In this document: positions 1 to 64,000 of the stretch, piece by piece
Position numbering within the stretch: position 1 is the first letter of the stretch
Layout of the letters: the number at the start of each line of letters is the position of its first letter
From: Urechis unicinctus
Taxonomy: Eukaryota > Annelida > Polychaeta > Xenopneusta > Urechidae
Assembly (NCBI GenBank): GCA_034190875.2
Contig: CM067354.1
Coordinates: forward strand, 9,296,364 to 9,360,363
Reading direction: 5' to 3'
Length of the DNA stretch: 64,000 nucleotides
Position numbers and translations under genes: made by a program
The notes under the pieces: model-generated
Databases searched by the model: none
Seen by the model: the letters and a program-made list of their open reading frames with translations, nothing else
Told to the model about the DNA's origin: nothing

Positions 1-1179
1 TGCACCTGGGTGAGCTCAAATGCTTTCGGCTATAATCATTGATTATTGGGTCTTACACAGCGCATAGCTAAAACAGTATTCAACGCATACGACGTCGGTG
101 TAGCTTGAACGCATCATTGACTAATATGTAAAGCAACTGCAACATAAGACCTGGAAGGCGCCGTGACCGATATCACCAGAATGTGAATGCCCCCTCTGTT
201 GCCGCGTCGTCCTCCAACTTACATTAATCTATTGATTCACCAAATTGCTGTATGTAATGTATACGACAGAGGAACACAAATAAAAAGATGTGGAACAGTT
301 AGTTTGGAAACCATTTTCAAGCGCAGCATGCCACCATTATGTTATATATTGACCGGCTACCGAGGGTACCATGACTTTCATATGACTGAGCCATACTGAT
401 TTTATGACATCACTGCCATGTGTTGTGCATATGACACAAGTGACATTATAGAGCGCTGAGTGACAACACAAAGGGTAGATTCTGTCAAATATGTCATGCG
501 GAACAATTTGATCAATCATATGAATAGTAATCAATCAATCGTTAATCTGCAGCAATGCTTTGATATCCTTGTCATGCTTTATAGGGCAAGATGGCGGTAC
601 GCACGATTTCCGTTAAAATGATACACAGTGATCAAATTGGATCCGTTAACGGAATCGTATGAAAATGAAAATTACTGTGGGAATGCACATCAAAAGAATC
701 AGCAGTGCTGCCATTACCTATGGAAGTTGGGTCTTAATACAAACAGTTCACAACATTCAGTTAGGCATTAGCTTCCATAATGTTACTGTAAATTTTCATA
801 AACCTATTATGTACTGAAAAGGAATGAACACGCGTCCAACACTCGGGCTCAGTGCATTCTATGTCTTAATTGCATCTACGTTAAATATAACTAGTCATTT
901 GGTGTCTGTGTCTCATTCCAAGGCTATAATGAGCTATATCTGATAAACCCTAAACATTCATTGATGTAATATTGTGGATGCACTTTGAGATATTTTCATA
1001 AATGTATCAATATGAATGACGAGCGCTCAGTATTGGAGTTTAATATGCGGTTACCCTGGAGGGCAGCCGCATAGATAAATATTAGCTTACTATTAATGGA
1101 TCAACTTCTGAGATTCTAATGTCGATTCGCGCATTGAACACATGTAGGTTTTTATGTCACTGTTTCTTATACATTTATG
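1..1179. other. Intergenic, no gene seen
   Basis: AT-rich sequence. The open frames are short (70 codons or fewer), lack plausible splice sites and resemble nothing I know. No repeat or RNA gene was recognised. Confidence 0.6.
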
Positions 1180-1745
1180 TCATTATCAGTAACTAACCAG
1201 GTCAAAGACGACCGCAGAAGGAAGTACGTACCTCGATCGAGGTACGTACCTCGTTCCTAGTACGGCGTACTTGGTTTGAAGTATGCATACATAAACATTA
1301 ATTTTCTCAACTGTTTTGCAAATTGTGACATCATTTACTGAGATTTGGTTGGGTAAAATCGTGGAAACCCCCTTAGTTTTCATAGCCTCGATTTGGGACC
1401 ATGTTTAGCGTTGCACGTGCACGGGAAGACTTTCATATTCGTTTTTAAACTTGACTACGGCGGCTATTGCGTGACTTTCCTGAAGATTAATGAGACAAGA
1501 ATCATTTTGTATCAGTTTGGCAAAGTTAAAAACTTACTTTTTGCGGAGCATAGTTTGTCTAGATTATATGAAATATAGTTTCGTGAAAATTGTATGGCAT
1601 ATTTGTGACTTATGGATGATAACATCACACCCCATGTCAATCCATTTGCACAACCGATATTTGCGTACTCCAATCGAAGTACGCCGTACCATGATTGTTT
1701 CAAATCTCGCTTGTCGTACACCCGGGTCTGATTGAGAGTGTTCAT
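1180..1745 (+). repeat. Inverted repeat 1, left arm
   Basis: Imperfect inverted copy of 3838-4372. Matching blocks, read on opposite strands: 1180-1216 with 4337-4372; 1219-1282 with 4262-4331 (the best block, containing the long palindrome); 1309-1352 with 4195-4238; about 1385-1410 with 4130-4170; and 1660-1705 with 3838-3900. Divergence and small indels suggest an old foldback or inverted duplication. The arms enclose about 2.1 kb of unrelated sequence that includes a candidate exon. No terminal target duplication was recognised. Confidence 0.6.
1224..1249. repeat. Perfect 26-bp palindrome
   Basis: Self-complementary over 26 bp, centred on CGATCG, with each half built from GTACGTACCTCG. 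The same palindrome occurs at 4299-4324, and shorter derivatives lie at about 1672-1694 and 3841-3870. It is far more ordered and GC-rich than the surrounding DNA. Confidence 0.85.
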
Positions 1746-2642
1746 ATACGTGTTCAGTTGTGTTTAAAAATGAATGTTCTTCTCAAATAGAATAACAAAG
1801 CAGCCAGGTGTTTGATATTGAACAGAATGCCCCCAAAAACACCACAACAGCAAGTTTTCATACTTTTGTTGGCCTGTTCTGTTCTAGTTTTTGAAAACTT
1901 TTGTTCTTGTTTTAATTGGATGTTAGGTTATTATTTAAGGCTTTACAGATGGAAACGAGCATCATTACATATGTAATGAACATTATCATTTAAGCATACT
2001 TAAGGTTTACCAGCTATGGAATGGATTGTTCACAAAATCACGTGGTCACCGATCAGGTTGTATTGAAATTTACTATGCTTTATTACAAATACTTCCATAG
2101 CAATGTGGACAGTGGTCATAAGAATATTCCTCTATGTAACCTTCATGATGGTGTTTATCCTACATGCTGCTAATAATTGAGTTTCTATCGGCAAAATCAT
2201 ATGCCTTTAACAATAGATCATGTAGATCCATACTTTGTAAAGGAGTGGAGGAACAGCAATGTTTGAGTTAATTTTATTTTAGAAATAATTCTCAAGTAGC
2301 AAATTGTGTTCTAAATCACATACGTAAAATATTCGGTATTACATAATAGGATACCAATCTCCGAGTGCAGGTACACTACAAATCAATTACCAGTATTACA
2401 ATGAGGCAGATAATGATAACAAGTATAGTAACGTTATAACTGTTTGACAGCTAAAGGTATACGTCTGATGATGATGCAATAAGTGAGATACATAACTATT
2501 ATATATCTAGGACAGGTTACACAACATAGGATAAAGCTACTTTATTAGGTCATGACACAGATAGGATTAATTGATATACCTATACATGTACAGACATACA
2601 TATTAAAACAGCGAGTGTTGAATGACATAACTAGAGGAAAGC
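1746..2642. other. Intergenic, no gene seen
   Basis: Spacer of inverted repeat 1. No open frame, repeat or signal that I can support. Confidence 0.5.
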
Positions 2643-2954
2643 ATGTTCAAAAGGTAGGATGGCATTGAAAACGGAAAGGGGGTGGGGTTTGGAACAGAGA
2701 GCAAATCGATGTGATTTCGTTGAAATCTAATTCCGAAAGACAAAGAAGCGCTGGTTACCTGACATTATCCGCGCTGGATTTAATTGGGACAGCTTTTTCC
2801 CTTCCAAGGAGGAAAGATAAGGACTTGGGCGATAACGTTTACAAATGCGCCCGTACCTATGTTTTCATGAAAATGGAATCCAGAATAAAATATTCTCTCT
2901 GTGTCTCTGTTGTTTGGAATGGAATATATTGAAAACAATTATTTAAACTTTCAG

Positions 2955-3252
2955 AGATCCAAAGTGGAAACACCACACAGGTAAAATACCTGTATACATA
3001 TCTGATGGTACTGAATGCCGCGATAGGAGAAACGAGAGGAATAGGATAATATGTACAAAGTCTTATGAACTTGTTCAGCGGTGTAAGGGCAATATTCTGG
3101 TTGAGTATATAGACGAAAACAATAAAAGATGGGTTTATTGTTCAGGCGAGACCTGGTACACCCCTCACAGGAATAGCTTCTTCATTGAGAGAGTTGAAAC
3201 CAACTTTCAGCGGCTTGACAGGCGGCTGCGCGGACTCATCACTAACGGCTGA
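2955..3252 (+). CDS. Candidate terminal exon of an unknown small protein
   Basis: An open frame of 99 codons follows a good splice acceptor (pyrimidine-rich stretch ending TTTCAG at 2954) and ends in TGA at 3250-3252. It has no internal ATG, so it is easily missed. The product is protein-like in composition: charged, with four cysteines (in TECRD, IICTK, RCKG and VYCSG), aromatic residues around RWVYCSGETWY, and an Arg/Leu-rich tail ending LRGLITNG. The exon begins with one base that completes a codon (phase 2). One compatible upstream exon is an 11-nt ATG exon at 2643-2653 followed by GTAGGA, giving MFK-R-DPKW across a 301-nt intron; this is speculative. No family recognised. A frame this long is not rare by chance in 64 kb, so confidence is low. 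Confidence 0.3.
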
Positions 3253-3837
3253 AGGAATGTTCAAGTCTGGATAGATTTATTCACTTCGTCAATGTATGAT
3301 TGACAGAACTTAGGGAGCAGTTTTTGTGTAATGTACAGATTCTTTTTTTCCAACCGAATCCAACAGTTTTTCTTTGACACCAGGTTTCCAGTTTCCAAAC
3401 ATCCTCATTGTGAATGAAGGCTTTAAGAAGCACACCGTTTTGTAAATGGCATGGCCAACAAAGTAATTCAGACACTGTCTAGTGAAATACATAACATTGA
3501 ATATTATAATCAATGTTTAAGAGCACAACACAAACCAGCAATTTTTGTGAGATTTTTTTATATCACCCTCTTTTAACAGAGTAAATCATATTTGGTTGGA
3601 ATGACTGACATTGTCACTTCAAGCCGTGCACGACGTTTTATTGATTTATATGTATACTACCGTCAGAGTGGGGCTATGTCACTTCATAAGTACGAGGTTT
3701 CAAATTTCTAAAACAAATTATCTTATATAAGAACACCATCAGGAAAGGCTACATTCGACCTGCGGATCGGTCTTATGAATCATAAGTGTCATTCTTTTAT
3801 CTGTATACGATCTACTATCAGACTATGGCACCAATTC
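3253..3837. other. Intergenic, no gene seen
   Basis: Possible 3' untranslated sequence of the candidate exon. No AATAAA was seen close behind the stop. Confidence 0.4.
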
Positions 3838-4372
3838 AAAAGGAAGTACACCATACTTCGATTTAAGTACGAACGCATCAATACGCCATTGTTTCAGAAA
3901 AATCATTCAACAGGGGTGTTATATTATTAGCGATAGCTCATTAATATGCCATAAAATTTTGAATAACATATAATGTATAATAAGATGATATACTTATAAA
4001 TGAGAAAACATAGACCTTACCTCTGCCATGTTGGTGTGTGTACCAAATCTTAATCATGAACGTCGAAAAACTTGCAGTCGCTGTCGAATAATGGAAGTAA
4101 AAACTCTTTTAGTGAACGCCCGATATCGCTCACAACAACAGATTTGGTTCCAAATGTAGGCCATAATATATTTGCATAATTAAATCGTTCAAAGCCAATC
4201 ACATTTCAGAAAATAATGTCATAAAATGCAAAACAGCAGGGGGCGGTGGCATGTGCATCATGTGTACCTCAATCGAGGTGCGCCGTAATGGGAACGAGGT
4301 ACGTACCTCGATCGAGGTACGTACTTCGTTCTGTGGTCAGTCCGCGACCTGCTAACTTACAACCAGCCAATA
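3838..4372 (-). repeat. Inverted repeat 1, right arm
   Basis: Partner of 1180-1745 on the opposite strand. The strongest part is 4262-4331, whose reverse complement follows 1219-1282 through the palindrome, then CTCGTTCC, then a TACGGCGYAC motif. Confidence 0.6.
4292..4331. repeat. 40-bp near-perfect palindrome
   Basis: Contains the same 26-bp perfect core (4299-4324) as 1224-1249. It extends outward through GAACGA on the left and TCGTTC on the right with a single mismatched pair. Confidence 0.85.
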
Positions 4373-5212
4373 AGTGTTTGCGTGAGAAATAAACAGCATC
4401 GATTATTTGGTTTTCCTTATATTCTTGTATTTGCATATTCATAAGTCATATTCTGCCAGACAATAAGGAAGTTGTTCATGGCAAAAATAAATAAAACATA
4501 AAGGTGAAATGCCTATGCTTTTTTGTTTTGGATGTAATTATCAACTCCAATCATAAACAACATTTGTCAACAGAATTGGGGAAGTGTGAATGGTGATGTT
4601 AAGACATGCTGATGTTTCTTTCCAACCGGAGACGACAGGTTTAGTTTCTCAAGCGGAAATATCATTAAGCAATGTTCTATAAAACAATTCTCTTAGGAAA
4701 TTTACTCGTTAAATAACGCGAGTATGAATTTTAGCCATGTTTTTCGGTATTGGAGCTGTGAACTGTTCACGATTGATTCTAAATCTGAAATTGGTGGCAA
4801 AATATCGCTAATACCCCGTGCTTTTCTTCACATCTTTATTCGACCGTACTCCTCCCCTGTCATAATGTCTATTTGGCTCTCATATAGAACGTAGCTATTC
4901 AAACTCTGAAAATGTACACAGGCCTAATAGACTACTCAAGAAATAAAGAAAACTTAACAGGGAAACCGTTTTGCTAATAAAGATTGTGTTTTGACATTTT
5001 TTTGCATGCTACATATATAGTTCTAAAGATGTGTGCAGAGATGTATTGTGTATGAAAGCAATACCAGCCGTAGCAAGGCCATGTGAATGATACCTGAACT
5101 AGTAAATGCAGTGATCGCAAACATCTAGGCAACGATATTACATATTGTGATGCCTTCTGTCGAAATTAAACATTCGCTGACTTCGGATAATTGCTTTGCT
5201 GAATAAACTTGC
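4373..5212. other. Intergenic, no gene seen
   Basis: AT-rich, with no supported feature. Confidence 0.5.
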
Positions 5213-5678
5213 AATACATACATACATACATACATACATACATACATACATAATACAGACATACATACATTACATACATACATACCTACATACATACATA
5301 CAGACAGACATACGACATCGTACATGCATACATACATACATACATACAGTACATACATACAGACATACATACATACATACATACATACATACATACATAC
5401 ATACATACATACATACATACATACATACATACATACATACATACATACATACATACACAGACATACATACATACATACATACATACATCATACATACATA
5501 CATATAACATACATACATACATACATACATACATACATACATACATACATACATACATACACATACAGACATACATACATACATACATACATACATACAT
5601 ACATACATACATACATACATACATACATACATACATACATACATACATACATACATACATACATACATACATACATAC

Positions 5679-5709
<31 letters not shown>

Positions 5710-5787
5710 CATACATACATACATATACATACATACACAGACAGACATACATACAAACATACAAACATGTATACATTCATACATATA
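5213..5787. repeat. (ATAC)n tetranucleotide microsatellite
   Basis: About 575 bp of nearly uninterrupted ATAC units, with scattered ACAG, single-base slips and a few CATATA interruptions. All open frames here (repeated Tyr-Ile-His-Thr or Met-Tyr-Val-Cys) are artefacts of the repeat. Confidence 0.97.
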
Positions 5788-6010
5788 TGAAATTATTTGT
5801 AAAGCGCCTGTTAAGTGTCTTAAAATTAGATTAATACTGGTCAAGTGTAATCAACTGGCAGACTGCGGTAGGAAGTGCATTCCACAATCTTGCTGCGGCA
5901 TTTCCAAACTCTCTGACGTGTTTGCAGATTTGTTGACTCGTAGCTCTTACTTTTCCATAGTTCGAAGACCTCTTGCATGTTGGTATTCAACAATTAGTTC
6001 CTGTCAGTAG
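5788..6010. repeat. Possible decayed interspersed repeat next to the microsatellite
   Basis: Sequence directly after the microsatellite (AAAGCGCC at about 5802, then a tract around GGAAGTGCATTCCACAATC) is more GC-rich and ordered than its flanks. It has the look of an old retroelement tail fused to a microsatellite. This is impression only; no second copy was found in the window. Confidence 0.2.
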
Positions 6011-8019
6011 TTCGGGGTGGTTCTATTAATAGTCACAAAGGTGAGTAGCAGAATTTGTAAATGGTGTGTTTTTCCACAGGAAGCCAATGTAGGGTCCGCA
6101 TGATGTGTTGGATGTATGTTTCCCCTGTCCTTCCTTTTTATAACCATTACAGGCGGCAGTATTTTGTGCGTGGAGTAATGTGATAAGGTACGAATGGGAT
6201 CAATACAGCAGCGAATTGCAATAATAAAGTCGTGATGATCTAAATGTGTGGACAAGGATTTCGGTTCGTCAATCTAAATCTGAATGATGATATCGAAAAT
6301 AATTTAATTCACACCCACAGTATTACGACGGACACCTCATACGGAAAATAACGCACTACTAGTCACGCTGCAAGATCCATTAGTAACTAGCAAATACACC
6401 ATAAGGTCTATCCGTAACACATAAATATGCCACGAGGCCGCCTTAACCTGTGGCATGTCACATGTGTCACATATTGGAAATGTGCGCTGGTGAATTTTAT
6501 GAATCGTCCCCAGCGCAAGAAAGCCCATATTACATATGAATATTTGTACAGGTCGCTTAATCTCGAGTTAATTCGAATCTGTCAACAATAATTAGTTTGT
6601 GCCTTGTTATTGGGCAGAGCGAGATTGATTACTAGGAAGCAATTCGTTCATTATTTAGGGTTACAGTAGATGCATATGAGGAAAACTGCATGATATTACA
6701 TCAACGATACACTAGACTGCTTATACGCAACTGTATTTATTATCTGTTAGTCTTGGGAGGCCAATCCATAAAACCAGTGCCATGCAACATAACTATGGTT
6801 TTCCTTTGAATTCAAGTAGGGGAATGTTGTTTGAATTACGTACGCGAAAGCGGGTCGCATTAACATCAGCGATCTTTACATGTGTGCGTTCCCGATTCGA
6901 GAGTGACTATGATGTGAGCGGTACAAAGGCACCCATTCAGCGCCACGAGCGTCACACAGCTAATCAACACAAACAAATAATCATCTATGTCAAATATTAT
7001 TGTTCATCAGCTTTTCATTGCATTACTTTCTTTGATGTGCACTTCCGTAGCTTTTACGCCCACTTCCTGGCACTTCCGCCCAATTACACACGATCAAAGC
7101 CACATCACCGGTCCCCGTCTGATGTATCAGTACCTCTTTGGCTCCGCTCACGCACTAATATAATTCCAACTCTACACGATGTTTTCTCATTCGATATATC
7201 TTTTCACTATATACCCCAAATATTGCCTACTTAAGGACAACGATATATCAAGTTAACTCTAACATTATTAGTGACAAGTTAGAAAAGTTCGTACATGAAC
7301 CTTAACCCACGGAACCTGCTGAGGCGACTGTGTCTGGTTGAGACTTCTGCCACAGTGAACTCACCCGCGGCTCTTACGCAGGCTGACGCAGTATATGTTT
7401 CCTTAGTCTTTATACTTAAACACCAGGGCCTGTTCACTTATGAACGATACCGTCCTGAGTGTTGTAATTATATGATTTCTATTTGTTGCTATCATCATAT
7501 TCATTATTATCTGCTAAGATTATTGAATATAATATGAATAATTGCCAGTCTAGCTAATCATAGCAATATCCATTTAATCTGCTGAACACCAAACCTGATT
7601 GGGTGATTGTATGTGTCTGAACATCAATGAAAGTCAATAGCCATTGGACCGATATCGCACAAACGGCTAGTCTTGCCTTGGAAACAATTGGCCACAGCCG
7701 ACAATGCTAGTTAATCAGGTAATAAAGAGAAACCCCTCTGGTAATTCGCATATATCATACGTAAGTAATCAATATTTGATTCGAGTAGATCGCTGAGGTG
7801 AATAGGATGACGTTTAGGGTTCACACTGAAGCGACGAAGAATTGGTTCCTAGTGATTCCAGTGAAACCTTTCCATAAACCGACCTGTTCTCTCGCCCACG
7901 GATATGGACCAATCGCACCTGGGTAAGCATATGTCCATCTCTTCAGAATATGACCACGTAAGATGACATCTATAATATGAGTAATGAAGGTACGCGGATG
8001 CTTAAGATGGCTGAACAAA
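6011..8019. other. Intergenic, no gene seen
   Basis: Holds a 150-codon ATG-initiated frame at 6782-7234 (+). It has no recognisable domain, no signal peptide, no splice context and an ordinary amino-acid mix, and a frame of this length is expected about once by chance in a window of this size and composition. No other feature was recognised. Confidence 0.4.
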
Positions 8020-11000
8020 CCACACCCAATACCCACGGCAAGCATTACTTAACACTAAAAAACGGATTCAATCCCCGCGCATGGTTGGCTCATATTTATC
8101 AAGGGCGTAATATCAATAAATCACCAAACTCGTTAATCTATTAGCAGGTAGTTAATGTAGATGATCTGCCATTATTCCAGGTTAGCACGCCAATTTTTTA
8201 TCCAACGCCAATATATCTCAAACAACGCCTTCTCAGTATAGGCGATAGTGTGATTCTGGTGCCTCACTCAGATGAGTGCATTATAGAGGAAATAATACGC
8301 TAGTTTTATTAACATATGTAGATAAGAAACACATGTTAAATTCGAAAGAACTAACGAACCAGGATGGTGTGGGGTAGAGGGTAGGGTACGTGAGGTGGTT
8401 GGTATATATACAGTACAGGAGCAACATCAGAACAGCGGAATGATTAGTACTTTCTAGTTAATTATTGTCCCTGAAACGACATAAATTGTATTAAGTCTTT
8501 ATGTTCTTCGTAATGAATGTCCTGCTCCTAATGCAGATAATAATATCTGCTGATTTGCGACCACCCAGGCTACTGTGATTCATCGTTTATAGAAGGTCAT
8601 CCGAATAACAAGAAACATTCAATATCAAAGCAGTCACAATTCATTCAACTTTGATTGTTAAAGCTGTTGCAAATAACACGAATGCCTCTATCTTAACAGC
8701 CAATATATGCCACTGCTCACCATCTCCAGGGTACACTATCTAAATTATCCACATACTCTCGAATCCTCTTACATCAACCTAAAAGAGAATTATGTTATCT
8801 TTGACGTAGTAAGGCCCTATGAGAATAGATCAGCTTCACTCTACATCAGCCTTACCTTACAACAGCTTGAAGTAATTGCTGCTTACTTGGGATTTGGGGC
8901 ATCCAAGGAAATGAGGCTTTTATAATTTATAGTTTATCCTTCAAACCGCAGGGAGTTGCATTGGCCTGCCGGCCGCTATCTTCTTTGTATACATAAAGCC
9001 AAGCGGGAAAACCATTTCGTCACCAGCTCACCAAAACAACCCGCCTCAACCATCTTTAGTCCCGTTTACGAGCCTGACGTACCCCATGTCCATTGAGAAC
9101 ATGTCATGCTTCAAACCACGCTAAACAAGGAAACTAAGATCTTCAGAATTAATTAGAATGGCCGTTTTTGTCACTGATCGTACCAATTATGCAGAGAATA
9201 TATTTATTTTCACGAAGAAGTTATTCATATGCTAATTGTCTAATAGAAACATAACCAATACACCACCCGTGGGTCTGTCTATCAAGAAGACACGTGTCAT
9301 TCATATACCCTGTTTCCATCATTCTTTTGGATCCATGTACCTAAATGCGTCTTGTGCAGGGATCATCAGACATAGCATAGGATATGATAATCTCTGCAGT
9401 ATTTACATATACATTATTTACTACATGTGTGCATCATTATGAATTGTGAATCATGAACTGATTCTTGATTGTTGGCAGTATTTCTAGATATGTCGATGCT
9501 TCTAAATATATGTGGCAGAAATGCGACCTCTAATATTGATAATCATTACTATCTCGCATGAGAAGTACCAAACATTTAGAACTGCTGAAAATATGTTAAA
9601 ATTAGATACAAAGTCAGCTGCGTCCAGTCACGTAGTTCGCAGTAATATTTTATAGTGCAATCTAATATAAATTACCGAATTGCATCTGAATTATCCTTGT
9701 TGTGTATCTACTCACACAAACATCCCTTCTTGGACCAAATCAATATTTAGAGGTACTATTTGAAGCATGTATCGAGTGGTAAGTAACTCAGTAACAAGAA
9801 TATACAGTCAAATTGTATTGCATCTTGCATCATAGCATTGTGAAGAAATATATATTGAAAGCACATTCATTACATAGTAGAAATATTCCACGAAGATTAA
9901 CCAAGCATGCTTCATTATGTGAAGTGTTGTTACTTTTAAATTACCAACAACACATAATGTGAATACACGATACAACTAAGAACGATGGCCACGTGACCTC
10001 GAATACGTGAGGCTCGTTTCATCACACAACCAACGCTACCACACGTCATCCCACAAGCCATATTGCTGAGCACTATGATAATAATCAGTCCGTTGATTTA
10101 TCATGGCGCCTATTGACCTATTAACACAGGCATATTGAACGACATTTAGCCTAATCCACAGCAAGTCACTCCCTTATCACCAATTAGGCATGCACGATGC
10201 GGCTATCAATAACCTGTGTGTTTAATGCTGAAGCTGCGCTGATAGGGATAAAGCGATTAGTAATCTACATTAGTTGCACTATCAGGTTTATCACTGACGC
10301 CTCCATCGGCGAATGAACATTTTGTGTCGGACTCCCGCCACAAATAAGGAACAAAATGAAAGCAGCAGCATTTCAATAAACTACAAACACTGATCGCTAC
10401 TTAAATGCAAGAGACGCCAATCTGAAGTTTTTTTTACCATATTAACCACGCAATATTGGCGTACGAATTAGAATACTTAATGTACGCCCTCCTCATGGCA
10501 AAGAGATTATAACTAAGTGAGTTCACTCCCATCAACATATGCGAACAGCTGCGTTCAACACATGGCTTGTCATTATGTCTGTCTACAAAACCACAGGGAG
10601 ATATATGGGGACACGGTCGCCTCGACCATTTATTCCTTCAACATAAGCAAGAGTCCAACATGCTTTTGGCGTGGGTTGGTCACGCCACCTGACGGTCAAC
10701 TTGAATGAAATCACTTATCGCATAGCCAGTTGGAGTGAGACTTAAAAGCCTAGCCTTAAGCTCTCTGCCCATCAGTCAATCAGGGCCGCCAATTGTTGAA
10801 AGCATAAAAGTTTAGCTTTATTATGGTTTGTATTGTTTCAAGCTAATGGGAGCCACTTTGCTACAACATACAGGATATTGGCGAGATCGATACCTGGTGC
10901 TAGTTTGCAGTCGTACTCTTTATGTTCTTCATGACATGAATGTAATATAATTTGCATTATCAAATCAGAAGGGAGCTCATGTTCATAACTGTGACGTGAA

Positions 11001-11330
11001 TGTCTAGTTTGTAATATTCATCAATTTATCAACGATAAATCCACTTTAAAGTAACATTACATTGTTTATACGCATGCCTGTGTCTTTTGTGCACCTGGTC
11101 ACTTTTTGGTGGGAAGAAAAAGGGTGAAACATTTTAGCAAACGCATGGCACTTGCGAAGACCCATGCCGAAGTGTGTGTATTGGGGAGGGGGGGGGTGGG
11201 TAACCCCGTTAATAAAGAAGGCTTTAAGCAGGCGGTTGAAACTGAGACAATAACTACTTAAACACTTCTCCATGGACTCTTGTTTACCTGCCACGTCATC
11301 TTTACAGTATGATATTCTAAACATAGAGTG
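8020..11330 (+). repeat. Inverted repeat 2, left arm
   Basis: Old inverted duplication matched block by block to 17160-23890 on the other strand: 8020-8170 with 23755-23890; 8575-8930 with 22890-23260; 9110-9185 with 22825-22905; 9220-9445 with 22570-22780; 9715-9915 with 22235-22440; 9918-9968 with 21605-21652; 10005-10035 with 21545-21575; 10085-10180 with 19190-19310; 10180-10810 with 17365-17940; and 11090-11330 with 17160-17345. Order is preserved throughout. Blocks are clearly related but diverged, so the event is not recent. No coding content recognised. Confidence 0.65.
8950..9109 (+). mobile_element. 160-bp non-autonomous insertion element, copy 1
   Basis: Present in the left arm of inverted repeat 2 but absent from the matching place in the right arm (near 22905), where the flanks are continuous. 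It is bracketed by a near-perfect 10-bp direct repeat, TTCAAACC(G/A)C, at 8940-8949 and 9110-9119, as expected of a target-site duplication. A second, inverted copy lies at about 20285-20453. It encodes nothing and is too short to be autonomous. No clear terminal inverted repeats, so the class is unknown. Confidence 0.55.
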
Positions 11331-12864
11331 CATCTTCTGAAACGCCCCGTGAACGATTAGTTTCATTTACAATGTTGTTGAGCACATATTTTGCATAGAT
11401 ATTCTAAGATGAGGGATGTTGGTCTTGTGAAAATGTTGACTGGTCGAGTATTTGTGCTATATTTGTATGATGGAATGAACGCAATTTCATTAACTGTTAC
11501 TGAAACGTGACACGTGAGTTGAAAATATATATGGTTCGGATGTTGTCTCGTAACATTGATTGGGTCCAAGGAGGGATATATGTGCCAGTAAACATGCAAC
11601 TGACTACATCGGTGTCGGTCAATTTTCTGCCGCAGTTAAGGGCCGATATGATAAAAATGGGATAATTCAGTGGTGATTTGTTGCTTAAAAGATGACGCAG
11701 ATGACTATATGCTTATTGCTATCATATAACCGGGAAATGCATTCTAAATGAGAGAAAAAACATATTCAGACAAACTGAGAACAATTAAGCATCGACAAAT
11801 GTCAAAATGCTATTATTTTATGATTTAAATTCGCAATAGTGCGCAAGTGTAGTAAATGTAGTTGATATCACACTGCAGACGTCATCATATGCTGAGCCCT
11901 GTCTAATCATGACGTGACCAGCGCGGGTTGAAGGACGTATAGTAAACCCCCAAAGCCTCGATTCTCTGGATACCATCAATCTCGTGTAAGCAGCGATTAC
12001 CGTCAGCCGTCATGGATGGGGAGACTTAATGCTGATGCAAAGTAAATCTGTTCATTTATCAAAGGACCTAACTGTGTATAAACTTCGGCCACAAACACAC
12101 GATTCACGTTTTGGGGTTGATGTAAGTGAGTTGGGGAGGATGTCGATTGCTGAAATGAAAACTTAATATATTGACTTAAGTGAAGGACGACCGTCTTTGT
12201 TTGGACAATTGAGTAGTGATATGACAAAACAATGCAATCATTCCGTCTTACTGAAACATGAGTTCATATCCTCATGAGTCAACAGTTCATGAACAACAAA
12301 AGTGATTGTTGTAGATTTATTAGGATTTAACGTTGATCATATACCTGGAATAACACAATTTTCTCTCCATGTACTGCTAGAAAATGGATTCGTAAAATAT
12401 CCGTAGATAACCGCAGTCAAATAGCATTGTTTGCTCAGTGTGTTGAAGAGTAGATATTATATATCCGGGTCATATTCTGAAAATGTGGTAAATGTCGAGG
12501 CCATGATATACTGCATCCGTTTATTCATTTGCCTTACATTAGATGTGATGAAAGATTGCGTTTATTATGACATAACATAAGCTCCGCATGTCATACTGTG
12601 ACATAACATCCCATAGACACAAACCTACCTTACATGAGCTACGTTTAATTAACAATTACATCGGCAATCATCTCGTTCATATAGATATCATTAGTATATA
12701 AAATAGCAACACCTCCTTGACTTCTGAGTTGGTAGATTGTTCTTGACAGTAACTATGGTTGTTAGTTATCCTACCGCGTTCCATGTTATGTGTCATTGTC
12801 ATGTCTAGCACATGATTCATAGGCAGATTCTGACATCTTCTGTTTTCATCAGCTGCATTAATGT
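11331..12864. other. Intergenic spacer of inverted repeat 2, no gene seen
   Basis: Short open frames only, none with coding features. Confidence 0.5.
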
Positions 12865-13098
12865 GAATTACGATAGACAATATGATTGTAGACTAATCAC
12901 AGCCATCCTGACGCATTCGTTTGCTATTTTTCACATTAACCAGTTATAAGTTGACGGCTGTAGGACTATATAGACAAAATTCACTGTGGGAACCACGAAC
13001 AAATATGGATTATGATAGACAATATGATTGTAAACTAATCACAGCCATCCTGACGTATCCGTTTGCTATTTTACACTGTGGGAGCCACGAATAAATAC
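12865..13098 (+). repeat. Imperfect tandem duplication, about 140-bp unit
   Basis: About 70 bp at 12865-12940 (through ACAATATGATTG and CAGCCATCCTGACG) recurs at 13007-13078, and about 25 bp at 12981-13006 (CACTGTGGGAACCACGAA) recurs at 13073-13098 as CACTGTGGGAGCCACGAA. The two units differ by a few substitutions and a deletion in the second. Confidence 0.8.
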
Positions 13099-16000
13099 AA
13101 GCCGCTTTAAGCAGGCTGTTATATGTAGATAAACGAAGCCGACCTAGCGCAGCTTGTGTTTATATTTCAAGCCTTCTCATTGCCCTACACGTTCAATTTA
13201 ACATAGGAATGAACCAACATGTGTTGACGTTCTTGTCATACGCTAGGCTATGATTCCTTTAATTATGTCGTTTGGCATATCATTTGGTTTTATCCGCCAT
13301 TTCAGGTCAATCATGTGCTTGGTAATCACGTGCAGAATCAAATTTGAATTGCATATATCTTCAATATACACTTATTTATAAATATACACAAATCATCTCA
13401 TCTACTAATGAGAATAATACACCATTGTATGTATTATCATAAACAGTCTGTTAATCGCTATTGAAGCAACACGTTCAATGCGACTAAGTTTCATCAGCTC
13501 TTCAATCCTACCATACAGATATTTATCTCATTGTGGCTGAAATAAAGAAAAAAAAAATTTTTAATTTTTATCCTGGTTCCATGCAATTGATCAGTGCACA
13601 GCGACAGATCATAAGTTGCGTTTTCGAACAAGGAATGAACAATCCTAGTTCAAGTAAAAGATTCATCTGCACAGCTGCACTCATGTAAGGGAAAAACCAC
13701 GAGACGTCAATTGGAAACGACAGCAATACACATGGCGCATTAGATTATAAAACCACGTTTCGTCCAAACAGAGGTTACAAGGCATCATTGATCGTGACAT
13801 ATTTTATTTAACAACGGAGGATGCTAAAGACGTAACCTTTTTATGAATCATTCATTGTCCACATTAGTACTGAGTTGACCGGTTATGTGACACAGTTTAC
13901 CACAATGATAGTGGCAGTATTTTATTACTACGCAAGAATCCATTTCATCAGACCTGACGATCATTTGACAATTACTATGCTTGTCAAGACGGCGTCACGA
14001 CTGTGTGTCACTGGTAAACCAATGAGGTTAAACCGCAAGAGACTGGATATTTATCAGCCGTCAGAGTGACGTTAAGCAACCAGCTGCTACTGACACGCCA
14101 CATATGCAAAACCACATAATCACATCGATCATGGCAAGAATTTGTATATTCAGACAAAGAGTTGTAACACAACTTCAGCAGATTATACAACAACCATTGA
14201 GAATATTTCATCCGACTGTTTTATTAGTAACATATAAAGTTAAATATCACGATCTGTTCCCAGTGAGCTGCTGTTATGATGCTCGAGAGGGCCAGTAAAA
14301 CATATATGAGAATGCTGAATGATCGGATGCATCCAGGGCTGTTTTTATAATAGTTCATAAGCCTCCCAATTGTCCATAAAGAAGTTCACTAGCATGTGGC
14401 ATTTGTCACATAGAGCAGATGTTCAGGGAGGCTGTTATTTATTCCCACCAGAGACGACAGCTTCGACTGCTCCAGTGGCATTTCAGCTGCAAATGAACAC
14501 AGCACTATTCTCTGAAGGAGATCTACTCGCAGATTCAAGAGACCTAGGTTTTGTCGTGTCCCCGTTGGCGAAGCTTTACACAATCAGCAAATTTATTTAA
14601 TTCTGCCATTATTGCTGGGCAACAATATTGTTTGAACACAAGAATTTGTACCTTCAAGAATAATATGACGCTAAATAATTTTGTTTGGTATGTAGTTTTC
14701 GTTGATTGTATGAGAGACTATGAGAAGTTTAATCAAATGAATTTAGTCATAATGTTTTGTGAGAATATACCGTGTGTGACTACAACCAATATACGTATGT
14801 CGTAATCACTCATACATCGAGCGTCCACCGTGTAGCCATTTTCAGCAGACTGTTATAAACATGGTGAGCAAGGTATCACGTCTTCTCCATTATACTGTCG
14901 CCCGACCATTGACAAGGCACGTGTAGATCTATTGTTTTAACTTTTTAATGGCTCTCTGTGACTCTCGTGAATTAAAGACATGGATATGAACAGTTGCTAT
15001 GGCACAATTTGCTGTCTTGAAAGGACACGGAAGTCAATCTAAGTGACACTACATTTTTTCTTGTAGTTGGATATATCCAGACAATTTCAATTTAACGGCT
15101 GCAAGAAACCAATACGCAAAATATATTGCCTATTGGCAAGGGTAACATCGTTCCTCGGTGACTCTTACTATACTGCTTCTATGACATCGCCGCGTGTGCA
15201 AATGAGATATGAGGCAGTTACAACCGCAAAGGAGACATTGGATAGCGCTTCGTTATGAAACAAGGGCGGAGACACCTGGCTCGGTAGAGATAAGAACGAG
15301 GGTGGAATGCATAAATAGAGGAAACGAGGACGTTTATTCTTGCACCTAGCATCTGTCGACTGCCCCACGGCGGTTGTTGATAGCTCTTGCGTAGATGTCA
15401 ATCTGTCCTCTGTGTACTTTCTCACCATCCATCTTAGTCCGCATTTACACTAACAAGAATATAATGGCAAATCCAAGGAAAGTATAATACTTTCACAAAT
15501 CTTAGACGTCATGCTTACCATGCTAACAACTAGACCTACACAATCATATGAATTGATCACTCTTATATATTACTGACTCTGAACCATTATATATGATACA
15601 GTGTGTTATCATTGCTAAAATTGCATTGGTCGTACTAGTACTATCACCAGCTAATCGCTTAAGTTGCATATATATTTATTAGGAACCAGATAAATCATTG
15701 CTCCGATTTCTAAAAGTCACAAGTCTTACAACACAGTAAATCCACATAGGTTTCTTAAGGTGTTGAAATCACAAAGCATTGATATGACTTATTTGGTTTA
15801 ATTTAATGCAAATGAATCATCGTGTAACAACGTTGTCATGACTAGGGTAACGATATGTAAACCACCTGACAAAACAATGTAATGCTTACTTTCGTTGGTT
15901 GGTTCAATTTCACTCATACAATACTTTCTGGGTGGTAATAATATATAATGTATTCTGTATTCTAATCCATTTAGAAAATTATATATGGAGCATGTTGAGC

Positions 16001-17159
16001 TATATGGAACAGGTACGTGTGTGGGAGTAATTAGGCAAGTCATGGGACGGTATCTAATCTTCTTGACTTTCGTGTGGCTTTCGTAAAAACAAAACGAAAA
16101 TATCACTATTATGTATGTTTAATCATTAGTAATGTTGTTTTGTTTTAAGCTATTTGTAAATTTGGAATATTCAGTTGCTGACGCAAAGTAGAAATAGTCG
16201 TTGAATATTTTGCACATAAAACAGTTAACTATGTGTTTCATGGATGGATATTTTATATATGAATTTTATGCATGAATATGAGGATGAACCGACATAAGCA
16301 TAAGCATCCAGTTGATGTCTGCTTTGAGGCATCAAATGTGGCCTGCCTAACAGTATTAAGCGCCAGCCGCTTCTGGGGTAATGCTTACATGGAAGATATA
16401 AATGTATAATAACACCGATACTGCAACCAATAACTTATGTTGAATATTTAAGCTGTCTGTTAAGACATATCTACATTCCATTATCACATTCATTTATATG
16501 AAAACGTCGGAGAGGACACTGTGCCCATGTGCATGTATCTTTGTAATCATTGACAAATAGCATCAATCGATAACAGCTTTCGTCAATTTGCCACTGGGGA
16601 TATAAGGAAATGTAGTTATATCTTACATACATACATATTAATGATCTTCCAAGAAGACTGCAAGTGATCATTTACACTGATGTCAGTATTTTAGTTTACA
16701 GAGAATTAACAACTTATGATGCTTCCGATCTCCTTAGCATTGGCAGAAATTAGAGAAGAGGAATAAAATGCCCCCGGAAGAATCCCGGAAGCTCTTATTC
16801 CAAGAAGTTGATGTTATTCATCTCTGCAAGAACCCGATTAACGCTTTGTGGAGAATGTCAACCGTGCTCAACAGTGAGTGTAAATTTGGCCAATGAAGCT
16901 TTCATCAAAGCAGAGCGTGTATCTACCTACATTTTATGAGTTCATCAAACATATCCATGATCATTAACAACTCGTCCGATTCCAAACGAGCTACCATGTA
17001 GTTGAGTATAATATCTGGAGAACTATTGTATCTTTACAAACATGTCAGTGAAAATTTTGCCAGTTTTGTGGAACATTCAAGTTGATTGCTTATCAACTGA
17101 AACAATTATTATCATCCTATGCTAAGCAGTTCCTGATACTAACTAATCGTTCAGGGGGT
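13099..17159. other. Intergenic spacer of inverted repeat 2, no gene seen
   Basis: No supported gene. Open frames of 60-100 codons (for example 13875-14069, 14370-14600 and 15798-16106) show no motif, splice context or family resemblance. Confidence 0.45.
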
Positions 17160-17940
17160 CATTTTAGAAGCTGCACTCTATGTCTAACATTTCATACGTG
17201 ATAGTAAAACAAGAATCCTAGAAAAAGGGTTTAGGTAGATATTGTCTTCAGTTTCAGCAGCCAGCTTATTAATGGGGTTATCCCCACACCCCACGCAATC
17301 TGGCCAGGTTCTTTGCAAGTGCCATGCATTTGCTAAACATATTCACCTTTTGTTTAACACCCAAAGCTGAACTATGATGCTTTCAACAATTGGCGGCCAT
17401 GATTGACTGTTGGGCAGAGAGCTTGTGGATACGCTTTTAAGGCTCACTCCAACTGGCTATGCAATAAACATTTCAATCAAGTCGACCGTCAGGTGGCGTG
17501 ACCAACCCAGAACAATAGCATAGGGGACTGTTGCTAATGGACGAGGCGACAGCGTCCCCATATATCTCCCTGTGGTTTATTAGACAGACATAATGACAAG
17601 CCGCGTGATGGGAGTGAACTCACTTAGTTATAATCTCTTTGCTATGGGTGGGTAGAGTACATTACGCATTCATATTCATACGACAATATTGCGTCATTAA
17701 TATGGTGAAAAACCTTCAGATTGGCATCATATGCATTTAAGTAGCGATCAGTGTTTAGTTAATTGGAATGCTGCTGCTTTCATTTCGTTCCTCATTTGAG
17801 GCGGGTAGTCCGACATGAAATGTTCATTCACCGATGGAGAAGTCAGTGATAAACCTAGCAGGGAAATTGGTGTAAATTCCTAATCGCTTCATCCCTATCA
17901 GCTCAGCTTCAGCATGAAACACACCAAACACGTAATTAAT

Positions 17941-19189
17941 AGCCGCCTAAATTGTCCGAGTAATGACTAAAGATATAAAGCGCGTTCACCTTGTGAAGAC
18001 AGAAGCACCGGCCTCGCTTCCTGCCTTTTTGTTCCAAATGAAAGAATAAAAGCATTGTTAAGCGACGTGCCAACACAGCGATTGTAATATCAACAGCTTT
18101 GGTGTCATTCTGGAAGGAATTGACGTTACCTTTGCACATTTTCAAGTCTTCTGCAAATTTTACCTTCGTTTCACATTTCATTGGCTAATTCCTAATATCC
18201 GCCAGCATTACCGATGGAAAGGCTCATTTTACAAGCTTTAGACGACGAACATTACTACATGGGTACTATAGATATTCAGTTATAGTTGTCTGATACCTAC
18301 AGATACGATGTGCTACTGGGGGTGTGTCGTTCTAGTATGATCAAATTTTAATCATATTGCTATCAAAAGTTATATAACATGCTACAATTTCGTCATTTGC
18401 ATGCATGATGCTTAATAGAATTGCATGTTAACAATAGACAGCTACATTGCACTGCCTGAAGCATATTCATTCCAAATTCCATTTATATTACAGAGATTTG
18501 TGTTTTCACAATAAAGTGGTGTGACGCACCAAGTATAAAAGTAGATATATAAAATATATAATATCATTCATTCTATGTAAGCTTTGATTTGAACCACTGT
18601 ATTGAAGACTGCAAAAATTAATATTTAACGCAGACTCAACTGAAAGCGCAGCTCACAGGGAGGTGGTACTCCTTCAATGTCATTTTCTAGTTCATTTACA
18701 AAACGAGTCGATGGGCTTTAGGCTTGAACGATTCCCTGTATTTGCAGGAATTGGTTACCAGGGAATAATTTAGTTACCCCACTAAATTGGTTATTTAACG
18801 TTTGCTCATTCTATTAGCAAACTGGCCAATTGTCGGTCGTGCTGTGTGATGGTAACGGTATTGGTAAGTCAAGGCGCTAAACCAATCATCCCATATGACG
18901 TTTGCTACAAGTTTGTGTTATAGCGGCTGAGAAATATTATTCGACTTATTGTAATCAACCTGCTCTCAGAAAGTTCAAACATCAACTCACATTGCGCCTA
19001 ATAAGACAACAACACATGCGGCATTGACCACTATTTCGTTGTTGCTTAACCTGAATGTAGCTGACAGTCCCTGTGGAAAAGACACTTATTGTTTTAGAAA
19101 AACAAAACACCGTTCTTAATATTGATGTAGACAATACAAGTGTATTTCACCCATACATATCCATATATAGTAGTTGTTCGGCAGTCTAT
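17941..19189. other. Sequence interrupting the right arm of inverted repeat 2
   Basis: In the left arm the flanking sequence is continuous near 10180, so about 1.25 kb was gained here or lost there. It includes an ATG-initiated 81-codon minus-strand frame (17936-18181) rich in Lys and Cys, not recognised and not claimed as a gene. Confidence 0.4.
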
Positions 19190-19704
19190 CACACCCAGGT
19201 GATAAGGGAGCGACTTGCTTTTAAATAGGCTGAATATCGCTCAATAGGCCTCTGTTAATAGGTCAATAGGCGACATGTTAAACCAACAGACTCACAGTCA
19301 GTGATTATTATGTCTTGTGAGATGTTTGTTAGAGGTCAATGATGTTACTCGTAAATACTGTTTCTACTGGCACGAAATTATGTAACATAGGTTCCAAGAA
19401 GCGAGAATGGCGGACTGGTTGATAAGTATTGTCTCATTGAGGCTAGCATTTTACGTGTGCATTATTGTCAATAGGCTTCGTACCCCGATTTACCCTGCAC
19501 GAAAACAGTAGTTTTGTGTTAATGGGATGAAACGGTATCTTATAAGATAATCTGCTTATATCACGTTATTCTATATCAATCGTCGCTATTCGTAGATTCC
19601 CATCTGAAGTATATCATATGAATAAACGTTGACACAGATCTCAACACGGCGTCGACATTGACGTCTACCCTGCCATATAATACCTTAACGGCAAAAAACG
19701 AACC

Positions 19705-19830
19705 TACGTGGGCGCTTTTCATCCCTGTGCCAATAACACCTAACACCCACGGCAAGCATAATTTGACGCGTCCTGGCGGATTTAAGACCTATGGATAATA
19801 TTTATCAAGGGTATTTATTAATCGCACAAA
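19705..19830 (+). repeat. Third copy of the outer end of inverted repeat 2, direct orientation
   Basis: Matches 8010-8135 in the same orientation through CACCCACGGCAAGCAT and TATTTATCAAGGG. The 23755-23890 arm holds the same sequence inverted. Confidence 0.6.
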
Positions 19831-20284
19831 TACTGTGCTACGATAAGGGAGTAACTCTGTCGTCTAGTTACTGTCTTAATTCCAGTTCCATTATTGAAGA
19901 CAACTGCTATTGAGCTGTTTGCTTGTTTGCCGAATGGCAACCCTACCCAGGAATGATATAAATATCCTGTGCTTGCCAGTATATGTAGGAATAAACCATT
20001 TGTGATGTTGTGATGATTACCGTTAAGCGAGGTACATTTACAAGCTCTTTATGGCGTGAATTTTGATTTCAATATCTTTCAAACAGCAATTTATTTACAC
20101 ACACACGAACAATGAGGTACATTCCTCACCCTCGACACCCCGCGAACATCAACCGAAGGAGAATTGAGATTTACTTGACAGAGGAAGTGCATGGTCAAGT
20201 CTATGGCAACAGTAAAGTTGATCTTTGGCTAAAATAGCATTTGAACTTGAATAACGTGTCCTTTTCGGTAATAAATGTCTGGGC

Positions 20285-20453
20285 TGGTGGTTTTGTAATG
20301 TAGAATGACATATTTTCCATGGATATGGGGCGCGAAAAGCTCGTTAACGGGACCTCAGATGGTTGAGGCGAGATATTTGGTGAGCTGGTAGCCAAATCGT
20401 TGTCCCCCTTCCGTTTCTCTATGCAGCGGCCGGGTCAATGCAAATCCCTGTGC
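20285..20453 (-). mobile_element. 160-bp non-autonomous insertion element, copy 2
   Basis: Reverse complement of this stretch follows 8950-9109 through CAGGGATTTGCATTG, GGCCGCT, CCAGCTCACC and GCCTCAACCATCT, to a CCCCATRTCCAT motif, with scattered substitutions. Confidence 0.55.
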
Positions 20454-23400
20454 ATTAACATACAAGTATCAACAATTGTAACGATCTGGATACAAGAAAC
20501 ATCCCTCAAGATCGAGTGACCACAAACTAAGAACGCCAGGAGAATATAAAATCCGTTAATTGGACGTGGTGCGTATTGACCCATTCAAAGATACTTAGTG
20601 AACGACATTTGGCCAATGCAACAGCAAACAAGGAAGTCGTCTTCAACGTAATGTGAATTAAGACAATGACGAGGCGGCGATGTGACTCCCATTTGGGTGT
20701 GACTGGCTGCTGATGTACAACCTTACCTGGGTCTATATGTGGACAAGCATACATTATTTTTTCATTGACAAAACGCGTTGTTTTAACTGACAATTAACGC
20801 GTGGAAGGTATAGTGTTGACTGGACCTAAGAACAGTTTTAATCGCTGATCGAGGTTATTTGAAACAATGAAAATCTTCTGTCAAATAGAATAAGTCTGAG
20901 CAAGCTGCAGCTGACCGTTGGTCAATGCCGCCTTTGGTGTCTTACACCAGGGCACTGTGAGCTTGTGTTGAATATTTTGTATGTTGATTATATTCATTGA
21001 AGTGTGATTTCTTCAACACTATTGCGCAAGAAAATGTCTGCGTCTTTTACAACGGTGACTGGTATTGCATTGAGTATGGAATGAACTGGGTTAAATCTTC
21101 TTGGTCATAATGAGGTGACGAATTCGGAAGTCGATAACTCGTGGTTATGATTTCCCGACGGAGCATTTGTCTCGGACGCCAGGGTACAACGCATGCCAGC
21201 TCAGAGCACATGTTATTCACGGAAGTCATTTGATCCTCTCCAGGCAGCCGCGCATAAACTTTTGGGAATCCTCTTTTGAACGTCCATCAAAACACATATC
21301 CTTTGCAATTTTGAATCCAACAACTAGTATTTGATCAAGTAAGAAAATAAATCAAGGAAAGAGCCATTGACACCTTCCCCACAGAATATAATGCGTTTTG
21401 TGTAGTACGGAAGATAAACATATTTCAAGGGTATGTTCGCATTTTATGTCATATAAATCAATTCAAAACACTCTGCATGGAAGAATGTACCTTTTTACAT
21501 AATTCTTGAAAGGTCCCTGCTGAGGTAATGTTGGCGTGTCTAAGCTTTTGTAACGAGCCTCATATATAAGATGTCTTGTGCCAATCATTCATAATTGCAT
21601 CTTTTATTCACATCATGTGATGTTGCTAGTTTAAAAGTTACAACACATAAAATCATACAAGAACACAACCCTTAAGTAATATACAGCTACACACGGTCAA
21701 AACGGAAAGTTTAGACAATCTTATGTTCCTCCAATGAACAATGACAATAACCGTCCGTCGGGTCCGTTAACATCAGTAAGTAACTTTCTATTTGTCAAAC
21801 TTGGCATTGTAGCGGGGAATGACCGGTCCTATTTTGTTGTCTTCTGAAAAGGTGAATTTTGAAATCTACAAAGCTTTAAGGTAAATTATCTTATAACACC
21901 TTGAATATGTTAGGTGTTTATCGACTGGTATGTGTGTCAGATATCAGTATTTTAAAGTCGGTCAGCAAGGTGCCTGACTGATATCTATCATGCTGCTATT
22001 TTTTACTATTTTCAAATGTAATATGAATGTCTGTTTTTTCATATCAACATATTGTATAATGATATACCCTCAGTAATGTTACAATACACTGCAGTGTTTC
22101 ACTGTTACGTCTTCTTAAGAGAATGATATATGAGGCATAGAGTGCAGCCTCCGTGGAGACACCTCTTTTGAAATGGCGAATTGCTATACAATCATGAAGT
22201 ATTTTTAATGTTTCCGAGCATCCTATTTTATGGATGTTGGTCTGGTTGATCTAAAAGACCAATCTTCGTACAATATTTCTACTATGTAATGAATGTGCTT
22301 TCAATATATATTACTTTATCATGCTACGGTGCAATGCAATTTGATTGTATATTCTGGTTACTGAGATATTTACTACATGATTCAAATAAAGCCTCTTAAT
22401 ATTTTCAGCAATTTTCAATGCTTAGTAATGATTGTTAACATTTGAGGTCACATTTCTGCTTCTGTATTTGGAAGCAGGGACATTACTAGAATACTGCCAA
22501 CAATCATGAAATGTTAAATGTCAAATTCATGCTTCACAATCATAAGATATAAATGCTGCAGACGTTATCACATCCAATCAAGAGTGTATAGCTTTGCTCT
22601 CTGATCCTATGCTGTGTCTAAGGATTCTTAGACAAGTCTGTTTCGACGCACGTAGATAAGTCGATAAAAAAGAATGATAGAAATAGGATATGTGAATGGC
22701 ACGTGTTCTCTTAATAGACAGACGGCATTTCAGTACCATGCGTGGTTTATTGGTAATGTTTGTGTTGAACAACTAGTGTATAAAATGACTTCTTTTTGAC
22801 AGTATTTATATGCTTTGTATAATTGATAAGATCATTTACGAAAACGGCCGTTTAAATTTTTTCTTAATACATAAGTTTCCTTGTTTAGTGTGATTTGAAA
22901 GGCGTATTATGAATTATAAAAGCCTTAATTCCCTTGATGCCCTAAATTGACGTGAAGGTTTAAGTCTGATGTATAGTCAAGCTGATCTATTCTCATAAGA
23001 CCTGACTACTGACTACGTCAAAGATAGCACAATTATCTTTTGGTTTGATGTAAGAGGATTTGAGAGTATGTGGATTATGTAAATGAATAGTGCATACGGG
23101 ATACAGTGAGCAGTGGCATGTATTGGCCGTCAGGTTGGGGCCTCCGTGTTATTTGCTACAGTTTTAACAGTAACAATTGCATTAATTGTGATGGCATTAC
23201 TATTGATTGTGTCCCGTTATTCGGATAACCATATCTACATATGTTAATAAGATTCTATAAACCAACTGACATATCCCGGTTATTTCCTCTCTGCTGTAAT
23301 CACATCAGTGTGGCACCAAAATCACACATGGCGTATACTGAAAAGATTTCTATGTGACCGTATAAATGACATAGCAATTATGAGTCAATTTATGTGGAAT

Positions 23401-23890
23401 GTTTTCCATGTATCTGAGTACCTCAGAAGAAACTTTTTGATAAATAAATATACTGATATATGGGCTGTTGGTCTTTTGACTCAATAAACTAGTCGAGTAT
23501 TCTTTAGTGCATATTGTAGCAAAAAATCCTATAATTCATGCTTCCTTCTAGGTGACGTTAGAAGCCACCATCGCACTGATACTCTGGTTACTGAGTTCGT
23601 AATCTGTTCACGGTTGGATCCAAACAATAATTCATTCTAATGAAACCAAGATGACTCGACATTACACAGTTTATCTGCATAAATAGGCGTTGTTTGGGAT
23701 TTATCTTAATACATTGGTGTGTGGTCAAAAATTAGCGTTCTCACATTGAACGATGCCAGATCCTTAACAATAACTACCTGCTGATAGATTAACGAGTTTG
23801 GTGATTTATTAATATTAAACTAAATGTAATCCAACCATGCTTGGGGCTTGAATTCGCTTTTGGGCGTCAAGTCTTGCCGTGGTTTGATGG

Positions 23891-25238
23891 TCAATGTTAC
23901 CATCGTGATATCTAGAGAACGGTCTATGTTTATTTATAAGGTTTGCATCATATGAAATTATATGCAATATCATGGTGGTTGTGACAATATAAGACCAACG
24001 ATATGCTAGTTCATAATCAGTCCCAGATAAGCTTGATCAAGAGTCCCAAGTGCTTTTGCTGAATTTATGGAAGCGCCACCTGACGATAGGCGTGCTAAAA
24101 ATGTTAACTGTTTAGCCAGTCAGATTAAGCCCTTGTGACGAAGCTATTAGATCTAAGATATTTTCATCCAAACGAGTCCCTTGTGATAAACGTACAATAA
24201 CCTTTGTAAAAAATCCACGTACACATGATTGACAACACGCACCGCGCATCGACATTGATAGATTTGATAGCTGAGTATAATGATTAATGAATTCAGTGTT
24301 GGTTTATTCACAAAATCTCAGAACAAAAAGTCTAAACTAAAACATTATTTCAATGTCACAATCATTATCAGTATAATACACCAAGGACTCCCTCGTGATG
24401 GCCTTTATTAACAGTTGTATGTTTTCCTCGTCGATTTGGCTATAGAAGTAATACTACAATCTCAAATAGAATAATCCGATAGTCGTTAGATATGTCAGAT
24501 CCTAGGCACTTATGTCTACTTGGACGACTTGGCAAACTACAAGAATTTCAGGTCCATTTGGTAGATTGAACGGAAGCCAGATCAATCTCTTCTGTCTTAT
24601 TCAATTTAGTGCAACATCGAGATGAGTCCGATCAGTGTGATTATATGCTGGCAGGCCCTAGACACCTGTGCTCGTCTGTGTGTCAATAGATCTCATTGTT
24701 GAAGGCTCGTTCCTTCCTTTCACAGCGTATGGAAGCAAATAAAAGTCCATTAGCAGTTGTGATGTCTAGAGCGTTACCTAGCTTATCATATAGCAAAAGC
24801 TCAGGAGATATTCAGCAAAATCTATTTTAATCCTGAAACAATTATACAGGCACATTGTATCACACTGGCTCTCAAAAGCACAAATCAACCAAACTGGGGA
24901 TATGCATTTCTGGAGTGATGTTGAACTAAAACTGGCATCCGGGAAAAGGTTTTCATTAGGAAAAGATTGGATAAAATGTTTCATTGATGAAGCTTAGATT
25001 TTGCGGATATAAATCTTAACCAGCCGGCACCAATATAACTATATAATGATTTCCCATAAGTCATGTCCGACTGCGCTAAATACTATATTCATCGCCACAC
25101 GGTTACTCGAGAAAGCACTCAGTCAACTCTGTTTCCTTTAATGGTTACGCGTTATTTTATATAGTAGGTCCGCTCCCCAGGGGTATCAATGTGTTGCACA
25201 ACACACATATTGGTGAAAGTGCTATGACTGCCGAGTAT
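23891..25238. other. Intergenic, no gene seen
   Basis: No open frame, RNA gene or repeat that can be supported. Confidence 0.5.
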
Positions 25239-25274
25239 AAATATATATATACATATATATATTTACATATTGAT

Positions 25275-25364
<90 letters not shown>

Positions 25365-25869
25365 CATATATATATATTTATATATATATGTATATAGATA
25401 CATATATATACAAATGTATATATCTATATTTATATATATATTTTTATATCTAGATATATATATATATGTATATATATATATATCAATATATATATATATA
25501 TAGTACATATATATAATATATATGTTTATATATATAAAGATAAATATATTCATATATATATATACAAATATATATACATGTACATATATGTATATACATA
25601 TATATATATAAACATATATATATATATATTTACATATATATATATATATTAGTATATACACATATATTATATATATATGAATATACCTATATATATATAA
25701 AATAACTATATATATTACTATTTTATATATATATTGGTATATATGTATATATATACATTTCTAAATATATATATATGTATATATGTACATATATGCATAA
25801 ACATATATATAAGTATACATGCATATATATATCCATATATATACAAATATATATTCATATATATATACA
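25239..25869. repeat. (TA)n-rich microsatellite block
   Basis: About 630 bp of alternating TA interrupted by TTTA, ACATAT, CATG and AGATA. The purest run is at about 25280-25362. Open frames of repeated Ile-Tyr are artefacts. Confidence 0.97.
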
Positions 25870-28555
25870 ATGGAATGAATTGTTATGATGGAGAGAAGGG
25901 GTGTTGTCGAACCATCACTAATGCGGATCTTAAGCGTGGAAAAATGCCCTGCGCCGTTCATCAGTTAGAGTCATTTGCGCCGTTATATAACTGGTGATAT
26001 ACATTCATCAAGCGGCTCGGTGCCCGGAAGTTCGGCATGTGTAACCGAGCATTTGTGATTATAGATAACTGAATCCTCCACTTCGTAGCTTTACCACAGT
26101 AGCCAGATAAACCCTTTGGTTATTTCGAACATGTCCCTTAAACTGTAAATGAAGAGTACAAAGCGGCGGTGACCGCTGCAGCACAGTATTTATCTTTATC
26201 AATGCACAAACAAAGATGCGCGTCAGAATATTTTGGCCCCGGGAGTTATTTCTAGCGATCAGTAGCCCCCGAACCCTCACTTATTTTGACTCCTGAATTT
26301 ACATATATAGTACGCTTTACAAAGATCTTACATACACGATTCATTTTCCTCGACTCACATTCACTGTTAATCACTGCCGATTTAATACCAATATGTGCGG
26401 ACAATTCACCACAATGGAGTGCTAATTAGAAGGCAAATGAGGTCACTTATGTCGCAGTGACATACTACAAGCCGCGAGAAAGGTAGGTAGGAGAACAGCA
26501 GCTTATTGTAGCCAAAGTCCCATGTGAGGCTGTAAATAATTGGGTTTTAGCACAAACCTCATCATTGGTGCAAAATTAGCGCTTTACAGTTGCAAAGAAC
26601 GTTTGTATTTCATCCCCAGGGTACTTGAGCAAAACTTGTGTGCTATGTTCTGAACAACCTTAAATAGTCACTCATCAAGAAGGCAATAACATAAATCTCC
26701 AACTCCAAGATGTGACCTTGTGAAACCCAAAAAATTGCGCCGTAACGGTGAAGCAATGACTTTGTGAAAGCTACGTATGATGTCATTGCAAGTTCATTTT
26801 ACTTCGCAAAGTAGCTTAGCTACATTATAATTCTATTATTCATACAACTGCCCCTGACTGTGTCAGTCAAAGCAACTTGGTTTAGCATGTGATGACATCT
26901 AATGAGCGGTAGGGTGTCATTTAACAGAGAGAAATATGACCACGATAGGTAGCAATAGCGGTTATAAATCTGTACAATTGAATCTGAAAGACTACTAAAC
27001 GACAAAGACAATGGCGGTGGTGAGTTACGTGGCGTGACTTTCTATAACAAGCGACTGTTACGCTTGTGATAAGGAGTGTTTGTTCAAGTCCAGTGGAAAG
27101 TTAGAAAGATATCATAATTTGGTGGTGATCAAGTCATCAGTCTCTATGAAAATATACCTTCACTGGAAAGCCGAGTGTGTGATATCATACTGCACATTGT
27201 GTACATTGGTGTTGCTCCTACACAATGAAAAGTAAGTAGTTTATGAGAGCCATATCATCAATTGTTCCTTTACTTTGTGTAGCGTAAGGTGCACAAAGAA
27301 GCACCAGTGATTAGAAGCGATTATGTTGTAGTAGTACTGAGGTTGTGGTAATCATCATCTGTTGAAATCAACATACCAATATACTATCATGTAGCATGAA
27401 TATAGACGCACTGACCGAAGCTTGTTCAATAAAAAAGCATTATTTATCCGGCGCCCCCCACCCCGCTTGGAGCAATAGCTACGCAATAAAAAAAAACAGT
27501 TGAGGTATGAAGAGTCATTTTCTAAGCACCATCCCGACATGCGAAGTGTTGTTTTCGTCCCATTGTCTTTATGGCGAGCCAGGAGTCACTAACACAATAT
27601 GCTCAAGTGAATTGCTGAACGAACATTGCCTGGCTCGTGTGCAATAACTGTTCTTCCCTCGTAGGGCACGGTGTCCATGATGGGATGGTTGTATTACCAA
27701 CCACTATATAACTAATGGTGTGGAATACAGGAAAGCAGTAAAATGCTGCCTATCGGTGATTACAATAGGATCACGTAAATCTTCCACAATGCAAGTTGGA
27801 CCACCGGATGCAGCCCCTCAAGACTTGGTATTAAGGAGCTTTAAGTAGTCTGGACATGAAATTACCAATAACGTAAGAGGAATGATGGAATGTTATGAAG
27901 GTTGGAACATACATAAGAACAAACATATGTTACGATCAGATGTATTTTACCACGCTGGTATTATAGAACTAACCTTAACTTACCCTTCAAACATTGATGT
28001 ATTTTATACACTTCCCACCAATCGTCAATGATGCACGACCCGCTGAGTGCGACGAACATTTCAAGAGAAGGATCCAATTACCACAATGACCTACAATGTT
28101 AGGTAACATGTAAAAGTGTTTCATTCAATTTCGATTCTCTCTCACCGTCCGCGAAATAATTGCATCAGCTGTTGACCTCATTGCTACGTTGTACACATAC
28201 GAAGCATATAAGTGATAGCACTGGAACATTAACTTAACTGTTATTACGAAAAAGCCTATTATGACATGTAATTGGATATCTATCATTTGACCCAGATTTG
28301 TCAGTTGCTTAAAAAAACTTTCTATTACAATATTTTAAGGTTAATAATATTAAGCCACCGCTATTGTTGGTTTTGTACACTGAATTATCTATAATAGATT
28401 AGTTATGCATTACATATATTGTTACAAACTTCTATATATATTTGTCAGCACAATTGAAAAAGTGAATAAAATTAAGATATGCTGTTTATTATAATTCAAC
28501 AAGTGCATATTCTTTGTCATTGAAAATTTACTTGTATTTACTTGTTAATGGTTAT
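25870..28555. other. Intergenic, no gene seen
   Basis: AT-rich with a slightly GC-richer patch at 25980-26280. The minus-strand 73-codon frame there (26059-26280) is not recognised. Confidence 0.5.
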
Positions 28556-29545
28556 TATGCAGAGATATTTCAAAGAATACCACAACCTGTAATTGTTCAG
28601 ACAGGTGCAGTTTGAAAGACTGTCACATTTGTAATATTCTAAAGATCGTTGGCAGTAATAACACTTGTCAATGTATGCCGAGTAAGCACTAATGATAAGA
28701 ACCCAACCACAGGCTATAGAAAACACAGGCTGCATTAGATTGCTATGGCGTGCATGTCATGTTCTCTGCAAACCTAATCCAATTATATTAATTAACAAAG
28801 AGTAAATAAATATGCCCGCTATCGTAATGTGTAATTTGTACAAAACATAATGATCACAGATTTATTAACGGCGAAATTAGATTTATACAAAAAAAATGCA
28901 TTCTCTTGATTTTGTTCCTTTTCTAATGTATCTTTTTTCAATTTATTTGATGCCGACACATGCTGCCACCTGGGAGTATGTGAGAGGTCACACAGTCGAC
29001 TCAAGCGTGCTAGAAAACAACGTGAAAAAGCCACAGCCAGTGTGAGGCATCAACTCATGAATCAAACCCTAATCGACAACTTCGGATTTGATTGCCATCC
29101 AAGCATTTTGCAGCGCAATCGTCAATAATCAGAATGCCACAGGCCAACAACTGCGGGATGTCTGATTATAAAACGCAATACCAGACGTGTACACCATGGT
29201 AAAGCAGCGCCACGTGTAGCGTCCTATGATAACCAGAGGGGTATACACATGCATAACACAGCGTTCGTGTCAGTAAAGCAAAAGCGTCTTGAAGGTGCAT
29301 TTCATCAAGCAACATGGAGACACACTTGCTACGCTTACTAGCTATGAACATTCATCACATGCAACGTATTTCCTTCTTTATATCTAAAACAACCGCTGTG
29401 GAGTTTCAAGAATTCGTGCGGCGCGAAAGCATTCTCAGCTGTTGATCAATTTGTTGTGTACGACAGGATGATGGAAGATCCAGTTACGACCAAGGTGAAT
29501 GAGTTAGAAATATAATAATTGCCTCGGCTGTAGCCAGAGCAGATC
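28556..29545 (+). repeat. Inverted repeat 3, left arm
   Basis: Opposite-strand matches: 28560-28760 with 31250-31460; 28770-28860 with 31135-31225; 28960-29060 with 30590-30670; 29060-29170 with 30490-30600; 29255-29330 with 30350-30440; and 29430-29500 with 30230-30300. Conserved landmarks are AACCCAACCACAGGC, AGTATGTGAGAGG, CCTAATCGACAACT and TTGATCAATTTGTTG. The inner end carries a GH31 gene fragment. Confidence 0.65.
29255..29545 (+). pseudogene. GH31 (SITS-binding-protein-like) pseudogene fragment, left copy
   Basis: Conceptual translation is colinear with the C-terminal part of the intact gene at 41816-44733. RCISSSNMETHLLRLLAM matches the stretch starting WCLSE. After a frame change, KQPLWSFKNSCGAKAFSAVD and then QFVVYDRMMEDPVTTK match the intact stretches KPLWNLANSDDEAAFGVVD and QFIVDDWMMLAPVMTK. 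The remnant of IYLPRL then reads I-stop-stop-LPRL-stop. Frame changes and in-frame stops show it is dead. It covers about 100 residues of the family's C-terminal half, and similarity fades upstream. Because the intact gene has no intron here, a processed or DNA-level copy cannot be told apart. Confidence 0.7.
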
Positions 29546-30124
29546 GACGCTTCCATGGGGAAAGCTGATCAATGACCTCGAAGAATTTAATATCCATATA
29601 CAGCGCATTTTGTCGTGTTTCCCCACTAACTTTTTTTCCTTCTGCGCACACTCTGATATCACAAAACTGACATGTTTTCATGCATCCTACATAAGATTGC
29701 ACAATATAAGTTTGTCGACTTAGGCAGAAACTAGCGTGAGCTGCAGCGGGTGATTGCACAGGTGCGTGATATCCATCGTAAGTGCAGTGCAGTCTATTAG
29801 TAGGGCCCATACAATCGTGCCCTGAGTGCGTTAAGTACATCGTTTCACGATTCCTTAATACAGCTGATGACAACGCACATAATGAGAATTTGGATAGTGT
29901 TAGTGAAACTGAGTTATAAAATAAATATAAATGATTCACTGAATGTAATGGAATAAAATGCTGCCTTGCGCACGTTTTGTACGTCATTGGCTTTAATTAA
30001 ACGGATATTCAGTCCGCAAATGTGGCAAAATAACGTGGTTCTGCCATCGGACAGCGCCATAACGATGATATTTGTATGGGTTAGAGGTGAAGAGTGTTCA
30101 GTATTCGTGGAGCAACACGACAAT
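29546..30124. other. Centre of inverted repeat 3, no gene seen
   Basis: Covered by a 167-codon minus-strand frame (29484-29987) that runs antisense through the pseudogene and has no recognisable domain. Treated as chance. Confidence 0.4.
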
Positions 30125-30470
30125 TTACGAATAACAATCAAAAAAGGTTATTGGTACACTTTTCCCCTGGATATGCCGCTAATCTGATATGGTTGCGTCA
30201 CATATTACTGCCGTTGTGATGATAATAAATATTTCACGCTGTCCATGGTCGCAAACGGAGCGTTCACTATCCTTTCGTCCGCAACAAATTGATCATGATT
30301 CAAAGAAGTGATTATATAATATTTCGTAATTTGACGAACTTGTAAGCTGAAATACTTGAAATTCACCTTCAAAACGCTGTTGTTTGAGTAGCAAGAAAGC
30401 TGTGTTGAGGCAGTGTGTACGTTTCTGTTAGTATATCTATCTTCAGGCGCCTCATGTGGAACGTAATCGC
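30125..30470 (-). pseudogene. GH31 (SITS-binding-protein-like) pseudogene fragment, right copy
   Basis: Inverted relative to the left copy. Reading the minus strand, a stretch containing DQFVADERIVNAPFATMDS matches DQFIVDDWMMLAPVMTKDS of the intact gene, and a piece at about 30160-30185 reads AAYPGEKCTNN against AALPSGQWINY. Upstream, a stretch starting IDILTETY with SFLA matches IDEELYIRWLSASVFLPA. Nucleotides GCCGCTAATCTG on the plus strand (30177-30188) are identical to the intact gene's antisense at 41894-41905. Frame changes and stops are present. The homologous block may extend further out, but it becomes too weak to call. Confidence 0.65.
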
Positions 30471-30679
30471 GATGTGAACTCGTCTAATATCTCTTTCCAT
30501 TACAAGACATCCCGCAGTAATTGCCTGTGTTATTCTGGCGAATGATGATCGCGCTGCACACGATTGAAATGACAATCCAACCGGAGTTGTCGATTAGGTT
30601 TTATTCATTAGTAGGTGCCTCGCGCATGTGACGGTTTTGTGGCCTCTCACATACTTCAAGGTGGCAGAATATATCTGCA

Positions 30680-31130
30680 CCATACTATAATGTTGTGTGC
30701 CAGAATTAAAAGTTAACATTAATTTGACATATTTTAAAATTTGCCTCTAATCATACCAGTTAATTGGTGTCATAAAGACTGCAGTACTCAAAATGGGTTT
30801 GGAAAGGAGTGACCTAAAGTTAATGGTGGAAAAAGGCTTAATTAGACGTAATTTAGGCAGGCGCTATGGTCATGCTCTGGGTCTCCGACAGCCATCATGA
30901 GCTCACCAGGCGATATGTCAGCCACCAGCGTGGGCATCACAGGAGGTCTGGCACATTATGTCCCGAGCAAATAAGTGATCATTGCTCAATTAAATGTAAG
31001 GAAACGAATACGTGACATACATGGATGGGGCGTTGTAAGAGGGCGTAAGGCAGCAGTACGTCGTCTGTGTCGTCTGAATCTTAACACGTGGCGAGTCTTA
31101 CAACACAAACATGTGCGAGATATGCAAACA
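30680..31130. other. Insertion in right arm of inverted repeat 3
   Basis: Includes a block at about 30865-30935 related to 45345-45415, sharing GGTCTCC, CATGAGCT and a GATNTGTCA motif in the same order and spacing. It also holds an open stretch (about 30978-31155, +) whose translation includes RKRIRDIHGWGVVRGRK and then AAVRRLCRLN, Arg-rich like DNA-binding or transposase fragments. No family can be named. Confidence 0.35.
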
Positions 31131-31465
31131 CGATATATGATCATGATGTACTAAATATCCTCCTTTGTACAAATTATATGACAGCGGTCATATCAATTTA
31201 CTCTTTGTTCCTTTATGTATGTGGATTAGTTTTGCAATGAGCATGCCATGCACACCATGCCAATCAATTGCAACCTATGATTTTTTATCGCCTGTGGTTG
31301 GGTTCTTATAGATAGTGCTTACTCGGCATACCTTGGCAAGCGTTCACACAGTAAAGATCTTTAGAATAGGTTACAATTATGACAATGGTATAAACTGCAC
31401 GTGTAAGAACAAATACAGGTTGTGAAAAACTTAATCCGTCTGTAAAATATCTCTGCACCAAATAA

Positions 31466-33164
31466 AAATTCACTAACAAAGAAAATGCAATCTCATAACC
31501 AAAAGCTTGCATTAATGTTATTCATTTTTCTGCTTTGCTGGCCAATATGATAAATATTCTATCTGAAGTTTGAAGCATGCAACAAATTCTCGACTATACA
31601 TCTAGTACTACAAACGTTAGATGGCTATTTTTGGTTCAATGACAACATCATCTCTTAACGCAACCGCTCGCTAAACACAGGATCAAAGCAGAGAGGGGAT
31701 TTCAGAGGCGCTGAATGTTGTTTATTCCATATGTTCTTTCTATATTCCCATGTTGAGGGATGATATTAAACGCTTATTAGGTGCATTTACTAAATGCTAG
31801 AATGGCAAGAATATCTATCGTATTGATACGTGTGAACCAGTTTTGGCTATCGCATTTGACAGTGAAATAAATTCCCCACATTTTAACAACAGTCAAACAA
31901 CATGTCAATTTGCAAATACTTTATACACAATGCAGATTGGACTGCACAGGGCAGTGGACTACGATTGCCATAGGTATTATACCAATGAACAAGTTAGAGT
32001 TTTGTACCAACTTAACAGTGAATAAGCCTAATTTATCAAATAAAGCTTTTTTTATTGTGTTTGCTTTCGAAATCCCCCTATCGAGGGACAGGTTTTCGAT
32101 AAAAATGACTGAAATGAATTGTACTTTATCGTTTACAACCAGACTTTATCTGAAATCAAGTAAATTTTAGCAGAATGATATGGTAGCCAGACAATAATTG
32201 TAGTTCAATGGTGATTACTTCTAGGAACCACCATAGAGTGACAGCCTTTTGGGCATCATTGGTTATCAAAAGTTGTACTTTGCCATTTACTATCGGTTTT
32301 TATTCTAACAGTTGTTTACAATGGTAACTTGCAAGTTATTGTGTCTTTTCACATGTATGCAATTTCAGTTTGCAATCAAATGACTTGAAGGTCAGGGAAG
32401 GTCATTGCTAAACTATGCGCTTCCGTTTAGATCCCACCCAACTTCAATGTCACATTATGTTACGTCAGTTTTTCGTTATTGCAAATGTACTTTTGAAGAT
32501 AACGTTACGACATTTAAAAGTTCAACATACGTTCTGCTCGCCCATATTACCAGTTGGTAATATTACTAGGGCACTGCATTGCATTTTGCTGTGTCATGAA
32601 TTTTAACTGGATTGTACGATTGATGTGCTGATATGCCTTTTCTGTGACGCTTGTCAAAAGAATGATACAAGTTTTGAATTATTTTTTTTTCGCGCTATCA
32701 ATCCCAAACTGATAGTTTGAGATGGGGACACATTGGCTATTTATTGCAACGCTACAATGCTGACATGAGCATTCAGTCCTCGATGCTTGATTGGTGGTGT
32801 TGACATTGAGTATGTCTGATAATATCAGCTGTGCTCAGCCATTGAAGGTATGTAGCAACCATGTTCATAACATCATCAAAATTATTCTGTTACGAGAATG
32901 ATCCACTGTTTCGATTAAAATGCCAATCAATTCCCCTTCATTGATTGAATAAGAAATTACAGCCCAATTTAATTTGACGGATACACAACAGCTAATGGCA
33001 ACCTAGTGACAAGCTAATATTGCAACAGGAACCCTATTCAACGACTGACGTGAAAATTTACAAGGCTTAGCTCCAGACATGTTTGTCAGAATCCTCCACT
33101 AGAGATAGTCAGAATGCGTGATTATTCGTTATGCCAGCACTGGTCATTATTGATCTACGGTGCA
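31466..33164. other. Intergenic, no gene seen
   Basis: No supported feature. Confidence 0.5.
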
Positions 33165-33262
33165 ATTGTGTGAGTGTGTGCGTGTGTGTGGTGTGTAAGC
33201 GTGTGTTTGTTCGTGTGCTTGATAAGCGAAAAGAAAGAGAGAGTGTGAGTGAGTGCTAAGAG
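33165..33262 (+). repeat. GT-rich then GA-rich low-complexity tract
   Basis: Degenerate TGTG/TGTGCG run to about 33220, followed by AAAGAAAGAGAGAGTGTGAG. A decayed dinucleotide repeat. Confidence 0.8.
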
Positions 33263-36200
33263 AGTATAAAGGGATGGGAGAGACACAGAGCAATGGTGGG
33301 TGAGTAAAAGAGTCGTTGATAGAAACATGAATATGCTAATAGAGCTGTACGATATACTAAAGGAATAATATAAACAGCTTCGAGTCTACCCATTGCTGTT
33401 TAATGTGAATGAAAGTTGAATAAACCAATTTGACATGTGATTTTACTTTGATTTGACCTTCTGTTGATTTGACCCCGCCACTTGAACTCCATGTACTCAT
33501 TGCTCGAGCAACCTTGTCATAAGTTTAAAACAATAAAATTGAGTCATCAGCTCAAATGGTGTCAAATAGCATGCAATTGATCTGGACATTAAGTGTCAGC
33601 GTTGTGTATTAAGCCTTCATCAGAGACATACACATTGAGACATCAATTTCTTTTCATATCTCTCTGTCTCCTGACTCATTCTTGGTTTGCCTTGTTTTCT
33701 ATTTCTCTCTACTCCGATCTGATTGTTAAAATCGAAGCCCGAGAAACTAATGTGTAAGCATGTTTCGTTCGGTTGCGAATTCACAGCACATAGCAGATAT
33801 GAGAAGTGTTTCTTCGATTCAAGGAAGCAATTTTATCGCTCAATTGGTTCTTTTTATAGCCCAGCAATTTATAGCCCTTATTGCCAAACTTCGAGGGCTG
33901 TAGCTGATTGTTCCACTTGCTGGGAGAAGATTTACATGCTCATAATGTTAATCGCCAACGGGTAGCATTTCACGGCTTTGCTGCAATTCATGGCATTCGG
34001 TATATGATAGTATTTTTACCATCCCCACTTACGAACAGGTGTTATGGGCACACAGCCCTTCGAGAGTAGAACAATTATTCCACTTAGCGACTCCAGTGTT
34101 CACTTGAGTATGTTGTGATAATGGCACGTCGTATTGTGGTGCGGTGCTAAGGACATGATTCTTCACATCTCGGCTCAGTTCATGCTGGATATTCATTGCT
34201 TCATCCGAGCGGAGCCAACTGCACGATACCTTTGTATTGCACAAGCGGTTGCTTACCTCTGTGTCAATGTTCACGCTACATGTCCGATTATCGCTTGGTT
34301 GATTAAAACAGAGGGTGGTTACACAACATCAATGTTTTGGCGCTCAGTGTGCCTTTATCATGAACATGGCTGTCAAACATTCAGGTTTCAGGGATGTCAC
34401 TCATGTCGACCAAATGATATATCAAAGCCATTCAATCTGTTGAAAATATCCCATAACGTAAGTATGCATTCAGTGCTCGAAACTCGACCGAGATGTTTGG
34501 TGGCCCGAATACATGTGTTTTGGCCACCAAACATAGCATTTTTGTTGCCCGAACCATAGTTTAGTCACCCAAACCTCATCCAATACATAATTGTTGGGTG
34601 TATGTGTACAGGGGCCAAAACTAAGACAAAATAGCCACACACCGAACAGCAAGTATTAAATAATACCCACCTCAATATACAATTTTCACCTGCTCAAATG
34701 TTTTCTTTTAAACCCTTGAAAGTGTATCTATACATTTCATTTGTACCATTTCACATCTTGGCCCAAACATTCAAATGTTGGGCTACAAACAGATACTACA
34801 AAACCGCAAGATTGAACCTGACAGCAAAGAGTTCCTATAGTAATGACTTAAGATGGCTGGCATCTGGTCTGTTGAAATGCCATGGATTTCTTATGTTATA
34901 GCATCAGTAATTATCTTAATAGCCATGCCAATTCGACATATGTATTCTAGATACTGAGATATTGCACCCCAGACACGACTAGAATGCTACAGAACAGACT
35001 TCAACTATGCATCGGGTAATGTGGATTAAGAAATACAATCGTTCTTTATGTTTGTTAGAAGCTCAATATGCACAAATTATTGAGGATTGTGAAATACTAG
35101 TATACAGAAAAACTAATGCCTAAGCAGCGCTGGAGGCGATGTTACAACGCTTACACAACACATAAATGATATAATTCGTGACGCTGCAAAACACGGTTAT
35201 TCTCTGACGCACACTTGACCAGTATAAGCCACAATAATAAGCAATCAAGGCGTTGCGAATCGAATGTGCCTGTTCTGTTACATAATGTGCTCGATGGTCT
35301 GCGATATGGCACCTCGAGATAAGTGGTTCTTGTTTCCACATCTCCTCATCCAAACTGCATCCAGTGAGCCAAGCCTCTCTATGGCAATGGCATACGTATA
35401 AACTGGCGCTATATCGGCAGTGAATAGCTGTTTTCATGTACGCCTCAGACAGTTTTTGAGTGACTAATTGACAACTTGTCAGTGCACATGAACCGTTGGG
35501 GGAACAGCTCGCTTCATTTTTTCATCATTAACGATGCTCTGCTATCTTTCCCTATACTTGTTCATCACAACACACGTGCGCAGATCATTGCCCGCGCAAT
35601 GCGGCCGTATGATCGCCATTCCATATTGTTTTTCATTGTAAAGGAGCTGGTGGCAGTGGTAATGAATCTTAATGACTGATATGTCGTTTACCGGAAGCAA
35701 CTGTTCCGGGGATGGCTATGTATCATTCTGATGGGATCATAACAATAGCTCTATAAATCATCTCTTTTTTTCAGTATGTGTATATTACCAGGTTTATTTA
35801 TCATTGGAAAAAACTTTCACCCATGTAGACGTTGGATAATGCTTGTCCTTTGATGCCACATAAACAGCAAATGAACTGAAAGCAGTATCAATAAAGCCAT
35901 GTCTTGACATATTGTAAATCTGTTTCCCATTATATCAGTTACAGACTTGTCCGTTCCCTTGTTTGTGAAACTTCAATCAATAACATCGACTATATTTGAA
36001 AGTCCACCAGTTTTGGCGCGGCATAGTCCCTGACCGAACAGAGAAACAGCAGTAGTTCGGGCGGGTAACAGAGTACCGGGCTGGTAACACAGATTATGCT
36101 TGCTTGTCAGTTCTCGTGGTGTCAGCGCTGCAATCAATGGCACATCATCAGAATATCAATACTCACGAAATGGTGATTGGCAGATAGCAACCACAACAAC

Positions 36201-37186
36201 GGAACGAAGCTTGGCAATAAACGCTGTCTGCAAAACGAGGCGTGAACGACATCAACTGTTGAAATCATAGCCCCCCCCCCACCCACTCTCCCCACACAGA
36301 ACTTGCTGATTGCGCGACAATCATAAGAGAACATAACCGAGTGTTTTTGTGAAAACGACATGCATCACAATAAATTAGGTAATATCCGCCTCCTTAATGA
36401 AGTCAGATTTTTACCCATTAGAGCTAGCATCATGGCTATTGTAGGTCGGCATAGCAAAACAACACCGGAACACAAAACAAAGGCGACAACCCCACATCTC
36501 ACGCTCGCGATTCTAATTAGGGCGTTTCTTGCTCACCCGAGACAAACTGTTTTCGAAAGGGCGAAATTACCACGGCTCTAAAATATGCATTGCCTCAAAA
36601 ACTGGCCACCACATTTGACCATAACAAAACTCTCCTCGATACAAATTGCCGACCAAAATCTGCATCCATAATTGTTAAACAATGAAAATGAATTGCGTTT
36701 ACTGTATCCTGGGCTGTTGTTGGTTGGTAAGCTTGGGGTCGCTCAATGCATTCTTCCCCATCAATTATTGTTATGGCTTATGGACTTGTATTTGCTTCCT
36801 TAAGCTGTAAAATGAAGGATCGAGCCTTCAACTATAAGCTCTATTAACACAATGTCAAGCGCATGTGTCAACTGCTTACCAGCCCGTAATCAGGCCAAAG
36901 GCTGACTTAGATGTTGCGCTAACTTGAAAAGGCCGGAAGTGAATGATCTGGCTTCTGTCCAATCCAGCGCTTGAACCGGGTATTTCGTCTGGAATGTGTT
37001 AGATATCTAATGCCAGTGTTTAAGAGTACGATAAGTCAACGTAGTGGATGTTAGTGTTTAGGATCTGACATCGGGTACTTGGTAGCATATTAAAACACCA
37101 TGTAATTGTCACTAAGTATGATTTAAACAAAACACATCGCAGATAGTTAATATGGAGGGCGATTACATAATTTGCATTTGGTTGGG
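33263..37186. other. Intergenic, no gene seen
   Basis: Contains open frames up to 141 codons (34134-34559 +; 35120-35437 -) with no recognisable domain or splice context. A run of ten C lies at 36271-36280. Apart from the hairpin listed at 34493, nothing is supported. Confidence 0.45.
34493..34534. repeat. Perfect 13-bp stem-loop
   Basis: ATGTTTGGTGGCC at 34493-34505 and its exact reverse complement at 34522-34534, with a 16-nt loop. The surrounding GCCCGAA/CACCCAAAC phrases at 34505-34575 look like a short interspersed repeat, but there is no second copy in the window. Confidence 0.75.
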
Positions 37187-37193
37187 GATATAT

Positions 37194-37238
<45 letters not shown>

Positions 37239-37469
37239 TAGATATATAGATAGATATATAGATATAGATAGATAGATATATATATATAGATATACACAGA
37301 TATATATATAGAGATATATATATATATAGAGAGAATATATATATAATAGATCTATATTAGAGAGATTTCTATATATATATATCTACCTATATATATATAT
37401 ATCTATATATATCTATTTCGCCCTAGATAGATATATATATATATATATATATCTATATCCCCCTATATA

Positions 37470-37500
<31 letters not shown>

Positions 37501-37523
37501 CTATATATATATATATATATATA

Positions 37524-37553
<30 letters not shown>
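37187..37553. repeat. (TA)n / (GATA)n microsatellite block
   Basis: About 365 bp of TA runs mixed with TAGA/TCTA and two short C-rich interruptions (CGCCCT near 37420, CCCCCT near 37457). Confidence 0.95.
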
Positions 37554-37556
<3 letters not shown>

Positions 37557-40500
37557 CATGGCACCCTTACTCTCAGCCAATCAGAGCTCGAGATAAAGCA
37601 GACCTTTTTGTAATCGCTGCAACCCATGTCGATAAATCACCAAGAAACAACATTTGAGAAGGTCCCTCACCGAGCACCGCTGCTCTAACATGGCAACACT
37701 ACGGAGGTTCTTATTATCACGCACACCTTGCAAGTCTTATAACGAAGGTTTACTCAAGAGTCATTTGCTTGCCAGCCGCTAATCTGGTTGCGTATCGCTC
37801 ATTGGGAAGTCATGGTATTATCCCATCTCCACGGAATCTAGCTGAGGCGCGAAATTCTAACACCTGCCGAGCCCTGTCTACTGCGCTTCAGCGTTGCTAG
37901 CATCAATCAACGACGAAGTCGGCGGGGCTCTGATTGCCGGAGTTGGTATGGTTCTGCAAGTCTCACACAACAAACTATCGAAGCATATTCTAATCAAATA
38001 AACAAACAAGTATAGAAACAAAAGTATTTATGTAATCATTACTAAAACACAGACAGCTGACAGCGTCGTGCTTGATTATCGCGTGTAGGTGCCATCGCGA
38101 TAAGTATTTTATCGCGATGGCACCTACGTTCTCGTGTTCTTTATCCATATCACCCACGTGACCATGCGATAACCAACACACACATGGGGTTCATCGGGTT
38201 CACTTGCAATCTGAGGACAGTAAGTGCAAAATTTACATGTCTTGATTTTTTAATTTATATGAAATTATTTATTGAGCAACAGCGAAGAATACATTAACAT
38301 CTTGGTTCAACTAAGCAGAGACAGTTAGTACAAATGTAGCTGTTATATAGTACTACTCATATAGACTCTGATGTTATGTTTCCTTTCTCAGTTAATGCCC
38401 ATTGATAGAAGGCTGTTAATGCTGACATCAGTTCGGACCACAAAGCTGTAGAAAACGGGAGAGTAAAGGAGGCTTGAAGACTATAAAAATTTCAGCTCTT
38501 ATTAAGAATTCTCTTACCGTTGACTTTTCCTACTCACTAACAATATAACAGCATCGGCGAACTGCAAACATGCACCGGTTTATTTCCTATCACTTCACAG
38601 ATCAACTGCCAACAAAAGTGGAACTAAGCAGACTCCGCTAAAATTGCTACAACGAATTGAAAAATAACATACACGCCTCGCAACTGAACACAAAACAGCG
38701 AGCTCACCGCGTTTATAAACACGGGGTTGCGTGACACATTACATAAACTGTTATATACGTGGTTACATAAACACAATATCACCAGATACGCCAAGTTAAT
38801 GCAGACAGTTAACAATCAAGCAAATAGCCAACGGTACACAATCTACACGATTACTAAACTAAACAAACATATATAGCGATACCATTCACTGTGTGTGTGA
38901 GGCAGCATGAAACGACATCGTGCTTCCGCCACACAATCTAAGCCTTACTATATAAAGCACGACATTATCCCGGTAAGGTAATACTGTGCGCCTATCGACA
39001 ACATTTACAGTCATATTGCTCCTGACCTGATTGAAATGGGTTCAAGTGCTGGTGCAATGTGACGAGGAACTTGCCTGATTAGTTAGACACCGAGATAAAA
39101 GTAGACATGGTGAAGAGTACGAATTTCATTCACATAAACTTCTCTAATGCAGTTCCATGATTTACATGAGCAATCACTATGCTACAGATACAGTGATTCG
39201 TGTCGACAATGAAAGTATAAATACAACCAGAAAGAAACAAATATTTGCTGTAATCCGAATCAAGCGTTGCTTGGAAAATCAAAATCTTGCTTTATGACAA
39301 CTAATATGTTTTTAGCCATTGCTTTTGCCCATAAGATATCTCAATGACATGGACGAATTTGGCGTTGGTAACATGGAGTTGTGGAATATGGATCACTTAT
39401 GGGATTGCCACAATACAGTGGGTATTTATGTGCGTTTCTCAGAAAACCTACTCGTGTAATCTGATTCACCATTAGCTGCAAAGTTTCTTATTTTGAATCA
39501 GGCATCGTATTGCTAACGAACGCACCTCATTGTATCCGTATGCCGGCGTGTTAATGCAAATGTCATTTACGAGATAAAGACACGCTCATCTCACGCTAAT
39601 AATTGGCATATTTCTTCTAATATCTTTAGTCTATTTGCGACCATGACGCTTGATGTAGAGTGAATACAACTGCTGATGAGGATATGTCAATTATGATAAA
39701 TATATTTTTCGTTAGCTGCAGCTGCAAGTCGATGGCTGTTGTCAGAAGCAAATACCTTGGGAATTCAATCTGCTTAGCTCTGAGAAATTGCTTTCTTTAC
39801 CGCTGGCTATTCATTGACAGACCTGAACAGTCACTCCCGTATTCATTAATGATATCCCGATGTGAACTGTACCTGACCTCGCCATGTTTCCGAATACAGT
39901 TGTAATTATTGGATGGTATGGGTCATATGCTAAATATAGCATCAAGCAAATGGGTGGCTGTAGTGTCCGCATAATTTCCATTTGGCTCGACATGTCATCG
40001 TTATTACCCTTAGTAAATGTAACAAAAGCAAGCTCTCTTGTTTATTGTCATCCTAATGAATCATCTGCCTTAAAATACAGTGCTTCTAAAAGCCAAATTC
40101 AAGTTGCGAGCCAACACATGTCAGACAGGGATTTCTTCAAGCAATCTTTCGAATTGAGGCGTCTTTGACACGTCATATGCCTGGTGACCCATTTCATTCT
40201 CTCATTCGTACCGACTTAAAAACATCATAAATCAACGAGTATTATCAAAGCAAGTATTAGTCTTGTTGCTTCCTCACTGCCAAATAAACTAGAAGCTGCA
40301 ATTTCTCTGTAAAACGCGTAAAGCAAACACAGGATATATTAAGCCTCACATTTACTAACACAATAACAGTTTTCTCTATTTTATCCACAATCAATGGTAC
40401 TTCAGACGTTAGTGTCACTGAAATAGCCCACGTGGTCCAAACTGTGGTGCTGTACCAAAAATAGTTTGGCTCGGATTGATTCAACTGCTAGAGCAACAAA

Positions 40501-41262
40501 AGGGTTAACCACGCACAGGTTAGCCCTACAAGACGTCTGAGTATATATTTATATTACCGTTCGACCGGAGCTACGCGCAGGTATGAGTGAGAAAGATGCC
40601 AGGTGACAGCTGAAGGAGGCTGTATTCAGATGATTTAGCTGAGATGAGGCATGAGATGAGGATTTATATATGCATATATAAGCAGCGTTTGATAGAAATA
40701 CGCCGCGGTGCATCAAGTGCGTTATGTAAGCGAACATCATTTCACTTATTGCAATACAACTTGTCGAGAAAGGCATCAGCAGAGCACTGGGTACATAATG
40801 TTGGTTTATATGGCTATTGCGTGTGAAATTGAATTACTGACACAGTTTAGACATGTTTCTCTGAGGGTCTAGGAATTAATCAGGAATGCAATTCATATCA
40901 TGTAAGGCTATCGTATTTATCAATGTCGATGCAGTTTTCTTTAAAATTTGGACCGAGGTTTACATAATGTTTATATTAAGGCTTCATAATTTAAAGTTAC
41001 GCCTAGTTGAGAATCACCTTGATCCCTTTTAATGGGTTTGGTTATGAATATCCAGAAAGACGAGTAACTTTGCCACATCGGTTTGATTCATGGGGTTCGT
41101 TAAATCGTAATTGATCCCTTTTGACGACCCCTTCGTAAAATCCTCTTATGTAGCAGCTATAGAACTACCGTAGCTGCGAAGTGGACGGAATTCGAGCGTA
41201 AGCAATAGAGACGATTGGACGGCGCATGCGTTATTAATCATACCGTTAGCTCGTTGTTAGCA
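37554..41262. other. Intergenic, no gene seen
   Basis: Begins with a somewhat GC-richer stretch (37554-38200). No gene-like open frame. The hairpin at 38085 is listed separately. Confidence 0.45.
38085..38127. repeat. Perfect 19-bp stem-loop with 5-nt loop
   Basis: 38085-38103 and 38109-38127 are exact reverse complements (GTAGGTGCCATCGCGATAA in the left arm), separated by GTATT. The stem is about half GC in AT-rich surroundings and contains TCGCGA. The arms are perfect, so it is either young or maintained. The loop is too short and the stem too short for a usual microRNA precursor. Confidence 0.9.
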
Positions 41263-41268
41263 TTTATT
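41263..41268 (-). terminator. Candidate polyadenylation signal of the GH31 gene
   Basis: TTTATT on the plus strand reads AATAAA on the minus strand, 548 nt beyond the stop codon at 41816. It is the first canonical signal I see downstream; no cleavage site is claimed. Confidence 0.4.
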
Positions 41269-41815
41269 GTAAACGCGTTCAATTGCTGTTTTCAAATGAC
41301 AAACAAACACTAGATTTAAGTTATTTTAGCAAGTTGAAACAAATGAGATCAACAATACAATAACATGTAACCACCACAAGCGCAACTTGAGAAGACTACG
41401 CGGGACAATACATTTAAACTGCAACACATGATTATACTATATAAACGCATTGGGTGGCATATGATAAATTCGCCATTACAAGCATTTCCCCTGTTATGTT
41501 ATGACACGTAACTACAAGTGAATGTGCAGTCGCATTCTGTGTGATACCGTATTCTGGGTGCTCCTAGCAATAACCACAATCATCTCATTGCACAAACATT
41601 CCTGTAATCATGAAACATTTACTGGGCATATAGCAGATATCCAATTCATCGCAATGATGCATTCCACGGTGACGTCATGGCGCTCACAGCGTGTCGATTG
41701 TTATATGGCTGCCATTTTGATCCGAGGTCAATTAGAAGGAAGCTCACTGGACGGGACGCGATTCATAAACGAGGGTTTAGTGAAGAAGGTCGGGTGACAG
41801 GCGTGATACTTGGTC

Positions 41816-43883
41816 TCACAAATAGCGATAAACACTGAAGTGGGGTAATATGCCAAGTCCAGCGGGGTAATTGATCCACTGTCCCGAAGGGAGCGCCGCT
41901 AATCTGGTGTGGTCCCACCACATACTGCCGTTGCCCAGACGAGGCAGGTAGATTCTCCGTGACGTACTATCCTTGGTCATGACTGGAGCGAGCATCATCC
42001 AGTCGTCCACAATAAATTGGTCGACCACTCCGAATGCAGCCTCATCATCTGAATTCGCCAAGTTCCACAAAGGCTTTATTTGAAACTTATATAAGGAAGG
42101 AAATTTATTATTTCTCATAATTTGGGTATGGAGTTCCAACAGGTTTAACATGTGCGCCTGCGCAGTTTCACTTAAACACCAAGGAGGAAGTGGAAGTTGT
42201 ACAGCTGGCAGAAACACAGAAGCTGACAACCACCTGATGTACAACTCTTCATCAATAGCACCCTCGTCACATTGGAACAAAGAAGATCTTAGAACGGGAG
42301 TTGAAACAAATTTCACGTTCTCCTTGAACATAGTGAATAGCAATAGTTCAGGCAATATCCCACCCAGACCACTCTTTCCCCAAGAAACAACTTTAGGACT
42401 CAAAGAGAAGTAATTTGCGATGCCTTCTGATAAACCCATCTCACTTTCGGTGATAATTGGTGAATTAGGGTATGTGGTTTGAGCTATTGTTAGCATATTT
42501 TGTATGTTGGCCCAGATCCGACTTCTTTCTGTCTCATCTGAAATGGACAAAACGTTATCTACAGCTTCTGGTAGAACAAAGGCCTTTACTCTCGATCCCG
42601 TCCTGTGTTCAAACCGATCTACACTTTTCCAGAACCACTCGGTTGCTGCTGGATCAGCAAAATTCAGCATGTAACGAGTATCATTTTGGTACCGCACAAT
42701 AAGAGGCATATTACGATGATCAGTGATGATGAAGTCAAGTAGGAAGTTTGAGGAGGACGCCAGGCGGCGCAGGGTGAGGATATTTGTGCTTATCAGAGGG
42801 AACAGAGGAAGTGCTATGTTGATATTAAGGTCGCTGTCAGATTCCCATTCACATAGCTCTGCAAGAGACTGGATATCGCAGGTTTGGCAGACATACAGGA
42901 CGTCCGTCAAGTTAAAATCAAGCATTCTGAGGCTGAAAGTTGTAATTGCGCCCATTACTCGGCACACAGGTTCCCAAAAGGTCACCAGCAATGTGTGGGA
43001 TAGTCGTGGGAGTGCAGAATCGTTTTTAACCAGCGCCCTTGTAATATTAACTGGTCTCTCGGTTACCTTTGCGTCAATACACAGAGTGTAATTCAAATGA
43101 GTTGGTGACATTTTGTTGGAGCTTGTTTTATCCGATCTAGGGATTTGCCGGATGCATACGGAGTGATCCGGACAATCACTGTTATTATTTACGCCAATCA
43201 ACATAGCTTGGTTGGAATCTCCATGGAGAGAAATACCTGTAGAAGATACAATAATTTTACGCTTCCCAGAATACAATGCTTGCCAGGTCAGAGCACATGT
43301 TCTGTGCTGGAACAGATTGTAGCTCTCCTGGTTGGAGAAAGGCACACCTACCATTTGGCTTCTACTACCACCAAACCATTCCCTGAAGTCCCCTCGAAGA
43401 CAGTCACCGAATACGTTTTCCTTACAGTCCTGAGAGTACCAGGCGATGCTGTAACAGCTCCCAAACCTGGCGTGTTGGTAATAATCAATATTCAGCCTGA
43501 TGTGATGTTCCAATTCAAGACAGAGGCTATCGTCAGAAGACGTATCTTCGTCACACATTTTACTAAGAACTAACGCGTGTTTACTGTCATGGCCGAGAAC
43601 GCCATTTATTTGTAACGCCCCGTGAGTATTTAAGATAACAAGTCTTCCTGTAGAGACAGTCAATTCCGCATTGCCAACAAGCAGTTTTACTCTGGGTGTC
43701 TCCAACATATAGAAGAACCAACCGAGTCCAGCGGCCAATGAGCAACTGATAAGAAGAACAGCCGCTGTTCCTAAAACAGCTCTAACTTGCTGTCGACAAA
43801 GAGTCTCATCGTCGTCATCTGCATCAATTGCACTGCGACCTCTTTTGTGTTTTTTGTCAGTCGATGCAGTGAAGAGAGCATTT
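41816..43883 (-). CDS. GH31-family type II membrane protein, SITS-binding-protein/MYORG-like (main coding exon)
   Basis: Encodes residues 9-696 of a predicted 696-residue protein; TGA stop at 41816-41818. The exon follows an acceptor reading GATGTTTCCAG on the minus strand, and its first base completes a split codon (phase 2). No ATG precedes the membrane segment in this exon, so an upstream exon is required. Order: short acidic/basic cytoplasmic tail (KKHKRG, DADDDDE), one membrane segment at about 43-67 (GTAAVLLISCSLAAGL), then a large extracellular or lumenal part with seven N-glycosylation sequons. Family motifs are GGSRSQMVGVPF (179-190), SWGKSGLGGILPELLL (508-523), ELYIRWLSASVFLPAVQLPL starting about 554, DQFIVDDWMMLAPVMTKDS (629-647), IYLPRLGNGS (652-661) and LPSGQW (672-677). 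The position where active GH31 enzymes have the FDAGE nucleophile reads FVLPEA (444-449), and the usual acid/base Asp motif is not evident. It is therefore likely non-catalytic, as proposed for SITS-binding proteins. Length fits the branch. Confidence 0.93.
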
Positions 43884-44710
43884 CTGGAAACATCACAAAA
43901 TACAAAGGTATATATAAATAATGTCAAATATTCAGATGTACGTCTATCATGCGAACACTCATTGACCAGTAACAAAATATATATTTTAGTCTACAACCGA
44001 ACATAAATAAAAGACATCGTTTATAGAGTATGCGATGATTGTATAGGCAGATTGAGGGAAATGCTGTCAATGTTGATGGACACGACACAATGTTGCTTCA
44101 TAATGTTAAATAACGGCAAAGAACAACAAACTGCAACCAGCAATTGATACTCATCTAAATGTGTGAAAAACGGTAATGATTGTAACACGACACAGAGAGA
44201 GTTGGGTAAGTGTGACGTCATAATGGAGGTCATTGACATCTTTGCTATAATGCATAATACTCCCGTCTGCAAAGATGCACCACTCTGACAATATACACAG
44301 TTCCTGTTAACAACGCAGCTACGGCAATAAGCCCCGACCCTTTGACTTGATTAGGATTCCCTTTGATGATGGTATTTGCGAAGTGCTGGTGAATCAAATG
44401 CCTTGTTTGTTAATGTGACCATCAATCACAATCGGCCCTGTAATTCACATCATATATCGTGGGCAGCATCTGTTGCTAAGCACATTGTAAAACATATTAT
44501 GATAGAGGTCGCTAACACCAATGTTGCACTGTGCAACCTCAACCAGTGATTACACGATCAACAGCCCTGGTCTGCTTCTTACAAAATAACCTCCACATAC
44601 TTTCATTCCTTCAAAAATATATGTACTTGACTTATCACAGCAGAATAATATTCTTCAAGTGTGAATGTGATCTATAAACAGAGTACATTTGTCACCATGT
44701 AGATACTTAC
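43884..44710 (-). other. Intron of the GH31-like gene
   Basis: Predicted 827-nt phase-2 intron. Donor is GG|GTAAGTATC (44710 downward); acceptor is preceded by a pyrimidine-rich TTTGTATTTTGTGATGTTTCCAG. The only open frames inside are short. Confidence 0.7.
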
Positions 44711-44733
44711 CCATTCATCCAGAGTACAGCCAT
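44711..44733 (-). CDS. GH31-like gene, first coding exon
   Basis: Reads MAVLWMN plus two bases of a Gly codon, then a near-consensus donor. It joins the main exon in phase to give MAVLWMNG-NALFTASTD. The ATG has a strong context (A at -3, G at +4). Going upstream the same frame meets TAG at about 44868 with no earlier ATG, which fixes this start unless another exon is spliced in between. The short cytoplasmic head it creates (about 42 residues before the membrane segment) fits a type II protein. 5' untranslated sequence and any non-coding exon lie further up. Confidence 0.7.
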
Positions 44734-45736
44734 TGTCAGTAGACGAGCCCTAGAAGCGCTATGAACACGGTATACAATGCCAGCACGATACAATACTTCA
44801 ACGAAACTATCTCCTTCCAATATCTCCTTCCGACGGGCGAGCCAAAGCGTTGACCTTTTGATATACCTCTAGTCTCATTGCGTGCGCAGGTGATTTAAGC
44901 GTGATTATTCTTGTGATCCACAGCAGGTTATGTCCCAGGGTCTTCCGTTGCTGGTCGTTTTAAGATGTTCCTATCATCTTATGAAAGCCACTGTTTGTGT
45001 GTACGCTTCCTAGGGTATATCCGTCGCCAGCTCTAGCCAGCACGCCCCGTATATTTATGACTTGCCTGGAAACTCGGCCTTTGTGTCCCCGGGTGACGAG
45101 CAGCTGATTGAGGGTTGCGCCGCATATGGTTGCGATGGCTATCAACAGCTCAAGCACGGAGCCGTAGATTGCTTTTGATTTGGGAGTAGTTGCCGCATTC
45201 TGGCGAATGGGGACCAAGCAACTCGCCTTTAACGCTGGCTCCGAAGCGCGCTCTGTAGTTAATGACAGTCTACGGCCGGGCTTCTCTTATTAACTGCCAG
45301 GCAAGTCAGGTTCCAGGAGTGAAAATACCGAAATGCAGTTAATTGTGAGCAGGCGCAAGTTATACATTCTAGGTCTCCAGCAACCTTCATGAGCTTACAG
45401 CGGGGATTTGTCACCGATCAACGTCAAACGCGTCGAAGGATTCTCCTTGATATGCTCCTGAACTAATTAGCTCACCTAATGGCTGCGCCAAACAGGTTGC
45501 AGCTAGCTCGTCGACAGTGGTGCAGTACATCTACGCTTGGAGCAGCAGATGTCACTGCTCTCACGATGCGAAAAGCTCATCAGTCTCAGTTCATCCCATC
45601 CAGAGTACGCTATATGTTCCTCATATAGCAGGTAGAGATCAATATTTTTGAGCAGATGTGATTTTTTTCGATATCAATATATAAATGAATGAATAACACA
45701 AACATATCAATTACGATGGCGTTATTTGCATCGTTA
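44734..45736. other. Upstream region of the GH31-like gene
   Basis: Presumably contains its 5' untranslated region and promoter; no TATA box or transcription start can be fixed. The stretch 44950-45300 is GC-richer and carries a minus-strand open frame of about 109 codons (about 45287 down to 44960, no ATG at its start). A hydrophobic stretch in that frame, LELLIAIATICGATLNQLLV, could be a membrane segment. It is not recognised and may be an exon of something else or chance. Confidence 0.35.
45330..45440 (+). repeat. Short repeat related to 30850-30940
   Basis: Shares an ordered series of matches with 30850-30940 (CAGGCGC, GGTCTCC, TCATGAGCT, a TGTCA motif, a CAACGT/CAGCGT motif) over about 85 bp. 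The frame here reads MSLQRGFVTDQRQTRRRILL, which looks like a protein fragment; the source is unknown. Confidence 0.4.
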
Positions 45737-47227
45737 TTAACTTGGCGTTGTCATAACGCCAAGTTATGGCGATCGGCCCGGTTTGTAAGTTTGTTAGTTT
45801 GGATGTTTGGATGTATGTAACACTTTTTTTGTTTCGCGATACAGGTCGCAATTTTTGAAATTTTTCAGATTTTTTTTTTTTAAATGGTTGGGACCAATGA
45901 TGCGCAGAACCGAGAGGTTTTGTTTTGACCTTGAGTTCATATAAGGTCAAGGTCACGTTGTGAATTTTTCAATCCTTCATATCATCTTAACCTACGGTGC
46001 GATTTTTAAAAAGTTTACAGTTCCTTGTAGCCTGATTTATTCGCCAGCTTTCCATATCAAATATCATGAAAAAATATGCATATTTCGCCCCGTAGCCCCC
46101 ACTCGAAAATTTGTGGTAGTGTTTTACCACATTTTTCCATCGTTTATAACTTCAACAATATTCGATGGATGGTCATAAAAATTGGGTCGAATGTGCTCAG
46201 AAGCACTGGCTATCGGAAGATAAGTGTTTTTTTTATGTCGATTACGTCACTTCCGGTTACGAGCAAAACAACGTTATTTAGCTGTGCAATCCGAATTTAT
46301 CGCGTCATTTCTCCGTCGTTAATGGTCGTATCGTAAAAATGTTTGCACCTGAAGGTAGCCCATACACTTCCAAACTTGAAACTTATTCATCTAATTGTTT
46401 ATGTCTTATAGTTTTCTCACAAACTGAGCTTAAAGTTAAAAAGTGACCCCCCAAATGCATTAACACCCCCCCAATATGTTAAATACTACTGGGTCGATTT
46501 TGAAAATTTAAACATGAATTTGAAGGTTACTTTTCGAGTAACATTTCGTACGCATTGTAACAGCAGGAATTATGCGTAGTTTTCTCACGAATCGCCGGTA
46601 AAAGTTCGGAAAACAGGTAAAATTGATAATTTTTTTTCGATCACTTATAAAATCGACAATATTCGTTCGAGGATCATAAAACTTGGTTCGAATGTTACCA
46701 TGGAGAGCGTCAACCGAATTATAATTCTTTTAGGGAAGTCGCTGACGTCATTTCCGGTCACGAACGAATCAAAGTTATAATTCGACTGAAATCTGAAGTT
46801 ATCGCGTCGTTTCTCTGTCGTGAATGGTCGTATCGTGAATTGGTTTGCTCGAGAAGGAAGCCCATTCAATTCTGAACAATGTGTATAATTTTCAGCTCTA
46901 AATATCCAACAGTTTTCTCACAAAGTAAGTTTGAAGTACAGTGGGTGTCAATTCTGCTGGCTCTTCACTGCAGCCGCCCTGTCGCGCAGAACAAAGGAAT
47001 CCCGAGCGGCCCAGCGCGCGGCTTGAGAGAAGCGGCTGGCTGCGGGAATCAGGTCAAATCGCAGCGCCTCCCGCGCTACATCACCTAGAGGCCCAAGGGT
47101 ACATGGGGGAACTTTACCAACTGCATCAGGAAAATTTCATTTTGGTCAATTAAGGCCCCATTCTGAAAATCTCTCCAATTAATTAGATGCAGTTCGCCAA
47201 GTTCCCACATGTTCCCATGTGCCTCTT
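45737..47227 (+). repeat. Array unit 1 (type A)
   Basis: Stem-loop 45739-45765 (loop GTCAT). DR0 pair at 45926-45955 with one eroded half. CRE/ETS sites at 46242-46257 (CRE changed to TTACGTCA) and 46743-46758 (TGACGTCATTTCCGGT). GC-rich tail at about 46970-47090. Confidence 0.85.
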
Positions 47228-48752
47228 GTTAACTTGGCGTTGTCATAACGCCAAGTTATGGCGATCGGCCCGGTTTGTAAGTTTGTTAACTTGGCGTAAT
47301 CATAACGCCAAGTTACGTTGGTCAGTCGCGTTTGTAAGTTTGTTTGTTAACAATTTTTTGTTTCGCGATACAGGTCGCAATTTTTGATATTTTCCAATTT
47401 TTTTTTCACCAATCGTTAGGCGTCATTGATGCGCAGAACCGAGATGTTTTGTTTTGACCTTTACCTCATATTAAGGTCAAGGTCACGTTGTGAATTTTTC
47501 AATCCTTAATATCATCTTAACCTACGGTGCGATTTTTAAAAAGTGTACAGTTCCTTGTAGCCTGATTTATTCGCCAGCTTTCCATACCAAATATCATGAC
47601 AAAATATGCATATTTCGCCCCGTAGCTCCCACTCGAAAATATGTGGTAGTATTTTATCATATTTTTCCATCGCTTATATCTTCAACAATATTCGATGGAT
47701 GGTCATAAAAATTGGGTCGAATGTTCACAGAAGCACTGGCTATCGGAAGATAAGTGTTTTTGGGATGTCGATGACGTCACTTCCGGTTACGAGCAAAACA
47801 ACGTTATTTAGCTGTGCAATCCGAATTTATCGCGTCATTACTCCGTCGTTAATGGTCGTATCGTAAAAATGTTTGCACCTGAAGGTAGCCCATACACTTC
47901 CGATCTTGAAACTTATTCATCTAATTGTTTATGTCTTATAGTTTTCTCACAAACTTAGGTTAAAGTTAAAAAGTGACCCCCCCAAATGCATTAACACCCC
48001 AATATGTTTAATACTACTGGGTCGATTTTGAAAATTTAAACATGAATTTGAAGGTTACTTTTCGAGTAACATTTCGTACGCGATTTACAGCAGGAATTAT
48101 GCGTAGTTTTCTCACGAATCGCCGGTAAAAGTTCAAAAAACAGCTAAAATTGGCAATTTTTTTTCGATCATTTGTAAAATCGACGATATTCGTTCGAGGG
48201 TCACAAAACGTGGGTAAAATGTTACCATGGAGAGCGTCTACCGAATGATGATTCTTTTGGGGAAGTCGCTGATGTCATTTCCGGTCACGAACAAATCAAA
48301 GTTAAAATACGACTGAAATCTGAAGTTATCGCGTCGTTTCTCCGTCGTAAATGCTCGTATCGTGAATTTGTTTTCTTTCGAAGAAAGCCCATTCAATTCT
48401 GAACATATATGTGTAATTTTCTGCTCAAAATAACCGACAGTTTTCTCATAAAATAATTTTAAAGTACAATGGGTGTCATTTCTAATGGCTCGGCGCGGGC
48501 TTTTACAACAGCCTGCCTCACGCGCTGAACAAAGGAATTTGCTCTAGGCTAGGGGGCGCGGGGCACGTGGCGCGGCAAATACGGCAGGCCGCGGTACTCT
48601 TAAATAAAAAATATGCTTTTCCTGGTGTCAGACTCTGAACCATTGTTTTATCGATAAATCTAGAGTAACTTGGTCAATTTTGGGACAATATTGAAATTTT
48701 CAAAAGTTTCCGACACTGTTAGCCAAGTTCACCCATGTCCTCATGGGCATCT
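47228..48752 (+). repeat. Array unit 2 (type A, alternative tail)
   Basis: Two stem-loops in a row (47231-47257 and 47288-47314). DR0 pair 47455-47485, left half eroded to TGACCTTTA. CRE/ETS at 47772-47787 (perfect) and 48270-48285 (TGATGTCA). Tail carries a GCGCGGGGCACG-type block and ends in GCCAAGTTCACCCATG. Confidence 0.85.
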
Positions 48753-50188
48753 CGTTAGTTTGGATGTTTGGATGTATGTAACACTTTTTTTGTTTCGCGA
48801 TACAGGTCGCAATTTTTGAAATTTTCCAATTTTTTCTTCGCCCATCGCTAGGCGTCAATGATGCGCAGAACCGAGAGGTTTTGTTTTGACCTTGACCTCA
48901 TATTAAGGTCAAGGTCACATTGTGAATTTTTCAATCCTTCATATCATCTTAACCTATGGTGTGATTTTTAAAAAGTTTACAGTTCCTTGTAGCCTGATTT
49001 ATTCGCCAACTTTCCATATCAAGTATCATGAAAAAATATGCATATTTCGCCCCGTAGCCCCCACTCGAAAATTTGTGGTAGTGTTTTACCACATTTTTCC
49101 ATCGCTTATAACTTCAACAATATTCGATGGATGGTCATGAAAATTGGGTCGAATGTTCACAGAATCACTGGCTATCAGAAGATAAGTGTTTTTTTTATGT
49201 CGATGACGTCACTTCCGGTTACGAGCAAAACAACGTTATTTAGCTGGGCAATCGAAAGTTATTGCGTCATTACTCCGTCGTTAATGGTCGTATCGTAAAA
49301 ATGTTTGCACCTAAAGGTAGCCCATACACTTCCGAACTTGAAACTTATTCATCTAATTGTTTATGTCTTATAGTTTTCTCACAAACTGAGCTTAAAGTTA
49401 AAAAGTGACCCCCAAATGCATTAACACCCCAATATGTTTAATACTACTGGGTCGATTTTGAAAATTTAAACATGAATTTGAAGGTTACTTTTCGAGTAAC
49501 ATTTCGTACGCATTGTAACAGCAGGAATTATGCGTAGTTTTCTCACGAATCGCCGGTAAAAGTTCGGAAAACAGCTAAAATTGATAATTTTTTTTCGATC
49601 GCTTATAAAATCGACAATATTCGTTCGAGGATCATAAAACTTGGTTCGAATGTTACCATGGAGAGCGTCAACCGAATTATAATTCTTTTAGGGAAGTCGC
49701 TGACGTCATTTCCGGTCACGAACGAATCAAAGTTATAATTCGACTGAAATCTGAAGTTATCGCGTCGTTTCTCTGTCGTGAATGGTCGTATCGTGAATTG
49801 GTTTGCTCGAGAAGGAAGCCCATTCAATTCTGAACAATGTGTATAATTTTCAGCTCTAAATATCCAACAGTTTTCTCACAAAGTAAGTTTGAAGTACAGT
49901 GGGTGTCAATTCTGCTGGCTCTTCACTGCAGTCGCCCTGTCGCGCAGAACAAAGGAATCCCAAGCGGCCCAGCGCGCGGCTTGAGAGAAGCGGCTGGCTG
50001 CGGGAATCAGGTCAAATCGCAGCGCCTCCCGCGCTACATCACCTAGAGACCCAAGGGTACATGGGGGAACTTTACCAACTGCATCAGTAAAATTTCATTT
50101 TGGTCAATTAAGGCCCCATTCTGAAAATCTCTCCAATTAATTAGATGCAGTTCGCCAAGTTCCCACATGTTCCCATGTGCCTCTTGTT
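48753..50188 (+). repeat. Array unit 3 (type A, no stem-loop)
   Basis: Starts directly at the GGATGTTTGGATGTATG tract. DR0 arms 48887-48898 and 48906-48917. CRE/ETS at 49204-49219 and 49701-49716. The second half is nearly identical to units 1 and 6. Confidence 0.85.
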
Positions 50189-52697
50189 AACTTGGCGAAT
50201 TCGCATTCGCCAAGTTATGGCGATCGGCCCGGTTTGTATGTTTGTATGTATGTATGTCCGGATGTTTGTAACACTTTTTTTGTTACACGATACAGGTCGC
50301 AATTTTTGAAATTTTCCAATTTTTTTTCACCAATCGTTAGGCGTGAATGATGCGCAGAACCCAGATGTTTTGTTTTGACCTTGACCCAAAACTAAGGTCA
50401 AGGTCATTGAATAAGTGAAAAACTAGTATCTCGAATAACTCCGATAATAATGGTCGGATCGTTACAAACTTTACACCATCGTGTAGCTCATTCAAATTGC
50501 AAACTTTTTCTGATGACATATACGGCGATCCAACCAATGGTTTTCCCGAGCGCCTAAGGTCGAAAAAAAGTGGTATCGGTCCAAATGGCAACAAAAGTTT
50601 CATGAATATTTTGAGCGCCTATAAAACCGTCAATACATGTCCGATGGTAATCAAATTTGGTTCACATGTTCTCAGCAACATACCAAGACGTATCCTAAAA
50701 TATCATGAATGTCGATGACGTCACTTCCGGTCACGAAAGCATCAAAGTTTTCAAAAAATGACACAAGTTCAATGCTCAATATGTCCATACTTTAGTGTTC
50801 CATTTTTAAACAGTTTAGATATTCTGAAAGTGTAATGTAATTGTAAACTTTTTCTAAATATACTTTGTTGTAAATAATGCATTGTTAAAAAATTATAGCA
50901 GGTCGAAAATTTCTGGTAACCAAAATCGCTAAATTTTTTTATTTCGCAATTAATTCACTAATTATCGTCCGATCGTAACAAAATTAACATTATCTAAAAG
51001 CTGACACAATTACTAAACTTTGATAATTGACATATGCTATCAAAATATTCGTCGTTTTCAAAGCGCGTTGAGTTGAAAAAACAAATTTCACTCAGTCAAT
51101 TTTCGTCAAATTTTCGATTGCTAATAAAATCGTAAATATCATCAGTTCTATAATCATAAAAATCTGCTCAGCTGTTGTCATCGACAGCACGAATCGTGTT
51201 CTATTGAAATTAGATGAAATAATTGTTGTGGCACGAAAATTGGGAAAAAAAAATTATGTCCGTGTACTGGATTTGAACACCGGCCTCTGGCATGGAAGTC
51301 TAAAAGTATGCCGCTACGCCACGCGGCCTAGCACACTAGCATGCATTGTCATATATGAATAATAAGTATTACAGGTGCCAACAAGAGCTAAACACTCAAC
51401 ATGATTATTAAATCCATAGTAATTTTGTTAATTATAGGTTGATACGGATTTTTTATTGCTTAATGTTGTTTGGCTTCTGAATGAATGTTTAAGGTTGATA
51501 GTTTCACAAAGGTCACCGCTGCTGCCAGCTCGCTTTGCGTAAAGCCGGCAAGCAGCAATACGGACCAGTCCAATGTCCGATTATTACGACATTTACGCGG
51601 CAACTATGTCACGCCGCGAAACTTATTAATATATTATTAATTTCTTTTTGCCAGCTAAATCAATGTCAATCTATCATGAACCCGGAAAACAGTTTTATGG
51701 AAGCCCACCCAATTCTAGCTGTGCACGCCGCCGGTATAAATTTATATTACCACCGTCCGCGGCTAACTCAATTCTTAACTTACCATGAGACTATTGTTAA
51801 TATCGCGAAATTGTATTCGCCTAGTAATCTTGGCCAATCGCATTCACTGCTTAATATATACGGGCATAATAATTTGATATTAAAACACCTTAAAATTCTG
51901 AAAGTGTAATGTAATTGTAAACTTCAGACCCGTTACTAGGAATTAATGTAGGGATTATCTGAAATGAGCTAAGCAGATCTTCTAGCATACACTGCCATTC
52001 TGACCATGATTAAAGGATAAATTTGGCATATGAGCGAAAATACTGAGGCTGAGTGGGGGGTATTGTCCGATTCACCCGTCACCCTCTTGGATACGGACCT
52101 ACATAACCGTTGCTAATAAAAATTGGTTGACAATACTACAATTTTTTTAATTTCTTTATTCTTCAATCGATAGGCGGCAAATGATACGCAGAACCGATAA
52201 GTTTTCTTTGACCATGACCAAAAATAAGATAGTTGTCAACGAAAAAGTGAAAAACTAGTATCTCGAATAACTTCGCTAATAATGGTCGGATTGTTACAAA
52301 TTTTACACCATTGTGTACCTCTATTGACATATGATGCCATCCAACCCACGGTTTTCCGAGACATACTAAGACGTATCCTTAAATATTGTGGATGTCGATG
52401 ATGTCACTTCCGGTCATGATAACCTTGCCTCAATCCTTGATATCACCCTAACGTATGGTGCGACTTTAAAAAGATTTATAGTTCCTTGTAGCATGATTTA
52501 TTGGCCAATTGTTCATATCAATTGTCATGATAAATTGTGCATATTTCGCCCCGTAGCCCGCACTCGAAAATTTGATAACCATGATAACTTTGGTAACTTT
52601 GGCCGATTTTGGTCAATTGTGGCCCGGTTCTGAAAATGTTGCAATTATTTGGATGCAGTTCGCCAAGTTCCCACATGGCTCCCATGGGCCTCTTGTC
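50189..52697 (+). repeat. Array unit 4 (type B, long)
   Basis: Stem-loop 50189-50216 with compensated stem change (GAAT/ATTC). DR0 arms 50376-50387 and 50395-50406. CRE/ETS at 50716-50731, and a TGATGTCA variant at 52399-52414. tRNA-like block at 51261-51328. The segment 51530-52340 is nearly identical to 61745-62555 in unit 11. Relative to unit 11 this copy lacks 128 bp at 52355/52356. Confidence 0.85.
51261..51328 (-). repeat. tRNA-like block 1
   Basis: On the minus strand, TGGCGTAGCGG fits an A box and GTGTTCAAATCC fits a B box at tRNA-like spacing. Cloverleaf stems do not pair well (D and T stems fail), so this is not a functional tRNA gene but a tRNA-derived remnant, as in the head of a SINE. 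Confidence 0.5.
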
Positions 52698-54198
52698 AAC
52701 TTGGCGTCATAACGCCAAGTTATGGCGATCGGCCCGGTATGTATGTTTGGATGTTTGGATGTTAGTTAACATTTTTTTGTTTCGCGATACAGGTCGCAAT
52801 TTTTGAAATTTTCCATTTTTTTCTTCTTCAATCGTTAGGCGTGATTGATGCGCAGAACCGAGAGGTTTTGTTTTGACCTTGACCTGAAACTAAGGTCAAG
52901 GTCATCGAATAAGTGAAATACTAGTATCTCAAATAACTCCGTTAATAATGGTCGGATCGTTACAAACTTTACACCATCGTGTAGCTCATTCAACAAATTG
53001 CAAACTTTGTTATGACATATACGGCGATCCAACCAACGGTTTTCCCAAGCGTCCCAGGTCGAAAAATCGTGGTATCGGTCAGAATGACAACATAAGTTTC
53101 ATGAATATTTTGAGCGCCTATAAAACAGTCAATACATGTCCGATAATGATAAAAATTGGGTCACTTGTGCTCCATGACAGCTTAAGTCGGATCCATAGAT
53201 TTCATGAATGTCGGTGACGTCACTTCCGGTCACGAAAGCATCAAAGTTTATAAAAACTGACACAAGTTCAATGCTCAATATGTCCATGCTTTACAATTAA
53301 ATATCCATACAGTCAACATATTCTGAAAGTGTAATGTAATTGTAAACTTTTTCTAAATATACTTAGTTGTAAATAATGCATCGTAAAAAAAAATCGTAGC
53401 ATGTCGAAAATTTCTGGTGGCCAAAATCTCTAAACTTATTAATTTCGCAATAGATTCATTAATTATGGTCCGATCGTAACAAAATTTACATTTTCTGAAA
53501 GCTGATGGAATTACCAAACTTTCATAATTGACATATGCAATCAATATATTTGTCCTTTTCAAAGCGCGTTGAGTTGAAAAAACAAATTTCACTCAGTCAA
53601 TTTTCGTCAAATTTTCGATTGCTAATAAAATCGTAAATATCAGTTCAATGGTGATAAAAATTAAATCAGATGTTGACATCAACAGCGCGAATCTAATCCG
53701 CAAAATTTATTGATATCGGTTGCGTCACTTCCGGTTTCGAACGAATCAAAGCAAAAACGGTACTCAAATCTGAAGTTATAGCGTCGTTCGTCCGACGTGA
53801 ATGGTCGTATCGTAAATTTGTCGGCGCTCGAGGGAAGCCCATTCAATTCTGAACACAGGTGTAAAATTTTCTGCTCAAAATATATGACAGTTCTCTCATA
53901 AAGTAAGTTTGAAGTACAGTGGGTGTCATTTCTGATGGCTCGGCACTGGCTTGTTTACGCCTGCCTCTCGCGCTGAACAAAGGAATCTGCTCTCGGCTCG
54001 GGATGCGCGTGGTGCGGCAAGTACGGCAGGCCGCGGTACTATTAAATATGAAAATATGCTTCTCCTTGTGTCAGCCTCTGAATCATAGTTTATCAATAAA
54101 TCTTGAGTAACTTGGTCAATTTTGGATCAATATTGAAATTTTCAAAAGTTTCCGACACTGTTAGCCAAGTTCACCCATGTTCTCATGGGCATCTCGTT
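52698..54198 (+). repeat. Array unit 5 (type B head, type A tail)
   Basis: Stem-loop 52698-52721 (loop CATA). DR0 arms 52874-52885 and 52893-52904. CRE/ETS at 53215-53230, and a TTGCGTCA variant at 53720-53735. Tail as in unit 2. Confidence 0.85.
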
Positions 54199-55688
54199 AA
54201 CTTGGCGTTTTCGGAACGCCAAGTTATGGCGATCGCCCCGGTTTGTACGTTTTGTATGTATGTCCCGTTGTTTGTAACACTTTTTTTTTTTGTTTCGCGA
54301 TACAGGTCGCAGTTTTTGAAATTTTCCAATTATTTCTTCACCCATCGTTAGGCGTGAATGATGCGCAGAACCGAGAGGTTTTGTTTTGACCTTGACCTCA
54401 TATTAAGGTCAAGGTCACATTGTGAATTTTTCAATCCTTCATATCATCTTAACCTATGGTGTGATTTTTAAAAAGTTTACAGTTCCTTGTAGCCTGATTT
54501 ATTCGCCAACTTTCCATATCAAATATCATGAAAAAATATGCATATTTCGCCCCGTAGCCCCCACTCGAAAATTTGTGGTAGTGTTTTACCACATTTTTCC
54601 ATCGCTTATAACTTCAGCAATATTCGATGGATGGTCATAAAAATTGGGTCAAATAATCACAGAAGCACTGGCTATCGGAAGATAAGTGGTTTTTTTTGGT
54701 CGATGACGTCACTTCCGGTTACGAGCAAAACAACGTTATTTAGCTGGGCAATCGAAAGTTATTGCGTCATTACTCCGTCGTTAATGGTCGTATCGTAAAA
54801 ATGTTTGCACCTAAAGGTAGCCCATACACTTCCGAACTTGAAACTTATTCATCTAATTGTTTATGTCTTATAGTTTTCTCACAAACTGAGCTTAAAGTTA
54901 AAAAGTGACCCCCAAATGCATTAACACCCCAATATGTTTAATACTACTGGGTCGATTTTGAAAATTTAAACATGAATTTGAAGGTTACTTTTCGAGTAAC
55001 ATTTCGTACGCATTGTACCAGCAGGAATTATGCGTAGTTTTCTCACGAATCGCCGGTAAAAGTTCGGAAAACAGCTAAAATTGGCAATTTTTTTTCGATC
55101 GCTTATAAAATCGACAATATTCGTTCGAGGATCATAAAACTTGGTTCGAATGTTACCATGGAGAGCGTCAACCGAATTATAATTCTTTTAGGGAAGTCGC
55201 TGACGTCATTTCCGGTCACGAACGAATCAAAGTTATAATTCGACTGAAATCTGAAGTTATCGCATCGTTTCTCTGTCGTGAATGGTCTTATCGTGAATTG
55301 GTTTGCTGGAGAAGGAAGCCCATTCAATTCTGAACAATGTGTATAATTTTCAGCTCTAAATATCCAACAGTTTTCTCACAAAGTAAGTTTGAAGTACAGT
55401 GGGTGTCAATTCTGCTGGCTCTTCACTGCAGCCGCCCTGTCGCGCAGAACAAAGGAATCCCGAGCGGCCCAGCGCGCGGCTTGAGAGAAGCGGCTGGCTC
55501 CGGGAATCAGGTCAAATCGCAGCGCCTCCCGCGCTACATCACCTAGAGACCCAAGGGTACATGGGGGAACTTTACCAACTGCATCAGGAAAATTTCATTT
55601 TGGTCAATTAAGGCCCCATTCTGAAAATCTCTCCAATTAATTAGATGCAGTTCGCCAAGTTCCCACATGTTCCCATGTGCCTCTTGTT
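54199..55688 (+). repeat. Array unit 6 (type A)
   Basis: Stem-loop 54199-54225 (loop TTCGG). DR0 arms 54387-54398 and 54406-54417. CRE/ETS at 54704-54719 and 55201-55216. Differs from unit 8 only by small indels. Confidence 0.85.
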
Positions 55689-56695
55689 AACTTGGCGTTC
55701 ATAACGCCAAGTTATGGCGATCACCCCGGTTTGTATGTTTGTATGTATGTATGTATGTATGTATGTTTATATGTTTGTTAACACTTTTTTTGTTTCGCGA
55801 TACAGGTCGCAGTTTTTGAAATTTTCCAATTTTTTCTTCACCCATCGCTAGGCGTCAATGATGCGCAGAACCGAGAGGTTTTGTTTTGACCTTGACCCAA
55901 AACTAAGGTCAGGGTCATGAATAAGTGCGAAACGAGAGGTTTTGATTGACTACCAAAACTAAGTCAGTCATCGAATAAGTAAAATGGTGATCGAAAACTT
56001 ACACCTATAGGCTCATTCAAAAATTGAAACTTGTTAGCTATCCAAATTGCAAACTTTTTCCAAGAGTCCGGTCGACAAAATGGGTTTCGGTCAGCAGACA
56101 CCTAAGTTTCATGAATATTGGGCTATCGCCAAAAGCAATAAGTTCATGAATATTTAAGGGCCATTAAGTCTCAATGACAGCTCAGTGGATCAAATTTGGT
56201 ACTGTCTCGACGCAACTACCGTCACGAAGCATAAATTCATGAAACTGACCAAGTTCCGAATGCTCAAGCATGTCAAAGTTTACAAAAATATCCACAGTCA
56301 ATGCTAATTAGTCGTACTTTAATTTTTCAATTATAACTTAGTTTAAATAGATCGTAAAAAAAACGTTAGCATGTCAAATTTCTGGTCCAAAATTCATGTT
56401 AATTTCGCAATAGTTCATAAATGGTCCTCTGATGGCTCGGCACTGGCTTGTTTACGCCTGCCTCTCGCGCTGAACAAAGGAATCTGCTCTCGGCTCGGGA
56501 TGCGCGTGGTGCGGCAAGTACGGCAGGCCGCGGTACTATTAAATATGAAAATATGCTTCTCCTTGTGTCAGCCTCTGAATCATAGTTTATCAATAAATCT
56601 TGAGTAACTTGGTCAATTTTGGATCAATATTGAAATTTTCAAAAGTTTCCGACACTGTTAGCCAAGTTCACCCATGTTCTCATGGGCATCTCGTT
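55689..56695 (+). repeat. Array unit 7 (type B, eroded by many small deletions)
   Basis: Stem-loop 55689-55713. DR0 arms 55887-55898 and 55906-55917. From about 55915 to 56430 the sequence follows 52905-53935 of unit 5 but with dozens of short deletions, leaving about half the length; no CRE/ETS site survives. From 56430 it is a clean copy of 53935 onward. Confidence 0.8.
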
Positions 56696-58187
56696 AACTT
56701 GGCGTTTTCGGAACGCCAAGTTATGGCGATCGCCCCGGTTTGTACGTTTGTATGTATGTCCCGTTGTTTGTAACACTTTTTTTGTTTCGCGATACAGGTC
56801 GCAGTTTTTGAAATTTTCCAATTATTTCTTCACCCATCGTTAGGCGTGAATGATGCGCAGAACCGAGAGGTTTTGTTTTGACCTTGACCTCATATTAAGG
56901 TCAAGGTCACATTGTGAATTTTTCAATCCTTCATATCATCTTAACCTATGGTGTGATTTTTAAAAAGTTTACAGTTCCTTGTAGCCTGATTTATTCGCCA
57001 ACTTTCCATATCAAATATCATGAAAAAAATATGCATATTTCGCCCCGTAGCCCCCACTCGAAAATTTGTGGTAGTGTTTTACCACATTTTTCCATCGCTT
57101 ATAACTTCAGCAATATTCGATGGATGGTCATAAAAATTGGGTCAAATAATCACAGAAGCACTGGCTATCGGAAGATAAGTGGTTTTTTTTGGTCGATGAC
57201 GTCACTTCCGGTTACGAGCAAAACAACGTTATTTAGCTGGGCAATCGAAAGTTATTGCGTCATTACTCCGTCGTTAATGGTCGTATCGTAAAATGTTTGC
57301 ACCTAAAGGTAGCCCATACACTTCCGAACTTGAAACTTATTCATCTAATTGTTTATGTCTTATAGTTTTCTCACAAAACTGAGCTTAAAGTTAAAAAGTG
57401 ACCCCCAAATGCATTAAACACCCCAATATGTTTAATACTACTGGGTCGATTTTGAAAATTTAAACATGAATTTGAAGGTTACTTTTCGAGTAACATTTCG
57501 TACGCATTGTACCAGCAGGAATTATGCGTAGTTTTTCTCACGAATCGCCGGTAAAAGTTCGGAAAACAGCAAGCTAAAATTGGCAATTTTTTTTCGATCG
57601 CTTATAAAATCGACAATATTCGTTCGAGGATCATAAAACTTGGTTCGAATGTTACCATGGAGAGCGTCAACCGAATTATAATTCTTTTAGGGAAGTCGCT
57701 GACGTCATTTCCGGTCACGAACGAATCAAAGTTATAATTCGACTGAAATCTGAAGTTATCGCATCGTTTCTCTGTCGTGAATGGTCTTATCGTGAATTGG
57801 TTTGCTGGAGAAGGAAGCCCATTCAATTCTGAACAATGTGTATAATTTTCAGCTCTAAATATCCAACAGTTTTCTCACAAAGTAAGTTTGAAGTACAGTG
57901 GGTGTCAATTCTGCTGGCTCTTCACTGCAGCCGCCCTGTCGCGCAGAACAAAGGAATCCCGAGCGGCCCAGCGCGCGGCTTGAGAGAAGCGGCTGGCTCC
58001 GGGAATCAGGTCAAATCGCAGCGCCTCCCGCGCTACATCACCTAGAGACCCAAGGGTACATGGGGGAACTTTACCAACTGCATCAGGAAAATTTCATTTT
58101 GGTCAATTAAGGCCCCATTCTGAAAATCTCTCCAATTAATTAGATGCAGTTCGCCAAGTTCCCACATGTTCCCATGTGCCTCTTGTT
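56696..58187 (+). repeat. Array unit 8 (type A)
   Basis: Stem-loop 56696-56722 (loop TTCGG). DR0 arms 56879-56890 and 56898-56909. CRE/ETS at 57197-57212 and 57700-57715. Near-copy of unit 6. Confidence 0.85.
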
Positions 58188-58640
58188 AACTTGGCGTTAT
58201 CATAACGCCAAGTTATGGCGATCACCCCGGTTTGTATGTTTGTATGTATGTATGTATGTATGTATGTTTATATGTTTGTTAACACTTTTTTTGTTTCGCG
58301 ATACAGGTCGCAGTTTTTGAAATTTTCCAATTTTTTCTTCACCCATCGCTAGGCGTCAATGATGCGCAGAACCGAGAGGTTTTGTTTTGACCTTGACCCA
58401 AAACTAAGGTCAGGGTCATTGAATAAGTGAAAAACTAGTACCTCGAATAACTCCGTTAATAATGGTCGGATCGTTACAAACTTTACACCATCGTGTGTAG
58501 CTCATTCAAATTGTAAACTTTTTCTAAATACTTATACGGCGATCCAACCAATGGTTTTCCCGAGCGCCTAAGGTCGAAAAAAAGTGGTATCGGTCCAAAT
58601 GGCAACAAAAGTTTCATGATGAATATGTTGAGCGCCTATC
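58188..58640 (+). repeat. Array unit 9 (type B, truncated)
   Basis: Stem-loop 58188-58214 (loop ATCAT). DR0 arms 58388-58399 and 58407-58418. Breaks off after GAGCGCCTAT near 58638 and is followed by an incomplete unit. Confidence 0.8.
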
Positions 58641-58654
58641 AGATATCATTTGTT

Positions 58655-59949
58655 GTGATCCGCGATACAGGTCGCAATTTTGGAAATTTTCCAATTTTTT
58701 CTTCGCCCATCGCTAGGCGCTAATAAGGCGCAGAACCGAGAGGTTTTGTTTTGACCTTGACCCAAAACTAAGGTCAAGGTCATCGAATAAGTGAAAAATT
58801 AGTACCTCGAATAACTCCGTTAATAATGGCTGGATCGTTACAAAATTTACACCATCGTGTAGCTCATTCAAATTGCAAACTTTTTCTAATGACGTATACG
58901 GCGATCCAACCAATGGTTTTCCCGAGCGCCTAAGGTCGAATAAAAGTGGTATCGGTCCAAAAGGCAATATAAGTTTCATGAATATTTTGAGCGCCTATAA
59001 AATCGTCAATACATGTCCGATGGTAATAAAATTTGGTTCACCTGTTCTCCGCAACATACCAAGACGTGTACTAAAAAATCATGAATGTCGATGACGTCAC
59101 TTCCGGTTACAATAGCATCAAAGTTTTCAAAAAATGACACAAGTTCAATGCTCAATACGTCCGTACTTTAGAGTTCCATTTTTAAACAGTTTAGATATTC
59201 TGAAAGTGTAATGTAATTGTAAACTTTTTCTAAATTATACTTAGTTGTAAATAATGCATTGTTAAAAAATTGTAGCAGGTCGAAAATTTCTGGTAACCAA
59301 AATCTCTCAACTTATTTATTTCGCAATAAATTCACTAATTATGGTCCGATCGTAACAAAATAAACATTTTCTGAAAGCTGAAACAATTGCCAAACTTTGG
59401 ATTTGACATATGCTATCAAAATATTCGTCGTTTTCAAAGCGCGTTGAGTTGAAAAAAACACAAATTTCACTCAGTCAATTTTCGTCAAATTTTCGATTGC
59501 TAATAAAATCGTAAATGTCAGTTCTATAATGATAAAAATCTGCTCAGCTGTTGTCATTGACAGCACGAATCGTGTTCTATTGAAATTAGATGAAATAATT
59601 GTTGTGGCACGAAAATTCGGCAAAAAAATTATGTCCGTGTACTGGATTTGAACACCGGCCTCTGGCATGGAAGTCTAAAACTGTACCGCTACGCCACGCG
59701 GCCTAGCACACTGATCTGTATTGTCATATATATATTATAAGTATAACAGGTGCCAACAACAGCTAAACGCTCAACATGATTGATAAATCCATTGTAATTT
59801 TGTTAATTATAGGTTGATACGGATTTTTTATTGCTTAATGTTGTTTGGCTTCTGAATGAATGTTTAAGGTTGATAGTTTCACAAAGGTCACCGCTGCTGC
59901 CAGCTCGCTTTGCGTAAAGCCGACAAGCAGCAATACGGACCAGTCCAAT
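58655..59949 (+). repeat. Array unit 10 (type B, headless and tailless)
   Basis: Begins inside the CGCGATACAGGTCGCA block, without stem-loop. DR0 arms 58752-58763 and 58771-58782. CRE/ETS at 59092-59107. Ends at CAGTCCAAT (59949), exactly where units 4 and 11 continue with GTCCGATT. Confidence 0.8.
59636..59703 (-). repeat. tRNA-like block 2
   Basis: Second copy of the A-box/B-box block, with a few substitutions relative to 51261-51328. Not a foldable tRNA. Confidence 0.5.
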
Positions 59950-60123
59950 TCACTGTAAAAATGTATGTCCTCTTAAAAAAATTGCATATCGATGCAACAC
60001 ACACAGCAAACGAAACCATGCCAGTCAATACTTCTTTATCACCCTTGCTTATCGATGGTTCCCATTAGACATCATAACGATGATAACGTACCTTATGATT
60101 TTTTCATTTCCCTCTCGTGCTAC
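59950..60123. other. Non-unit sequence inside the array
   Basis: No match to the repeat units was seen; probably an insertion or remnant of the original locus. Confidence 0.4.
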
Positions 60124-60416
60124 ACAAACAAGAGGCCCGTAGATACATGGGGAAACCTTGAGGCCCATGGGCAAATTTCAAAATCGGCCCACTAATTCAT
60201 CTTATTGTATATATTATAACGTAATGATGATTTGCACGTTATGATTTTTCATTTCCCATGAATCACTTTGCAATCATAATGATTTTCAACATAAGAGGCA
60301 TGATAATTTAGGTAATATTTGGCCGATTTTGGCCAATTTTGGCCCGATTTAGAAATTGTTGCAATTGTTTGGATGCAGTTCGCCAAGTTCCCCCATGTAC
60401 CCATGGGCCTCTTGTT
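60124..60416. repeat. 290-bp foldback made of unit ends
   Basis: 60124-60185 contains AACAAGAGGCCC and TACATGGGGAA, the reverse complement of the unit end that occurs at 60386-60416 (CCCATGTACCCATGGGCCTC). The ends therefore form an inverted pair around about 200 bp. This is the only inverted unit fragment in the array. Confidence 0.6.
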
Positions 60417-63044
60417 AACTTGGCGATTTCGGATCGCCAAGTTATGGCGATCACCCCGGTTTGTAAGTTTGTTTGTGGGATGTTTGTAAACAATTTTTTG
60501 TTTCGCGATACAGGTCGCAATTTTTGAAATTTTCCAATTTTTTCTTCGCCCATCGCTAGGCGTCAATAGTGCGCAGAACCGAGAGGTTTTGTTTTGACCT
60601 TGACCCAAAACTAAGGTCAGGGTCATTGAATAAGTGAAAATCTAGTACCTCGAATAACTCCGTTAATAATGGTCGGATCGTTACATACTTTACACCATCG
60701 TGTAGCTCATTCAAATTGCAAACTTTTTCTAAATACATATACGGCGATCCAACCAATGGTTTTCCCAAGCGTCTAAGGTCGAAAAAAAGTGGTATCGGTC
60801 CAAATGGCAACAAAAGTTTCATGAATATTTTGAGCGCCTATAAAACGGTCAATACATGTCCGATGGTAATAAAATTTAGTTCACATGTTCTCAGCGACAT
60901 ACCAAGACGTATCCTTAAATATCATGAATGTCGATGACGTCACTTCCGGTCACGAAAGCATCAAAGTTTATAAAAAATGACACAAGTTCAATGCTCAATA
61001 CGTCCATGCTTTAGAATTCCATTTAAAATAAGTTTAGATATTCTGAAAGTGTAATGTAATTGTAAACTTTTTCTAAATATATTTAGTTGTAAATAATGCA
61101 TTGTTAAAAAAATTGTAGCAGGTCGAAAATTTCTGGTAACCAAAATCTCTCAACTTATTTATTTCGCAATAAATTCACTAATTATCGTCCGATCGTAACA
61201 AAATTAACATTTTCTGAAAGCTGAAACAATTGGCAAACTTTGGATTTGACATATGCTATCAAAATATTCGTCGTTTTCAAAGCGCGTTGAGTTGAAAAAA
61301 CAAATTTCACTCAGTCAATTTTCGTCAAATTTTCGATTGCTAATAAAATCGTAAATATCAGTTCTATAGTCATAAAAAACTGCTCAGCTGTTGTCATCGA
61401 CAGCACGAATCGTGTTCTATTGAAATTAGATGAAATAATTGTTGTGGCACGAAAATTGGGAAAAAAAATTATGTCCGTGTACTGGATTTGAACACCGGCC
61501 TCTGGCATGGAAGTCTAAAACCATGCCGCTACGCCACGCGGCCTAGCACACTGATCTGTATTGTCATATAAATATCATAAGTATAACAGGTGCCAACAAC
61601 ATCTAAACGCTCAACATGATTGATATATCCATAGTAATTTTGTTAATTATAGGTTGATACGGATTTTTTATTGCTTAATGTTGTTTGGCTTCTGAATGAA
61701 TGTTTAAGGTTGATAGTTTCACAAAGGTCGCCGCTGCTGCCAGCTCGCTTTGCGTAAAGCCGGCAAGCAGCAATACGGACCAGTCCAATGTCCGATTATT
61801 ACGACATTTACGCGGCAACTATGGCACGCCGCGAAACTTATTAATATATTATTAATTTCTTTTTGCCAGCTAAATCAATGTCAATCTATCATGAACCCGG
61901 AAAACAGTTTTATGGAAGCCCACCCAATTCTAGCTGTGCACGCCGCCGGTATAAATTTATATTACCACCGTCCGCGGCTAACTCAATTCTTAACTTACCA
62001 TGAGACTATTGTTAATATCGCGAAATTGTATTCGCCTAGTAATCTTGGCCAATCGCATTCACTGCTTAATATATACGGGCATAATAATTTGATATTAAAA
62101 CACCTTAAAATTCTGAAAGTGTAATGTAATTGTAAACTTCAGACCCGTTACTAGGAATTAATGTAGGGATTATCTGAAATGAGCTAAGCAGATCTTCTAG
62201 CATACACTGCCATTCTGACCATGATTAAAGGATAAATTTGGCATATGAGCGAAAATACTGAGGCTGAGTGGGGGGTATTGTCCGATTCACCCGTCACCCT
62301 CTTGGATACGGACCTACATAACCGTTGCTAATAAAAATTGGTTGACAATACTACAATTTTTTTAATTTCTTTATTCTTCAATCGTTAGGCGGCAATGATA
62401 CGCAGAACCGATAAGTTTTGTTTTGACCATGACCGAAAATAAGATAGTTGTCAACGAAAAAGTGAAAAACTAGTATCTCGAATAACTCCGCTAATAATGG
62501 TCGGATTGTTACAAATTTTACACCATTGTGTACCTCTATTGACATATGATGCCATCCAACCCACGGTTTTCCCAGGCGTCTAAGGTCGAAAAATCGAGGG
62601 ATCAGTCCAAATGGCAACAATAGTTTGATGAATATTTCGAACGCGTATAAAACAACCAATAAATGTCCTATAGTACTAAAAAATGGTTTACATGTTCTCC
62701 GAGACATACTAAGACGTATCCTTAAATATTGTGGATGTCGATGACGTCACTTCCGGTCATGATAACCTTGCCTCAATCCTTGATATCACCCTAATGTATG
62801 GTGCGACTTTAAAAAGATTTATAGTTCCTTGTAGCATGATTTATTGGCCAATTGTTCATATCAATTGTCATGATAAAATGTGCATATTTCGCCCCGTAGC
62901 CCGCACTCGAAAATTTTATAACCATGATAACTTTGGTAACTTTTGGCCGATTTTGGTCAATTGTGGCCCGGTTCTGAAAATGTTGCAATTATTTGGATGC
63001 AGTTCGCCAAGTTCCCACATGGCTCCCATGGGCCTCTTGTTAGG
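60417..63044 (+). repeat. Array unit 11 (type B, long, last)
   Basis: Stem-loop 60417-60443 with compensated GAT/ATC change and TTCGG loop. DR0 arms 60595-60606 and 60614-60625. CRE/ETS at 60935-60950 and 62742-62757. tRNA-like block at 61476-61543. Ends in CATGGGCCTCTTGTTA, after which unique DNA begins. Confidence 0.85.
61476..61543 (-). repeat. tRNA-like block 3
   Basis: Third copy of the A-box/B-box block. In this copy GGCATGG and CCATGCC pair perfectly around a 10-nt loop, but the whole still does not fold as a tRNA. Confidence 0.5.
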
Positions 63045-63272
63045 TCGTTAATGTCTCGGTGCGATTGTTAACTGGCCCAGTGCACCAGGTAACGTGTTCC
63101 ATTTAATAATAACCACCGGGCGTATTCGACCGAGAGGTGGCGCTGTACCACTACGGTAGCACCGAAAGAGGCACTTGCGTGAGAAAAAGAATACGCGTAG
63201 ATTGCACAAACTGATTTCTATCGAGCGAATCTTGCCGTATATTGACGAGGAATGCTTAATTCTTATCTGCAG
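63045..63272. other. Unique DNA right of the array
   Basis: GC-richer than the far flanks. No gene called. It ends in a strong acceptor-like tract (TTAATTCTTATCTGCAG). Confidence 0.4.
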
Positions 63273-63517
63273 AGAACGATGTGGAATATGTGGGGCGATA
63301 TGAAATGATCGTGAATTTGTCATTTGTTCGTTTTGTGAGCGACCGAGAGATGCAGCACACGAACGCCACGCGACCCGATATTGAGCCGGTAACTACTACA
63401 AATAGAGAGGCGCGTTTGGAATCCAATGATGTAGGAGAAGTAATACTAGCTATTGTCCGGGGCGTAGTGGGCGGGAACAAATTCATAGCCTCGATGTGTG
63501 TGGATATGAAATCATAA
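63273..63517 (+). CDS. Candidate exon of unknown protein
   Basis: Open for about 80 codons directly after a good splice acceptor (CTTATCTGCAG at 63262-63272), ending in TAA at 63515-63517. Two bases complete a split codon (phase 1), then NDVEYVGRYEM and so on to CVDMKS. The composition is protein-like (VSDREMQHTNA, DVGEVILAIVRGVVGG), without low complexity. No upstream exon could be matched and no family recognised; an ORF of this length can arise by chance. Confidence 0.3.
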
Positions 63518-63557
63518 ATCAATTAACACTACTTCGTTATGAACGACAGATCCAGCA

Positions 63558-63605
63558 TACGAAAACAAGGCGACCTGTAGGTACGAAAACAAGGCGACCT
63601 GTAGG
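63558..63605 (+). repeat. 24-bp exact tandem duplication
   Basis: 63558-63581 and 63582-63605 are identical (each begins TACGAAAACAAGG). Likely a replication slip. Confidence 0.9.
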
Positions 63606-64000
63606 CAGTACGGCGGTAAAAGTACGGACAGAAAGTCGCATTTGGAGCTAAACAAAGTTAGTATGAATAGTAATCCCCAGATTACGATATTGCTCATAAT
63701 TCAATCCATATACAGTATGTTCCATGTGTGGATGAGATCAAAGCTACCTCAAATAGTAATTGATCAAGGGTTTGCATGATTCGATAAAACGTGGAAAATA
63801 CTTCATTCTTAAAAGAATAGTCTTCAGCTTTTTAAAAACCGGGGGAAAAGTTTTAATGATGCTGCATAAAACATACCATCCCACTGATATGAAACAACAA
63901 ATGAAGCAATCCAACCGATATAGCCAACTTAATTCATCCACATAAATATGAATTATCAAAAACATATAAATTTCCCAAAACAGAGCTCTCTTGACTACAT
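63606..64000. other. Intergenic, no gene seen
   Basis: AT-rich end of the window with no supported feature. Confidence 0.5.

Follow-up and report, generated by a model that had tools for sequence, protein, structure and literature searches.

The repeat array at positions 45739–63039 of the window, the whole 64,000-nucleotide stretch of DNA analysed, probably consists of tandemly joined copies of one non-autonomous Helentron (HINE) family. Judged from the sequence, this family seems to have kept and spread a regulatory-looking module of putative host-factor sites. In comparisons of diverged lineages, no other part of the stretch tested is as well preserved as an ETS-CRE composite; an ERR-type inverted repeat comes second.

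The original prediction placed the array at 45737–63044, where it indeed lies, with limits that we refine by a few bases. Its units and main features are as follows.

45739..63039, + strand: whole array, ten head-to-tail HINE-type units
45739..47228, + strand: unit 1, with 5' palindrome, ERR-type repeat, sites 46242 and 46743, and 3' end
47231..48754, + strand: unit 2, with two successive heads and sites 47772 and 48270
48757..50186, + strand: unit 3, 5' palindrome lost, with sites 49204 and 49701
50189..52695, + strand: unit 4, of the longer type, with a tRNA-like stretch (by eye) and sites 50716 and 52399
52698..54196, + strand: unit 5, with sites 53215 and 53720
54199..55686, + strand: unit 6, with sites 54704 and 55201
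55689..56693, + strand: unit 7, decayed and shortened, composite absent at up to 3 mismatches
56696..58185, + strand: unit 8, with sites 57197 and 57700, about 99% identical to unit 6
58188..60414, + strand: unit 9, with a doubled left part, site 59092 and a tRNA-like stretch (by eye)
60417..63039, + strand: unit 10, with sites 60935 and 62742 and a tRNA-like stretch (by eye)
45739..45765, + strand: 5' subterminal repeat of unit 1 and its complementary inverted repeat, AACTTGGCG...CGCCAAGTT
63005..63039, + strand: 3' subterminal repeat CGCCAAGTT of unit 10, palindrome CCCATGGG and terminus CCTCTTG
48887..48917, + strand: example of the 31-bp inverted repeat, TGACCTTGACC(N6)TAAGGTCAAGGTCA, containing TGACCTTGA and TCAAGGTCA
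49204..49219, + strand: ETS-CRE composite in the C form (reverse complement ACCGGAAGTGACGTCA), one of the 17 sites
49701..49716, + strand: ETS-CRE composite in the T form (reverse complement ACCGGAAATGACGTCA), the second site of its unit

Most units contain two related subunits approximately 500 bp apart, which form the central repeats, and TGTA microsatellite arrays are located at 55732 and 58233. The tRNA-like stretch of the longer units was recognised by eye only; ARAGORN and Rfam (at gathering scores) found no tRNA or known RNA element in the window. A 3' fold-back module in unit 9 was also recognised by eye. The longest stop-to-stop frames of the array reach 130–135 aa, and thus the array lacks coding capacity of its own, as is characteristic of HINEs; the one frame scanned of four had no Pfam match at E<=1. 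The CpG observed/expected ratio is 0.97 in the whole window and 0.85 outside the array, which is not vertebrate-like; a vertebrate source was rejected on this ground.

The ends of the units point to a Helentron. A 5' subterminal repeat with its inverted partner, AACTTGGC...GCCAAGTT, is located at the 5' terminus of single copies and of most units in the window. The 3' end, in which GCCAAGTT and CCCATG..CATGGG precede CCTCTTG or CATCTTG, occurs at 1186 places in the genome (control, 0). Junctions between an end and the next head are exactly TT in 22 of 23 cases and TC in the other. The flanks are T-rich: over four bases, the T frequency is 0.75 immediately 5' of the units (22 places) and 0.61 immediately 3' of them (42 places matched by pattern, without filtering), compared with 0.31.

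HINE features with matching ends and flanks have been described (PMC4067079; PMC7492417). As far as the available parts of these sources go, the array shares with HINE/DINE-1 elements (PMC4067079), including Cg_HINE of the Pacific oyster (PMC7492417), the subterminal inverted repeats, the complementary or palindromic 5' partner, a tetranucleotide microsatellite, central repeats, T-rich flanks and a 3' palindrome within a few bases of the terminus. In contrast to those elements, its units build long end-to-head multimers, its central repeats bear ETS-CRE sites and its left part bears the ERR-type repeat. Between the 3' subterminal repeat and the end there are 26 bases here, but 38–60 in the mite families (PMC4067079).

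Single copies that are complete and have defined ends are scattered through the genome, and among the matches listed, single copies and arrays of many sizes are widespread on contigs C1 and C2. Together with the Helentron-type ends, these dispersed copies therefore indicate that the repeat is a transposon, one that can be arrayed in tandem as well. The multimers may arise when rolling-circle copying fails to stop at the 3' end. A classical satellite, confined to tandem arrays, was considered and rejected, given single copies with both ends (for example L013, L015, L033, L046 and L052). One joined flank pair, searched for an empty site, found its own locus alone. A Harbinger-like reading of the L034-type copies was considered, but these had no Pfam match.

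All 17 predicted composite sites lie at the coordinates given, on the + strand and with 0–2 mismatches, whereas 100 shuffles gave a mean of 0.04 matches and a maximum of 1. Thirteen of the sites are exact; those at 46242, 48270, 52399 and 53720 differ, with every change falling within bases 1–4 of TGACGTCA. Apart from the C/T position, the final ten bases are constant in 17/17 sites. This agrees with the earlier suggestion that TTCCGG stays intact while one CRE base drifts in older copies. Genome-wide, changes of the CRE CpG (727; 4207-3480) exceed those of the ETS CpG (240; 3720-3480). The word drift, however, does not fully hold: among 100 places listed, 35 carry CRE variants, all of the TGATGTCA form, so that the variation points to inheritance within subfamilies, at least in part. 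The ETS variants, 5 among the matches listed, take two forms.

The composite is spread by the repeat family, as proposed: its own genome contains 3480 exact 16-mers, compared with 3 for the reversed pattern. Family sequence was present at 20/20 loci chosen by the motif, all sampled from C1. When copies were chosen solely by their 3' end, the composite was absent from 3/10 (2 kb read), and the site is therefore not needed for movement. In public collections, a 21-mer search gave one match in genome_contigs and a 17-mer search gave three in viral_contigs, which we regard as chance since their alignment to the array spans only 17–22 bases; the other scans of viral collections gave no match.

Its likeness to a vertebrate element was also correctly recognised, as ACCGGAAGTGACGTCA includes the published overlapping ETS-CRE composite (PMC3464117; PMC4555227), a motif bound by GABP-alpha and CREB. 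According to the available parts of these papers, the exact C-form sites contain CCGGAAGTGACGTCA letter for letter and in an identical overlap register. Directly after the CRE, C-form sites mostly have T and T-form sites mostly G, where the published probes have C, and the second site in many units is CCGGAAAT or has an altered CRE. The array sites also differ in their setting, a transposon of a non-vertebrate-like genome. We infer that the composites are putative sites for a GABP-type ETS protein and CREB/ATF. In the host genome, the GABP-alpha domain (PF11620) matches two neighbouring stretches at C6, of which the second contains one internal stop, and the CREB-type pKID domain (PF02173) has one match, covering 15 of 41 positions, at C8.

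In one unit, the block sits in an imperfect palindrome. Such a strongly conserved, palindromic block might instead be the binding site of the element's own Rep protein or another replication feature, with a coincidental likeness to ETS-CRE. We consider this very unlikely, as the block is internal and missing from copies with the same 3' end, and its C form holds the published composite to the letter.

The second part of the candidate module, the ERR-type inverted repeat, lies approximately 300 bp upstream of the first composite site. TCAAGGTCA and TGACCTTGA together occur 18 times in the array and 0 times elsewhere in the window, and both arms of the 31-bp inverted repeat carry the exact nonamer TCAAGGTCA in 37/57 units. 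This nonamer is identical to the published ERR response element (PMC6459935); what sets the arrangement here apart is the inverted pair with fixed spacing inside a transposon.

All 57 units were taken either from the window or from C1 and C2 loci that contain an exact seed; in this seed-chosen set the site is present at 0–1 mismatch in 52/57. The first conservation test removed 7/57 units on the site itself or its position, and hence favours the block. In the 50-unit set, the block tops every non-overlapping window in 98.5% of 200 locus bootstraps. In the 52 units retained solely for flank identity, none of the 490 non-overlapping windows ranks as high as the 16-bp block. Ranks two and three fall to the two arms of the ERR-type repeat, which directly adjoins the seed that selected the copies. 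Left out of this set were L014-4371, L017 (twice) and L029-2929 (no homologous sequence there), and win+52183, whose site has 1 mismatch. When all 57 units were aligned, including those without homologous sequence, no peak appeared at the block. Effectively, the conservation test compares about 8 lineages (7.6–8.5).

The lineages A, B, 53720, C and D are 44–72% alike across 300 bp around the site, and the block keeps 13–16 of its 16 bases in the 7/10 lineage pairs that align through the site in register; in the remaining 3/10, the local alignment falls elsewhere. Within the subfamilies of the array, 3 block substitutions were found versus 6.2 expected, which is not significant (Poisson, about 0.14). 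This comparison used 14/17 sites, leaving out the near-identical 57197 and 57700 and the lone 53720. Hence the claim that the block is among the best conserved stands between lineages, for copies chosen and kept without the motif, but is not significant among the young copies of the array.

These results bear on a neutral history, in which the block came from one old master lineage, owes its conservation to chance together with recent amplification and gene conversion among tandem units, and binds no factor. The small number of effective lineages, the site-less derivatives with the same 3' end and the lack of significant protection in young copies are consistent with it. However, lineages so diverged keep nearly the whole block in the pairs that align through it, the block outranks every other window, and the windows ranked directly below it form another pair of factor sites; we hold a neutral history to be possible but rather doubtful.

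The composite might also serve as a promoter, either for transcripts of the element itself or for the Rep gene of an autonomous Helentron, and have been inherited by the HINEs. In support of the Helentron assignment, the genome contains 106 matches to the Helitron Rep domain (Helitron_like_N), 25 of them without an inner stop in open frames of at least 1200 aa. On C1 below 35.4 Mb, 7/14 Rep places lie within 20 kb of a motif place, compared with a uniform expectation of 0.05; for this comparison, 100 listed motif places were thinned to 58, keeping array end points, and 17 Rep places on C1 were merged to 14. Some Rep matches lie at array edges. At C1:7235711, C1:20420185 and C2:73530848, the Rep gene and the array units lie on opposite strands, so that the motif read from ETS to CRE is on the Rep strand, which favours a promoter. 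Against it, the joint at C1:7235711 is mid-unit, and in the C2 copy neither strand has a composite within 3 mismatches over the 4 kb that lie upstream of the Rep domain. Such an origin seems unlikely to us.

None of the Rep loci read contains a Rep copy bounded by array-unit ends. The joint at L063 is mid-unit, the 4 kb upstream of the intact Rep at L064 are free of array sequence, and the head near the Rep copy at L066 is not preceded by a unit end. On reading upstream of Rep copies, the composite as a Rep promoter found no support.

Another explanation is that the host has domesticated the arrays as enhancer clusters that regulate neighbouring genes. The density of 17 sites in 17.3 kb would suit this, and Caenorhabditis Helitrons that carry heat-shock elements offer a precedent (PMC6927752). 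But the wide spread of single copies and variable arrays on C1 and C2, among the matches listed, fits a mobile repeat, and young copies lack significant protection of the block; we find domestication highly improbable. As in Caenorhabditis, according to the available part of that source, a probable rolling-circle transposon has dispersed putative host-factor sites in large numbers, with a different set of factors. The spread of factor sites by Helitrons is accordingly already known, whereas none of the papers listed from the literature searched, which covers few subscription journals, concerns a Helentron carrying ETS-CRE sites.

Under the preferred reading, a HINE family with a retained module, the composite and the ERR-type repeat would bind host factors, namely a GABP-type ETS protein, CREB/ATF and an ERR or FTZ-F1-type receptor. 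Nuclear receptors of the FTZ-F1 type bind sites similar to the ERR element. Lineages retaining the module may have multiplied better if factors bound to it made the element accessible or drove its transcription in the germ line; alternatively, the module may have begun as the promoter of an autonomous relative. Any influence on host genes would be incidental. In vertebrates, GABP, CREB and ERR are tied to mitochondrial and energy genes. It is conceivable, though quite unlikely, that the family assembled and preserved a three-factor module (GABP, CREB, ERR), that its activity tracks the energy state of germ cells, and that its thousands of copies offer the host sites with which to rewire that programme.

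Transposons are thought to rewire gene networks through scattered factor sites, and it is rarely clear whether such sites first serve the transposon. In this non-coding mobile element, it is sequences resembling known host-factor sites that are best preserved. With thousands of copies, distinguishable lineages and site-less sister elements, it can therefore be tested whether the site promotes opening, transcription or movement.

The window holds 17 composite ETS-CRE sites at exactly the positions that the original prediction assigned to them, all on the + strand, against a chance expectation of 0.04. The array that carries them spans 45739-63039 and is built of ten head-to-tail units. In most of these, two related subunits place composite sites at an interval of about 500 bp. 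The sites sort into lineages A, B (including the diverged site at 53720), C and D; similarity among these is 44-72% across 300 bp around the site. The CpG observed/expected ratio is 0.85 outside the array versus 1.27 inside, and by this measure the window is not vertebrate-like. In the longer unit type, we recognised by eye a tRNA-like stretch on the reverse strand (51264-51325, 59639-59700 and 61479-61540), which ARAGORN did not recognise and which may derive from an old SINE head. A likely host gene lies some 1.7 kb to the left of the array: a 724-aa open frame (41816-43990, - strand) that has the C-terminal domain of glycoside hydrolase family 31 (PF21365). Long ATAC and TA microsatellites locate at 5214-5785, 25236-25867 and 37188-37554.

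The 5' end of the repeat family reads AACTTGGC...GCCAAGTTATGGCGATC and its 3' end GCCAAGTT..CCCATG..CATGGGC(C/A)TCTTG. T-rich DNA borders both ends, and the joints between tandem units are exactly TT in 22 of 23 cases and TC in one. Together with a TGTA microsatellite and central repeats in the units, these features match the anatomy of HINEs, the non-autonomous Helentrons, as published for mites and flies (PMC4067079) and for oyster HINEs with satellite-like central repeats (PMC7492417). A fold-back module of about 320 bp occurs both alone and within longer units; by eye, it has 3'-type Helentron ends on both sides (locus L059:1619-1929, flipped; window 60128-60414).

In the whole genome (1.19 Gb, 926 contigs), the exact 16-mer occurs at 3480 places and the reversed control pattern at 3, while a seed taken from family sequence outside the motif occurs at 4685 places with at most 3 mismatches (control, 0). 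We read 20 loci chosen by seed (contigs C1 and C2) and 20 chosen by the exact motif (C1). Array homology was found in all 20 motif-chosen loci, and therefore the family accounts for the 16-mer in this sample. The family also occurs as single, two-ended copies of about 1.5-1.7 kb, at L013, L015, L033, L046 and L052. A family array of about 139 kb far inside a 73.7-Mb contig (C2:46263161-46402063) could be centromeric or merely a large multimer. Two others, at the very start of the 60.9-Mb contig C1 (543-15687) and about 1 Mb from its end (59839340-59875189), are possibly subtelomeric. A composite repeat is represented by nine loci (L034-L039, L042, L045 and L048), which hardly differ around two composite sites. 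L038 contains a frame with FRITPERFDDLVRRV that continues into family sequence; this frame looks Harbinger-like and gave no match in a Pfam search.

A further defining feature of HINEs is a partner that encodes a Rep/helicase and shares their ends. The Helitron replication protein (Rep) of such a partner was sought with Helitron_like_N, which has 106 genome matches. Twenty-five of them lack an inner stop and lie in open frames of 1200-2412 aa, which suggests that autonomous elements were active recently. Rep matches lie close to family copies more often than expected: 7 of 14 on C1 are within 20 kb, where the expected share is 0.05, or 0.09 if limited to 1.8-8.2 Mb, and 2 of 4 on C2 fall within a cluster of family seeds. 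In the stretches read near Rep matches, no Rep gene is bounded by family ends.

The original prediction placed the block among the best conserved parts of the repeat. Among 57 seed-found units, the site is exact in 41 and has one mismatch in 11; the distance from seed to site in these 52 units is 343-370 bases in 50 and 216-217 in 2. In another set, 52 units kept by flank identity alone, the block carries the highest information of all with seed columns excluded (1.80 bits; the 490 non-overlapping windows average 1.27 and reach at most 1.70). In the 50-unit set, 98.5% of 200 locus bootstraps rank it above every window, and the longest invariant run is CACTTCCGGT. The prediction thus holds between lineages, but protection is not significant in the young array copies (3 changes against 6.2 expected), and the peak is gone once units without homologous sequence are included. 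This pattern fits selection on lineages that kept multiplying together with neutral decay of single copies, but with an effective number of about 8 lineages it falls short of proof.

Drift of one CRE base in older copies, beside an intact ETS core, had also been noted. In the array sites, the CACTTCCGGT side is indeed invariant and changes are tolerated in the distal CRE half; however, the places listed show a single kind of CRE CpG change, TGATGTCA (35 of 35), which suggests a subfamily form passed on by descent. In a binding study, GABP-alpha binds CCGGAAGT best, GGA changes uniformly lower its binding, and CRE changes work through lowered CREB1 binding (PMC4555227), which is the same direction as in the array. 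GABP-alpha matches occur at C6 in two neighbouring stretches, of which the second contains one inner stop, as would be expected from an intron read through, and pKID has one match at C8 (15 of 41 positions). From these matches, the host plausibly has both composite partners, GABP-alpha and a CREB-type factor.

By choosing ten copies solely by the 3' end and reading 2 kb of each, we found the site at 0-1 mismatch in 6 and at 2 in L055. L057, L059 and L060 show no site at 2 or fewer mismatches in the 2 kb read (partly N in L060). By eye, L059 amounts to the short module flanked on each side by a 3'-type end, and L060 is truncated ahead of the site but still TT-joined to the following unit. The composite site seems not to be required for movement; with 3 of 10 copies lacking it, it helps at most.

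The two arms of an inverted repeat of 31 bp, TGACCTTGACC(N6)TAAGGTCAAGGTCA, rank next after the block. The repeat lies about 300-320 bp ahead of the first composite and directly adjoins the seed, so that copy choice may have favoured its rank.

It occupies 48887-48917 of the window and recurs at the corresponding position of other units, and each of its arms contains the letters of an ERR element.

TCAAGGTCA is the ERR element (PMC6459935). TGACCTTGA and TCAAGGTCA are both present in 37 of the 57 units, one of them in 14 and neither in 6; within the window, the two count 18 in the array and 0 elsewhere. In vertebrates, CREB is linked to oxidative-phosphorylation genes. ERR-alpha and GABP reportedly specify these genes (Mootha 2004).

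Helitrons carrying factor sites are already known (PMC6927752), and the family is a variant of this phenomenon; the literature searches turned up no Helentron that combines ETS-CRE with ERR. Our best reading is that the array consists of multimers of a HINE family, and that the cargo this family has conserved resembles a host-factor module. The ERR-type repeat, which was absent from the original prediction, sharpens this regulatory reading.
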